Origin: Bacteroidetes bacterium GWA2_40_15
GTDB taxonomy: Bacteria > Bacteroidota > Bacteroidia > Bacteroidales > VadinHA17
Reading direction: 5' to 3'
Length of the DNA stretch: 49,993 nt
Assembly: GCA_001768195.1 (NCBI GenBank)
Contig: MENI01000044.1
Location: forward strand, 1 to 49,993
Shown here: positions 1 through 49,993 of the stretch, one piece after another
Position numbering within the stretch: the stretch's first letter is position 1
Layout of the letters: each line of letters opens with the position of its first letter
The notes under the pieces: generated by a model
What the model saw: the letters and a program-made list of their open reading frames with translations, nothing else
Database searches by the model: none
What the model was told of the DNA's origin: nothing
Translations under genes and position numbers: made by a program

Positions 1-705
1 TTTCACCATTTCAAATTGCTGAACATCGCTTCTTAGTTCGAGGGCTTCCTCATTTACTTTTTTCCAGAATGTCTCCGCAACATCAGGGGTGTCGCCAAAC
101 TGATTTTTTGAAATTAATTGATGGATAATCTGAAGCGACCTGAAATTATTGCGGATACTGATCAGGAAGTTTTTCAGGTCAGATGTATTGTAATTGCGTC
201 TTTCCAGGAACTCGTTATTTCCACACCAGATAATAACTGCGTCAGGCTGGAGGGGAATTATGGTTTCAAAAACCTGCCTGACGCGGTAGCTGGCAAATCC
301 ATGAGCACTGCAATTGATTACTTCTACTTTTTTTGCAGGGTATAAATTTTGCAATGATTTTTCAAGATATCTGCTGAAAATTTCATCCGGAGGATGTGGC
401 CATCCTGCACTTGCTGAACCGCCCAGGCAAATTATACGTATCTGATCCTTCTCTTTATTCTCTCTGAAGACAATATTCCTGTCTCTGTATGCATTTCTGT
501 TTGTAATCTTATACCAGGTTTCTCCTTTAATAACCTGTTTTGAGAACAGATTAATCGGGCCGAGATCAATCAAATTGTCTGTCGGCTTGCCCGGAGAAGT
601 TATGCGGAATATAACCTCGACTAAAGCTAATAGCAATATAACAAACAGTATACTGGAAATCCTTAACAATAATTCTTTATGCCTGTAATAGAATGAATAT
701 GACAC
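1..705 (-). CDS. SGNH/GDSL-type hydrolase, membrane-anchored or exported (3' end cut by window)
   Basis: An open minus-strand frame runs 235 codons from 705 to the window edge without a stop. The translation has a hydrophobic N-terminal segment (ISSILFVILLLALVEVIF), then a block-I-like GGSASAGWP with the candidate nucleophilic Ser, and further on WCGNNEFLE, which matches the block III G-x-N of SGNH esterases. Known members remove acyl groups from glycans or lipids; the substrate here cannot be read. No ATG exists in frame before the upstream stop just beyond 720, so the start is taken as GTG at 705-703, which leaves a short N-tail before the membrane segment. The C-terminal block with the catalytic Asp/His lies outside the window. 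It is divergent from the next gene and probably a separate transcript. Confidence 0.75.
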   Translation of the reverse strand, partial: MSYSFYYRHKELLLRISSILFVILLLALVEVIFRITSPGKPTDNLIDLGPINLFSKQVIKGETWYKITNRNAYRDRNIVFRENKEKDQIRIICLGGSASAGWPHPPDEIFSRYLEKSLQNLYPAKKVEVINCSAHGFASYRVRQVFETIIPLQPDAVIIWCGNNEFLERRNYNTSDLKNFLISIRNNFRSLQIIHQLISKNQFGDTPDVAETFWKKVNEEALELRSDVQQFEMVK

Positions 706-757
706 AATGCAATATTTATGTTATCGATGATTAACTGTAAATAAAAAGTCGTTTTTA

Positions 758-765
758 CAAATATA
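758..765 (-). promoter_or_regulatory. Candidate Bacteroidota -7 box for the SGNH hydrolase gene
   Basis: On the minus strand this reads TATATTTG, an exact match to the Bacteroidota -7 consensus TAnnTTTG, about 53 nt upstream of the proposed GTG start. I see no TTTG at the usual 19-21 nt further upstream, so this is only a candidate. Confidence 0.35.
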
Positions 766-961
766 TCAGAGGGTTTATCAAAATCCTAATTTAACCTATT
801 CATATTTCCTGAAACTAAATTATTCCTGTCAGATAATGGAATAACGTTATTTCTCATTTTTTCTTATAGGTGAGAACCGTGTTTCATGGATATTACTTGC
901 GTATGTCAGATATATATTTAAATCAGGAACTCCAAATGGTTTTTGACAAATCCGAATAAAA

Positions 962-2233
962 ATGAACATAAAAAAGAGCTTTTTGCTTGGTTGTGTAATT
1001 ATTTTCAGTTGTACTCCAGGCTTAACACAGTTACCAGTTACATTTGAAAACAGAATAATTGACCATGAACCTCCCGATAATATATGGATAAAAAGTACCG
1101 GCGACTATAATGGTGATGGACATCACGACCTCCTGATCGCGGGCCATAACGGTAAAAGTCAGGATTTTATTATCTGGTATCAGAATCCTGGTGTAACAGA
1201 TGGTAACTGGATTAAACATACTGTTTACCAGGGGGGTGAGGCTTATGGTTTTGAAGGCGGAGCTTCCGGTGATCTCGATGGAGATGGAGATGTTGATCTT
1301 GTTACGGGGAGTTACTGGCAGGATAAATTATTCTGGCTGGAAAATCCAGGTAAGGGTATAGGGAAATGGGAACTTCATGAACTCGGTTATCCAAAATCGG
1401 GAACAACCTACCTGTATGATTTTAACAGTGACGGGAAACTGGATATCATAACGCGCGCTTCTGAGAAATACTCGGGAGATGTTGGACGTGATATATGGAT
1501 ATGGAAGCAGAATACTCCTGAATCCTGGACAAAATACAGAAAATTGATTGGCGACGGAGAATATTTTAATATTGGCGATGTAGACAATGATGGAAACACC
1601 GATGTTGTATTTGCCAACAAATGGCTTCGGAACAACGGAAACATTGACATCAGTAAATGGGAGGAATACACTTTCACAAATGCATACACCTGGCTTAGCA
1701 CCTTTCCTGTTATTATTGACATGAACAAAGATGGGCGCAATGATATTGTTCTTACACCTACGGTCTGGGCAGGTGAATATCATAAGACAGCCTGGTATGA
1801 AGCGCCGGAAAATCCGGTTGGAAACCTGTGGAATGAGAATATTATTGAGGATAATATTGAGTGTGTTACACACGCCCTGGGAGTATATGATTTTAACCTG
1901 GATGGATATCCGGATGTTTTTACTGCGGAAATGCATCAGGGGGAAGAACCCCACGAAGTAAGGATCTATTATAATTCTGATCTTAAGGGGAATTCATGGA
2001 AGAAGCAAGTTATCTCTGAAAGGGGGTCACATTCAAATCAATTTATTGATTTTGATGGCGATGGTGACATTGATATTTTTGGCAGCAATCATGGAGGAAA
2101 GGAGAAGCCAAAAGTTGAGATATGGATTAATACTTCAAATCAAAAAAGAAAAATAGCTTATTGCTCTTCAGGATTTTTTTATACTGTTAGGCCTTTATCT
2201 GAATTTAAGAAGCAGCTTTGCATAATGAAATAG
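962..2233 (+). CDS. FG-GAP/VCBS seven-bladed beta-propeller, exported (subgroup A)
   Basis: The N-terminal signal peptide ends in a possible lipobox (IIFSC) near residue 18. The rest contains seven Ca-binding-type DxDxDG repeats (DYNGDGHHD, DLDGDGDVD, DFNSDGKLD, DVDNDGNTD, DMNKDGRND, DFNLDGYPD, DFDGDGDID), each alternating with W-Y/F-x-N-P and W-x-x-H-x-I segments. That count predicts one complete seven-bladed propeller. It is closely related to the next gene and to the gene at 8282; all three carry an AEM-x-Q signature in the sixth blade. The last ~25 residues extend beyond the end seen in its neighbour and follow an A-rich stretch near 2140-2155, where loss of one A would give an immediate TAG. 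The tail may therefore be a frameshift product. The role is unknown; ligand binding or lyase activity is possible. Confidence 0.85.
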   Translation: MNIKKSFLLGCVIIFSCTPGLTQLPVTFENRIIDHEPPDNIWIKSTGDYNGDGHHDLLIAGHNGKSQDFIIWYQNPGVTDGNWIKHTVYQGGEAYGFEGGASGDLDGDGDVDLVTGSYWQDKLFWLENPGKGIGKWELHELGYPKSGTTYLYDFNSDGKLDIITRASEKYSGDVGRDIWIWKQNTPESWTKYRKLIGDGEYFNIGDVDNDGNTDVVFANKWLRNNGNIDISKWEEYTFTNAYTWLSTFPVIIDMNKDGRNDIVLTPTVWAGEYHKTAWYEAPENPVGNLWNENIIEDNIECVTHALGVYDFNLDGYPDVFTAEMHQGEEPHEVRIYYNSDLKGNSWKKQVISERGSHSNQFIDFDGDGDIDIFGSNHGGKEKPKVEIWINTSNQKRKIAYCSSGFFYTVRPLSEFKKQLCIMK

Positions 2234-2262
2234 GAGTTTAAATTATTATTAAAACAACTGAA

Positions 2263-3453
2263 ATGAATAAAACAATACTTCTGGTCTTAACACTGTTGAT
2301 CGGGGCAACTAATATTCCGGGTTCAGCACAGGATCCGGGGAGCTTTAAACAGATAACCATTGACGATAAACATCCCCTTCGGAGCATCTGGGCAAAGGGT
2401 AAAGGAGACTTCAATGGAGACGGACATATCGATTTTATGATAGGGGGTGAGGGTACTGTTATCTGGTATGAGAATCCCGGCTTTAAGGATACCAAAACAT
2501 GGACCAGGCACATCGCTTACAGCGGCCCAACGTCAATAGGATTTGAAGGCACCGTATGCGGCGACATTGACAATGACGGGGATATTGACATTATAATTGG
2601 GGGTTATTACACGCATGTAATCTATTGTCTGGAGAATCCGGGAAAGGGACAGGGTAGCTGGAAATTGCATAATCTTGGCGGCCCCAAAACTGATGCCACA
2701 TACCTGCACGATTTTGACAATGACGGCAAACTCGATATTATAACAAGGGCTTCTGAGTTATATTCAGGAGGAACAGGCAGAGATATTTTCATCTGGAAGC
2801 AAGGGAATAATCCTTTTAATGCTTCCGACTGGAGGAGGTTCAGGAGGAACGATATAGGTACAGGTGAGCACTTTAATATCGGGGATGTAGATTCTGATGG
2901 CAAAATGGATTTTATTGTAGCAAACAGATGGTATGGAAATACCGGTAAGATCAACCCTTCCGAATGGACTGAAAATGTTTTTACCACAGCATGGGATCAT
3001 ACGAGTACGTTCCCCTTTATGGCAGATATTAATAAGGACGGGCGGAATGATATCGTGCTGACACCAACTGAAAAATATCCAAAGATGTATAAGACTGCCT
3101 GGTATGAAGCTCCTGTTGATCCGGCTCAGGGTAACTGGAAAGGACACATTATAGATGAAAAAGTACAATGTATTACGCACTCAATCGGGGTGTATGATTT
3201 TGATAATAATGGGACACCTGATGTTTTTACTGCGGAAATGGAACAAAGCGATGACCCCGATGAAGTAAGGATTTATTTTAATAACGGTAACGGAACTTCC
3301 TGGACAAAAAAAATTCTGTCATCTAAAGGTTCTCACTGGAACCAGTTTGCTGATATTGATTCAGATGGGGATATCGATATTTTCGAAGCTAATCATGGGA
3401 GTCAGGGACCCCCAACAGTTGAATTATGGGAAAACCAGTCGAATCCAAAATAA
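2263..3453 (+). CDS. FG-GAP/VCBS seven-bladed beta-propeller, secreted (subgroup A)
   Basis: A Sec signal peptide (MNKTILLVLTLLIGATNIPGSAQ) lacks a lipobox Cys, so the product is probably periplasmic or secreted rather than lipid-anchored. Seven DxDxDG motifs are visible (DFNGDGHID, DIDNDGDID, DFDNDGKLD, DVDSDGKMD, DINKDGRND, DFDNNGTPD, DIDSDGDID). It aligns along its length with the upstream protein, including the sixth-blade VFTAEMEQSDDPDEVRIYF segment, and is best read as a tandem duplicate 29 bp downstream. The same motif order and the W-x-R-H-I-A segments support one propeller fold. The biochemical activity is not established for this subgroup as far as I know. Confidence 0.85.
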   Translation: MNKTILLVLTLLIGATNIPGSAQDPGSFKQITIDDKHPLRSIWAKGKGDFNGDGHIDFMIGGEGTVIWYENPGFKDTKTWTRHIAYSGPTSIGFEGTVCGDIDNDGDIDIIIGGYYTHVIYCLENPGKGQGSWKLHNLGGPKTDATYLHDFDNDGKLDIITRASELYSGGTGRDIFIWKQGNNPFNASDWRRFRRNDIGTGEHFNIGDVDSDGKMDFIVANRWYGNTGKINPSEWTENVFTTAWDHTSTFPFMADINKDGRNDIVLTPTEKYPKMYKTAWYEAPVDPAQGNWKGHIIDEKVQCITHSIGVYDFDNNGTPDVFTAEMEQSDDPDEVRIYFNNGNGTSWTKKILSSKGSHWNQFADIDSDGDIDIFEANHGSQGPPTVELWENQSNPK

Positions 3454-3651
3454 CTGGTTCTTACTTTTCCTTCATTTCCTATGGGTGTAAAATGGCTGAA
3501 ATGGATATTAGTATATTGAATGTTAGTTACTGTAAATATATTAATAAATCAATTATCTTAACTGGGTCGAATAGCCGTACCAGATTTTATGGTTATTCGC
3601 TTTTAATGATAAACTGAGCGATAAGATTAAAGAACCATAAAATAATAATAT

Positions 3652-4545
3652 ATGACATCCGATATAACTCCAAAAGACATTCTCGAATGGTGCAGAATAT
3701 CTTACACCGACCTGGCAGAACATCCCAATAGAAAGATCCCTTTCAGGATCTGTAAGGATTCTGCGGAGATGGGTTATATCATGAGCAGGGAGCTGGTGGA
3801 CCTTATCAGGATTAACAACAGTAAACAAAAAATCACCCGTGCGATCGTCCCATGCGGGCCCTTATGCTGGTACAAACCCTTCACCGAAATGGTTAATACG
3901 GAAAGGGTGAGTCTCAGGGATCTGGTTGTCTTTCACATGGATGAATGTCTTGACTGGCAGGGAAAACTGCTTCCGAAAAATCACCCGCAGAATTTCAGGA
4001 CATATATGGAAAACCATTTTTACGGACCAATAGCTCATAATTTAAATGTGCCTGAAGAGAACAGGCATTTCCTGTTACCATCAAATCTGGAGGAAATAGC
4101 TGAAAAGGTGGCTTCTGCAGAGATTGATATAACTTATGGTGGCTGGGGGCAGGATGGACACGTTGCCTATAATCAGGCAAGACGAAATCCCTACAGTCAT
4201 CTGACCATTGATGATGTGCGCAGATCTTCAGCAAGATTTCAGGAAAATAATCAGGATACTGTCCTTGCGTTAGCTCATCGTTCTCTTGGAAGCGCATATC
4301 AGCTTGTAGCCCCGATGTCTGTTACATTAGGCATAAAAGAGTGTCTTTCAGCAAAAAAAATCCGCCTGTTTTCAGATACCGGTGCATGGAAACAAACATC
4401 TTTACGCATTGCCCTGTTCGGTCCCCTGACTCCGGAATTTCCAATAACACTATTACAGGAACACCCTGATGCATTACTTACAGCAACGGTAGAGACAAGC
4501 AGACACCCCATCAGCGAGCATCCTGAGTGGGATTTTGGTTTGTAG
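3652..4545 (+). CDS. NagB/GlcN-6-P deaminase-family protein with altered catalytic Glu
   Basis: This 297-aa cytoplasmic protein has the fold markers of glucosamine-6-phosphate deaminase/isomerase: FHMDECLDW (D97, equivalent to D72 of E. coli NagB) and GGWGQDGHVAYNQ (D168 and H170, equivalent to D141 and H143). The residue spaced like NagB E148 is Gln175, part of the catalytic relay in the classical enzyme. It may therefore be an isomerase, lactonase-like or altered deaminase rather than a standard NagB. It is followed by a PfkB kinase 58 bp downstream, which suggests a phosphosugar or amino-sugar step. The start ATG at 3652 has no strong ribosome-binding site, as is normal in this phylum. Confidence 0.75.
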   Translation: MTSDITPKDILEWCRISYTDLAEHPNRKIPFRICKDSAEMGYIMSRELVDLIRINNSKQKITRAIVPCGPLCWYKPFTEMVNTERVSLRDLVVFHMDECLDWQGKLLPKNHPQNFRTYMENHFYGPIAHNLNVPEENRHFLLPSNLEEIAEKVASAEIDITYGGWGQDGHVAYNQARRNPYSHLTIDDVRRSSARFQENNQDTVLALAHRSLGSAYQLVAPMSVTLGIKECLSAKKIRLFSDTGAWKQTSLRIALFGPLTPEFPITLLQEHPDALLTATVETSRHPISEHPEWDFGL

Positions 4546-4603
4546 ATTTGATGCAATAAACTCATTTACTCATATTGATAAAAATGGTAATTGAAAGTTT
4601 ATC

Positions 4604-5647
4604 ATGAGCAACACAGCCTTGAATATTCCTCATGAAAATCGTAAGTATAAAGCTTTGATAGGTACTGGCGGAATAGGTTCAGGCTCCCTTTTTTTGATTA
4701 AAGGTAATCACACTCTTGGAAGAGAAGAAAGCCGGAGCGGCAAATATCTTGATGCAAGAGACTATTGCAAATTGCACATAATTGCTCATAATGTAAAAGT
4801 ATTGCTCGGATCTGACTTCCCGGTTTTCCCGGTTGGAAAGATAGGGTATGATGATATAGGCCGCTCGTTATATCGAGAAATGGAACTGGCAGGGCTGAAT
4901 ATGGAATATGTCGGGTTTTCAGAGAAGGACAGGACCTTATTTGGTTTTTGTTTTCTTTATCCAGACGGTACGGGAGGTAATCTGACAACTGAGGAATCAG
5001 CCTGCAACAGAGTGGATGCTTCATATATTGAAAAAACTATCCCGTTTTTCTCTAAATACGCAGGTAATTTTCTTTCCCTCTCAGCCCCTGAGGTTCCACT
5101 CAGCGGACGGAGGAAATTGCTTGAGCTTACAAGGGAATACGGGGGCTATAGCGTTGCCTCATTCACCTCAGGAGAGATGGCAGAGGCGGAAGAGATGAAA
5201 ATGTTAAAACTGATTGATCTTATAGCTATTAATATAGATGAAGCTGCGGCTCTTTGCTGTATGAATGCTGATCCGGTAAGACCAGAATCAACAGTGCAAA
5301 AAGCGATTTCCAAAATGATGGAGTTCAATCCAACCGTATCTCTTTCTGTCACTGCCGGAAAACAGGGAAGCTGGTCGTGGGATGGGCACAAATTGTCCCA
5401 TGTACCGATTTTCCCTGTTGAGGAGAAAAGTACTGCAGGAGCAGGAGACGCTCACCTTGCAGGAGTTATTGCAGGATTGACTGCAGGATTTGAACTACAT
5501 CAGGCTCAGGTGCTTGGGAATCTGGCCGGAGCATTCTCGGCAACTTCACAGCATACAATACATCCGGAAATGAGCGGAAGAAAGCTGAAGGAATTTGCCA
5601 TGAAGCATTCAACCTCTGTTGACCCCGGGCTATTAAACCTGTTATAA
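4604..5647 (+). CDS. PfkB-family carbohydrate kinase
   Basis: This 347-aa protein is ribokinase-like. It has an N-terminal glycine-rich substrate region (GTGGIGSG), a middle FPVGKIGYDDIGRSL segment typical of the family, and the C-terminal anion-hole/catalytic signature STAGAGDAHLAGV, in which the Asp of GAGD is the catalytic base. It would phosphorylate a sugar or nucleoside with ATP in the cytoplasm. The partner is probably the NagB-like enzyme directly upstream. A ~30-residue N-terminal insertion (around GREESRSGKYLDARDYC) makes it longer than a typical ribokinase. The exact sugar cannot be inferred. Confidence 0.82.
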   Translation: MSNTALNIPHENRKYKALIGTGGIGSGSLFLIKGNHTLGREESRSGKYLDARDYCKLHIIAHNVKVLLGSDFPVFPVGKIGYDDIGRSLYREMELAGLNMEYVGFSEKDRTLFGFCFLYPDGTGGNLTTEESACNRVDASYIEKTIPFFSKYAGNFLSLSAPEVPLSGRRKLLELTREYGGYSVASFTSGEMAEAEEMKMLKLIDLIAINIDEAAALCCMNADPVRPESTVQKAISKMMEFNPTVSLSVTAGKQGSWSWDGHKLSHVPIFPVEEKSTAGAGDAHLAGVIAGLTAGFELHQAQVLGNLAGAFSATSQHTIHPEMSGRKLKEFAMKHSTSVDPGLLNLL

Positions 5648-5708
5648 ATTGAATTGATGAGTTTCCTTGTCTTTTAATATATTATCTATACATGATATCT
5701 GAGAAAAT

Positions 5709-6908
5709 ATGAGGATTAATTACATAAGTATATTGAAGAAATCATTGATATTAAATACTTTAATGATTTTGATTGTTGCCTGCCGAAATGATTCGCCGAC
5801 AGGTGAAAGGTTAAAGTGGGAACATTTCTCAAGTGCAAATGGAGATTTTGCAGCCCCAGGTATAGCTGAACAGGCTGCCTTACTTTTACTAGATATCGAT
5901 AAAGACGGAAAGGATGAAATTTTTGTTGCAGGCTGGGGGGATACCAGTGTAGTATGGTACAGGCAGAAAGGCAAAACATGGGAGCGCTGTTTACTTGACA
6001 GAAGCAATAGTCACTCTATCGGAGGAAGTTTTTGTGACCTGGACGGTGACGGTGACATTGATGTTTTATTCGGGGGTGCATGGAAGAGCAATGAAATATG
6101 GTGGTGGGAAAATCCCTATCCTGATTATGATCCGCAGAAACAATGGAAAAAGCATACTATCAGAGATACAGGTCAAAACGGGTATCACAATCAGATATTT
6201 GGCGATTTCGATGGGGATGGTAAGCCTGAACTCGTAGTATGGAACAAACGTGCGGGGAAGTTATTGCTGGCTAAAATTCCTGATGATCCCAAAGATAAAA
6301 ATGCCTGGGAATTTAATGAAATATTGACATGGGATGGTCAGTTGAATTATGAAGGGCTGGCAAAGTGTGATATTAATATGGATGGAAAAGAGGATATTGT
6401 TGGAGGCGGATTTTGGTTTGAACACAAAACAGGTATTGATTATACAGCCCGGAAGATAGATGATTATGGTGAATCCGGTTCTGCAGCCGGAGACCTGATC
6501 AAGGGTGGCAGGCCCGAAGTAGTCCTTAGTTCAGCAGACGGGGTGGGACCATTAAATTTGTACCAGTGGAAAAACGAAAAGTGGGAGAAGACAACTCTGA
6601 TTGAAGAAGTAATACACGGCCATACTCTTCAGGTAATTGATATAGATGGAGATGGGAGTCTGGATATTTTTTGTGCTGAGATGGCAGAATGGGCCGGGGG
6701 GAATAATCCGGGATCAAAAACCTGGATTTTGTACGGTGATGGTAATGGTAAATTTACTATAGAAATATTAAGCAGCCTCAGTGGTATTGGTAATCATGAA
6801 TCACGGATTGGAGATCTTAATGGAGATGGTCGTCCTGATATAATTCAGAAACCATTTATGAAGGGGATACCCCGCATGGACATTTGGTTAAATAAGGGTT
6901 CTAATTAA
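5709..6908 (+). CDS. FG-GAP/VCBS seven-bladed beta-propeller lipoprotein (subgroup B)
   Basis: A lipoprotein signal ends at LIVAC near residue 25. Six clear DxDxDG motifs (DIDKDGKDE, DLDGDGDID, DFDGDGKPE, DINMDGKED, DIDGDGSLD, DLNGDGRPD) plus one degenerate blade (GDLIKGGRPEVVLS, fifth position) give seven blades. The protein matches the first half of the 776-aa product at 10468 throughout (WEHFSS.NGD, IWWWENPYPDY, HNQIFGDFDGDGK), including the same degenerate fifth blade. It shares the AEM signature (IFCAEMAEW) with subgroup A. The gene is followed by an NHS-type permease 20 bp downstream, so the two are probably cotranscribed. Function is inferred only as extracytoplasmic ligand or glycan handling. 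Confidence 0.84.
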   Translation: MRINYISILKKSLILNTLMILIVACRNDSPTGERLKWEHFSSANGDFAAPGIAEQAALLLLDIDKDGKDEIFVAGWGDTSVVWYRQKGKTWERCLLDRSNSHSIGGSFCDLDGDGDIDVLFGGAWKSNEIWWWENPYPDYDPQKQWKKHTIRDTGQNGYHNQIFGDFDGDGKPELVVWNKRAGKLLLAKIPDDPKDKNAWEFNEILTWDGQLNYEGLAKCDINMDGKEDIVGGGFWFEHKTGIDYTARKIDDYGESGSAAGDLIKGGRPEVVLSSADGVGPLNLYQWKNEKWEKTTLIEEVIHGHTLQVIDIDGDGSLDIFCAEMAEWAGGNNPGSKTWILYGDGNGKFTIEILSSLSGIGNHESRIGDLNGDGRPDIIQKPFMKGIPRMDIWLNKGSN

Positions 6909-6928
6909 TTTATACAAATTAAGAAATT

Positions 6929-8158
6929 ATGAAAACAACAATCTATGCCAGACTTTCGCTAATGATGTTTTTGGAATACTTTATCTGGGGTGTATGGTAT
7001 GTAACAATGGGAACATATTTAACCAAAATAGGCTTCCAGGGTACAGCCATAGGTAGTGCATATAGTACAATTGCCTGGGCTGCAGTTATTTCTGCATTTT
7101 TTGTGAGTCTTGTTGCGGACAAATTCTTTGCGGCAGAGAAGATTACCGGAGTTTTGCACATTTTGGGCGGATTACTGATGTATCTTGTAACGACCATAAA
7201 GGATCCGGTTCTTTTTTTCTGGGTATTGCTTGCTTATGCTCTTTGCTACATGCCTACCATTGCCCTTACAACCGCAATAGGGCTGCATCATTGTACCGAT
7301 CCGGGAAAACAATATCCGGGAATCCGTGTGCTTGGTACCTTAGGGTGGATTGCTGCAGGACTGACCATAGGTTTCCTTAAGATAGAGGGTGGACCTCTGC
7401 CTATGTACCTGGCAGCATTATTTTCAGTGATCTTGGGATTATATAGCTTTACTCTGCCTCATACCCCACCGAAATCGCAGGGGAAGACTCTTACAATAAA
7501 AGAAATCCTTGGCGCTGATGCTCTGAAACTCATGAAAGACAGATCTTTCGCTATTCTGTCTATCAGCGCCTTATTGATAACCCTGCCATTTGCCATGTAC
7601 CATCCTTTTACCAATATGTATCTGAATGAGATAGGTGTTGAAAATGCAGCCGGAAAAATGACTCTGGCACAAATGTCGGAAGTAGTATTTATGTTAATGA
7701 TACCTTTCCTGTTTGTAAGGCTGGGTATCAAAAAATTGCTGCTTGTGGGTATGATTGCCTGGGTAGTTCGTTATGTTCTATTCATGTATGGCAACAATGA
7801 TACCCTTATTGCTTTTCTTTATATCGGTATTCTTCTGCATGGAGTCTGTTATGACTTCTTTTATGTAACGGCTCAGATTTACATGGATAAAAAAGCTCCC
7901 CAGGATTTAAGGGCCAGTGTACAGGGGTTCTTTACACTTCTTACCTATGGTGTAGGCTGGCTTATTGGTTCATATCTGAACGGAATCATACTTCAGACAT
8001 ACCAGATTACTGATGAAACATCAAAAGTAGTAGGCCACTACTGGAAAAATGTAATGTTCGTACCTGCAATGATTGCTCTGGTGGTTGCAATACTTTTCAC
8101 AATATTCTTTACGAACAAAAAAGAGAATATTGATATATCGGACAAGCGGTTATTATGA
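6929..8158 (+). CDS. MFS permease, nucleoside:H+ symporter-like (NHS family)
   Basis: This 409-aa protein has about twelve hydrophobic segments. Its N-terminus MFLEYFIWGVWYVTMGTYL and the tract FPGIRVLGTLGWIAAGL-like (here YPGIRVLGTLGWIAAGL) are hallmarks of NupG/XapB-type proteins, which in Bacteroidota and Planctomycetes often sit in sugar catabolic loci. The conserved YDFFYVTAQIYMD segment in the second half supports the same family. It is an inner-membrane importer, probably proton-coupled. Neighbours on both sides are FG-GAP proteins, and a sugar kinase and isomerase lie close by, so a monosaccharide or nucleoside-like glycoside is the likely cargo. Confidence 0.8.
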   Translation: MKTTIYARLSLMMFLEYFIWGVWYVTMGTYLTKIGFQGTAIGSAYSTIAWAAVISAFFVSLVADKFFAAEKITGVLHILGGLLMYLVTTIKDPVLFFWVLLAYALCYMPTIALTTAIGLHHCTDPGKQYPGIRVLGTLGWIAAGLTIGFLKIEGGPLPMYLAALFSVILGLYSFTLPHTPPKSQGKTLTIKEILGADALKLMKDRSFAILSISALLITLPFAMYHPFTNMYLNEIGVENAAGKMTLAQMSEVVFMLMIPFLFVRLGIKKLLLVGMIAWVVRYVLFMYGNNDTLIAFLYIGILLHGVCYDFFYVTAQIYMDKKAPQDLRASVQGFFTLLTYGVGWLIGSYLNGIILQTYQITDETSKVVGHYWKNVMFVPAMIALVVAILFTIFFTNKKENIDISDKRLL

Positions 8159-8281
8159 AATATTTATTACTCATTTTATCCTTTTATCAATAGGTGTAAC
8201 CATTCAAAAATGGATAATACAATTAAGTAGGGAAACTGTTTTGTATAAGAATCTTTAATCTATAATTAAAATAAAAACATT

Positions 8282-9382
8282 ATGAAAGTATTTTTTAATT
8301 TTTCATTTGTAATTGCTATCATACTATCGATCAGCTGCAGTAATGAAAAACCTCAGTTTACTGAAAAGATAATTGATGATCAGGCGCCTTCAAATCTCTG
8401 GATGAAATCTACCGGAGATGTAAACATGGATGGCAAAACCGACATTCTGGTTGGAGGCTGGCAAAAAGGGGGTATGGTTGCTTACCTTGCTCCTGACTGG
8501 AGAAAAATAGTTATAAATGATTCATTAAAGATATCTACTGATGCAGAAGTCAGTGATGTTAATAATGACAAGATCAACGACATAGTGGCAGTAGTTAATA
8601 AGGCTATAGTATGGTTCGAAGGGCCTGACTGGAAATTACATTTGATCGATTCTATTACAGGACATGATGTGGAAGTATATGATTTTGATAATGATGTCTT
8701 AATTGACGTTATATCGAGAAATCAAGGGGCATTTGGTACTCTGGGAGGCCATACACTTTACTTCTATAATCAAAAACCTTTGGGAACATGGACAAGATAT
8801 CAGAAAGAAATACTTGACGGGGAAGGAATAAAGATGGCAGACATCAATCTTGATAAAAAAATGGATATAGTGACCAACGGATACTGGTTTGAAAATGCTG
8901 GGAATATGGCTGAGTGGACCGGGCATAAATTCACAGATACATGGGAGTGGGTTAATGTTGCAATCGACGTTGCCGATATTAACAATGACGGACGGCCCGA
9001 TATTTTGTATTCTCCATCTGAATTGAGAGGTGACTATTATCGCATTTCATGGTTTGAAGCTCCGAAAGATCCTGCATCGATCTGGAAGGAACATATTGTG
9101 GCTGATTCGGTTGAAACAGTCTTACATTCGATTGGGGCAGCTGATTTTGATCTGGATGGGAAAATTGACATTGTTGTAGCTGAGATGCAGCAGGGTGTTG
9201 ATCCGGATGAGGTAGCTGTATATTATAACCGGGGTAAAAACAAATGGGAAAAACAGGTGATAAGCACGGGAGGATCACACAGCATGCGCCTGTATGATTT
9301 TGATGGAGACGGCGATATCGATATTCTCGGGGCGAACTTTGCCGGGAATATTGTAAAAATGTGGGTGAATGAATTGAAATAA
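8282..9382 (+). CDS. FG-GAP/VCBS seven-bladed beta-propeller lipoprotein (subgroup A)
   Basis: The signal peptide ends in SISC near residue 19, so this is a lipoprotein. Seven repeats can be counted: DVNMDGKTD, DVNNDKIND, DFDNDVLID, DINLDKKMD, DINNDGRPD, DFDLDGKID, DFDGDGDID. Repeats two to four lack the Gly of the calcium loop. The opening FTEKIIDDQAPSNLWMKSTGD and the sixth-blade VVAEMQQGVDPDEVAVYY match the proteins at 962 and 2263, which makes it the third member of subgroup A, more compact by about 30 residues. A 123-bp gap separates it from the permease, so it may have its own promoter; no convincing -7 box was found there. Confidence 0.84.
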   Translation: MKVFFNFSFVIAIILSISCSNEKPQFTEKIIDDQAPSNLWMKSTGDVNMDGKTDILVGGWQKGGMVAYLAPDWRKIVINDSLKISTDAEVSDVNNDKINDIVAVVNKAIVWFEGPDWKLHLIDSITGHDVEVYDFDNDVLIDVISRNQGAFGTLGGHTLYFYNQKPLGTWTRYQKEILDGEGIKMADINLDKKMDIVTNGYWFENAGNMAEWTGHKFTDTWEWVNVAIDVADINNDGRPDILYSPSELRGDYYRISWFEAPKDPASIWKEHIVADSVETVLHSIGAADFDLDGKIDIVVAEMQQGVDPDEVAVYYNRGKNKWEKQVISTGGSHSMRLYDFDGDGDIDILGANFAGNIVKMWVNELK

Positions 9383-9421
9383 TGAGTTTTACTATTATAA
9401 ATAACTAAAATCAATAGATCT

Positions 9422-10405
9422 ATGAAACTAAGTTTAGATGTTATCGGGTATGGAGGGTATTTCACAGCACCTGGTGAAAGCCTTTCACTTGAAGAAGCGG
9501 TAAAAAAGGCAGCAAAATTCGGTTACGATGCAGCCTGTATTTATGCTCACCGGCCTTTGGGATTTCCAATGGATATAAATTCCGAGAGAAGAAAAAAACT
9601 GGTGGACCTGTATAAAGAACTTGATCTGGAGATGGGAGCGGTGGTTTGTTGTACCAATTTTATGAAAGGGAACCACGTGTTACTTTATCCACAGGAGAAG
9701 GAAATTTTCTATGTAAAAGAATGCATTAAAATGGCTAAGGAGCTTGGTTCACCCATTGTGAGGGTTCTGTCAGCATTTTATGGATTTTTTCAGAACCCTC
9801 TTGCAGGGACCGGATATGGTTTTCCGGCATTTGAATCGCGTTCAAGAAGGGTTTCAAGGGGTGAAGACTGGCTTGAAGCATGGAGCGATGTAAGGGATGG
9901 CCTTTCCGAAGTCTCAAAGTATGCACAGGACAACGGTATCTTATTAGCACTTCAGACACACCCGGAGATACTGGGTAACAATGAAGAGACTATTGAAATA
10001 CTGGAAGAAATAAACAATCCAAATCTGAAAGTCGGACTTGATTTACCATTGCTGGAATCGCAGGATCCTGATTTTATAAAAAACATAGTCCGGAAGATGA
10101 AGGATTATATGGTCTATTCACATACTATCTCTTTAGCTAAAAATCAAACTATTGGAGGCGCTCCGTATAGCTGGGAGGAAGTTGCTCCCGGTTCGGAAAA
10201 AGACCCGATGCAGTGGGAGGTATTTGTAAAGGCACTCAAAGAAAACAATTATACCGGATTACTATCAGCTGAAATATGTTCCCCGGTTGTCGTGAAAGGG
10301 CATAAACTTGGAACAATAAAAACAATTGATGAAAGGTATAATGAATCAATAGAATACCTGAAAGGCCTGCTGAAAAAATACAACTGCTATACCGGCCATA
10401 AGTAA
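9422..10405 (+). CDS. Sugar phosphate isomerase/epimerase-like TIM barrel
   Basis: The 327-aa protein belongs to the xylose-isomerase-like/AP endonuclease 2 superfamily. Supporting features are the periodic beta-strand/helix pattern, ILLALQTHPE with the likely metal-binding Glu replaced by Gln-Thr-His, LKVGLDLPLL, YSHTISL and a C-terminal LLSAEICSP with the closing Glu. The usual H-x-K motif of the seventh strand is not seen, so metal binding may differ from classical epimerases. It has no signal peptide and acts in the cytoplasm. It lies 40 bp after an FG-GAP lipoprotein and probably belongs to the same transcript. The substrate is unknown. Confidence 0.72.
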   Translation: MKLSLDVIGYGGYFTAPGESLSLEEAVKKAAKFGYDAACIYAHRPLGFPMDINSERRKKLVDLYKELDLEMGAVVCCTNFMKGNHVLLYPQEKEIFYVKECIKMAKELGSPIVRVLSAFYGFFQNPLAGTGYGFPAFESRSRRVSRGEDWLEAWSDVRDGLSEVSKYAQDNGILLALQTHPEILGNNEETIEILEEINNPNLKVGLDLPLLESQDPDFIKNIVRKMKDYMVYSHTISLAKNQTIGGAPYSWEEVAPGSEKDPMQWEVFVKALKENNYTGLLSAEICSPVVVKGHKLGTIKTIDERYNESIEYLKGLLKKYNCYTGHK

Positions 10406-10467
10406 GATCGCGCCTGAAAAAGGCCCGGAAAAGAAAGACCTGTTTATTAACTTTTATTCTCCAAAAA

Positions 10468-12798
10468 ATGAAATTAATAAGTTCTTATTCCAGATTTTTA
10501 AACAGGTCTTTATTCTTGTTTTTGTTTCTTTTGTGGTCGTGCTCCGGGCAGTTAAACAAAAAGCCAGGTAAGGCAGAGGTATTGCCCATAACATGGGAAC
10601 ATCTGTCAAGTAAAAATGGTGACATACCTGCTCCCGGACCATCCAATCAGCAGACTGCCAGTCTGATACTGGATGTTGATAAAAATGGTATAAATGATTT
10701 CATAATAGGGGCAAGAAAAGCAGCACCTGCGTTATTGTGGTATCGCCGGCTGCCTGATGGCTGGGAGAAGTATGTAATTGAACCGGAATTACTGGCAGTA
10801 GAGGCAGGAGGGGCATTTCATGATATAGACGGTGATGGCGATTTTGATATCCTGTTTGGCGGCGATACCTCGTCAAATGAAGTATGGTGGTGGGAAAACC
10901 CTTATCCTGATTACAGTTCTGATCGTCCATGGAAGCGAAGAACGGTTAAGAATACTGGTGGGAAAAAACATCATGATCAGATTTTCGGTGATTTCGATGG
11001 TGACGGGAAAACAGAATTGGTTTTCTGGAACCAGGGAGACAAGGCTTTATGTTTTGCAGAAATCCCGGAAGATCCGAGTTCTGAAACACTCTGGTCTTAT
11101 AAAAAAATATTTACATGGGAGGAAAAAATTCAGTATGAAGGATTCTCAAAAAGTGATATTGATGGGGATAACCTTTTAGACATTATCGGAGGAGGAATGT
11201 GGTTTAAATATCAGGATGACAATACATTTAAAGCCATAACCATCGATAAGGATATGTTTTTTACCCGTTCAGCCTCAGGTCAGATAAAGGAAGGCGGGAG
11301 CGCTGAAGTGGTATTGTCTCCCGGAGATGCAAAAGGTCCGATCAGATGGTATGAAGCAGTGGGAGCCCCTTTGATCTCAGAATCCTGGATTGCCCATGAA
11401 CTTTTGGATTCAATGGTTGTCCATGGACATAGCCTGCAGATAGAAGATATTAATGCTGATGGATTCCCGGACATATTCAACGCAGAGATGCATACACCCG
11501 GTCATAAGGAAGATGCTTCATGCAGGATATTTTATGGTGACGGGAAAGGGAACTTTACTTTATCGGTTGTTTCAACAGGTATTGGCAATCATGAATCCAG
11601 GATTGCCGACCTTGACGGGGACGGGGACCTGGATATTTTAACAAAGCCTTATACCTGGGATACTCCCAGGCTTGATGTCTGGTTAAATAATGGCACAAAA
11701 AAATCAGAAGCAGCGCTCCCTCTGAATAAGTGGAAAAGAATACTGATTGAAGAAGAGTTACCTTACCGGGCAATATATATAACTGCAGCTGATGTGGACG
11801 GGGATGACCAATCAGATATTGTTGCCGGAGGCTGGTGGTATAAGAATCCGGGCAGTGCAGGCGGAGAATGGAAAAGAAATACTATCAGCGCCCCATTGAA
11901 TAATATGGCGGTTGTTTTTGATTTTGACAGTGACGGAGATACTGATATACTGGGAACTAAGGGAGAAGGTGCAACTGCAAACTCCGAATTTGTATGGGCC
12001 AGAAATGACGGGAAAGGCAATTTCGAAATTCTGGATAATATACCTGCTGCGGAAGGCGATTTTCTTCAGGGAGTAGCGGTTGCCCGATTTTCAGCTGGTG
12101 GACCCATTGAGGTGGCGCTTTCCTGGCATAAAGCAAATTTCGGGATACAGATGTTCACAGTTCCTGAAGATCCTGTTAAAGAAACCTGGAAATGGAGAAG
12201 AATATCAGAGTTTTCACAGGATGAAGATCTGAGCGCAGACGATATCAATAATGATGGTTTCATTGACTTGTATCTGGGAACAAGCTGGCTACAGAGTCCG
12301 GGGAATGGATCAGACCAGTGGAAGCTCCACGTAATTGGTAAGGAGACTACAGGTCTCGCCGACAGGAATGCTTTATATGATTTTACCGGAGATGGATATA
12401 TAGATGCTGTTGTAGGCCTTGAATTCGGAACGGATATCCTTTTGTTCAGCTCACAAGGAGATCCAACAGTTCCCTGGCCGAGGAGAATCATAGCTGAAGA
12501 CGTAGGCGGAGGATTCAGCATGGATGCTGCTGATATGAATGGTGATAAAAAGATTGACGTAATCTTAGGCGAACACAGGGCAAAACCTTCCAACAGACTG
12601 ATAATATATGAAAATCTCGGCGGTATAAACTGGAAACCGCATATAATTGATAATGGACTCAACACAAAGATCGACCATCATGATGGAACCCAGGCTTTTG
12701 ATATGGATAATGATGGAGATATGGACATAATTTCGATAGGATGGTATAATCCTAAAATATGGTTGTACGAAAATATGTCAATTGATCGGAATCCTTAA
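10468..12798 (+). CDS. Double FG-GAP/VCBS propeller lipoprotein (14 blades, subgroup B plus second propeller)
   Basis: The signal peptide ends at LLWSC near residue 26. Residues ~35-400 mirror the 399-aa protein at 5709, with seven blades and the same degenerate fifth blade (GQIKEGGSAEVVLS). Residues ~410-776 form a second set of seven: DVDGDDQSD, DFDSDGDTD, a degenerate blade, DINNDGFID, DFTGDGYID, DMNGDKKID, DMDNDGDMD. The second set ends in HHDGTQAFDMDNDGDMD-IIS, which resembles the C-terminus of the short protein at 34477. The architecture is a tandem of two propellers, either by fusion or by internal duplication. It is lipid-anchored, probably at the outer membrane. A truncated sulfatase follows immediately. 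Confidence 0.83.
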   Translation: MKLISSYSRFLNRSLFLFLFLLWSCSGQLNKKPGKAEVLPITWEHLSSKNGDIPAPGPSNQQTASLILDVDKNGINDFIIGARKAAPALLWYRRLPDGWEKYVIEPELLAVEAGGAFHDIDGDGDFDILFGGDTSSNEVWWWENPYPDYSSDRPWKRRTVKNTGGKKHHDQIFGDFDGDGKTELVFWNQGDKALCFAEIPEDPSSETLWSYKKIFTWEEKIQYEGFSKSDIDGDNLLDIIGGGMWFKYQDDNTFKAITIDKDMFFTRSASGQIKEGGSAEVVLSPGDAKGPIRWYEAVGAPLISESWIAHELLDSMVVHGHSLQIEDINADGFPDIFNAEMHTPGHKEDASCRIFYGDGKGNFTLSVVSTGIGNHESRIADLDGDGDLDILTKPYTWDTPRLDVWLNNGTKKSEAALPLNKWKRILIEEELPYRAIYITAADVDGDDQSDIVAGGWWYKNPGSAGGEWKRNTISAPLNNMAVVFDFDSDGDTDILGTKGEGATANSEFVWARNDGKGNFEILDNIPAAEGDFLQGVAVARFSAGGPIEVALSWHKANFGIQMFTVPEDPVKETWKWRRISEFSQDEDLSADDINNDGFIDLYLGTSWLQSPGNGSDQWKLHVIGKETTGLADRNALYDFTGDGYIDAVVGLEFGTDILLFSSQGDPTVPWPRRIIAEDVGGGFSMDAADMNGDKKIDVILGEHRAKPSNRLIIYENLGGINWKPHIIDNGLNTKIDHHDGTQAFDMDNDGDMDIISIGWYNPKIWLYENMSIDRNP

Positions 12799-12820
12799 TT
12801 TATCAGGTAACCTGAACATT

Positions 12821-13117
12821 ATGGGGCATTTAAAAAAGTATTTAAGTTTTACTTTATCAGCAGTAGCTCTGTTTGCCTGTAAGAATCTTGAAAAGAATGA
12901 ACAACCAAATGTCATTATTCTGATGACAGATGATCAGGGATATGGCGATTTTTCAGTTTTTGGGAACCCTGTTGTAAAAACACCTAATCTCGACCACCTT
13001 CATGATGAAAGTATAAGATTTACAGATTTTCATGTGGCACCGGCAAGTGTCCCCACGCTAAGTCAGATGTTAACCTGGTTTGATGCCTACTATGTTTATA
13101 TAAATAAACTGCCTTGA
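12821..13117 (+). pseudogene. Decayed N-terminal fragment of a sulfatase
   Basis: The reading frame starts with a lipoprotein signal (MGHLKKYLSFTLSAVALFAC) and continues with type I sulfatase sequence: NVIILMTDDQGYGDFSVFGN, VKTPNLDHLHDESIRFTDFH and VAPASVPTLSQMLTWFDAYY. The region aligned with the catalytic C/S-x-P-x-R reads S-V-P-T-L, so the essential Arg is Leu, and the following TG is TW. A stop ends the frame after ~99 codons where a sulfatase needs about 450-550. Substitutions plus truncation point to a dead gene. An upstream in-frame ATG at 12782 overlaps the previous gene; 12821 is preferred because it opens the signal peptide. An intact sulfatase exists at 36675. Confidence 0.8.
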
Positions 13118-13218
13118 TAGTTACCGGTTTAAAACATTATTAAATTCATCAGGTAGTTGAAATTCTGATGTGACGAAAATGTACGAAGAGATTTAAATAA
13201 TATTAATCCCAGGCAATC

Positions 13219-14475
13219 ATGAAGATTTCTGCTCTATTGATCTTTTTACTTATAGTTTTTGGTTACTCACATAATCCTTTAATCCGGGCTTCTCATATAA
13301 ATAAAACCTATGATGTGAGTATCACAACCGGTGAAGGACGGCAAATATCCAAACCTCCTGAATTTTTATTTCATTACATTGAAAAAGATGCTTACTGGAT
13401 CACCTCCGCCCAACAGACTACTCTATCAGATATTGATAATGATGGTGATCTGGATTTCACAACAGGGAACGTGCATCAGAATCCAAGTCTTTTCTGGTAT
13501 GAATACATTGCTCCTGATAAATGGACAAAGCATGTAATCGGGAGTGATGACGATTTCTATGGTGGAGCTGTTTCATTGGATGTAAATAGTGATGGTAGAA
13601 CCGATATCATATCATCAGAATACTTATTTATAAATAAAAGAGGAACTATGAAGCCATATGGTATTGGATGGGATAAATACTTCATAGGCACAGGAGATCC
13701 TTCCTGCCACTGTATGGTAAAGGCAGATTTAAATCAGGACGGGAAAATGGATATAATAACTAACAGTGGGAATAAAGGAGGAGAAGGATTGTGCTGGTAT
13801 GAAATGAGTGATGATCCTTTAAAACCATGGGTCAGACATGAAATTGGAGGTGAGGTATATTTTGCACATGGAGCATTGGACCCTATGCCTGTGGGGGATT
13901 TAGACGGCGACGGCGACCTTGATGTTGCTGCAGCAGGATCATGGTTTGAAAATTTAGATGGCAAGGCGGTCAAATGGAAAGAACACCATCATGGGTTTAT
14001 CGGGCAGGAAGGTCCATGGGGGATGGCAGTTAAAACACATGTGGTTGACCTGGATGGCGATGGGGATATAGACATAGTTCAGGCCGAATGTGACCTTCGT
14101 GAAGAGTTGGCTGGATTAGGCTGGCTGGAGAATGATGGGAAAGGGAATTTTAAGCTTCACTGGATAGTATCCAGAGAATATAACCACGATTATCACAGTA
14201 TGGTAGTATTTGACTATGACAATGATGGGGATCGGGATATTCTGGCTGGTAATGGCCCCCTGTCTAAGGGGAAAAGAACTTTCATCTATGAGAACCTGGC
14301 AGGGCCAGGAAACAAAGTAAAATCATCGGACTGGAAAGAGCATGTTATTCTGGAAGGTTTTGTCTCACATGATGCAGTGACAGGTGATGTTGATGGGGAT
14401 GGTGATATAGATATATTATCAAAAGAATGGACCAGTGGATCAGTATATTATCTGGAAAATAAATTAAATAAATAA
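13219..14475 (+). CDS. FG-GAP/VCBS seven-bladed beta-propeller, secreted (subgroup C)
   Basis: A Sec-type signal is visible (MKISALLIFLLIVFGYSH) with no lipobox Cys. Seven motifs are intact: DIDNDGDLD, DVNSDGRTD, DLNQDGKMD, DLDGDGDLD, DLDGDGDID, DYDNDGDRD, DVDGDGDID. It shares with the next protein (14488) and the one at 29835 the blade-four/five segment with a PWGM/PWGL-type tract and a last blade preceded by H-D-A (SHDAVTGDVDGDGD-IDI, ending in ILSKEW). These three define subgroup C. The gene is 12 bp from the next one, so they are cotranscribed. No catalytic residues can be assigned by eye; the extended Asp-rich loops suggest several bound calcium ions. Confidence 0.83.
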   Translation: MKISALLIFLLIVFGYSHNPLIRASHINKTYDVSITTGEGRQISKPPEFLFHYIEKDAYWITSAQQTTLSDIDNDGDLDFTTGNVHQNPSLFWYEYIAPDKWTKHVIGSDDDFYGGAVSLDVNSDGRTDIISSEYLFINKRGTMKPYGIGWDKYFIGTGDPSCHCMVKADLNQDGKMDIITNSGNKGGEGLCWYEMSDDPLKPWVRHEIGGEVYFAHGALDPMPVGDLDGDGDLDVAAAGSWFENLDGKAVKWKEHHHGFIGQEGPWGMAVKTHVVDLDGDGDIDIVQAECDLREELAGLGWLENDGKGNFKLHWIVSREYNHDYHSMVVFDYDNDGDRDILAGNGPLSKGKRTFIYENLAGPGNKVKSSDWKEHVILEGFVSHDAVTGDVDGDGDIDILSKEWTSGSVYYLENKLNK

Positions 14476-14487
14476 AAGCGGTCAATT

Positions 14488-15801
14488 ATGGAAAATATTA
14501 AAATGTTCTTAAGATCTGTTATAAAAGCCGGGATTTTCAAGGCATTACTGTCAATCATTCTGATAGGATTGCTCTCATGCCAGGGAAATATTTCACAGAA
14601 AAATTCAGCAGAAGAGACAACAAGCCGAAGTATTGACACAACCATGTTCCGACATCATTTCATAGCCACCGATCTTCCGGGAGATGCAAAATGGGGGTAT
14701 GGGGTATCATTATTTGCAGATATTGATAATGATGGTGATCCTGATTATGTTACATGTGTTCTTCAGGACAGTATTTACTGGTTTGAAAACAATGTCAATG
14801 TTAATGGCGAATGGGCCAGGCATACCGTTGGAAAGATTTTAACTTCGCAGCTGGGAAGTGCCATCATGGATATAGATGGCGATGGATGGCTGGATGTCAT
14901 TACAGGGACAACCTGGTATCAAAATCCCCGGAATCCGCGCGAATCCCTGTTTAAAAAAATTGTGTATGACAGCAAAATAGGAGTAATGCACGATGTTGTT
15001 ACTGCCGATGTAAATGGTGATGGAAAGACAGATATCGTTGTTACAGGAGATAAGGATGGTTGTTTCTGGTATGAAATTCCAGGCGATCCATTAAAAGAGT
15101 CAAACTGGAACAGGCATCTGATTACAATGGATGTGCTTGTAGAAAAAGACGGAATTCATGGGGGATTTTTTCCTGCAGGAATTAGTGATCTGGATGGAGA
15201 CGGCGATGCGGATATAGTATTGCCCGACAGGTGGTTAGAAAACAGGAACCATGGGAAGGAATGGATTAAACATCCACTTCCTTTTGCAAGAAAAAGAGGT
15301 CCATGGGGCCTTTCTTCGCGAAGCTGGATTGTAGATTTAGACAAAGATGGCTTTGCGGATATTGTTATGTCGGATTGTGATCAGAAAGGGTCAGAAGTAG
15401 CATGGTTAGAAAACGATGGCCAGCATCCTCCCTCATTTAAACCACATTTTTTGAAACAGGAGGCAACAGGTATACGCGGATCTTTTCATTCGCTGGCAGT
15501 TGCTGATTTCAACGGGGACGGTAATCCTGATATTTTTGTTGTGGACCAGGAAGATCCCAGTATCTTACCATCAGGTGCCGGGCCCAGGTGGTTTATCTGG
15601 AAAAATATGGGAACGGAGGAAATTACTTTTAAGGAGCGGGTGATCTTTGACGGCGGATTAGGAGGACATGATGCAAGGGTTGGTGACATGGACGGGGATG
15701 GAGACCTGGATATCATTTCAAAAATATGGAACCGCTGGCCCGAAAATTCAAATGGTGGCAGAGAGCATGTAGACTGGCTTGAAAACCTGCTGATAAAATA
15801 A
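14488..15801 (+). CDS. FG-GAP/VCBS seven-bladed beta-propeller lipoprotein (subgroup C)
   Basis: The lipoprotein signal ends at GLLSC near residue 31. Seven motifs are clear: DIDNDGDPD, DIDGDGWLD, DVNGDGKTD, DLDGDGDAD, DLDKDGFAD, DFNGDGNPD, DMDGDGDLD. The sixth blade carries IFVVDQEDPSILPSGAGPR, a longer insertion that corresponds to the AEM-x-Q segment of subgroup A and to IFAGEQEDPN in the protein at 29835. The final blade has GGHDARVGDMDGDGD. It is translated 12 bp after the preceding subgroup C gene and 57 bp before an unrecognised lipoprotein, so these three may form one unit. Confidence 0.83.
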   Translation: MENIKMFLRSVIKAGIFKALLSIILIGLLSCQGNISQKNSAEETTSRSIDTTMFRHHFIATDLPGDAKWGYGVSLFADIDNDGDPDYVTCVLQDSIYWFENNVNVNGEWARHTVGKILTSQLGSAIMDIDGDGWLDVITGTTWYQNPRNPRESLFKKIVYDSKIGVMHDVVTADVNGDGKTDIVVTGDKDGCFWYEIPGDPLKESNWNRHLITMDVLVEKDGIHGGFFPAGISDLDGDGDADIVLPDRWLENRNHGKEWIKHPLPFARKRGPWGLSSRSWIVDLDKDGFADIVMSDCDQKGSEVAWLENDGQHPPSFKPHFLKQEATGIRGSFHSLAVADFNGDGNPDIFVVDQEDPSILPSGAGPRWFIWKNMGTEEITFKERVIFDGGLGGHDARVGDMDGDGDLDIISKIWNRWPENSNGGREHVDWLENLLIK

Positions 15802-15858
15802 CCTGATATTTTATATCGTAACCGGCTGAAATATTATCTATTAAACTAATTTATTACG

Positions 15859-16722
15859 ATGAGAAAAATGATTTTGATTTCTATTATCCTACCGGGAATG
15901 CTAATGCTTTCCTGCAACAGGATAACAATTGAAGATGCAACCTGGGAAAACAGACCACATTTCCGGATCGAAACCAAAACAGCAACCTATTTTTTTGATA
16001 AGGCAGGAGGTGGATTTTCAAGAGTGATCGATACCGATGATGTAGACTGGGTGAATTTCAATGGAGATGTTACTGCAGAAGTTCCCACAGGTGCTGCAGG
16101 AAGCTACAGGGGAATCCCCAATATGGTTTACCGTTTTGATGATGGAGGAGCTGGTCATCCTGGTTTTGATCAATGCATAAGTGAAAAGGAAGGTGAGAAT
16201 ATTATCCGCACACGAAGCAAGAGAGGGAAATGGCAATGGTCCTGGACGTTCTATTATGACCATGCCAGTATGACTTTGGAGAAAACAGATCCTGATCGCA
16301 CCTTCTGGTTCCTTTATGAGGGACCTGTTGCAGGTAGCTTTGAACCTGAGAGAAAGTATTGGGGAACGGATCTTGGAGGACCCAGGTTTGAGACTCCTTC
16401 ATTAAATCGCGGTGAAAATATCGTAGGAAACTGGCAATGGGTATATTTTGGAGATAAAGAGACTGACAGGATTTTCTATGTAGCACAAAATCCAAAAGAT
16501 ACGCTGAATGATTTTTTTGCTTATATGGGAAACACAAAAGAGGGTAATAGCTCTCCTGATGGAATGATTGTGTTTGGTTTCTCGAGAGATAAAGGAACTG
16601 TAGCCCTGGAACAAAAGAGTGATGTTAATTATAAGATTGGGTTTTTAGAGAGGAAGATAACATCGAGGGAAGATCATGATTGGGCAACTAAGCAAATAGA
16701 GAGTATTTTAAATGGTAATTAG
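15859..16722 (+). CDS. Lipoprotein of unrecognised family
   Basis: This 287-aa product starts with a lipoprotein signal (MRKMILISIILPGMLMLSC). The mature part is rich in Trp, Tyr, Gly and Asp and looks like an all-beta fold: HFRIETKTATYFFDKAGGGF, DTDDVDWVNF, GSYRGIPNMVYRFDDGG, WSWTFYYDHASM, RTFWFLYEGPVAG. I recall similar unnamed proteins beside glycan-degradation genes in Bacteroidota and Planctomycetes, but I cannot assign a named family or activity. It is the last gene before a ~480-bp gap and the GntR operon, downstream of two subgroup C propellers. It could be a carbohydrate-active beta-sandwich protein, but that is only inferred from context. Confidence 0.6.
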   Translation: MRKMILISIILPGMLMLSCNRITIEDATWENRPHFRIETKTATYFFDKAGGGFSRVIDTDDVDWVNFNGDVTAEVPTGAAGSYRGIPNMVYRFDDGGAGHPGFDQCISEKEGENIIRTRSKRGKWQWSWTFYYDHASMTLEKTDPDRTFWFLYEGPVAGSFEPERKYWGTDLGGPRFETPSLNRGENIVGNWQWVYFGDKETDRIFYVAQNPKDTLNDFFAYMGNTKEGNSSPDGMIVFGFSRDKGTVALEQKSDVNYKIGFLERKITSREDHDWATKQIESILNGN

Positions 16723-16740
16723 TAAAAAATAAAGCTATTC

Positions 16741-16959
16741 AATTCGAAATGGCGATCCTGCCAATGGCCATAAAAAAGATGATCCTGCCTCCATGAAATA
16801 CTGGTCGCGTGAATATCAGCCCGGATGAGAACCCGAAGTCTGACAGGCAGGACTTGTCCCGGATAATTTACCCTGGATCTCTCTCTATTGATCATTGGTG
16901 TGATAACTATTGTAATGGTGCTTGTTATAGCTTTAGCCAGAATATCCAAAGTTGATTAA
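16741..16959 (+). pseudogene. Possible relic of a membrane-protein 3' end
   Basis: This stretch lies in the 481-bp gap between the lipoprotein gene and the GntR gene. One frame reads a protein-like GDPANGHKKDDPASMKYWSR before a stop. Another frame, from 16873, reads LDLSLLIIGVITIVMVLVIA followed by LARISKVD and a stop, which looks like a terminal transmembrane helix with a charged tail. The pieces are in different frames with stops between, so at best this is the decayed end of a transporter gene. The remainder of the gap holds the promoter and operator described separately. Confidence 0.3.
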
Positions 16960-17120
16960 AAAGAAGATGAGCGCATCGGGAATAAGAGCAGTTTAATAAA
17001 CCTTTTTAAAAGAAAAATATTCAAATTAATGACAGATACCGACAATTTTTTTTAAAGATTAGTTAAATTTCTATTAATAAACTGGTTGTAAAATATATTT
17101 CAAAATAAGTGATAATTTCG

Positions 17121-17150
17121 TTTGATTTATTAAAATAAGTAATAATTTTG
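17121..17150 (+). promoter_or_regulatory. Bacteroidota-type promoter of the GntR-led operon
   Basis: TTTG at 17121-17124 and TAATTTTG at 17143-17150 match the Bacteroidota -33 (TTTG) and -7 (TAnnTTTG) elements with an 18-nt spacer. They lie in a pair of imperfect 25-bp direct repeats (from about 17102 and 17132) that share AAAATAAGT-ATAATTT. The regulator's ATG is 53 nt downstream of the -7 element. Confidence 0.55.
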
Positions 17151-17158
17151 TATCAGGT

Positions 17159-17176
17159 TAGAGCGTTAACGCTCTA
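17159..17176 (+). promoter_or_regulatory. Perfect 18-bp palindrome, candidate GntR operator
   Basis: The sequence TAGAGCGTTAACGCTCTA is a perfect inverted repeat. It starts 9 nt after the -7 box, so it would cover the transcription start, and ends 27 nt before the GntR ATG. GntR/HutC-type regulators bind short palindromes of this size and commonly repress their own operons, so autoregulation with release by a phosphosugar or other ligand is the simplest reading. I did not see another copy in the gaps between genes. Confidence 0.65.
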
Positions 17177-17203
17177 TGATAAATAATACTAATTTGAAAA
17201 GTT

Positions 17204-17923
17204 ATGCTGGAAACAGGAAACCCAAAATATCTGACAATTCTGAATATGATTATTGATCGTATTAAGAATAATGAGTTGGTCCCGGGATCAAAAGTACCCT
17301 CTGAAAATGAAATTATTAAAGAGTATAATGTGAGCAATACAACCGCCAGGAAAGTCCTTCAGGAGATTGAGTTTGCCGGCTGGGCCGTAAAGGTCAGAGG
17401 GAAAGGGACTTATGTGAATAATTTTGTTATAGACAGATCAGCTGCAAAGATATTAAGCTTTACAAAAAATATGATTGAACAGGGATTAACTCCTTCAACT
17501 TTAGTACTGGATTCCGAAATTATTGATAAGGACTGGTTAATCACTGTCTCAGGAAAGCTATATTCTGTTCCGGGTCCTATTTATAAACTAAGACGCTTAA
17601 GGCTGGCAAATGATATCCCTATGATGCATGAAACGCGTTTTATTTCACTTAGCTGTTGCCCGGAAATATATGAGCATGATCTGCAAGGTTCATTGTACAG
17701 GATATATAGTGAGAAATACCACCGGATTATTGAAAAAATAGAACAGGATTTAAGTGCAATAAAGCTTGATGAGTATTCGAAAGAAAAGCTTGGAATTAAG
17801 AATGAAACAGTAGGTTTAAAAGTGGAAGGTGTTACTTTTTGTGATGGAGAGTTGATTCTGGAAGCTGAGGAATCTATTTACAGAGGAGATAAATATAAGT
17901 TCTCGGTACAGGCTGTACCCTGA
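17204..17923 (+). CDS. GntR-family (HutC-type, UTRA domain) transcriptional regulator
   Basis: The 239-aa protein has an N-terminal winged helix of residues ~5-75 (IKNNELVPGSKVPSENEI, VSNTTARKVLQEIEFAGW, VRGKGTYV) typical of GntR. It is followed by a UTRA-type effector domain (LSFTKNMIEQGLTPSTLVLD, YKLRRLRLANDIPMMHETRF, ESIYRGDKYKFSVQA). UTRA domains bind small ligands, often phosphosugars or amino-sugar derivatives. The gene stands first in the catabolic operon, 37 bp before E1-alpha, and directly follows a perfect palindrome. It probably represses the whole set in the absence of substrate. Confidence 0.88.
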   Translation: MLETGNPKYLTILNMIIDRIKNNELVPGSKVPSENEIIKEYNVSNTTARKVLQEIEFAGWAVKVRGKGTYVNNFVIDRSAAKILSFTKNMIEQGLTPSTLVLDSEIIDKDWLITVSGKLYSVPGPIYKLRRLRLANDIPMMHETRFISLSCCPEIYEHDLQGSLYRIYSEKYHRIIEKIEQDLSAIKLDEYSKEKLGIKNETVGLKVEGVTFCDGELILEAEESIYRGDKYKFSVQAVP

Positions 17924-17960
17924 AAAATGATCATAGAATAAACAAAACTAAGAAACTAAG

Positions 17961-18926
17961 GTGAAGAAATACACAAAAGATTTTTTAATTTCTCTTTATA
18001 CGACAATGTATAAAATAAGAAATTTTGAGGAGCAGGCAATAAAACTTTACAGAGATGGCCTTATCAGGGGCTATTTCCATCCTTACCTGGGCGAAGAGGC
18101 AATTGCAACAGGTGTCTGCGCTGCTATGGACAGTCATGACTATATTACAAGTACCCATCGCGGGCATGGACATTGCCTTGCCTGGGGAGCAGATCTGAAG
18201 CGTATGTTTTCAGAGGTGCTTGGCAGGGAAAACGGTTATTGCAAGGGACTGGGTGGGTCGATGCATATCGCTGATTACACTAAGAATAATCTGGGAGCCA
18301 ACGGAATTGTAGGTTCAGGTGTTCCAATTGCAGTAGGGGCGGCTCTGGGTATCTCAATCCGAAATGAGAAGCATATGGTTTCAACTTTTATCTCTGACGG
18401 AGGTTCTGGTATCGGTTCATTTCTTGAAGGCCTTAACCTTGCTTCTGCCTGGAAGTTGCCTGTTCTTTTTGTAATTGAAAACAATCAATATGCGGTTTCA
18501 ACCCCAATAGAAGAATCAACAGGTGAAACGGAATTATATAAAAGGGGGATTGGTTTTGGAGTGGAAAGCATTCGGATTGACGGCAACGATGTTATAGAAG
18601 TTTATAAAACCGCCAAATCATTTGCCGACCGCTGTAAAAATGGACAGGGACCATTCCTTATGGAATGTATTACCTTCAGAAAGAGCGGTCATCATGTCAA
18701 CGATCCCGGTCTTTATCTGCCAAAGGAAAAGCTGGAACATTTCAAATTGCATGATCCGTTGATAATAGGCAAAAAGCATCTGACTTCATCGGCCGGGTTA
18801 TCAGAGGCTGAAATCTCTGAAATAGAAAAGCAAGCTATGGCTGAGATTATGGAAGCTATCGATTTTGCAGTAAAAAGTCCGGAGATGTCGGAAGAAAAAT
18901 TCTTAAAATTTGTGGAGGAATATTAG
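17961..18926 (+). CDS. 2-oxoacid dehydrogenase E1 component, alpha subunit
   Basis: This 321-aa protein is the TPP-binding alpha subunit of a pyruvate/acetoin/branched-chain-type dehydrogenase. Features are GYFHPYLGEEAIATG, STHRGHGHCLAWG, GLGGSMHIAD, and the TPP segment ISDGGSGIGSFLEGLNLASA ending in VIENNQYAVSTP, where the usual G-D-G is S-D-G. It starts with GTG at 17961 after the purine-rich stretch AACTAAGG. The beta-subunit gene begins directly after its stop codon, so the two are translationally coupled. The family decarboxylates a 2-oxoacid (or cleaves acetoin) and passes the acyl group to E2 lipoate. The length and the HRGHGHCLA tract fit acetoin dehydrogenase-like E1, but the substrate is not certain. 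Confidence 0.88.
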   Translation: MKKYTKDFLISLYTTMYKIRNFEEQAIKLYRDGLIRGYFHPYLGEEAIATGVCAAMDSHDYITSTHRGHGHCLAWGADLKRMFSEVLGRENGYCKGLGGSMHIADYTKNNLGANGIVGSGVPIAVGAALGISIRNEKHMVSTFISDGGSGIGSFLEGLNLASAWKLPVLFVIENNQYAVSTPIEESTGETELYKRGIGFGVESIRIDGNDVIEVYKTAKSFADRCKNGQGPFLMECITFRKSGHHVNDPGLYLPKEKLEHFKLHDPLIIGKKHLTSSAGLSEAEISEIEKQAMAEIMEAIDFAVKSPEMSEEKFLKFVEEY

Positions 18927-19931
18927 ATGGTTAAAGATGTCTTGATTGAAAAACGCGAAATAATGTATCGCGACGCATTGAATGAAGCGCTAAAAGAAGA
19001 GATGGCCCGTGATGATAAGGTTTTCATTATGGGTGAAGGTATTGCGCAAAGGGGAGGTTCATATAAAGTTACAGTGGGTTTGCTTGAGCAATTTGGCAAA
19101 AAAAGGGTCTTTGACACTCCGATTTCAGAGAATGGATTTACAGGTGCCGGGATTGGTGCAGCCCTTACAGGTATGCGCCCTGTTGTAGAAATACTTTTTA
19201 TAGATTTCACAATGTTGATCCTTGACCAGCTTATAAATCAGGCCGCAAAATTTCGGTTTATGTCGGGCGATACAGCCAGCGTTCCGTTGGTCCTTCGTAC
19301 ACAGGGAGGTGTTGGTAATGGCCTGGCAGCTCAGCATTCACAAAGTCTTGAAGCTCTTTTTTATCATATTCCGGGTTTAAAGGTTGTAATGCCTTCCACT
19401 CCATATGATGCAAAAGGATTGCTGAAGGCTGCCATTCGCTGCGATGACCCTGTGATCTTTATCGAGCACAAGTTATTGTATATGAATAAAGGAGAAGTTC
19501 CTGGGGGTGAGTATATTATTCCTCTGGGCCAGGCTGATATCAAGAGAACAGGTACGGATCTGACAATTATTGCATGGTCAGGAATGGTACCAAAAGTAAT
19601 GCAGGCTGCAGAAATACTGGCTAAAGAAGGCATTAGTGCTGAGGTGGTTGATCCGCGTTCACTGGTCCCTCTGGATAAAATGACTATAATAAATTCAGTT
19701 AAGAAAACTGAACATGTTTTAATTGTTCAGGAAGCTGCACGCAGAGGTGGTGTTGGTTCGGACATCTCATCAATCATCCAGGAAGAGGCCTTCGATTATA
19801 TCGATTCTCCTGTAAAGATATTGGGTGGATTAAATACACCTTGCCCATTTAACTTGAATCTTGAAAAAGTGGTAATTCCGCAGGTGGAGGATATCATAAG
19901 AGCCGCAAAGGAAGTTATATACGCAGTATAA
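18927..19931 (+). CDS. 2-oxoacid dehydrogenase E1 component, beta subunit
   Basis: The 334-aa beta subunit has the transketolase-like pyrimidine-binding domain (YRDALNEALKEEM, VFIMGEGIAQRGGSYKVT, FDTPISENGFTGAGIGAAL) and a C-terminal transketolase domain (DLTIIAWSGMVPKVMQAAE, VVDPRSLVPLD, LIVQEAARRGGVGSDI). The ISE-N-G tract carries the Glu that activates TPP. It directly abuts the alpha gene and precedes an aldolase gene by 25 bp. It would form an alpha2-beta2 E1 heterotetramer with the preceding product in the cytoplasm. Confidence 0.9.
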   Translation: MVKDVLIEKREIMYRDALNEALKEEMARDDKVFIMGEGIAQRGGSYKVTVGLLEQFGKKRVFDTPISENGFTGAGIGAALTGMRPVVEILFIDFTMLILDQLINQAAKFRFMSGDTASVPLVLRTQGGVGNGLAAQHSQSLEALFYHIPGLKVVMPSTPYDAKGLLKAAIRCDDPVIFIEHKLLYMNKGEVPGGEYIIPLGQADIKRTGTDLTIIAWSGMVPKVMQAAEILAKEGISAEVVDPRSLVPLDKMTIINSVKKTEHVLIVQEAARRGGVGSDISSIIQEEAFDYIDSPVKILGGLNTPCPFNLNLEKVVIPQVEDIIRAAKEVIYAV

Positions 19932-19956
19932 ATAGTAATAATTTAATAGGAAAAAT

Positions 19957-20814
19957 ATGCCTCTAGTTAGTATGACAGAAATGTTAATAAAAGCACGGAA
20001 GGGCAGATATGCTGTTGGAGCTTTTAATATCCTGGATTATAACTCTATAAAAGCTGTTGTTGAAACTGCTGACGAGTTGCAATCTCCGGTTATTGTTCAG
20101 ACATCTGAGAAAACAGTTCTTTTCTGGGGATTTAAACCGATTATAACCTGGATAAATGAGCTATCCTCTCGCACTGCTGTACCTGTAGCAATTCATCTTG
20201 ATCATTGCAAAGATCTAAGTATAATAAAGAATTGTATCGATGCAGGTTGGTCATCTGTAATGATTGATGCATCTTCCAAACCTTTGGAGGAAAATATTGC
20301 TCTCAGCCAGGAGGTGGTGAAAATGGCCAAACCTTTCGGGATAAGCGTCGAAGCTGAACTAGGTGAAATTGGCGGCGTTGAAGATGACATTTCGATAGAT
20401 GAGGAAAATGCCCATCTGGCCGGAGTGAAACAGGCAAAAATATTCCTTGAGAAAGTAAAAGTCGATTGCTTTGCCCCCGCAATAGGAACTGCCCATGGCA
20501 TTTATAAGGGAGAACCCAAAATTGCATTCGACCGTTTAAAAGAAATCAGCCAGTTATCAGATACTCCGCTTGCCCTTCATGGCGGAACAGGTTTATCAGA
20601 AGATATTTTTAAAAAGTGTATTTCATTGGGGTGCTCTAAAATTAATATATCAACTCAGCTGAAATATGCCTTTATCGATGGATTTCTGAATTATTATCAA
20701 TCTAAGCCAACCGAATATAATCCACTTACGGTACTTAAAGCTCAGTATATTTCTTTAAAACAGGCAGTAGCTGAAAACATCCTGTTGTTTGGAAGTAATA
20801 TGAAAGCTAAATAA
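19957..20814 (+). CDS. Class II fructose-bisphosphate aldolase-family enzyme
   Basis: The 285-aa TIM-barrel protein shows the class II aldolase zinc-site tracts: AIHLDHCKDL, with AIGTAHG and LHGGTGLS for the other His ligand and phosphate binding. VGAFNILDYNS at the N-terminus is typical of FbaA/GatY/IolJ relatives. It cleaves a ketose phosphate to DHAP plus an aldehyde. Placement between E1-beta and E2 of a 2-oxoacid dehydrogenase is unusual and argues for a dedicated pathway rather than glycolysis. Substrates such as tagatose, sulfo-, deoxy- or inositol-derived phosphates cannot be separated by eye. Confidence 0.86.
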   Translation: MPLVSMTEMLIKARKGRYAVGAFNILDYNSIKAVVETADELQSPVIVQTSEKTVLFWGFKPIITWINELSSRTAVPVAIHLDHCKDLSIIKNCIDAGWSSVMIDASSKPLEENIALSQEVVKMAKPFGISVEAELGEIGGVEDDISIDEENAHLAGVKQAKIFLEKVKVDCFAPAIGTAHGIYKGEPKIAFDRLKEISQLSDTPLALHGGTGLSEDIFKKCISLGCSKINISTQLKYAFIDGFLNYYQSKPTEYNPLTVLKAQYISLKQAVAENILLFGSNMKAK

Positions 20815-20822
20815 ATAAGATT

Positions 20823-22118
20823 ATGGTCACAGCAATAAAAATGCCTCAGGTAGGGCAGGATATTGAGTTTGCAAGGATACTCGAATGGAATGTCACAGAA
20901 GGAGATGAAGTTAAAGAAGGAAGTATCCTTGCTACAGTCGAATCTGACAAAGCGAGTTTCGAGGTCATTGCTCCTGAAGCAGGATTTGTTCTACAATTAT
21001 TATTTAATGAAGGTGACGAGGCAGCTGTTTTTAAACCCATTGCTTATATTGGACAAAAAGGTGAAACCATTCCTGATAAAAAAGATAAAATAGAAACGTT
21101 CACGGAAGAAGTATTAAAAAAAGAAAAGAATATAACAATAATTGAGAATACAGGCGTTCGTAAATCTCTTATTTCAAGCCCCTCTGCCAGAAGAATAGCC
21201 AAAGAAAGAAATCTCGAACTTTCAGAAATAATTGGCTCTGGACCTAATGGCCGGATTATTAAAAAAGATGTTGAAGCTTATCTTGAGCTTGCTAAATCAG
21301 AAAAGAAAGTTACACCTGTTGCAAAAAAAATTGCTGAGGATACCGGGTTAACTTTTAATTCCATAGACGGGAGTGGATATGGAGGACGGATAATGAAAAA
21401 AGATGTTATATCATCCATAAGTCCTCTTAAATCGACTATTTTAAAAGAAATCCCAGGTGACCAGGTAGTTCTTTTTAATAAAGCCAGAAAACGGATAGCT
21501 GAGCGTCTGAGCTTCAGCAAACTGTCCATCCCACATTATTATATTTTCTCTGAAGTGGATATTACATCTGTTTTAAACTGGAGACGAACTACGAATTCAA
21601 AACTGGGTATTAAAATCTCCATAACCGATATCATTATTAAATCTACTGCAGAGGCTTTAAAAAGATTCCCTGAATTAAACTCGTGGGTTGATGATGAAAA
21701 AACTTTGCTCAAACCGGAAATTAATATTGGAATTGCAGTATCGACATTAAACGGGTTGCTGGTAGCTGTTATTCCTGACACTGACAGGTTAAATCTTATT
21801 GAAATCAATAAACAATCGCGTAAAAATGCGGAAGATGCCAGACAAGGAATAATCCATATTACCAACCCCGGAACTTTTACTATTAGTAATTTGGGAATGT
21901 ATGGCATAAGCAGTTTTCTCCCGATTATAAATCCTCCGGAATGTGCTATTCTGAGTGTAGGTGCTGTTGAAAAAAAGGTGGTACCTAAAGAAAAAGAAAT
22001 TGTAATTATTGATAGTCTTACTTTAGGGTTGGCCTGCGATCATCGAGCAGTTGATGGCGCAAAAGCGGCAGAATTTTTAAATTTCTTAAAAGGAATTATT
22101 GAAAACTTTTCAAGCTAA
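20823..22118 (+). CDS. 2-oxoacid dehydrogenase E2 (dihydrolipoyl acyltransferase) with two subunit-binding domains
   Basis: Domain order in the 431-aa protein: lipoyl domain, residues 1-80, with lipoylated Lys43 in ESDKASFEV; linker; a peripheral subunit-binding domain at ~119-156 (SSPSARRIAKERNLELSEI, GSGPNGRIIKKDV); a second one at ~163-200 (VTPVAKKIAEDTGLTF, GSGYGGRIMKKDV); and the acyltransferase domain to the end with the HxxxDG motif at His407/Asp411. Most E2 proteins carry one subunit-binding domain. No E3 gene is in the window, so the dihydrolipoyl dehydrogenase must come from elsewhere. The gene is 8 bp after the aldolase gene and 6 bp before the phosphatase gene. Confidence 0.9.
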   Translation: MVTAIKMPQVGQDIEFARILEWNVTEGDEVKEGSILATVESDKASFEVIAPEAGFVLQLLFNEGDEAAVFKPIAYIGQKGETIPDKKDKIETFTEEVLKKEKNITIIENTGVRKSLISSPSARRIAKERNLELSEIIGSGPNGRIIKKDVEAYLELAKSEKKVTPVAKKIAEDTGLTFNSIDGSGYGGRIMKKDVISSISPLKSTILKEIPGDQVVLFNKARKRIAERLSFSKLSIPHYYIFSEVDITSVLNWRRTTNSKLGIKISITDIIIKSTAEALKRFPELNSWVDDEKTLLKPEINIGIAVSTLNGLLVAVIPDTDRLNLIEINKQSRKNAEDARQGIIHITNPGTFTISNLGMYGISSFLPIINPPECAILSVGAVEKKVVPKEKEIVIIDSLTLGLACDHRAVDGAKAAEFLNFLKGIIENFSS

Positions 22119-22124
22119 TAAAAA

Positions 22125-22859
22125 ATGGGAATGAAAATGGAAGCGCTGATCTTTGATTGTGACGGAGTATTAGTTGATACGGAACGAGACGGGCATCGTG
22201 TTGCTTTTAATATGGCTTTTACCCATAAGAATATTAATGTAAAATGGAGCATTGAGGAGTATAAAGAACTGCTGAAAGTTGCTGGAGGCAAAGAAAGGAT
22301 GAAGTATTACTTCGATGAGAAAGGATGGCCTGAGCAGTATAATGATCGGGAACAGTTTATCCTTGATTTGCACGAGCGGAAAACGCAGTTTTTTATGCAA
22401 CTGATTGAGACAGGTACCTTGCCCCTGCGGCCCGGAATCAAGCGATTAATTGATGAAGCCATAGAAAATAAAATCAAGCTCGCAGTTTGCTCAACCTCCA
22501 ATGAAAAAAGCGTTCGACTTATCGTTGAACTACTTCTGGGAAAAGAGAGAGCAACCCATTTTCAGGCTATATTAGCCGGGGATATTGTTTCAAGAAAAAA
22601 ACCGGATCCTGAAATCTATAATTTATGTACGGAGAGGCTGATTATTAATCCCAAAAACTGCATAGTTGTAGAAGATAGCCGAAACGGTTTGATTGCGGCG
22701 AAAGCTGCCAATTTCAATTGCCTTATTACAACTAATGGTTATACAGCTGATGAAGATTTTATGGAAGCGGATATATTAGTAAATGAATTAGGCGATGAAC
22801 CTGACATACAAATTACAATTGAGGATTTAATAATATTAATAAATAATAAAAACAGATAA
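22125..22859 (+). CDS. HAD phosphatase, CbbY-like
   Basis: The 244-aa HAD-superfamily protein has motif I FDCDGVLVDT with both Asp residues, motif II CSTSN, motif III Lys in SRKKPDP and motif IV VEDSRNGL. The stretch DTERDGHRVAFN after motif I is the signature of CbbY-type phosphatases, which in phototrophs dephosphorylate xylulose-1,5-bisphosphate, an inhibitor of Rubisco. Here there is no Calvin cycle, so it more likely removes a phosphate from a sugar (bis)phosphate of this pathway or clears a side product made by the two aldolases. It is 6 bp from E2 and 1 bp from the transaldolase gene. Confidence 0.85.
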   Translation: MGMKMEALIFDCDGVLVDTERDGHRVAFNMAFTHKNINVKWSIEEYKELLKVAGGKERMKYYFDEKGWPEQYNDREQFILDLHERKTQFFMQLIETGTLPLRPGIKRLIDEAIENKIKLAVCSTSNEKSVRLIVELLLGKERATHFQAILAGDIVSRKKPDPEIYNLCTERLIINPKNCIVVEDSRNGLIAAKAANFNCLITTNGYTADEDFMEADILVNELGDEPDIQITIEDLIILINNKNR

Positions 22860-22860
22860 T

Positions 22861-23517
22861 ATGAAAATATTTCTTGATACTGCAGATATTGAGTCGATCA
22901 AAAGAGCAAATGATACAGGACTCCTGGATGGGATAACCACTAATCCCAGCAAGATACTGGAATCCGGTAAGAAATTTCATGACGTAATAAAGGAGATTTG
23001 TAAAATTGTGAAGGGGCCTGTCAGTGCAGAAGCCGTTGCCATTAAAGCAGAGGATATTGTTAAGGAAGCTGTTATTATTGCCGGATTGGCACCCAATATT
23101 GCAATAAAGGTTCCTATGAACCCTGAAGGACTTAAAGCTTCCAGAATGCTTAAGGAAAAGAATATCATGGTAAATGTAACAATGGTATTTGCACCCGATC
23201 AGGTTTTGCTTGCATTGAAAACTGATCCGGCATTTGTGAGCATAGTAATAAGCCGACTTGATAAAATAGGCGGGGACGTAGTTGGACTGATGCATGATTC
23301 AGTCTTAATTAAGGAGAATTACGGTTTTAAAGGGGAAATACTGGCTGCAAGTATTAAAAACAGGGCTAATGTAATTGATTGCATGAGAGCAGGTGTTGAT
23401 ATTGTTTCTTTACCTGAACCTATTTTCTTCGATATGTTTAAACATCCTCAGACCGATCAGGGGTTGAGCGAATTTGATATTGCCTGGGACAAACTTAAAA
23501 ATGCCGGATTAGTATAA
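22861..23517 (+). CDS. Fructose-6-phosphate aldolase/TalC-type transaldolase
   Basis: This 218-aa protein is the short transaldolase class (FSA/TalC). It has MKIFLDTADIESIKRA, GITTNPSKI, the Schiff-base Lys83 in AIKVPMNPEG, and the C-terminal HPQTDQGLSEFDIAW. Such enzymes cleave or transfer dihydroxyacetone/glyceraldehyde units between sugar phosphates. Similar short transaldolases serve in sulfoquinovose (sulfo-TAL) and other ketose-phosphate pathways, so a role downstream of the isomerase in this operon is sensible, but the actual donor is unknown. It sits 1 bp after the CbbY-like phosphatase and 9 bp before the kinase. Confidence 0.86.
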   Translation: MKIFLDTADIESIKRANDTGLLDGITTNPSKILESGKKFHDVIKEICKIVKGPVSAEAVAIKAEDIVKEAVIIAGLAPNIAIKVPMNPEGLKASRMLKEKNIMVNVTMVFAPDQVLLALKTDPAFVSIVISRLDKIGGDVVGLMHDSVLIKENYGFKGEILAASIKNRANVIDCMRAGVDIVSLPEPIFFDMFKHPQTDQGLSEFDIAWDKLKNAGLV

Positions 23518-23526
23518 ACCTTTTCG

Positions 23527-24474
23527 ATGAACAAAACCGGAAAATTTAAAATAGCAGCTTTTGGGGAGGTGCTATGGGATCTACTTCCAGATGAATCAAT
23601 CCTGGGTGGGGCGCCTTTTAATTTTAGCTACCGGATTAATTCAATTGGTAATGAAGGTTTAATGATAAGTGCAATCGGGGATGATGCCCTTGGAGAAAAA
23701 GCACTTAAGGCTATTTCAGAATTGCAGATTTCAGATCAATATATTCAGATAAATCCGGGTTATCCAACCGGGACAGTGAATGTTTTTTTTGATGAATTCA
23801 AGAATCCCGATTATGAGATAATTAAAAATGTAGCATACGATTATGTAACATTTAATGAAAATCTAAAGACGTTGATGATGGAAGCTGATTGTATCTGTTT
23901 CGGTACGCTGGCTCAACGTAATTCTACTTCAGGAAAAACACTGCAAGAACTTTTAAAGCACTTTACCGGGAAATACCGTTTTTATGATCTGAATCTTCGT
24001 AAAGACTGTTTTTCAACAACAAATATAATCTCATCACTCAGAAATGCCGATATCCTTAAACTTAACAAGCAGGAAGCATTCAAATTAAATGATATGCTCA
24101 ATTTAAGTAAAGAAGGATTAGTGGAAATCTCTTTGGAACTGATAAAGATTTATCAGCTTCAATTTTGTGTGATTACTCTGGAAGAATTCGGATCTTTAGC
24201 AGCTTCAATAAAAGGGGAATTGGTATATAATCCTGGTTTTAAGATAAAACTTGGCGATCCATTGGGAGCCGGTGACGCTTTTTCAGCAGGGTTTGTTGAT
24301 GCTTTACTGAATGGAAAATCATTGAAGGAGGCCAGCGAATCAGGAAATCATCTGGGGGCGCTGGTTGCAACAAAAAAAGGGGCAACTCAGATGATTCCCC
24401 AGGAAGAATTGACCGGCATAGCGCTTAATAATGAAAGAATATTTGATCAGAATTACATAGATTATATAAATTAG
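23527..24474 (+). CDS. PfkB-family fructokinase-like sugar kinase
   Basis: The 315-aa ribokinase-fold protein begins with IAAFGEVLWDLLPDESILGG, which is the fructokinase-type N-terminal motif, and has the C-terminal GDPLGAGDAFSAGF with the catalytic Asp. NLRKDCFS and the LKLNKQEAF tract are typical of bacterial fructokinases. It would phosphorylate a ketose made by the next gene's isomerase. This gives a plausible isomerase, kinase, aldolase order. It differs clearly from the longer kinase at 4604, so the locus carries two sugar kinases of different subtype. Confidence 0.86.
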   Translation: MNKTGKFKIAAFGEVLWDLLPDESILGGAPFNFSYRINSIGNEGLMISAIGDDALGEKALKAISELQISDQYIQINPGYPTGTVNVFFDEFKNPDYEIIKNVAYDYVTFNENLKTLMMEADCICFGTLAQRNSTSGKTLQELLKHFTGKYRFYDLNLRKDCFSTTNIISSLRNADILKLNKQEAFKLNDMLNLSKEGLVEISLELIKIYQLQFCVITLEEFGSLAASIKGELVYNPGFKIKLGDPLGAGDAFSAGFVDALLNGKSLKEASESGNHLGALVATKKGATQMIPQEELTGIALNNERIFDQNYIDYIN

Positions 24475-24501
24475 GATACTTAACAATTAAAAAAAACGAT
24501 A

Positions 24502-25824
24502 ATGAAAACTACATTAATACCAGTTTATTTTGATCCGGGTCGGGATGAAAATTTTGACAAACATTTAGGTATTGTAAAAGATTTATTAAAGGATGATGCA
24601 GAATTTTTAGAGCCCCACGCCCTGGGTAGTAAATTGCCTGAAGCTGATGCAGTTATCTTCCCTCAGATGCTGGGGGAAGCTTACAACAGAATTGAGGCAT
24701 TAAAAGCTATTTCGTTGCCAATAATGGTTATTACTTCTCAATTTGGCACTGTAAATATGTGGGACTGGGAAGTGGTACATTATTTAAGGATGAATGACAT
24801 ACATACTATCTGCCCTCCCAGCCTGGATGACACCAGGCTGGTTTGCAGAGCGCTGAAGGTCCGCAGGCTGTTGGCCCGGAGTAAATTTGTTGTATACCAG
24901 GACGATCCTGCAGGGCCAACCGGGCAGCAATCTGACATATTTAAGAGATTCTATTGGCTTGAGAAGGAGTCAGGCAAGAAGATGTTCGAGAAATATGGTA
25001 TTAAGGTTGAACAACGCAGTTTTAAAGAGTTGGCTCAAAAGGCAAGTCAGATTAACGACAGTGAAGCTCAGAAAGTAATTGATGCATGGAAGTCGAATCA
25101 CAAAAGCATTAAGGGTAAGCCATTACTCAGTGCCGTGAAACTGTATATGGAGATCAAAAAAGAATATGTTAAGGATGATAATATACTGGCGATGGGTCTC
25201 AACTGCCTGAATGAATCGAGGAGTTGTGATACAACGCCCTGCCTGGCATGGAATTTACTTTACCAGGAGGAAAAACTTGTGTGGGGTTGCGAGGCGGATA
25301 CAATGGTCATGCTAACCGAAATACTTGCGGATAAAGTTTTGCAGGTACCATTTTTTATGACGAACCTTTATCCTTTCATAATGAAGCAGGCAGCTCTGGC
25401 ACATGAGCGTATCCCATACTTCCCTGAAGTAGATGAGCCAGATAACCATATTCTGGCTGCCCACTGTGGCTATTTTGGTTTATTGCCGGAAGTTTTTTCT
25501 GATAAGTGGAATTTGCGGAAAAAAGTACTGGCTATGGTAAATGAAAACGCCACAATGATTGATGCCACAATGCCTGTCGGTCCTATTACCCTTATTAAAT
25601 TCCAGCCTTATCTTAAAAAGATCTCACTATCCGAGGCAGAACTTACAGGTTATGTTCAGTACGAAAATTCCGATTGCCTGAACGGTGGTATAATTAAAGT
25701 AAAAGACGGGCAGAATTTCGTCGATAAAGTTGTTTCACACCACTATATTGTATTGGCAGGGCATCATAAATCAGCCATGAAGCTTATAGCCGGTATTTTT
25801 GATTATGAACTGGAAATTATCTAG
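24502..25824 (+). CDS. L-fucose/L-arabinose isomerase-like protein
   Basis: The 440-aa protein has the architecture of the FucI/AraA isomerase superfamily. The N-terminal half (LPEADAVIFPQMLGEAYNR, ISLPIMVITSQFGTVNMWDW) resembles the substrate-domain Rossmann part. The C-terminal half has WGCEADTMVMLTEILADK, a likely metal-binding Glu segment, and HILAAHCGYFG plus HHYIVLAGHH near the end with candidate His ligands. It is a cytoplasmic aldose-ketose isomerase of uncertain sugar. Divergence from FucI and AraA makes a specific name unsafe. It follows the kinase by 27 bp in the operon. Confidence 0.72.
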   Translation: MKTTLIPVYFDPGRDENFDKHLGIVKDLLKDDAEFLEPHALGSKLPEADAVIFPQMLGEAYNRIEALKAISLPIMVITSQFGTVNMWDWEVVHYLRMNDIHTICPPSLDDTRLVCRALKVRRLLARSKFVVYQDDPAGPTGQQSDIFKRFYWLEKESGKKMFEKYGIKVEQRSFKELAQKASQINDSEAQKVIDAWKSNHKSIKGKPLLSAVKLYMEIKKEYVKDDNILAMGLNCLNESRSCDTTPCLAWNLLYQEEKLVWGCEADTMVMLTEILADKVLQVPFFMTNLYPFIMKQAALAHERIPYFPEVDEPDNHILAAHCGYFGLLPEVFSDKWNLRKKVLAMVNENATMIDATMPVGPITLIKFQPYLKKISLSEAELTGYVQYENSDCLNGGIIKVKDGQNFVDKVVSHHYIVLAGHHKSAMKLIAGIFDYELEII

Positions 25825-25838
25825 AATTATTGACTGTT

Positions 25839-26960
25839 ATGAGAAAGGAAATCAACATAGGAATCGTAGGTGCACAGTTTATGGGCAGGGCACATTCCAA
25901 TGGCTGGTACGATGTGGCACAATTTTATGACCTCCCCTTTAAACCGGTAATGAGAGCTGCCTGTGACATTAATCCTGCGTCTGAAAAGGATTTTGCCCGG
26001 CGCATGGGATGGTTGTCTTTTGAATCCTCTTGGGAGACAATGGTTAACCGTAGTGATATCGATGTTATCGACATCTGTACTCCTAATAATTCTCATATGC
26101 CGATAGCAGTTGCAGCAGCCAGGGCAGGAAAGCATGTGATATGTGAAAAACCGGCAGCCATGAATGCAGGAGAAGCATTGCAAATGGCGGAAGCTGCTGA
26201 AAAAGCAGGGGTGAAGAACATGATTGCATATAACTACAGAAGAGTTCCGGCAATAGCGCTGGCAAAAAAAATGATATCTGAAGGTAAATTGGGTCAGATA
26301 CATCATTTTAATGCAGTTTACTACCAGGACTGGTTAGTCGATCCGGATTTTCCCTGGGTTTGGCGGCATGATTCCAGGGTAGCAGGGTCAGGAGCTCATG
26401 GTGATATGAATGCACACACTGTTGACCTGGCCCGGTTTCTTGTAGGAGAGCTCGGATCAGTTTGCGGTGACGAGAGAGTATTTATAAGCAGCAGGAAAAT
26501 TTCAGGTACTGACCGGTCAGGCGTGGTTACTGCTGATGATTCAACATCTTTTCTTGCCAGATTCACTAATGGGGCATCCGGAAATTTTGTCGCAACACGC
26601 TTTGCAACAGGGAAAAAGAACTTTCTGAGACTTGAGATATTCGGGAGCAGGGGCAGCCTTGTTTTTAACCTGGAGCGGCTGAATGAGCTTGAGTACTATT
26701 CAAGAGATGATAAATCGGGAGAACAGGGTTTCAGAAACATTTTGATAACTGAAAATGAACATCCATATATAAGAAAGTGGTGGCCACCCGGACATATAAT
26801 TGGTTGGGAACATACTTTTATTCATGAGATTGGCGATTTTTTGATGGCCATTGCCAATAACGAAAAAATAACCCCTGATTTCAGTGATGGGTATAAGTGC
26901 CAGTTAGTGCTTGACGCAGTTCTGGAATCCTCTGAATCACGCAAATGGATAGATATATAA
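25839..26960 (+). CDS. Gfo/Idh/MocA-family oxidoreductase
   Basis: The N-terminal Rossmann domain carries INIGIVGAQFMGRAHSN (a G-x-G-x-x-G variant for NAD(P)), DVIDICTPNNSH and the EKP tract (VICEKPAAMN) with the catalytic Lys. The C-terminal domain has GAHGDMNAHTVDLARFL with the catalytic His. The upstream in-frame TTG at 25830 is less likely than ATG at 25839, which is followed directly by the Rossmann strand. Family members oxidise sugar or inositol hydroxyls, or catalyse redox-assisted glycoside cleavage. No signal peptide is present, so this one acts in the cytoplasm. The adjacent TIM-barrel gene is the usual partner of this family. Confidence 0.86.
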   Translation: MRKEINIGIVGAQFMGRAHSNGWYDVAQFYDLPFKPVMRAACDINPASEKDFARRMGWLSFESSWETMVNRSDIDVIDICTPNNSHMPIAVAAARAGKHVICEKPAAMNAGEALQMAEAAEKAGVKNMIAYNYRRVPAIALAKKMISEGKLGQIHHFNAVYYQDWLVDPDFPWVWRHDSRVAGSGAHGDMNAHTVDLARFLVGELGSVCGDERVFISSRKISGTDRSGVVTADDSTSFLARFTNGASGNFVATRFATGKKNFLRLEIFGSRGSLVFNLERLNELEYYSRDDKSGEQGFRNILITENEHPYIRKWWPPGHIIGWEHTFIHEIGDFLMAIANNEKITPDFSDGYKCQLVLDAVLESSESRKWIDI

Positions 26961-26996
26961 AAGCCGGAATAGAACCTGATAAAAGCAACATTAAAT

Positions 26997-28049
26997 ATGA
27001 AAACAATTAAAGGTCCTGCCATTTTTCTGGCCCAGTTTATACGCGATGAAGCTCCTTATAATACTCTTGATGGAATAACTTCATGGGTAGCTGATCTGGG
27101 ATACAAAGGTGTTCAGATACCATCGTGGGATGATCACCTTATCGATCTGAAACTTGCTGCGACCTCTAAAACATATTGCGATGAATTAAGAGGCAAGGTT
27201 GAATCAAAAGGTTTGGAGATAGTTGAACTCGCAGCTTATTTGCAGGGTCAGGTGATTGCTATACACCCTGCCTACGAAACAATGTTTGATGCTTTTTATC
27301 CTAAGGGACTGACCACAAAAGCAAGGACCGAATGGGCAACTGACCAGCTTATTATGACCATTAAAGCATCTGCCAATTTTTATACAAAGAATATATCTGT
27401 TCTTTCCGGAGGATTTGCCTGGCATACAATGTATCCATGGCCTCAGCGACCGGATGGATTAATACAGGAAGCATTTAAGGAATTGGTGACCCGCTGGATG
27501 CCTGTATTAAATTTTGCCCGGGAGAATAATATAACAATCGGGTATGAACTGCACCCTGGTTCAGACCTGTTTGACGGAGCTACATACGAAATGTTCCTTG
27601 AAATGTCGGGAGATCACCCCTCTGCCTGCATTACTTACGATCCGAGTCATATGCTTCTTCAGCAGATGGACTATATCCGGTTTATTGATTTGTTTTCAGA
27701 TAAGATCAAAGCATTTCATGTCAAAGATGCAGAGTTCAATCCAACCGGACGTGTAGGTGTTTACGGCGGATTTCAATCCTGGATAAAAAGAGCCGGTCGT
27801 TTTCGTTCTCTGGGTGACGGACAGGTCGATTTCAAACGGATATTTTCATTACTGACTGAAAGGAACTATGACGGCTGGGCAATCCTTGAGTGGGAAGATT
27901 GTATTAAAAGCCCTGAGCAAGGTGCTGCAGAAGGTGCTGGTTTTATAAGAAGCCAGATTATTAATTCAACAGAGGTATCTTTTGATGATTTTGCCGGAAA
28001 CACTACTTCAACTGAACGGAACAGGAAGATCCTTGGAATATCGGATTAA
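26997..28049 (+). CDS. Sugar phosphate isomerase/epimerase-like TIM barrel (metal ligands intact)
   Basis: This 350-aa protein has the metal-site pattern of the xylose-isomerase-like superfamily: Glu in TIGYELHPGSD, Asp/His in CITYDPSHMLLQQ, His-x-Lys in AFHVKDAEF and a closing Glu in ILEWED. Unlike the barrel at 9422, all four ligand tracts are present. Members act as epimerases, isomerases, dehydratases or 3-keto-glycoside-acting enzymes. Pairing with the Gfo/Idh/MocA gene 36 bp upstream favours a keto-sugar intermediate. No signal peptide is present. Confidence 0.8.
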   Translation: MKTIKGPAIFLAQFIRDEAPYNTLDGITSWVADLGYKGVQIPSWDDHLIDLKLAATSKTYCDELRGKVESKGLEIVELAAYLQGQVIAIHPAYETMFDAFYPKGLTTKARTEWATDQLIMTIKASANFYTKNISVLSGGFAWHTMYPWPQRPDGLIQEAFKELVTRWMPVLNFARENNITIGYELHPGSDLFDGATYEMFLEMSGDHPSACITYDPSHMLLQQMDYIRFIDLFSDKIKAFHVKDAEFNPTGRVGVYGGFQSWIKRAGRFRSLGDGQVDFKRIFSLLTERNYDGWAILEWEDCIKSPEQGAAEGAGFIRSQIINSTEVSFDDFAGNTTSTERNRKILGISD

Positions 28050-28086
28050 TTCAAAAGTAACAAACTCTATTTAAAACCCTTAAACT

Positions 28087-29580
28087 ATGGATGAGAAATC
28101 AAGGAAAAGCCTTTTTCGCGCCTGCTTTTTTGCGCTGATGGCAACTTCATTCGGATTTATGCTGAGAGCGATGCTGATTACTGAATGGGGCGAGGAATTC
28201 AATCTGACAAAAACCCAGATGGGTGAAATAATGGGTGTTGGATTATGGCCCTTTGCAGTCTCGATAGTCCTGTTCAGTCTGATAATTGATAAGATCGGTT
28301 ATGGCAGGGCAATGGCTATTGCATTTATTTGTCACATAAGCTCATTGGTTATTACTTTATTGGCGAATGGTTATTGGATGCTGTACATAGGCACTTTCAT
28401 TTTTGCATTGGGAAACGGGACTATTGAAGCAACTATAAATCCTGCTGTTGCTACAATGTTTCCCAAAGAAAAAACTAAATGGATAAACAAGCTGCATGCA
28501 GGATGGCCTGCTGGTATGGTTGTTGGCGGAATTATAGCTATCGCATTGGGTGAATCAGTTAAGTGGCAGTACAAAATAGCAATAATTCTGATCCCGATGC
28601 TTACATATGGATTTCTGATGCTAAAGAAGAAGTTCCCTGTTCAGGAACGTGTTGCTGCAGGTGTTTCTTATAAGGATATGCTGAAGGAACTGGGAATACT
28701 GGGGGCTCTGATTATAGTTTCATTGATGGTTTTTGAAATCGGAAACTTTTTCAATCTCTTCAGAACAGTTGAAATAGTATTGATAATCCTTATTACAGGG
28801 GCATTTGGAATTTATGTCAGGTCGCTTGGCCAGCCGGTATTTATTGTTTTGTTATTAATTATGTTTCCATTAGCCACCACCGAGCTGGGAACCGACAGCT
28901 GGATCGTTGACCTTATGGCCGGTGAGATGAAGAGCCTCCAGTTACAACCCGGCTGGATTTTAGTCTATACAGCTTTGATAATGACCATTGCCCGCTTCTT
29001 TGCCGGGCCTGTCATAGAAAAACTGAAACCATCAGGACTACTGATTTTTAGTTCTGCAATCGCAGCAGCAGGTTTGTTCTTTCTTTCTTTGTCTACAGGT
29101 ATCATGGTTTTTATAGCAGCCACTATTTATGGATTTGCTAAATCTTATCTCTGGCCTACAATGATAGGAATTGTCGGAGAGCGTTTTCCAAAAGGAGGTG
29201 CATTAACATTAAACGTTACTACCGGAGTTGGTATGATGGCAGTTGGAATTGTAGGAGCTGTTTTTCTTGGCTTTGCCCAGGATAAGGAGATAGAAAGAAG
29301 CATTGCTGACTATGACCGAATGAACAATACCAGTTTACAGGAAAAATATATCAGCGTCGAAAAGAACAGTATTTTCGGAACATACCAGACGCTTGATATT
29401 GCAAGTTTTGAGGTTGCGCCTGTTCAGGAACGCCAGATTATTGAATCTGGAATGTTTAAAGCAAAAAAAGGAGCCCTGAAACTCGTTGCTGTTCTGCCGG
29501 TAATTATGCTTATTTCCTTTATAGTTTTACTTCTTTATTTTAAGAAAAAGGGAGGATACAAACAGGTTGAAATTACCTGA
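28087..29580 (+). CDS. MFS transporter, sugar-type
   Basis: The 497-aa protein has about twelve transmembrane segments and the major facilitator loop DKIGYGRAM after the second one. It starts with a short charged N-tail (MDEKSRKSLFRA). A soluble loop of roughly 60 residues (ADYDRMNNTSLQEKY to IESGMFKAKKGA) sits before the last transmembrane segment, longer than usual. It ends the catabolic operon, 37 bp after the epimerase gene, so it is the probable importer for the operon's substrate. It is unrelated in detail to the NHS-type permease at 6929. Confidence 0.82.
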   Translation: MDEKSRKSLFRACFFALMATSFGFMLRAMLITEWGEEFNLTKTQMGEIMGVGLWPFAVSIVLFSLIIDKIGYGRAMAIAFICHISSLVITLLANGYWMLYIGTFIFALGNGTIEATINPAVATMFPKEKTKWINKLHAGWPAGMVVGGIIAIALGESVKWQYKIAIILIPMLTYGFLMLKKKFPVQERVAAGVSYKDMLKELGILGALIIVSLMVFEIGNFFNLFRTVEIVLIILITGAFGIYVRSLGQPVFIVLLLIMFPLATTELGTDSWIVDLMAGEMKSLQLQPGWILVYTALIMTIARFFAGPVIEKLKPSGLLIFSSAIAAAGLFFLSLSTGIMVFIAATIYGFAKSYLWPTMIGIVGERFPKGGALTLNVTTGVGMMAVGIVGAVFLGFAQDKEIERSIADYDRMNNTSLQEKYISVEKNSIFGTYQTLDIASFEVAPVQERQIIESGMFKAKKGALKLVAVLPVIMLISFIVLLLYFKKKGGYKQVEIT

Positions 29581-29834
29581 ACAATGCTGGGATATCGACA
29601 TTCGGAACCGCCAATAGAATCAAAATGGTTGTGAACAAATACCATTTCCATTGTATTAACTAATCTCTTATTTGTAAGGTTAACTTCGAACACATCATTC
29701 AATATCAAAACTGTTAAATTGTTACAACCGGATACATTATTAAAGGCGGGTGTATTCATTTACTGATGGATATAATAATAGTACTTATAGTAATACTTAT
29801 AATTATGATCAAATCAGCTATCATGAAGGGGAGA

Positions 29835-31091
29835 ATGAATTTGTTAATCAATTTATTCAGAAGGCAGACCATCTTTTTAGCATATATGGTCTTTTTTTCA
29901 TCTCAGTTTTCTTCTTCCTGCAGTAGCGATCACTCCATCGAATTCAAACATCAGGTAATTGCAACCCCCCTTCCCGGAACCGAGTGGGGTACCGGGGGAT
30001 TTACATTGGCTGATTATGACGGTGATGGGGATCTCGATGTTACAATACAGTGCAGGTCTGATGATGATAAGGTTTACTGGTATGAATACCGGGAATCTGA
30101 TAAATGGATCCCACATTTTATAGGAATAGCAAGAGAATATCAGTTAGGTGGTACTGCGTATGATGTAAACCGGGATGGCCATACAGATCTTGTTATGGGA
30201 CATGTATGGTTCCGGAATCCCGGGGATCTGAACGCGAATCCTGATTCGGAATGGGATATGTATCCATATAACGGCGATATGCCGGAAGAGAATCATGATA
30301 TAGTTACCGCAGATATAAACCTCGATGGGATGGAGGATATAGTAATGTATAATCAGGAAGCCGGTACTTTACGATGGTATAATACTACAGACCCCTACAA
30401 TTGGACATATACAGACATAGCAACTGACGTTAATGAGAACGATGTGCATTCCGGTTTATTTCCAAAGGGTTTTGCTGATCTTGATAACGATAATTATGTT
30501 GATCTGATAATGCCTGTATTTTGGTATAAGAATCCGGGAACAACAGGTGAGAAATGGATAAAAAAGGAGTACCTGTATACTCCAATTCTTCCTAATCCAT
30601 ATGGAAAAGGGATGAGAGTCTGGTCGGGAGATATCAATAGCGACGAGCTTAATGATATTATTTATTCAGATTGCGATGTCCAGTTTTCAAAGGTGTACTT
30701 ACTCATAAATGAAGACGGCGGAAAGACCTGGAAAAAGGAGGAGATTCCTGTTCCGGAAAGCAATGTTGGAGAATCAGGTTCATTTCATTCGCTCCAGGTT
30801 GCAGACTTTGATAATGATGGCGACCTTGATATTTTTGCCGGAGAACAGGAAGATCCTAATAAATTGATGAAACCACCGGGATTAAAAGAACGGGGTATTA
30901 TCTTTCAAAATATCGGAACAATTAAACGTCCGCAGTTTTCGCCGGTTATCATTCATGAAGATAATCCCGGCTGGCACGATGCTCTTATAGGTGATGTAGA
31001 TGGGGATGGCGATATTGATATTGTCAGCAAAGTCTGGAACGCTGATCAGCCGGTATATCATCTTGATTATTGGGAGAATAAGCTAAAATAG
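29835..31091 (+). CDS. FG-GAP/VCBS seven-bladed beta-propeller lipoprotein (subgroup C)
   Basis: I choose ATG 29835, which follows GAAGGGGAGA, over the upstream ATG at 29766, because it gives a normal lipoprotein signal (MNLLINLFRRQTIFLAYMVF, ending FSSSC). Seven motifs follow: DYDGDGDLD, DVNRDGHTD, DINLDGMED, DLDNDNYVD, DINSDELND, DFDNDGDLD, DVDGDGDID. It resembles the proteins at 13219 and 14488, with IFAGEQEDPNKLMKPPG in blade six and WHDALIGDVDGDGD at the end. It begins a second FG-GAP cluster that follows the catabolic operon after a 254-bp gap. Confidence 0.83.
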   Translation: MNLLINLFRRQTIFLAYMVFFSSQFSSSCSSDHSIEFKHQVIATPLPGTEWGTGGFTLADYDGDGDLDVTIQCRSDDDKVYWYEYRESDKWIPHFIGIAREYQLGGTAYDVNRDGHTDLVMGHVWFRNPGDLNANPDSEWDMYPYNGDMPEENHDIVTADINLDGMEDIVMYNQEAGTLRWYNTTDPYNWTYTDIATDVNENDVHSGLFPKGFADLDNDNYVDLIMPVFWYKNPGTTGEKWIKKEYLYTPILPNPYGKGMRVWSGDINSDELNDIIYSDCDVQFSKVYLLINEDGGKTWKKEEIPVPESNVGESGSFHSLQVADFDNDGDLDIFAGEQEDPNKLMKPPGLKERGIIFQNIGTIKRPQFSPVIIHEDNPGWHDALIGDVDGDGDIDIVSKVWNADQPVYHLDYWENKLK

Positions 31092-31127
31092 AAATTCATT
31101 CAGTTTATTAATATTAAAATAAATAAG

Positions 31128-33446
31128 ATGAAAAGGGGAATTACTCTTACTAAAATTGCCTTGATAACTCTCACAGCTTTTGTCTTTTCCATTATTTCTT
31201 CCTGCTCAGGAGAATCAGATATTAAGAAGAAAAATGGATATTGGGAGCTGTTGATCCTGGATGGGAAAACAGATTTTCGAAATACCGGGTGTCTCGGTGC
31301 TGCTGACATTGACGGTGACGGGAGAGAGGAAATGTTTATCGGAGGCAAAGGTGCATTGGTATGGTACCGTCCCGATACATTTGAGAAGGGGGTGATTGCT
31401 AATGGGAACTTCCATGTCGGTATGGTACTGGAGGATGTTGATGGCTGCGGACTTCCAGAGCTGTTTGTTGGAGAAGAGAGTGCCGATCCAGGAACATGGA
31501 TGATTACCTGGTATAAACCAGGGAAGGATCTGTCAAAACCCTGGGAAAGACATGTAATTGAACCGGCTTTTGACGGAGGGCCTCATGATATTGTCTTTGC
31601 TGACCTCGATGGAGATGGAGAAAACGAACTGGTTTCCATAGCGTGTTATACCTCTACTCCAGGAATATTTGCTTTTAAGCGCAGCATGGATATTAAATCT
31701 CCGTGGACTAAATATCCTGTTTTTGAAGGCATATTTGCGGAAGGGTTGAGTGTTGGAGACCTTAACGGAGACGGAAAACCAGAAATTGTAAACGGCCCTG
31801 ATTGGTATTCACAACCTGATGGAGGAGCACTCTCCGGTCACTGGTCGAGGCATACTTTTGCGCCTAATTTCAGGGAAATGTGCAGGACTGCACTTGTAGA
31901 TATTACAGGTAACGGACGACCTGATATCGTAATAACCGATTCAGAATATATGGATGGATCTCTATCCTGGTTTGAAAACAGGTTAGTGGAAGATCCTGCA
32001 AATCCATGGATAGAGCACAGACTTGAGGACGGAATGATTTATTCACATTCATTGGAAATAAAACAAACTTCCAGGACTAATGAGACCCTCATATTTGTGG
32101 CAGAAATGGAACAGGGGGGATGGAACGCACCATATAATCTTGATGCAAGATTAATGACCTATTTAACAAAGGATGGAGGAAAGACATGGAATAGAGATGT
32201 CCTGTACAAAGGAGAAGGCACTCATCAGGCTATTATGTACGACATAGATAACGATGGGGAGCTTGAAGTACTGGGAAAAACCTGTTCACAGATAGATAAA
32301 AGTCCAAGGGTACAGATATGGGACTACAAAAGCAAACCAACTCTTGACGTAAGCTTTAAACATACTCTGATTGACAGGGATAAACCAATTACAGCAACAG
32401 ATATAATGTCTGCAGATGTTGATAATGATGGCAGACCGGATGTGGTTTGCGGGTCCTGTTGGTATAAAAACCCGACATGGGAGCGATTTGAAATCCCGGG
32501 GATATTTCAGGTCATTAATAATTATGATATTGATAATGATGGGCATATTGAGTTTATTGCATCAAAACGGAACCCTCTTGCCAAAGATGAATATTCGGGA
32601 TTGAGTTCAGGAGAAATATGGTGGATTAAACCTGTTGACCCTATAGAAGGAAAATGGGAGGAATATTTTATCGGAAAGATAAAAGGTGACTGGATACACG
32701 GAAGTGTTATAGCTCCATTGTTACCCGGAGGAAAACTTGCGTTTGTTACCTGCTATCACGATTCCGAAAAAAACGGAAATCCTCCAGAGATATTTGAAAT
32801 TCCGGAAGATCCGAGGAATGGGCCCTGGGAAAAAAGAGTATTCGCTGATGTAAGATACAATGAAGAATTGATTGCTTATGATATGGATTCAGATGGTCTG
32901 CTTGATATTGTTGGTGGCCGGAATTACTTTCATAATCAGGGGGATGGAACTTTTAAAGCTTATCTTACTGATGAAACATCAGATCCGGCCAGAATCAGTA
33001 TGCTGGATGTAAATAAAGATGGAAGGATGGATGTTGTCGTTGGACAGGGTACAATGGATTCCCCGACCCGATCTATCCCTTTCACTCAACTCCTTTGGCT
33101 CGAAAACCCTGTTGATGCAACTGCAGTCCCGTGGAAAAAGCATGTTATCGATATATTACGATGTGCACATTCAATAGGAGTCGCCGATCTCGATGGTGAC
33201 GGTGAAAATGAAATAATAGCAGCGGAGCATGACCCCTACTGGCCTTACAGGAAAAGGTGCAGACTTATGGCATACAAAAAAGCTAACACACAGGGAACAG
33301 CATGGTACCGCTATCTTATTGATGGACGGTTCGAACATCATTCGGGGGCAAAGATATTTGAGATTGAGCCGGGCCGACTCGGGATCGTAAGTCATGGTTG
33401 GAGAGATAAGATCTATGTTCATTTATGGGAGGTGGTTAAAAATTAG
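31128..33446 (+). CDS. Double FG-GAP/VCBS propeller lipoprotein (14 blades, subgroup D)
   Basis: The signal peptide ends at SIISSC near residue 26. The first set reads DIDGDGREE, DVDGCGLPE, DLDGDGENE, DLNGDGKPE, DITGNGRPD, a degenerate blade carrying LIFVAEMEQGGWN, and DIDNDGELE. The second set reads DVDNDGRPD, DIDNDGHIE, a degenerate blade, DMDSDGLLD, DVNKDGRMD, DLDGDGENE and a degenerate final blade. That gives two seven-bladed propellers, with more Glu-ending motifs than the others. It keeps the AEM-x-Q signature. It follows the preceding gene by 36 bp and is probably cotranscribed with it. Confidence 0.82.
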   Translation: MKRGITLTKIALITLTAFVFSIISSCSGESDIKKKNGYWELLILDGKTDFRNTGCLGAADIDGDGREEMFIGGKGALVWYRPDTFEKGVIANGNFHVGMVLEDVDGCGLPELFVGEESADPGTWMITWYKPGKDLSKPWERHVIEPAFDGGPHDIVFADLDGDGENELVSIACYTSTPGIFAFKRSMDIKSPWTKYPVFEGIFAEGLSVGDLNGDGKPEIVNGPDWYSQPDGGALSGHWSRHTFAPNFREMCRTALVDITGNGRPDIVITDSEYMDGSLSWFENRLVEDPANPWIEHRLEDGMIYSHSLEIKQTSRTNETLIFVAEMEQGGWNAPYNLDARLMTYLTKDGGKTWNRDVLYKGEGTHQAIMYDIDNDGELEVLGKTCSQIDKSPRVQIWDYKSKPTLDVSFKHTLIDRDKPITATDIMSADVDNDGRPDVVCGSCWYKNPTWERFEIPGIFQVINNYDIDNDGHIEFIASKRNPLAKDEYSGLSSGEIWWIKPVDPIEGKWEEYFIGKIKGDWIHGSVIAPLLPGGKLAFVTCYHDSEKNGNPPEIFEIPEDPRNGPWEKRVFADVRYNEELIAYDMDSDGLLDIVGGRNYFHNQGDGTFKAYLTDETSDPARISMLDVNKDGRMDVVVGQGTMDSPTRSIPFTQLLWLENPVDATAVPWKKHVIDILRCAHSIGVADLDGDGENEIIAAEHDPYWPYRKRCRLMAYKKANTQGTAWYRYLIDGRFEHHSGAKIFEIEPGRLGIVSHGWRDKIYVHLWEVVKN

Positions 33447-33521
33447 TTGTTTCCCGGGAAATAGCTGGATAAAAAATACTTATAGTAAGATGTAAACACA
33501 TCCGACCTTAAAACAAGGAGA

Positions 33522-34493
33522 ATGATATCATTTAAAGATTCAGGGTTTGTGAATACCCGTGACATGTTTAGTAAAGCTTATGATGGGGCATATGTAATAG
33601 GCGCCTTCAATTTTGTATGTCTTGAACAGATGCAGGCTATAACAGCTGCTGCCATGGAAACCAGGTCTCCCTTTATTATGCAATGCTCCGCAAATGTAGC
33701 CAGATATGTTAATCCAATTATGGTCAGGCATATGGCTGCAGCATGTATTGAGATTATCCGTTCAGAGGGGCTGACGATTCCTATGGCATTACATCTTGAT
33801 CATGGAACTACATTTGAAGAGTGCAAAGCTGCTATAGACGAGGGATTTTCATCTGTAATGATTGACGGTTCTGCACTACCGTTTCAGGAGAACATTGAAC
33901 TTACAGCAAGGGTTGTTGAGTTTGCCAGGAAACATGATGTTACTGTCGAAGGGGAATTAGGTGTCGTTTCAGGAATTGAAGAAGAAATTGAACATAGCGA
34001 ATCACGCTTTACTGACCCGGAGGCAGTATCGGAATTTGTAAAAAGTTCCGGCGTTGATAGTCTGGCTATTTCAATAGGAACATCGCACGGAGTGGTTAAA
34101 ATCAGGGTTAAACCCGGAGAGCCTGTTCCTCCTCTTCGCTTCGACATACTTTCCGAAGTTGAAAAACGACTTCCTGGTTTTCCTATAGTATTGCACGGTG
34201 CATCGGCTATTCCCCAAAAATATGTTGACATGATAAACCAGTATGGAGGGAAACTGGATCAGGCACAGGGAATCCCCGTTGAACAAATAAATCAAGCTGC
34301 TAAAATGGCTGTGTGTAAAATAAATATTGCATCGGATGGCTGGATTACAATGACAGCTGTATCACGCAAAGCATTGGCAGAAAATCCTTCGATAATTGAT
34401 CCCCGCAAGTTCCTTGCCCCGTCAAGAGAAGCAATGAAAGAGATTTATATTTACAAAATGAGGGAGGTATTCAATTGTGCAGGTAAAGCTTAG
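33522..34493 (+). CDS. Second class II aldolase-family enzyme
   Basis: The 323-aa protein has the class II aldolase tracts ALHLDHGTTFEEC, VEGELGVVSGIEEEIEHSES, ISIGTSHG and IVLHGASAIPQ, and the C-terminal KINIASDG. It is closer to typical fructose-1,6-bisphosphate aldolases than the enzyme at 19957, which is shorter and has GGTGLS in place of GASAIP. The start ATG is preceded by AAGGAGA, an unusually good ribosome-binding site for this phylum. Its 3' end overlaps the next FG-GAP gene by 17 bp, so the two are coupled. Confidence 0.85.
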   Translation: MISFKDSGFVNTRDMFSKAYDGAYVIGAFNFVCLEQMQAITAAAMETRSPFIMQCSANVARYVNPIMVRHMAAACIEIIRSEGLTIPMALHLDHGTTFEECKAAIDEGFSSVMIDGSALPFQENIELTARVVEFARKHDVTVEGELGVVSGIEEEIEHSESRFTDPEAVSEFVKSSGVDSLAISIGTSHGVVKIRVKPGEPVPPLRFDILSEVEKRLPGFPIVLHGASAIPQKYVDMINQYGGKLDQAQGIPVEQINQAAKMAVCKINIASDGWITMTAVSRKALAENPSIIDPRKFLAPSREAMKEIYIYKMREVFNCAGKA

Positions 34494-35145
34494 TATAATC
34501 AGATTTCCTTTTATAGGGCAAGCAGCAGAGGAAGCTTCTGAACAGGGCCTTACCACTGGTGATATTGATGGTGATGGATTAATCGATATAATCGCACCTT
34601 ACGGAGTACGTTCGGATCCTACATTAATCGGATGGTGGAAAAACCCTGGTCAACAACCGGGTACATGGAAGCTGAATAAAGTAGGAGAAACACAGAATTA
34701 TTCAGCTGATCGGGTGGCTGTTGCAGATGTGAATGGGGATGGACGGGCAGACATTTTAGTAACGGAGGAGTCATGGCAGACTCCTGAGCACGTTGCCCAG
34801 ATGTTTTGCTTCACTCAGGGAGGTGTTGGTAATGTGCCATTATGGAGCCGCAATTCTGTTTTAACAGCTGCCTCAATGAATAGCATTGGTGTTGCAGATA
34901 TTGACCATGACAAAGACCTTGACATTGTGACATGCGAACATAAAGGAAAAGATCTGCGACTCTTTGTGCTGGAGAATGATGGAAGGGGTCAGTTCACTCC
35001 GCACGTTATTGATCAGGGTAAGGAAAGCCACCTGGGAACACTTCTTTTTGATATGGATAGCGATGGAGACCTCGACATCATAAGTATTGCCTGGGACAAT
35101 TACAAATTCCTGCATTTGTGGCGAAATGATGCATTAAGTCTATAG
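34477..35145 (+). CDS. Short FG-GAP/VCBS protein without signal peptide (four blades)
   Basis: GTG at 34477 follows AGGGAGG, lies within the end of the aldolase gene and starts a 222-aa frame. Only four motifs are present (DIDGDGLID, DVNGDGRAD, DIDHDKDLD, DMDSDGDLD) and no signal peptide or membrane segment, so it appears to be cytoplasmic. Its last part (LFDMDSDGDLDIISIAWDN) resembles the end of the second propeller at 10468. It could be a half-propeller that dimerises, or the surviving 3' part of a longer exported gene; the good ribosome-binding site and overlap favour an expressed protein. The URO-D-like gene follows after 15 bp. Confidence 0.7.
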   Translation: MQVKLSIIRFPFIGQAAEEASEQGLTTGDIDGDGLIDIIAPYGVRSDPTLIGWWKNPGQQPGTWKLNKVGETQNYSADRVAVADVNGDGRADILVTEESWQTPEHVAQMFCFTQGGVGNVPLWSRNSVLTAASMNSIGVADIDHDKDLDIVTCEHKGKDLRLFVLENDGRGQFTPHVIDQGKESHLGTLLFDMDSDGDLDIISIAWDNYKFLHLWRNDALSL

Positions 35146-35160
35146 TGAGTCATACCTGAA

Positions 35161-36582
35161 ATGATGGCAAACGAGGAATTATATCAGGAACGTCTGAAAA
35201 GATATTTAACTGCGTGTTATAATGAACAGCCTGACCGTATTCCTATAAGAATATTTTCTGAGGAGTTATCCTCCAAGCATTCAGGATACAGCAATTTTGA
35301 CGCAGCTTTGAAGCATGAAATCCAGTTTGAGGTTAACAGAAAATTTGCATTGGATCTTGGATGCGATGCCATTCAAACCAACTCTATTGTTAACTGGGTT
35401 GGAATGATGAAAAGTATCGGGTGGAAACTGGCAAAATTCCCCGGGATTGAGCTTCCTTTAAATTCATGTACACAATGGACAGAACCAGTCAATGAAGAGG
35501 AAGCTTTTATGAAAGAAGATGAGTACAACACTCTTGTTGATGATCCAACAGCTTTTATGCTGAACAGGTGGCTTCCCCGTTTTACATCTCATATTAATTC
35601 TGCCGGAGAACCGGTGACCTTTGAACACAACATGTCGTTTATCAACGGATTGATAGCCTATAATCAATTTTTTAATGAGTGGGGTAATGCTTATAAAAGG
35701 TTGATTGATTCCGGAATAGTACCTGCTGTTGGTTCAGTTCTTAAAGCTCCGCTCGATATAATGGGAGACAAATTGCGGGGTTATATGAATCTTGTAACGG
35801 ACTTGCTCATAAGAAGAGATAAAGTAATAGAAGCGTGCCATGCATTGATGCCTCATTTGTTATACAATGTATTAAGCGGTGCTGATCCTGAAAAAAACAT
35901 TCCTTCAATTATCTGGATGCACAGAAGTCATGTGCCATTTATTTCCATGGAAGATTTTAATGAAATATACTGGCCTACCCTGAAGCCGATAATTGAAGAG
36001 CTGTGGGCAAATGGACATCAAATTGTCCTTTATGCCGAAGGAGACTGGACTCCCCACCTGGAAGCGTTTGCTGAGCTTCCGGATAAGAGTGTCATATTCC
36101 ATGCTGATAAAACGGATATAATCAGGGCACATGAAATTTTAGGCAGCAAGTTTTGTATAAGCGGAGGAATACCAGTAGGAATGCTGTCGAATAATTCTGC
36201 TTCCGAGGTCCGGACTTATTGTAAGAAGCTTCTAGATACAGTTGCCATGGATGGTGGTTATATTCTGGATGCAAGTACACTTATTATGGATGATGCGAAG
36301 ATTGAGAATGTTAAAGCAATGATCGACATCGCCCTTAACTATGGTGGATATACCAGGTCTCCTTCAGTTATAGAAATCAATGAACTAAAGAATATCAGCA
36401 GACCGGAACCAGGCCAGTATTTATTTAGAAAGTTTTCCAGACCTCCGGGAACATGCATCCCCTGGAGTGAAAAACGAAATGATTTTGATAGGTTTATTGT
36501 GGATGAAAAACGGGTTAAGGAGATGTGGGAGAAAATTGACTCACAAGGTTATTCCTTTTGCTGGACAAATCTGACCTGGTAA
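35161..36582 (+). CDS. Uroporphyrinogen decarboxylase-family protein (methyltransferase-like)
   Basis: The 473-aa protein is of the URO-D/MtaA superfamily. It has LYAEGDWTPHLEAFAELP, VIFHADKTDIIRAHEILG and FCISGGIPVGML, followed by LLDTVAMDGGYILDAST, the usual C-terminal order. In MtaA-type methyltransferases the Zn site uses His-x-Cys in the position that reads H-A-D here, so a classical cobalamin:CoM-type zinc site is not evident. Members of this superfamily in anaerobes often move methyl groups from methylated substrates to corrinoid proteins, but no corrinoid-binding protein is in the window. It is cytoplasmic, 15 bp after the short FG-GAP gene. Confidence 0.72.
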   Translation: MMANEELYQERLKRYLTACYNEQPDRIPIRIFSEELSSKHSGYSNFDAALKHEIQFEVNRKFALDLGCDAIQTNSIVNWVGMMKSIGWKLAKFPGIELPLNSCTQWTEPVNEEEAFMKEDEYNTLVDDPTAFMLNRWLPRFTSHINSAGEPVTFEHNMSFINGLIAYNQFFNEWGNAYKRLIDSGIVPAVGSVLKAPLDIMGDKLRGYMNLVTDLLIRRDKVIEACHALMPHLLYNVLSGADPEKNIPSIIWMHRSHVPFISMEDFNEIYWPTLKPIIEELWANGHQIVLYAEGDWTPHLEAFAELPDKSVIFHADKTDIIRAHEILGSKFCISGGIPVGMLSNNSASEVRTYCKKLLDTVAMDGGYILDASTLIMDDAKIENVKAMIDIALNYGGYTRSPSVIEINELKNISRPEPGQYLFRKFSRPPGTCIPWSEKRNDFDRFIVDEKRVKEMWEKIDSQGYSFCWTNLTW

Positions 36583-36674
36583 CCTCTATCCTTTTCATTC
36601 AGAAGATTCATCTCTAATGCTTTGGATAATACTTCTGAAAGGCTTATGGATCTTAGAAATTTAAAAAGGAGTCT

Positions 36675-38294
36675 ATGAAGTATACATCAAATATGATCGT
36701 TTGTTCATTGGGGGGAATAATGACTTTTTTCGGCTGCAGTTTAAAAGAAAAAGGTGAGACAAGAAGGCCCAATATCCTTATTGCAATAAGCGATGATCAA
36801 TCCTATTTTCATACGAGCTTTGCCGGTTGTAAATATGTCAATACACCTGGTTTTGACAGGATTGCAGCAAACGGGATATATTTTACAAATTGCTATGCAG
36901 GGTCTCCCGGCAGCGCTCCATCGCGTAGTTCACTTGTGACAGGTCGCCACCATTGGATGAATGAACAGAGTGGTCAACATGCATCCAGCTGGATGGAAAA
37001 ACATGTTCCTTTTGTCGATCTGCTCAGGGCAGACGGATACCATACCGGTTTTACCGGTAAAGGAGTGGGCCCCTTCCAGTATGCTCGGAATGATCAGGAT
37101 TCATTGTGGAGAAGGGAAAACGCGGCGGGGAAAGCCTACAATTCAATTCAATATGAAAGAAATACGCCTGGAGATGAGAGAACAGCCGGAGGCATCGGAG
37201 GTAATAATTATTATGCGAATTTCCGATTGTTCATGAAGGAGAAGCTTCCGGGGAAGCCATTTTATTTCTGGTACGGAGCTACTGAACCGCACCGGGATTA
37301 CGAAAAGGATTCATGGAAGCGCAACAGGAAAGAGCTTGATGAGGCAGAGGTACCTACCTTTCTCCCTGACGATGATGTGATAAGAGGCGACCTGCTCGAT
37401 TACGCTGTGGAGATAGAATGGTTCGATCTTCACCTTAAAAGGATGCTGAATTACCTGGATTCTATTGGAGAACTTGATAACACAATCGTAATTGTAACGG
37501 GCGATAATGGAATGCCTTTTCCAAGGGCAAAGGCAAACGCATTTGATTATGGAGTTCATGTACCGCTTGCAATCAGTTATCCTGATGGTTTCCCGGGGAA
37601 TAGAGTTGTTGAGGACCCAGTAAGTTTTGTCGATATTGCCCCGACTATTCTCGAAATGACAGGAACTGAGTCTGAGGGAATGATGCCCATTTGCGGGAGA
37701 AGTATAACAAACATACTTAAGTCGAAAAAAACAGGAATAGTTGATGAAACGAAAAATTACGTATTCGCTGGCAGGGAGCGCCACTCATCTTCGAGATGGA
37801 ATAATCTGGGCTATCCGATTCGTGCTATCCGAAGCAAGCAGTACTTATTGATATGGAATATGCGCCCTGACCTCTGGCCGGCAGGAGACCCACGGGCATT
37901 TAAGCCCGTTACAGGAGACCTTTTACCTATGTATGGAATCGACGAAAAAGGAATACACAATTCAGAGTGGGCATTTACTGATGTTGATGCATCTCCTTCG
38001 AAAGCATTTATTATCGAAAAACATACAGAAGAGAAAATCAGGTACTATTTTGATCTGGCATTTGCAAAAAGAGCTGAATATGAGTTATATGATTTTATAA
38101 AAGATCCGGATTGTCTTGAAAATCTGTGCGATCAGCCGGTTTATTCTGCAATTGAGCAGGAAATGAAGCTTGAGCTTTTAAAGGAGCTGACGAGGACGGG
38201 AGATCCAAGAGTAGTCGGGCCGGATGCTGATGTTTTTGAAACTTATATACGGTACAGCCCAATAAGGGATTTCCCGGAACCTGATAATAAATAG
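36675..38294 (+). CDS. Type I sulfatase lipoprotein, Ser-type active site
   Basis: The 539-aa protein has a lipoprotein signal (ending MTFFGC), NILIAISDDQ with the metal-binding Asp pair, and the active-site sequence S-A-P-S-R at residues 80-84 (SPGSAPSRSSLVTGRH). The Ser must be converted to formylglycine by an anSME-type maturase, which is not in the window. IVIVTGDNGMPF carries the second Asp/Asn metal pair, and YELYDFIKDPDCLENL is the usual C-terminal tract. It removes sulfate esters from a glycan or small sulfated compound. A purine-rich AAAAAGGA precedes the ATG. A dead sulfatase fragment is at 12821. Confidence 0.9.
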   Translation: MKYTSNMIVCSLGGIMTFFGCSLKEKGETRRPNILIAISDDQSYFHTSFAGCKYVNTPGFDRIAANGIYFTNCYAGSPGSAPSRSSLVTGRHHWMNEQSGQHASSWMEKHVPFVDLLRADGYHTGFTGKGVGPFQYARNDQDSLWRRENAAGKAYNSIQYERNTPGDERTAGGIGGNNYYANFRLFMKEKLPGKPFYFWYGATEPHRDYEKDSWKRNRKELDEAEVPTFLPDDDVIRGDLLDYAVEIEWFDLHLKRMLNYLDSIGELDNTIVIVTGDNGMPFPRAKANAFDYGVHVPLAISYPDGFPGNRVVEDPVSFVDIAPTILEMTGTESEGMMPICGRSITNILKSKKTGIVDETKNYVFAGRERHSSSRWNNLGYPIRAIRSKQYLLIWNMRPDLWPAGDPRAFKPVTGDLLPMYGIDEKGIHNSEWAFTDVDASPSKAFIIEKHTEEKIRYYFDLAFAKRAEYELYDFIKDPDCLENLCDQPVYSAIEQEMKLELLKELTRTGDPRVVGPDADVFETYIRYSPIRDFPEPDNK

Positions 38295-38301
38295 TATTAA
38301 T

Positions 38302-38329
38302 AAAAAGTGTCACCAGATCAGTGTCTGGT
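38302..38329 (-). terminator. Weak hairpin terminator for the minus-strand ROK relic
   Basis: On the minus strand ACCAGA and TCTGGT form a 6-bp stem around a 6-nt loop, followed shortly by a T5 run (38302-38306). Orientation fits termination of the ROK-like relic, not of the sulfatase gene on the plus strand. Stem strength is modest. Confidence 0.35.
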
Positions 38330-38334
38330 ACCCT

Positions 38335-38545
38335 CCACCAATAAGATTCTTCAAGGATCAGGGAAAATGATCCTGCCAGTGCTGCATTTATACTGTATTC
38401 CGGTGTAATAACCATTACTGAACGGGGACTGGCACTCATAGAAATTGGTTATCTCCTTTCGGATCTTTTCAATGAACATTTCTCCATTCTGAACTGGTCC
38501 TCCGGATAATACAATATACTTGTTAATAAATAATTCAATTAACAT
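38335..38545 (-). pseudogene. Relic of the 3' end of a ROK-family sugar kinase/regulator gene
   Basis: In the 364-bp gap between the sulfatase and enolase genes, the minus strand reads KYIVLSGGPVQNGEMFIEKI followed by RKEI, which matches the ROK segment VLGGG...EMFLDPIRKEI. After a frame change near 38425 it reads VMVITPEYSINAALAGSFSL ending ILEE, which matches the ROK C-terminus (AALLGAASLVLEE-like). The N-terminal two thirds, including the nucleotide-binding DxG and the Cys-zinc motif, are gone. It is thus a frameshifted remnant of about 70 codons from a former sugar kinase or repressor. Confidence 0.65.
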
Positions 38546-38627
38546 ATATACTCCGATATATATATAATATGTTCATGAGGATTACTTTTTTAAATATTTT
38601 TAAGTATTTTCTGATAAATGAAACTTG

Positions 38628-38635
38628 TACATTTG
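38628..38635 (+). promoter_or_regulatory. Bacteroidota -7 box for the enolase/RraA gene group
   Basis: TACATTTG is an exact match to TAnnTTTG, 23 nt upstream of the first enolase-superfamily ATG. A T-rich stretch at about 38604-38610 stands where the -33 element should be, but there is no exact TTTG. The next strong stop signal is the terminator at 44424, which suggests one transcript of five genes. Confidence 0.5.
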
Positions 38636-38658
38636 ACTTTTACGAATAAAAAGATACT

Positions 38659-40140
38659 ATGAAAACCATCCTACAACAGATTGCCGAAAAAGAGAGGCAG
38701 AATGAGAAAGCCGAAAGAGATTCCATAAATGCCGAGCTCTCCAATCCAGCGACCTCTTCAGATAGAAGAAATTTCCTGAAGAAGGCAGTCCTGGGCGGGA
38801 TTGCTCTCGGGGGCATGATGCATTTGTCAATTGAGGACACAATTGCACAGACTACACAAAAGGTACAGAGGTCCTCAAGCCCTTCCGATCTGAAGATCAC
38901 CGACATGCGTTATGCGACGGTAATGCGCAAGCATATTATCAGGATCGATACAAACCAGGGTATCTATGGCCTTGGCGAGGTAAGGGACGGAGCAGATGTT
39001 CGTTATGCCCTTATGCTCAAAAGCAGGATCCTTAGTCTGAATCCCTGCAATGTTGAAATGATCTTCAAAATAATAAGGCAGTTCGGATATCACGGACGTC
39101 AGGGCGGAGGAGTATGTGCCGTAGAAATGGCTCTATGGGATCTTACCGGTAAAGCATATAATGTGCCGGCATGGCAACTTCTGGGGGGAAGATACCGTGA
39201 TAAGGTAAGACTTTATGCTGATACTCCTGATGCCGGAGATGCTGTGAAATTTGCCGAGACTATGAAAAAAAGAGTTGAGGATCAGGGATTTACATGGCTG
39301 AAAATGGATCTTGGAATTCATGTTGTGGCAAAGAATCCCGATTCATTGGTCAATAGTAAATTCTGGGATGGGGCTGCCGGCCAGTATGACCTGAGAACCT
39401 ATATGGGATATGGAAATACTCTGCACCCATTCACCCAGGTACAGATTACAGATAAAGGCCTCGCTGGTCTCGCTGAATATGTTGAATCAGTCAGAAATGC
39501 AGTTGGTTACGAAATGCCATTATGTGCAGACCATTTCGGACATTTTGATGTAAATAATTCTATCCGTTTTGGCAAAGCGATGGAAAAATACAGGCTTGCA
39601 TGGCTTGAAGATATGGTTCCATGGTTCGATATTCAAGGGAATAAAACCTTGTCGGATGCCCTTGAAACACCGGTGCTCACCGGCGAAGATATTTACTGTC
39701 TCAAAGATGGATTCAAACCACTTATCGATGCACGAGCTGTAGATATCATTCATCCTGATCTCGGTTCATCAGGAGGGCTTCTTGAAACAAAGAGGATAGG
39801 CGATTATGCCGAGGAGAATGGAGTGGCAATGGCAATGCACATGGCAGGTTCGCCTGTATGTCTGATGGCTAACGTACATTGTGCGGCAGCAACTCAGAAC
39901 TTCCTTTCACTTGAACATCACAGTGTTGATAATCCCAACTGGGAAAGTGTTGTTAAAATGACAGGAAGCCAGCCGATGATAACCAAAGGTTTCGCGAATG
40001 TACCTCTCGATTCTCCGGGATTGGGGATTGAGCTTAATGAAGAGGTATGCAAGAAGTTCCTGCCTCCGAATACCAAGCAGTATTTTGATCCTACCCCTGA
40101 ATGGGATCAGAAACAATCACATGACAGGTTATGGAGTTGA
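38659..40140 (+). CDS. Tat-exported enolase-superfamily enzyme (mandelate racemase-like), copy 1
   Basis: The 493-aa protein has a Tat-type leader with D-R-R-N-F-L-K at residues 35-41, preceded by an unusually long polar ~34-residue N-extension and followed by GGIALGG. The mature part has the MR-subgroup metal ligands Asp291 (CADHFGHFD), Glu317 (WLEDMVPW) and Glu343 (LTGEDIY), Lys215 in the second-strand K-M-D motif, and the Asp367/His394 dyad (IIHPDLG, AMHMAGSP). Such enzymes dehydrate sugar acids to 2-keto-3-deoxy acids, or racemise them. The Tat leader places the enzyme in the periplasm, unlike most characterised sugar acid dehydratases. It is followed by a gene relic and an exported RraA-like protein. 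Confidence 0.85.
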   Translation: MKTILQQIAEKERQNEKAERDSINAELSNPATSSDRRNFLKKAVLGGIALGGMMHLSIEDTIAQTTQKVQRSSSPSDLKITDMRYATVMRKHIIRIDTNQGIYGLGEVRDGADVRYALMLKSRILSLNPCNVEMIFKIIRQFGYHGRQGGGVCAVEMALWDLTGKAYNVPAWQLLGGRYRDKVRLYADTPDAGDAVKFAETMKKRVEDQGFTWLKMDLGIHVVAKNPDSLVNSKFWDGAAGQYDLRTYMGYGNTLHPFTQVQITDKGLAGLAEYVESVRNAVGYEMPLCADHFGHFDVNNSIRFGKAMEKYRLAWLEDMVPWFDIQGNKTLSDALETPVLTGEDIYCLKDGFKPLIDARAVDIIHPDLGSSGGLLETKRIGDYAEENGVAMAMHMAGSPVCLMANVHCAAATQNFLSLEHHSVDNPNWESVVKMTGSQPMITKGFANVPLDSPGLGIELNEEVCKKFLPPNTKQYFDPTPEWDQKQSHDRLWS

Positions 40141-40360
40141 TGACTACCTTCACCGGGCTGCTGATTCTTCCAACTGGCCAGGTGGATTAAAATATGATCC
40201 TGATAACAGTGGTAACCCTTTATCGAGCCTGGGAGTTCATGAACACTGGAATGATCCTGTCAGTAAACAGTATTCCGGGAACCTTGGCAGGACGGGAGGC
40301 ATCGAGCTTGTTTCTGTACCTGATACTCTTGTTAAAACCTTAAAAACTGTTAAAAACTGA
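40139..40360 (+). pseudogene. Relic of the C-terminus of a DUF362-like protein
   Basis: Starting at the stop codon of the enolase gene, one frame reads YLHRAADSSNWPGG, then KYDPDNSGNPLSSLGVHEHW and NDPVSKQYSGNLGRTGGIEL, ending in VSVPDTLV. This closely recalls the C-terminal end of DUF362-type proteins of Bacteroidota (the SLGVHEHWN...KQYSRNLG...GIEL pattern). There is no start codon or N-terminal domain in frame, so it is a truncated leftover. It sits between the enolase gene and its RraA-like partner, and no such sequence is present between the second pair (41423 and 42930). It may mark the site of a recombination or insertion. Confidence 0.6.
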
Positions 40361-40431
40361 TGATTATAAACATCTTATGATCAGTTTAACTATATTTATC
40401 TCAGAAAAATTAAAATCTTAAACACGAAATT

Positions 40432-41364
40432 ATGAATAGGAAAATCTTATTACTATCAGCATTTATTCTTGGTACTTTATTTACCTATGCACAGAACGTA
40501 GGTTCATCGCCTGAATATATTAAGGCTATCACATCCGACTGGAAGGGTGAACGCTTTGAAGATGGCCGGCCAAAAGTGTCGGATGCCAAGCTTGAAAGAC
40601 TTAAAAACATCTCAGTTGAAGAGGCATGGGGCTATCTTCGTAACAAAGGTTTCCAGAACCAGTTTGAAAACGACTGGCTGATACTTAAGCCGGAGGAGGT
40701 TATGACAGGCAGGGTGGTAACTGCTCAGTATATGCCTCTGAGATCTGACCTTAGCAATTATATTAAAGAACAGGGGAAAAAAGAGAACCGGGCACAAAAG
40801 GGAGGTACAAACTCATGGCCAATTGATATCCTTGTAAATGGAGATGTTTATGTTGCTGATGCTTATGGCAAAATTGTTGATGGTACCCTTATCGGTGATA
40901 ACCTTGGCAATTCAATATATGCAAAATCACAACGTGGAGTGATATTCTATGGTTCTGTCAGGGATCAGGAGGGGCTTGAAGAAATTGAAGGATTCAATGG
41001 ATGGATAAAAGGATCCGATCCGTCATATATCATGCAGATGATGCTCACTTCCATTAACGCGCCCATCAGGGTCGGCCGGGCAATAGTTATGCCGGGCGAT
41101 GTTGTGCTGGCAAAAAAATATGGAGTTGTATTCATTCCTGCTTACCTTCTCGATGATCTGCTGATCAATGCTGAGGTGACAGCATTAAGAGATCAGTTTG
41201 GACATCAGCGTCTTAAAGAGAAGAAATACCTTGCCGGAGAGATTGACAGTGAATGGACCGATGAGATCAAGAAGGATTTCATGGACTGGCTGAAAAAATA
41301 TCCCGGTAAATTGCCGATGACACAGAAAGAACTTGATGACTATTTCAAGGAAAGAAACTGGTAG
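40432..41364 (+). CDS. Exported RraA-family protein (HMG/CHA aldolase-like), copy 1
   Basis: The 310-aa protein has a Sec signal (MNRKILLLSAFILGTLFTYAQ) and a mature domain of the RraA/dimethylmenaquinone methyltransferase fold: GDVYVADAYGKIVDGTLIGD, then the RraA core ending GVIFYGSVRDQEGL with the Arg-Asp pair (substrate/metal) and INAPIRVGRAIVMPGDVVLA. Related enzymes are 4-hydroxy-4-methyl-2-oxoglutarate aldolases and oxaloacetate decarboxylases that release pyruvate. The extra N-terminal ~80 residues and the C-terminal helix (KLPMTQKELDDYF) are shared with copy 2 but are not part of typical RraA. The signal peptide predicts a periplasmic place, the same as its enolase partner. Confidence 0.82.
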   Translation: MNRKILLLSAFILGTLFTYAQNVGSSPEYIKAITSDWKGERFEDGRPKVSDAKLERLKNISVEEAWGYLRNKGFQNQFENDWLILKPEEVMTGRVVTAQYMPLRSDLSNYIKEQGKKENRAQKGGTNSWPIDILVNGDVYVADAYGKIVDGTLIGDNLGNSIYAKSQRGVIFYGSVRDQEGLEEIEGFNGWIKGSDPSYIMQMMLTSINAPIRVGRAIVMPGDVVLAKKYGVVFIPAYLLDDLLINAEVTALRDQFGHQRLKEKKYLAGEIDSEWTDEIKKDFMDWLKKYPGKLPMTQKELDDYFKERNW

Positions 41365-41422
41365 CCCATTGGGGGATGTTTTTGAACCTAAACAAATTCT
41401 ATCAATTATAAACAGATAAATC

Positions 41423-42910
41423 ATGAAAAGTATTATTAAACAGATTACTGAACAGAACCGTAAAATGGAAGCAGCAGAAGCTGAAACCATAAAGAAAGAG
41501 ATCAACAACCCATCTACTTCAAATGACCGCCGGAGCTTTCTGAAGAAGGCTGCCATGGGTGGCGTTGCCCTGGGAGGGTTGATGCATTTGTCTATAGAAG
41601 ATACCATTGCTCATACAACTCAGAAAGTAAACAAATCATCTGCACCTTCAGACCTGAAGATCACTGATATGCGTGTTGCACTGACCGGGGTTATGGGCGG
41701 TACAGCAATTATCAAGATTGACACTAACCAGGGTATATATGGTTTGGGTGAGGTAAGGGATGCAGCTGACCCACGCTATGCTCTTATGCTGAAAAGCCGT
41801 ATTCTGGGATTGAATCCCTGTAATGTTGAAATGATCTTCAAGATCATAAAGCAATTTGGACATCATGGCCGCCAGGGAGGCGGTGTCTCAGGTGTTGAGA
41901 TGGCTCTGTGGGATCTTTGCGGCAAAGCATACGGCGTTCCCGCATGGCAGTTGCTGGGCGGAAGATACCGCGATAAAGTAAGGTTATATGCTGATACTCC
42001 TGAAGGCAAATCGAAGGAGGAACAGATGCAGAGGATCAAATTCAGAACTGAGGATCAGGGATACACCTGGCTTAAGATGGACCTTTCCATTAATGAGCTG
42101 AAAAATATTCCCGGAGCACTTGTAAACCAGAAATTCTGGGATGGCGCATCGGGCCAGTATGACATGAGGAGCTATATGGGTTATGGAAATACCAAACATC
42201 CTTTTACCCAGATACAGATTACTGACAAAGGACTTGACGAATTAGCCAGAATTGCTTCTGAAGCAAGAGAACTTGTAGGATACGAGATCCCGATATGTAC
42301 TGACCACTATGGGCATTTTGATGTTAACAATGGTATTCGTCTTGGTAAAGCAATTGAGAAATACAGGCTTGCATGGATGGAAGATATTGTTCCATGGGAA
42401 TATACCGACCAGTGGAAGATATTGTCAGATGCACTTGAAACTCCTATGCTTACAGGAGAGGATATTTACCTGCTGAATGGGTTTAAACCGCTTATCGATG
42501 CTAAGGCGGTTGATATTATTCACCCTGACCTGGCTACATCAGGCGGTCTTCTTGAGACAAAAAGGTTAGGTGACTATGCTGAGGAGCATGGTATAGCAAT
42601 GGCTATGCACCAGGCCGGAACTCCGGTCTCGTTCATGGCTAACGTACATTGCGCAGCAGCTACACAGAACTTCCTTTCGCTGGAGCACCACTCCGTAGAC
42701 CTTCCCTGGTGGGAAAGTCTTGTGAAAATGACCGGCAGTCAGCCGATGATTAATAAAGGATTTGCAAATGTTCCACTTGATTCTCCGGGACTCGGTATTG
42801 ACCTCAATGAAGAGGTTATAAAGCAACATATGCACCAGAGAGCCAATGGTTACTTTCTGCCTACTCCTGAGTGGGATAAGAAAGAATCACACGACAGGCT
42901 GTGGAGCTAG
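41423..42910 (+). CDS. Tat-exported enolase-superfamily enzyme (mandelate racemase-like), copy 2
   Basis: This 495-aa paralogue of the protein at 38659 has the same layout: twin Arg at residues 36-37 (DRRSFLKKAAMGGVALGG), the same K-M-D second-strand motif (WLKMDLSINE), metal-ligand tracts CTDHYGHFD, WMEDIVPW and LTGEDIY, and the H-D dyad (IIHPDLATSGG, AMHQAGTPV). Differences cluster at IIKIDTNQG, the TPEGKSKEEQMQ loop and the GYFLPTPEW end. Both copies keep all catalytic residues, so both should be active, possibly on different sugar acids. The partner RraA-like gene starts 19 bp after its stop. Confidence 0.86.
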   Translation: MKSIIKQITEQNRKMEAAEAETIKKEINNPSTSNDRRSFLKKAAMGGVALGGLMHLSIEDTIAHTTQKVNKSSAPSDLKITDMRVALTGVMGGTAIIKIDTNQGIYGLGEVRDAADPRYALMLKSRILGLNPCNVEMIFKIIKQFGHHGRQGGGVSGVEMALWDLCGKAYGVPAWQLLGGRYRDKVRLYADTPEGKSKEEQMQRIKFRTEDQGYTWLKMDLSINELKNIPGALVNQKFWDGASGQYDMRSYMGYGNTKHPFTQIQITDKGLDELARIASEARELVGYEIPICTDHYGHFDVNNGIRLGKAIEKYRLAWMEDIVPWEYTDQWKILSDALETPMLTGEDIYLLNGFKPLIDAKAVDIIHPDLATSGGLLETKRLGDYAEEHGIAMAMHQAGTPVSFMANVHCAAATQNFLSLEHHSVDLPWWESLVKMTGSQPMINKGFANVPLDSPGLGIDLNEEVIKQHMHQRANGYFLPTPEWDKKESHDRLWS

Positions 42911-42929
42911 AATCAAAAAAAATAGTATA

Positions 42930-43928
42930 ATGAAAAAACTGACAATTCTGATCCTGGCTATTATAATAGTCAGCTTCACTGCAAATTCACAAACAGTGAA
43001 ATGGCCTGCTGATGACATTAAGCTTTTAACAAAAGAGTGGACAGGTGAACGTACACCGGATGGCAGACCAAAGGTACCGGATGACCTGCTTGAGCGGTTA
43101 AAACATATCTCCATGGAGGAGTGCTGGGGCTTTCTCAAGAGCAACGGTTATGAGAACCAGTTTGAGAACTTCTCAAGTACTTATGAGAATGGCTGGGTTA
43201 TAATCCATCCTGACAAGGTGATGACAGGCCGTGTTGTTACAGCCCAGTTCATGCCTCTCAGGAAAGATTTTGATGCTTATATTCAGGAAATTGGCAAGAA
43301 GCAGAACATGACTTCGCCTGTTACCAATTATGCTCCAATAAATGCATTGACTGAAGGAGACATTTATGTAGCCGACAGTTACGGGAAAATTGCAAATGGC
43401 ACACTGATTGGTGATAACCTTGCTAATGCTATCTACAAAAATGGTAAAAGAGGTATTATTTTCAACGGATCGGTAAGAGATATGGAAGGACTGACAGAAA
43501 TTGATGGATTCAATGGCTGGATAAGAGGATCTGATCCATCAGCTATTGAACAGATGTTGTGTGCTACCGTTAATGCCCCTATTCGTATTGGAAGGGTAAC
43601 AGTACTGCCAGGTGACGTCGCTCTTGCAAAACCGACCGGCATTACCTTTATCCCTCCTCATCTTGTTGCAGAGTGCGTGATATCAGGAGAATACACAGCT
43701 TTGCGTGACCAGTTCAATTTTTTCTGCATTCAGACAAAAAAATTCAAGTATGACAACGAAAGTTTCGTCGATGTTACTCCTGAGGAGCTTGATAAAGCAT
43801 TCGTTGAATGGATTAATGCCAAATCTGACCTGCCAATGGACAAGAAGGAACTGTTTGATTATATGGACAAGATGAAGGCTGAAAGAGCTAAGAGAAGAGC
43901 TGAAGCGGAAGCAAGGAAAAAAAATTAG
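42930..43928 (+). CDS. Exported RraA-family protein (HMG/CHA aldolase-like), copy 2
   Basis: The start is set to ATG 42930, which opens a clean signal peptide (MKKLTILILAIIIVSFTANS); an earlier in-frame start at 42846 would lie inside the enolase gene. The mature 310 residues match copy 1, with EWTGERTPDGRPKVPDDLL, GDIYVADSYGKIANGTLIGD, GSVRDMEGL and INAPIR-type VNAPIRIGRVTVLPGDVALA. The Arg-Asp pair of the RraA core is kept. The C-terminus ends in a charged, Ala/Lys/Arg-rich tail (KAERAKRRAEAEARKKN) absent from copy 1. It is part of the second of two tandem enolase-RraA pairs. Confidence 0.83.
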   Translation: MKKLTILILAIIIVSFTANSQTVKWPADDIKLLTKEWTGERTPDGRPKVPDDLLERLKHISMEECWGFLKSNGYENQFENFSSTYENGWVIIHPDKVMTGRVVTAQFMPLRKDFDAYIQEIGKKQNMTSPVTNYAPINALTEGDIYVADSYGKIANGTLIGDNLANAIYKNGKRGIIFNGSVRDMEGLTEIDGFNGWIRGSDPSAIEQMLCATVNAPIRIGRVTVLPGDVALAKPTGITFIPPHLVAECVISGEYTALRDQFNFFCIQTKKFKYDNESFVDVTPEELDKAFVEWINAKSDLPMDKKELFDYMDKMKAERAKRRAEAEARKKN

Positions 43929-43965
43929 GATTGTCCCGGAACCATTGATAACTTAAATTTTTTAA

Positions 43966-44400
43966 ATGAAAAAATACATTTTTGTAATCGTTTTCCTGTT
44001 TACAGTCTCATTGAGCTCATATAGCCAGACTGCTGCAGAAAAGGAAGTTGCTTCAGCAGTAGAGAACCTTATGAAGGGATTTATTGATGCTGATAAGAAT
44101 ATCCTGGATAATATGACTGCTGAGGAACTTAATTATGGCCATTCAGCAGGCAAAGTTCAGAATAAAACTGAGTTTGTTGATGAAGTGATCAGCGGCAAGC
44201 CACTCGATTATTTAAAAATTGACCTTGAAGGCCAGACCATTAAAGTTACAGGAAAGACTGCTGTTGTCCGTCATATCTTTAATGCTGAAACAAGCAGTAA
44301 CGGAACTCCCGGGAAACTGCGAATAGGAAATATGATGGTATGGCAGAAGCAAAAGGGTAAATGGAAGTTAATAGCTCGACAGGCTTACAAATTACCATAA
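43966..44400 (+). CDS. Exported NTF2-like/DUF4440-type protein
   Basis: The 144-aa product has a Sec signal (MKKYIFVIVFLFTVSLSSYSQ) and an NTF2-like (SnoaL/DUF4440) cone fold: VASAVENLMKGFIDADKNIL, MTAEELNYGHSAGKVQ, VTGKTAVVRHIFNAET and VWQKQKGKWKLIARQAYKLP, the typical C-terminal W-K-L-I-A-R-Q. Such domains bind small ligands or act as simple dehydratases/isomerases. It is the last gene of the enolase/RraA group, 37 bp after the second RraA gene and 23 bp before the terminator stem, so it probably takes part in the same periplasmic conversion. Confidence 0.78.
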   Translation: MKKYIFVIVFLFTVSLSSYSQTAAEKEVASAVENLMKGFIDADKNILDNMTAEELNYGHSAGKVQNKTEFVDEVISGKPLDYLKIDLEGQTIKVTGKTAVVRHIFNAETSSNGTPGKLRIGNMMVWQKQKGKWKLIARQAYKLP

Positions 44401-44423
44401 AGAATTGGAAGAATATCGATTTC

Positions 44424-44456
44424 AGCCGGGGAGATAAATTTTATCCCCGGCTTTTT
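44424..44456 (+). terminator. Strong rho-independent terminator
   Basis: AGCCGGGGA pairs perfectly with TCCCCGGCT over 9 bp around an 11-nt AT-rich loop and is followed by TTTTT. It lies 23 bp after the NTF2-like gene's stop and ends the enolase/RraA group. Confidence 0.9.
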
Positions 44457-44469
44457 ATTGAAGTGAGCT

Positions 44470-44604
44470 CAATTACTGTTGGCTTCAGCCAACGGATTAC
44501 AAGCCAATAGTTTATCGGGGCTTTAGCCCGACACTGGTCAGGGACTAAAGTCCCGGTTCAGGGAGGGAACTTCTGTTCCGTCGGCTGAAGCCGACGGCAA
44601 TTGA
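44470..44604 (+). repeat. 135-bp REP-type palindromic element, copy 1 (no gene inside)
   Basis: This unit has a fixed series of small hairpins: GTTGGCTTCAGCCAAC, GGGCTTTAGCCC-like, GGGACTAAAGTCCC, GGAAC/GTTCC and CCGTCGGCTGAAGCCGACGG. Its outer ends are imperfect inverted repeats of each other (CAATTACTG.. / ..CGGCAATTG). It has exactly the same length as the copies at 44763 and 45971. It corresponds to the transposon ends at 45062-45676 with the transposase removed. A degenerate tail resembling the 59-bp flank of the transposon follows (44605 on). Confidence 0.85.
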
Positions 44605-44762
44605 ATCACTACACTGGAAATCTGTTATACAAGACCAGGAAAACCCATGAAGCCTATGGCAATTGTGTCTTGTCAAAACAAAAACTGTTATCTGGAATGA
44701 TCACTGTAATCACTGATGGCGACTGCAACTGAGTTTCTTCTCAGGCTTACAGTATAGGTATT

Positions 44763-44897
44763 CAATTACCGTTGGCTTCAGCCAACGGATTACAAGTCAG
44801 TTTTTTACCCGAGCTTTAGCCCAATACTGATCAGGGACTAAAGTTCCGGTTTGGGGATAGAGCTTCAGAACCGTCGGCTGAGGCCGACGGTAATTGA
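44763..44897 (+). repeat. 135-bp REP-type palindromic element, copy 2 (diverged)
   Basis: It has the same 135-bp layout as copy 1, but GGGACTAAAGTTCC and the central CCCGAGCTTTAGCCC show substitutions that weaken the hairpins, and the right end reads GTCGGCTGAGGCCGAC. It is probably an older insertion. Confidence 0.8.
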
Positions 44898-45125
44898 GTC
44901 TTGCCTGGTAAAATCTGTTATTCGCCATGTCAGGTGAAAACTTACAACTTAATTCTAATTAGGTCATACCTATTCAAATTTTATTATAACATAAGACAAA
45001 CGTGATTGCAGAAACTGAAGATAATTGGATTTCTCAGTAACAGATCTGCTGAAAGAGTCCTCAATTACCGTTGGCTTCAGCCAACGGATTAACAATCAGT
45101 TATCTGACAGGGCTTTAGCCCGACA

Positions 45126-45157
45126 TTTGCATTTTTTGCCTAAACTTTATATCTTTA
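45126..45157 (+). promoter_or_regulatory. Promoter of the transposase gene
   Basis: TTTG at 45126-45129 and TATCTTTA at 45150-45157 fit the Bacteroidota -33/-7 elements with a 20-nt spacer; the last base of the -7 box is A in place of G. The transposase ATG follows 28 nt later. The -33 element is at the junction of the left palindromic arm. Confidence 0.45.
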
Positions 45158-45185
45158 GAGTATTACTCGCTAACATTTCCTAATT

Positions 45186-45620
45186 ATGTCGTACATCAGA
45201 ATCTGGGTCCATTGCGTATGGACTACAAAAAGAAGGATACCTTACATGGGTAATCAAATAAGAGATGCTATAATTGAGCATATTTGTGAAAATGCAAAAC
45301 AAAAAGGTATTCATATCGATCACATTAATGGATATCAGGAACATTTCCATTCTCTTATTTCCCTGGGAGGAAAGCAAAATATTTCAGAGATCATGAAAAC
45401 AATAAAAGGAGAAAGCTCTTACTGGATAAATAAAAACAGATTAACAAAACTTAAATTTGAATGGCAGGATGATTATTATGCAGTTTCTATTGGTATGAAT
45501 CAGGTTGATTCCCTGAGGGAATATATCCGAAACCAGGTTCAGCATCACGAGAAGGTATCCTTTAAGGATGAGATTGATAGATTAATTGAGGAATATAAAT
45601 TTGAGAGATTCAGGGACTAA
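45186..45620 (+). CDS. Y1 (HUH) transposase, IS200/REP-associated type
   Basis: The 144-aa protein is of the Y1_Tnp family (single-strand transposases). It opens with SYIRIWVHCVWTTKRRIPYM, typical of REP-associated tyrosine transposases. The HUH metal motif is His-Phe-His in QEHFHSLISLGG, and the catalytic Tyr is in FEWQDDYYAVSIGMNQVDSL, followed by REYIRNQVQHHEKVSF. The family nicks hairpin DNA at palindromes as a dimer. The stop codon TAA and the last two codons (AGG GAC) fall inside the GGGACTAAAGTCCC hairpin of the right end. The reading frame is intact with no stops, so the element may be active. Confidence 0.9.
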   Translation: MSYIRIWVHCVWTTKRRIPYMGNQIRDAIIEHICENAKQKGIHIDHINGYQEHFHSLISLGGKQNISEIMKTIKGESSYWINKNRLTKLKFEWQDDYYAVSIGMNQVDSLREYIRNQVQHHEKVSFKDEIDRLIEEYKFERFRD

Positions 45621-45649
45621 AGTCCCGGTTCAGGGAGGAAACTTTTGTT

Positions 45650-45735
45650 CCGTCGGCTGAAGCCGACGGCAATTGAATCACTATGTTGGAGATCTGTTAT
45701 AAAAGACATGGTAAAACCCCTGAGACCGGCGGTAA
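45650..45735 (+). repeat. 86-bp direct repeat, copy 1 (right arm plus 59-bp flank)
   Basis: It consists of CCGTCGGCTGAAGCCGACGG and CAATTGA followed by a 59-bp flank starting ATCACTATGTTGGAGATCTG. The same order occurs at 46145-46230 with few changes, and a more degenerate form follows the first 135-bp unit at 44605. The flank is outside the 135-bp core, so a larger segment than the core was copied, or transposition targeted an already repeated site. Confidence 0.7.
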
Positions 45736-45970
45736 ATGAGTCTTGTCAAAGTAAAATCTGATTTCAGGAGAAATAGTTTTATTGCTTAACTCCAGTTGTC
45801 GTTGATTCTTGTTCAGCTAATCCTGTTGTAAGAAATGGCAATTCCTTCGCCAATACTATTGAGAATTGAATCTATCTTTCACAAGGTCTGATATTAATAA
45901 AGACAAGTACTATCGCTGAAAGGTATGGCTGTTGAATCTATCCGGATTGTTGTCTGTGATAAGGGAAGCT

Positions 45971-46105
45971 CAATTACCGTTGGCTTCAGCCAACGGTTTA
46001 CAAGCCAATAGTTTATCGGGGCTTTAGCCCAACACTAGATGGGGACTAAAGTCCCGGTTCAGGGAGGAAACTTTTGTTCCGTCGGCTGAAGCCGACGGCA
46101 ATTGA
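45971..46105 (+). repeat. 135-bp REP-type palindromic element, copy 3
   Basis: This copy is nearly identical to copy 1 over its whole length, with intact hairpins and the right end CGACGGCAATTGA. The bases between the halves read ACTAGATGG rather than ACTGGTCAGG, the region in which the complete element holds the transposase. It is the best preserved gene-less copy. Confidence 0.85.
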
Positions 46106-46144
46106 GCTGCTTCGATCCAGGGTCTGTTGAAGATCAACCAGCAT

Positions 46145-46230
46145 CCGTCGGCTGAAGCCGACGGCAATTGAATCACTATGTTGGAGATCTGTTATATAAG
46201 ACCATGTAAAACCCCTGATGCCGGCGGTAA
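46145..46230 (+). repeat. 86-bp direct repeat, copy 2 (isolated right arm plus flank)
   Basis: It matches 45650-45735: the 20-bp right-end palindrome, CAATTGA and the 59-bp flank with the same length. No left arm or middle hairpins precede it. Further degenerate pieces (46231-46300, with GAAGCCAATGGTAATTGAG) follow. The stretch 46231-46423 holds only such degenerate repeats and no gene that I can see. Confidence 0.7.
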
Positions 46231-46423
46231 TTAAATAATTGCCCTGAAAATCTGTTATTAAGGATCAGGCAAAACCGCTGAAGCCAATGGTAATTGAGAT
46301 TTAAGATCAAAAATTCTTATCCAGGTATGCCGGATAGAGGGAAATCATCATTACCTGAACATAGGTTTAATTTAAATTGACGATATTTAAATTCTAATTT
46401 GTGTTTATATAAATACTTTTTTT

Positions 46424-47311
46424 ATGAATCAGTTCAGATTGATTTTTTTTGCGATCGTTTGTCTGCTTTTTGCAAGCTGTTCAGGTAAGCCGAAGGAGAT
46501 TGTCGTATGTGGCGATGATCAGGTATTGATAATTGACAGGGTAAAATCCGATAGTACAAGTGTAGTTGTAACATGGCGGTGGATAATATCTGAAGCAGAA
46601 GATCTGCCGGTGGCTTATCAGAAATACATGATCCCCACAGATGAATGCAAACCGGTTGACAATAACACTAAGATCCTGATCACCTCATCAGGCGGGGGAG
46701 CCGTACTGGTTGACAGAGCTACAAAAAAAACCTTGTTCTATGCACATGTGCCGAACGCCCACTCTGCCGAACTCCTGCCCAATGACCGGATCGTTGTTGC
46801 ACTCTCCACTGCCGAAGGGGGAAACAGCATCGAGCTATTCAATATAAGTAAGCCTGAAGAGGTTATTTTCAGAGACAGCCTGTATTCCGGCCACGGTGTT
46901 GTATGGATGGAAGAAATGAAAAGGCTGTTTGCCCTTGGATATGATGAGCTTCGATCATATTCACTGATGAACTGGGATTCGGATAAGCCTGAGCTTAAGC
47001 TGGAGAAAACATGGAAACTGCCTGACGAAAGCGGTCATGACCTTTCGCGGGTAACTGACAGATCACTGGTTCTGTCAACGCATCACAGTGCATGGATCTT
47101 TGACATCGATTCTGAGCAGTTCTCTCCTTTTGAACTGCTCAGAGATGTTGAAAACCTGAAGTCGGTTAATTACAACGTATCAAGTGATGAACTCATTTAT
47201 ACCAAAGGTGAGATTAGCTGGTGGACACACAATGTCTATTGTAAAAATCCCGATAAAATTATTTCACTGCCTGATGTGAATCTTTACAAAGCCAGAGTAA
47301 TACACTGGTAA
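46424..47311 (+). CDS. DUF6528-like lipoprotein
   Basis: This 295-aa product has a lipoprotein signal ending LLFASC near residue 19. The mature part is an all-beta, propeller-like protein with KEIVVCGDDQVLIIDRV, TSSGGGAVLVDRATKKTLFY, HVPNAHSAELLPNDRIVVAL and SGHGVVWMEEMKRLFALGYD. The order matches the DUF6528 family of Bacteroidota as I recall it, whose members lie in glycan-degradation loci. The function is not known; a binding or lyase-like role is possible. It precedes a 730-aa lipoprotein by 30 bp and is probably cotranscribed with it. Confidence 0.65.
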   Translation: MNQFRLIFFAIVCLLFASCSGKPKEIVVCGDDQVLIIDRVKSDSTSVVVTWRWIISEAEDLPVAYQKYMIPTDECKPVDNNTKILITSSGGGAVLVDRATKKTLFYAHVPNAHSAELLPNDRIVVALSTAEGGNSIELFNISKPEEVIFRDSLYSGHGVVWMEEMKRLFALGYDELRSYSLMNWDSDKPELKLEKTWKLPDESGHDLSRVTDRSLVLSTHHSAWIFDIDSEQFSPFELLRDVENLKSVNYNVSSDELIYTKGEISWWTHNVYCKNPDKIISLPDVNLYKARVIHW

Positions 47312-47341
47312 CCTGTTTTTATTATCTTATTCACTGGTTAG

Positions 47342-49534
47342 ATGAAAAACTTATTATTGTCTCCTTTTAAACAGGGTCTTTTTCCCCTGACAGTATTGAT
47401 AATATCACTTATTATTGGTTGTTCAGCCGGCAAATCAAAAATACTCATCAGCTGCAGAGAAAGTAATGATCTTTATAGAGTATTGAAGCAGAACAATATA
47501 CCCTTAAGACGATTTGATACACCTCAGGAAGCTGTCAGAAAATCAGGAAAGGGAGCAGGGATACTGATACTTGCTGATGACTATCCTGCAGGAACCACCT
47601 CACTTGATTCTTTGATTCTTGAAGAAGCCGGCAGAAAAAAACTGAGATTGTATATTGAATATCCTTCATGGTTACCTGGTATTGTAACAGGTCAGCCTAA
47701 GGAAACTGCCCTTGAGAGAGTAGTGGTAGTTACAGACAGGATACAGGGACTTGAGCCTTTGCAGATTCTTTACATACACGGCTGCTTCTATACTCCATCT
47801 GATGCGGATGATCATCTTCTTTCGGTGAGTAAGGTTGCCGGATTCGACAGGGCTGTTTATGGTGCCGGTGAGGATGCACAGGCAATCCTTTTTAATCACC
47901 CTTCCGGTAATTTGCTTGTTTCAACTACGAAGCTGAGCCAGTTTATAACTGCAAGATATGCCCCGAAAGAATCGATGCAGGCTTTATGGGGACATATATT
48001 AACCTGGGTGGCAGGAGGAAGCGAACAGTTTGGAAAGCTCGAATGGGAATCTGCTGTCAGGGCGACTTATGGACCTGATGAAGAGCTGCCAGCCAATGCT
48101 GCAAGAATTGCGGTTCAGCGGGGTATTGACTGGCATACAAATGCAAAAATGTTATTAAATGAAGGAGGATGGCAGGAATACAAAGAGCTCTGGAAGCTTG
48201 ATGACAATAATATTAATACTACAGTCCCCTCTGTAAATAATGCAGCGCCTATGCCCGTATCGGATGCAGGTGACGGCACCTATGGTGTTCTTGAGGGAAT
48301 TGCATCGGAAGTAAGGCTCGACGGCAGTCAGCCGGCACGCTGGTGGCTGAGGAGCGACAGTAACGGTGAAAGCTCGCTGGCGTTTGCACTCAGAAGCGCT
48401 ATGGACGGTGATCAGAAAAGCAGACTTATTTCAGGCAACCTGCTGGACTGGCTCTACTTCAAATCAGGATTGTTTCAGAATGATCCTTCGAAACCAAATT
48501 ATGGTCTTCTGTTCTGGGCACCTGGTAACGCACAGGCTCTTTACCAGGATAATGATATAAAAGCCATCCTGGGTTGTATGGGTACGGCAGCAATACTTGA
48601 AACAGACAAATGGGATGAGGTGCTGGTGAAAAACATTCTTGGCAATTTCAGGACGACAGGAATAAACGGTTTCCGGGGCCGGAGAATTGAAAATCCCGAT
48701 TTGATGAAAAAAGGATGGCTGAGCTACATGAAAAGGGATTTTACTCTTTATCAGCCTCATTATGAAGCATGGACATGGTCATCGTACCTTTGGCTCTATG
48801 ATAAAACAGGATGGAAGCCTCTCCTGGAAAAGACAAGGAAGGGGATAAGCATGATGATGGATGCTTACCCCGATGGCTGGAGATGGACCAATGGCATCCA
48901 GCAGGAGAGGGGAAGAATGCTGCTCCCCCTTGCATGGTTAATAAGAGTTGATGACCGTCCTGAATACCGTATGTGGATAAAACAGCTTGCTGATGATATC
49001 GAAAAGTGTCAGGACAGATCAGGAGCAATACGTGAGGAGCTTGGTGATCCTTCAAAGGGTGATTATGTCCCGCCTCGCTCAAATGAGGCCTATGGCACCA
49101 ATGAAGCACCGCTTATACAGGAAAACGGAGATAAGGTTGCAGACTTGTTATATACCTGTAACTTTACATTCCTGGGTCTTCATGAGGCTTATGCAGCAAC
49201 AGGTGATATTCAGTTTAAGAGAATGGCTGACAATCTTGCAGACTTTCTCGTAAGGGTTCAGGTTAAGAGCACTAAGCATGTTTCACTCGACAGAGGCTGG
49301 ATGAGGGCATTCGACTACGGAAGATGGGATTATCTGGGGTCAAATGCCGATTCGGGCTGGGGAGCCTGGTCAATCGAAGTGGGCTGGACACAGGCCTGGG
49401 TACCAACCGTTCTGGCAATGAGAGAGCTTAATAAAAATCTCTGGGATATTACTGAAAAGAGTAAGGTGGCGAGCCGTTTCGAAACCATTCGGAAACAGAT
49501 GATCCCCGATGATGTTATTGTGAATTTGAATTAG
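47342..49534 (+). CDS. Large lipoprotein with an alpha/alpha-barrel-like domain, probable glycoside hydrolase or lyase
   Basis: The 730-aa protein has a lipoprotein signal ending SLIIGC. The first ~230 residues form an alpha/beta part resembling a glutamine amidotransferase-like module (ILILADDYPAG, VARVVVV-type strands, LYIHGCFYTPSD, FDRAVYGAGE). From ~250 on, Trp-rich helices (GIDWHTNAKMLLNEGGWQEY, MKRDFTLYQPHYEAWTWSSY, YLWLYDKTGWKPLLEKTRKG, AYPDGWRWTNGIQQERGRML) have the pattern of six-hairpin glycosidase-type alpha/alpha barrels. The exact family is not recognised. Acidic residues in DGWRWTNGIQQERG and in NEAPLIQENGDKVAD are candidates for catalysis. It is lipid-anchored. Confidence 0.68.
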   Translation: MKNLLLSPFKQGLFPLTVLIISLIIGCSAGKSKILISCRESNDLYRVLKQNNIPLRRFDTPQEAVRKSGKGAGILILADDYPAGTTSLDSLILEEAGRKKLRLYIEYPSWLPGIVTGQPKETALERVVVVTDRIQGLEPLQILYIHGCFYTPSDADDHLLSVSKVAGFDRAVYGAGEDAQAILFNHPSGNLLVSTTKLSQFITARYAPKESMQALWGHILTWVAGGSEQFGKLEWESAVRATYGPDEELPANAARIAVQRGIDWHTNAKMLLNEGGWQEYKELWKLDDNNINTTVPSVNNAAPMPVSDAGDGTYGVLEGIASEVRLDGSQPARWWLRSDSNGESSLAFALRSAMDGDQKSRLISGNLLDWLYFKSGLFQNDPSKPNYGLLFWAPGNAQALYQDNDIKAILGCMGTAAILETDKWDEVLVKNILGNFRTTGINGFRGRRIENPDLMKKGWLSYMKRDFTLYQPHYEAWTWSSYLWLYDKTGWKPLLEKTRKGISMMMDAYPDGWRWTNGIQQERGRMLLPLAWLIRVDDRPEYRMWIKQLADDIEKCQDRSGAIREELGDPSKGDYVPPRSNEAYGTNEAPLIQENGDKVADLLYTCNFTFLGLHEAYAATGDIQFKRMADNLADFLVRVQVKSTKHVSLDRGWMRAFDYGRWDYLGSNADSGWGAWSIEVGWTQAWVPTVLAMRELNKNLWDITEKSKVASRFETIRKQMIPDDVIVNLN

Positions 49535-49560
49535 TCATACAACTTTAAAAAATAGAACCT

Positions 49561-49993
49561 ATGCAAAAGCTATTGAATTTGTTAATTCTTTCAGCGCTGT
49601 CTCTGGCTGCCTGCAATACTGACAATTCTGCTTCAGGGAGTAAAGATAAGTGCATCAAGCCATGGACAGAGAATCCTCATTACTGGCAATACAAAGGGAA
49701 GCCTGTCCTTCTGTTGGGAGCTACTGACAATGATAACCTGTTTCAGAACCGGAATCTTGAATCACATCTCGACAGCCTGAAAGATATCGGGGGGAACTAT
49801 ATAAGAAATACTATGAGCGACAGGGATCAGGGTGATGAGAAGGCATTCCTCAGAACTCCTGAAGGTAAATATGATCTTAACGGATGGAACGAGGTGTACT
49901 GGAGTAAATTTAAGCGACTGCTTCAACTGACAAGCGAAAGAGATATCATTGTGCAGATTGAGATTTGGGACCGTTTTGACCATTCCCGTAACG
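49561..49993 (+). CDS. Glycoside-hydrolase-like lipoprotein (3' end cut by window)
   Basis: The ATG at 49561 opens a frame that runs 144 codons to the window end without a stop. A lipoprotein signal ([18 protein letters not shown]) is followed by [20 protein letters not shown], then [32 protein letters not shown] and [15 protein letters not shown]. The NP-x-Y-W-x-Y-K-G-K-P-V-x-L-L-G opening is typical of DUF4038/cellulase-like TIM-barrel glycosidases. The catalytic Glu pair lies outside the window. It is 26 bp after the 730-aa lipoprotein gene and belongs to the same module. Confidence 0.7.

Follow-up and report, generated by a model that had tools for sequence, protein, structure and literature searches.

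Does the window, a 49,993-nucleotide stretch of contig MENI01000044.1 from Bacteroidetes bacterium GWA2_40_15, encode a route that breaks down sugar acids outside the cytoplasm? To our knowledge, the central steps of sugar-acid catabolism are generally taken to be cytoplasmic. The initial annotation had described a Tat-type enolase-superfamily gene with a Sec-type RraA-family gene twice over and an NTF2-like gene at the end, and this layout was recovered at 38659-44400 by ORFs, Pfam matches and leaders (Table 1). We consider it somewhat probable that these genes form an extracytoplasmic sugar-acid module, in which dehydration by a Tat-enolase would be followed by retro-aldol cleavage by RraA. 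In the periplasm, Tat-exported E1 or E2 would dehydrate an aldonic (or related) acid to a 2-keto-3-deoxy acid. The co-exported R1 or R2 would then take this acid as its substrate and, most likely, split it in a metal-dependent retro-aldol reaction into pyruvate and an aldehyde. In relatives, uptake of the 2-oxo acid would fall to an SBF/PanS-like Na+ symporter encoded by a linked gene. From computed features, namely export signals, gene adjacency and its conservation, intact metal sites and neighbouring exported enzymes of 2-keto-3-deoxy-acid families, we infer actual export, the substrate with its dehydration, cleavage by a retro-aldol reaction and the cargo of the symporter. The export signals, the functional linkage and the sugar-acid setting of the initial annotation are retained here; its pair units are not, and the active site and the release of pyruvate are read with more reserve.

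Table 1. Genes of the module and its upstream neighbour in the window
Feature	Position	Strand	Details
E1, Tat-type enolase-superfamily protein (EnoA type)	38659..40140	+	493 aa; ORF list, Pfam, motif DRRNFLKK
R1, RraA-family enzyme, Sec-type signal peptide	40432..41364	+	310 aa; ORF list, Pfam
E2, Tat-type enolase-superfamily protein (EnoA type)	41423..42910	+	495 aa; Pfam, TIGR01409
R2, second, divergent RraA-family enzyme with export leader	42930..43928	+	332 aa, ATG 42930
NTF2-like/DUF4440 protein with export-type start	43966..44400	+	144 aa; Pfam
Sulfatase, upstream neighbour, outside the conserved module	36675..38294	+	Pfam

Both E1 and E2 carry the Pfam domains MR_MLE_N and MR_MLE_C, the C domain scoring 157.7 (E1) and 144.9 bits (E2) against a cut-off of 29.4. 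R1 and R2 matched the RraA-like family PF03737 (57.5 and 66.6 bits; cut-off 24.5) and the last gene matched DUF4440 (49.4 bits; cut-off 25.2). A third RraA gene of the genome lies on contig C123, with no partner recognised nearby by eye. The listed ORF of R2 begins at 42846, within E2; the ATG at 42930, 19 bp past E2, yields the form with a signal peptide. The gaps R1-E2 (58 bp), E2-R2 (19 bp) and R2-NTF2 (37 bp) are short against the 292 bp between E1 and R1, and therefore R1, E2, R2 and the NTF2-like gene look like one operon, with E1 slightly apart. Promoter and terminator scans gave counts inside the range of their shuffles. A link between the sulfatase and the module was rejected, since 0 of 115 related loci matched its protein (E<=1e-20 over 150 residues).

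It is firmly established that enolase and RraA genes usually lie side by side across Bacteroidota; recurrence of the pairing in other genomes had been proposed as a check, and the pairing proved to be conserved. Among the best 80 of at least 563 RraA-family relatives, a Tat-type enolase is encoded within 3 kb of RraA in 76 loci, and in the remaining four the sequence ends 15-595 bases beyond RraA; a cluster related to the NTF2-like gene was seen again in 9 of the 80. Because the ORF picker had missed the EnoA of locus L181 and the RraA of L185, the related loci were recounted by tblastn, independently of ORF picking. This revealed an enolase within 5 kb in 106 of 109 RraA regions, the three others all lying at contig ends. 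In 392 evenly sampled genomes of Bacteroidota, RraA was present in 25 and EnoA in 16, all 16 among those 25 (Fisher p 1.9e-22, with genomes treated as independent, though they are not). The 16 EnoA genomes cover seven families, and their number may be low, as at most three candidates were scored per genome; in G311 the EnoA-like match is no more than a short piece. The two genes are adjacent (<=350 bp) in 15 of the 16, three of these pairs being divergent, so that adjacency survives inversion. In G487, also one of the 16, EnoA is found close to the beginning of a contig, with RraA encoded on other contigs; one of these RraA loci, L184, lies mid-contig with no enolase beside it. Cultured relatives that have the pair include Algoriphagus iocasae (L096) and Chitinophaga rupis (L131). 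Nine of the 37 RraA regions in the phylum sample are without an enolase within 5 kb: L165, L166, L170 and L171 carry a DgaE-type set instead, L195 has SBF and amidohydrolase genes near a contig end, L197 has an SBF gene at a contig end, and L167, L175 and L184 show no recognised dehydratase or lyase.

Gene order within the genus led us to reject E1-R1 and E2-R2, the units initially annotated. All 30 co-located R1-type genes, one of them a fragment, have their nearest enolase downstream, and all four R2-type genes have it upstream; since an enolase follows R1-type and precedes R2-type genes, the neighbours that are conserved are R1-E2 and E2-R2, which leaves E1 as a tandem copy. The order is not fixed outside the genus: of the 76 loci with an enolase among the best 80, 57 have the nearest one after RraA and 19 have it before.

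Leaders on both partners, as annotated initially, were confirmed as signals. E1 and E2 contain the Tat motifs DRRNFLKK and DRRSFLKK, read from the sequence, each behind an n-region about 35 residues long. E2 exceeds the TIGR01409 cut-off (20.0 against 16.7 bits), and E1 gave no match to this model at E<=1e-3. By eye, R1, R2 and the NTF2-like protein begin with K/R, followed by a hydrophobic stretch and then a small-residue site ahead of Gln. In the related loci, the Tat motif is found in 72 of 73 EnoA proteins (the exception reads CRRSFLKK) and in 35 of 35 proteins of EnoB, a second Tat-enolase that belongs to a sister module. A simple hydropathy heuristic, applied to the relatives for Sec-type leaders, detected hydrophobic leaders in 104 of the 109 RraA proteins of these loci; of the other five, two have no anchor motif and three are sub-threshold, two of these three being truncated at a contig end.

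Could the pairing or the leaders be meaningless? Chance neighbourhood, or a link that stems only from recent duplication or horizontal transfer of a block, would agree with the tandem copies in the window. The adjacency persists, however, with altered order, on divergent strands and with different partner enzymes, and the EnoA genomes come from seven families; on the adjacency counts in the genus, the 80 loci, the 392-genome sample and the tblastn recount, this explanation was rejected, and we regard its probability as negligible. The leaders, in turn, might be cosmetic, with one or both proteins in the cytoplasm and the pathway an ordinary intracellular one. Long Tat n-regions, the lack of a listed TIGR01409 match for E1 and a localisation that is a prediction would fit this. 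Against it, the signals recur in nearly all relatives, the retention of two separate export routes across such distances is difficult to account for unless the proteins are exported, and a TatC gene is present in the same genome; we consider cosmetic leaders very improbable.

The active site was analysed in 75 EnoA sequences (73 from the best 80 related loci, E1 and E2) and 35 EnoB sequences. The D-E-E metal site and H-D dyad, initially annotated as intact, are so: metal ligands D291, E317 and E343 and the dyad D367/H394 (E1 numbering) are invariant in 12 aligned homologues, and the D-E-E ligands at the ends of beta3, beta4 and beta5 as well as the beta6/beta7 Asp-His dyad (D295/H322, A4 numbering) occur in 75/75 EnoA and 35/35 EnoB. 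In the structure model of E2 (pLDDT 89.2), the D-E-E ligands lie at or next to the strand ends. The end of beta2 reads Lys-x-Asp in 75/75 EnoA and 35/35 EnoB, not Lys-x-Lys, which is a feature of mandelate racemase itself. Identity with the site of known aldonate dehydratases throughout was not found. The beta3 Asp-x-His, which has a role in galactonate, gluconate and mannonate dehydratases as a feature of these enzymes, is retained in 35/35 EnoB and replaced by Asp-His-Tyr/Phe in 75/75 EnoA, including E1 and E2; histidines of EnoA's own (H221, H224 and H348, A4 numbering) are present in 75/75. With D-galactonate and D-gluconate dehydratases (NF010624, NF040790; 3twa) EnoA shares the two-domain fold, D-E-E and H-D, to which EnoB adds the beta3 D-x-H, whereas E1 and E2 lack the beta3 His, carry a Tat leader and score far under the equivalog cut-offs (best 160.6 and 171.1 bits against 311 in NCBIfam, below every listed curated dehydratase cut-off). 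The top match of E2 by sequence and by structure (Foldseek) was 2qq6, whose title gives no specific function; among 50 Foldseek rows, 20 are titled dehydratase (many merely putative), one isomerase, and the rest bear family names only.

R1 and R2 score under every curated cut-off of the RraA family (R1: 53.3 against 304.5 bits for LigK and 27.9 against 136 for RraA). Foldseek with the AlphaFold2 model of R1 (pLDDT 88.7) revealed 5x15 (E 3.1e-13) and 3noj (E 6.9e-12), the latter, an HMG/CHA aldolase at rank 5, being the first match with an aldolase title. The Arg-Asp pair (R157/D158 of A3) is invariant in 39 sequences and aligns with that of 3noj, and Asp136 is present in at least 90%; we take Asp...Arg-Asp to be the active-site residues of the RraA / HMG-CHA aldolase family. 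HMG/CHA aldolase (3noj, Pseudomonas putida) and RraAS2 (5x15) thus have the fold and the Arg-Asp motif in common with R1, but share ~19-24% identity. Neither is known to carry an export leader, and the substrate of HMG/CHA aldolase derives from protocatechuate, unlike the proposed sugar acid.

These sites leave two other chemistries to be weighed. The enolase may be an epimerase, a cycloisomerase or a beta-eliminating enzyme for uronates or glycosyl acids, RraA then using either what the enolase makes or a parallel substrate. The superfamily also contains racemases and cycloisomerases, and the loss of the beta3 His, the additional histidines of EnoA and the unspecific title of 2qq6 agree with such a role. 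EnoB, with its canonical dehydratase site, has the same RraA/SBF neighbourhood, however, and a single isomerase title faces the 20 (often putative) dehydratase titles, so we consider a non-dehydratase decidedly unlikely. A credible though unlikely variant keeps the exported module and makes RraA a dehydratase/decarboxylase, or a decarboxylase, of the 2-keto-3-deoxy acid, the imported product then being a semialdehyde or a non-pyruvate keto acid. The NCBIfam name of the related LigK family is aldolase/oxaloacetate decarboxylase. The only sugar-acid RraA enzyme that we found in print, FlDet of Flavobacterium sp. UMI-01, is a dehydratase/decarboxylase: this 27 kDa enzyme from cell extract, whose gene is flanked by an alginate lyase gene, converts 2-keto-3-deoxy-D-glucarate to alpha-ketoglutaric semialdehyde (PMC8563752). 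Like R1 and R2 it belongs to the RraA family of a Bacteroidota, and it is a precedent for the action of this family on a 2-keto-3-deoxy sugar acid (PMC8563752). Its substrate is a dicarboxylic acid, however, the main text of the paper contains neither 'signal peptide' nor 'periplasm', and the passages on FlDet name no enolase partner (PMC8563752). The first aldolase-titled match of R1, 3noj, also argues for an aldolase. That RraA releases pyruvate, as initially annotated, is a plausible reading, and given FlDet not the sole option.

Other partners of RraA in the relatives bear on the preferred dehydration and retro-aldol sequence. RraA also adjoins EnoB, Tat-UxuA or DgaE-like lyases with export signals, whose families presumably yield a 2-keto-3-deoxy acid. 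EnoB is galactonate dehydratase-like with canonical D-x-H and H-D sites, and Tat-UxuA scores above the mannonate dehydratase subfamily cut-off. AraA and GH3 genes in the neighbourhood at L164 and L168 point to L-arabinonate and D-xylonate as candidate substrates of EnoB. The four loci with a DgaE-family lyase (L165, L166, L170, L171) have an amidohydrolase alongside and three of them RidA; this grouping was set after viewing these loci and its library comes from the same four, so that the count is descriptive only. One clade of the RraA tree comprises 38 rows with EnoB as the nearest partner in 36, and 12 further EnoB-labelled rows fall in the EnoA-type part. L183 and L193 contain a PQQ dehydrogenase and a gluconolactonase with export-type starts inside the same cluster; such genes were found in a minority of loci only, by BLAST with few query proteins, and their counts may be low. 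SusC, SusD, GH88, GH127, transketolase, DHDPS and AGE epimerase were identified by eye, without a search. The pathway had initially been called complete, but it would need oxidation, lactonase and importer genes, which were not recognised beside the module in the window and are present in some relatives.

We tentatively propose that in many Bacteroidota PQQ oxidation and a lactonase would feed interchangeable exported EnoA, EnoB, UxuA or DgaE-RidA enzymes, each a dehydratase or an ammonia lyase, followed by a common exported RraA aldolase and delivery of pyruvate to a Na+/2-oxo-acid symporter. Such a pathway, wholly outside the cytoplasm up to that symporter and no more certain than its parts, would amount to an Entner-Doudoroff-like route in the periplasm whose front ends can be exchanged. 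The non-phosphorylative Entner-Doudoroff pathway combines an aldonate dehydratase with a KDG aldolase, and the module, as proposed from its genes, would share the logic of dehydrating an aldonate and cleaving a 2-keto-3-deoxy acid. The versions that we know of are cytoplasmic, with DHDPS-type or HpcH-type aldolases, whereas in the module each of the two proteins has an export leader and an RraA-type enzyme comes second. Pseudomonads oxidise sugars in the periplasm with PQQ-dependent enzymes and a gluconolactonase and import gluconate or ketogluconate. L183 and L193 resemble this system; in contrast to it, the module would place dehydration and the step after it outside as well. An exported RraA, a Tat-enolase/RraA pair or an extracytoplasmic version of the pathway was not recognised in a literature search of partial coverage, which is weak evidence of novelty. 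If the proposed route is correct, Bacteroidota would place carbon-carbon bond cleavage in the periplasm, and what passes the inner membrane would be pyruvate or other 2-oxo acids. Hundreds of RraA-family proteins (at least 563 relatives) and their 'mandelate racemase' neighbours would then gain a testable role, and SBF symporters a possible cargo. The route would also bear on how Bacteroidota of soil, peat and marine habitats use uronates and aldonates, and on the hunt for new aldolases.

Of the 25 RraA genomes, 17 have an SBF/PanS-like symporter gene whose start is no more than 5 kb from that of RraA, and 18 of 57 SBF genes lie near RraA against 0.2 expected, the set of 57 leaving out two rows below the cut-off. 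PanS/BASS symporters are the best-matching families of the SBF neighbour tested (NF047939, 238.8 bits; TIGR00841, 229.6 bits), yet both scores stay under the curated thresholds (400 and 326.3). The genome studied here has two SBF genes, on contigs C14 and C110, neither of them close to the module. Locus L207 of the same genome combines a Tat-enolase and SBF with KDG-kinase-like and KDPG-aldolase genes and has no RraA; SBF may therefore import the 2-keto-3-deoxy acid itself.

Domain searches, alignment and the ORF listing agreed with the initial annotation on the positions, families and motifs of five genes: two Tat-type enolase-superfamily proteins (E1 and E2, EnoA type), two RraA-family proteins with Sec-type signal peptides (R1 and R2) and an NTF2-like protein. 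The start of R2 is best placed at 42930; a mechanical ORF start at 42846 falls within E2. The intergenic gaps E1-R1, R1-E2, E2-R2 and R2-NTF2 of 292, 58, 19 and 37 bp suggest that R1-E2-R2-NTF2 form one operon, with E1 upstream of it.

Coordinates of the module and of other features in the window and at further loci
Feature	Location	Positions	Strand	Description
E1	window	38659-40140	+	Tat-type enolase, EnoA type
R1	window	40432-41364	+	RraA family
E2	window	41423-42910	+	Tat-type enolase, EnoA type
R2	window	42930-43928	+	RraA family
NTF2-like	window	43966-44400		NTF2-like/DUF4440
Transposase	window	45186-45620		IS200-like Y1
Repeat proteins	window	962-15801, 29766-35145	+	FG-GAP/VCBS-like
L001	contig C94, same genome	832-2175		MR_MLE_C ORF
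L205	contig C123, same genome	5063-7612		two mannonate-dehydratase types
L207	contig C110, same genome	3442-8253		Tat-enolase and SBF locus
L063		18173-19228		divergent exported RraA

The genome of GWA2_40_15 encodes TatC. Its 14 MR_MLE_C matches include, by eye, the glycolytic enolase (L014) and a protein without a leader (L010). A strict twin-arginine motif was read from the sequence in E1 and E2 and was scored in a separate leader check in seven other enolase-superfamily proteins; Tat leaders on such enzymes are therefore common in this genome. Three RraA-like genes, two of them within the window, each carry a signal peptide as judged by eye. Export of both enzymes is strongly indicated. 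Just 3' of the module lies a transposase (PF01797, 92.4 bits). Elsewhere in the window about ten proteins that by eye resemble FG-GAP/VCBS repeat proteins, many of which start with a signal peptide or like a lipoprotein, share their stretches with sugar kinase, class II aldolase, epimerase-like and Gfo/Idh-like genes. In the L001 ORF the first ~130 residues resemble, by eye, the beginning of a GH30-type lipoprotein, and the rest matches MR_MLE_C; this looks like a chimeric gene or an assembly join.

The family was covered by 118 genomes: 46, all of one genus, have R1-like genes and 42 have EnoA-like genes. Both occurred together in 41 genomes, in 31 of which they lay at most 2.5 kb apart on the same strand. 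Of the other ten, one (G029) has a truncated enolase adjoining RraA at a contig end (L064), and in four (G033, G084, G088 and G047) either the RraA or the enolase gene starts less than 150 bases from the contig start. Where the genes were co-located, the nearest enolase was downstream of R1-type genes in 30/30 cases (one a fragment) and upstream of R2-type genes, which are 56-59% identical to R1, in 4/4. One genome (G064) carries the same E1...R1-E2-R2 set as the window; in another (G090) a contig carries E1-E2-R2 but no R1. Enolase/RraA adjacency is thus kept in the genus, but the tandem pairs proposed initially have to be redrawn: R1-E2 and E2-R2, not E1-R1, are the pairs whose adjacency is conserved, and E1 is a tandem copy.

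A contig search with the RraA alignment matched at least 592 stretches, at least 563 of them encoding relatives, of which the best 80 were kept by likeness to R1, the partner not being used. Judged by their record titles, all 80 belong to the Bacteroidota, with Bacteroidales, Cyclobacteriaceae, Chitinophagaceae and Flavobacteriaceae among the groups represented. A Tat-type enolase was found within 3 kb of RraA on the same strand in 76/80 loci, after RraA in 57 and before it in 19; the remaining four loci stop 15 to 595 bases past RraA, and in one of them (L088) tblastn detects a partial enolase. Because these loci were selected by likeness to R1, an even draw of 392 phylum genomes was used. 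RraA occurred in 25 and EnoA in 16, spanning seven families and all within the 25 (Fisher p 1.9e-22, a value too strong since the genomes are related). The EnoA-RraA gap was at most 350 bp in 15 of the 16, with divergent orientation in three (G307, G366 and G472). The exception is G487: its EnoA is placed ~600 bases into a contig, and its RraA genes are all found on different contigs. One of these RraA genes has a mid-contig position but no enolase beside it (L184); another (L185) adjoins EnoB, a second type of Tat-enolase. Conservation of the pairing in other genomes, set earlier as a check, is borne out by these counts; computationally, both the gene module and its conservation are established.

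An EnoA, EnoB, UxuA or DgaE gene was located within 5 kb of 105/109 RraA genes in the 80 loci and of 30/36 in the phylum sample (ORF counts); the four without such a partner among the 109 sit at contig ends. A tblastn recount confined to enolases placed one within 5 kb of 106/109 and 28/37 RraA regions, respectively. Among the nine phylum exceptions, four (L165, L166, L170 and L171) carry a DgaE-type set instead, L195 has an amidohydrolase and a PanS/BASS-like symporter gene (SBF) near a contig end, and L197 lies at a contig end with SBF; no partner was recognised near RraA in L167, L175 and L184. EnoB (~425 aa) is ~30% identical to EnoA, carries the Tat motif in 35/35 sequences and has galactonate dehydratase as its best model (237.5 bits, below the cut-off of 311). 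In the RraA tree the nearest partner was EnoB in 36/38 rows of one clade, yet 12 more EnoB-labelled rows fall in the EnoA-type part, so that RraA and dehydratase types match broadly, not strictly. An L-arabinose isomerase in one EnoB locus (L164) and a GH3 gene in another (L168) hint at L-arabinonate or xylonate as substrate.

At the four DgaE-type loci, RraA and SBF are accompanied by DgaE-family PLP proteins that begin like Tat substrates; the two scored reached 166.9 and 196.7 bits, below the cut-off of 385.3. Exported amidohydrolases are also present (436.1 bits for the one scored, against a cut-off of 371), and three of the loci have RidA-family proteins as well; the set looks like an extracytoplasmic amino-sugar-acid route. 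The Tat-UxuA of L098 scored above its subfamily cut-off (254.8 vs 191). All these partner families (EnoB, UxuA, DgaE/amidohydrolase/RidA) presumably yield, or contribute to making, a 2-keto-3-deoxy acid or the amino-sugar-acid equivalent. The strongest argument for RraA acting on such an acid is that a single exported RraA is placed behind a variety of front ends. A divergent exported RraA branch (L063, L070, L071, L072 and L200; about 35-42% identity to R1) forms its own deep clade, with DHDPS-, KDG-kinase-, 2-hydroxyacid dehydrogenase- and transketolase-like genes and SBF at several loci (by eye). RraA from three MAG records titled 'Spirosoma fluviale' (L108, L110 and L116) cluster tightly with Algoriphagus sequences, and these titles may be wrong.

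Alignment of 75 EnoA sequences showed invariant metal ligands, H-D dyad and beta2 Lys. The beta3 motif is Asp-His-Tyr/Phe-Gly-His in 75/75 EnoA and Asp-Met/Ala-His-Gly-Arg in 35/35 EnoB at the columns counted. In galactonate dehydratase the beta3 His is catalytic, whereas EnoA has Tyr/Phe at this place. EnoA is thus a separate type, with a chemistry not readable from its family. Structure models of R1 and E2 were good (pLDDT 88.7 and 89.2); the nearest structures were 5x15, 3k4i and 3noj for R1 and 2qq6 for E2, for which 20 of the 50 best rows are titled dehydratase, many only putative.

The best reading of the module is a putative dehydratase followed by an RraA enzyme: the enolase-superfamily protein would form a 2-keto-3-deoxy acid on which RraA would then act. 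The pathway proposed initially is upheld as to the conserved gene module and the strongly indicated export; its RraA step may be that of an aldolase or of a dehydratase/decarboxylase. The latter is represented by FlDet, an RraA-family protein proven on a 2-keto-3-deoxy sugar acid and described as a dehydratase/decarboxylase purified from cell extract (PMC8563752). In the literature searched, no other RraA-family enzyme proven on such an acid was found and no exported RraA version was recognised. Another paper names Dyadobacter RraA proteins among possible benzoate-degradation genes (PMC12584681).

The 25 RraA genomes contain 57 SBF genes above cut-off. For 18 of these, spread over 17 genomes, the distance to RraA is at most 5 kb (0.2 expected); in the 80 loci SBF accompanies 67/109 RraA genes at this distance. 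The SBF neighbour tested had PanS and BASS as best models, both below cut-off. At two loci, L183 and L193, EnoA, SBF and RraA share a cluster with a PQQ dehydrogenase that contains a cytochrome c domain and with a member of the gluconolactonase family that begins like a lipoprotein. Such a complete oxidation-to-import set is the exception, since the PQQ dehydrogenase was found in six loci (2/80 best, 4/35 phylum) and the lactonase in six (0/80 and 6/35). Neither of the two SBF genes in the window's genome is near the module. Its L207 has a Tat-enolase divergent from SBF, KDG-kinase-like and KDPG aldolase genes (the last 347.7 bits, cut-off 275), with no RraA. The compound imported at L207 is probably the 2-keto-3-deoxy acid itself, a possible route being periplasmic dehydration, import of this acid and a cytoplasmic Entner-Doudoroff pathway; the RraA loci may likewise import it. 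At L205 of the same genome two unrelated mannonate-dehydratase types adjoin, both with Tat leaders, one ManD-like (391.6 bits, cut-off 550) and one UxuA (235.2 bits, subfamily cut-off 191).
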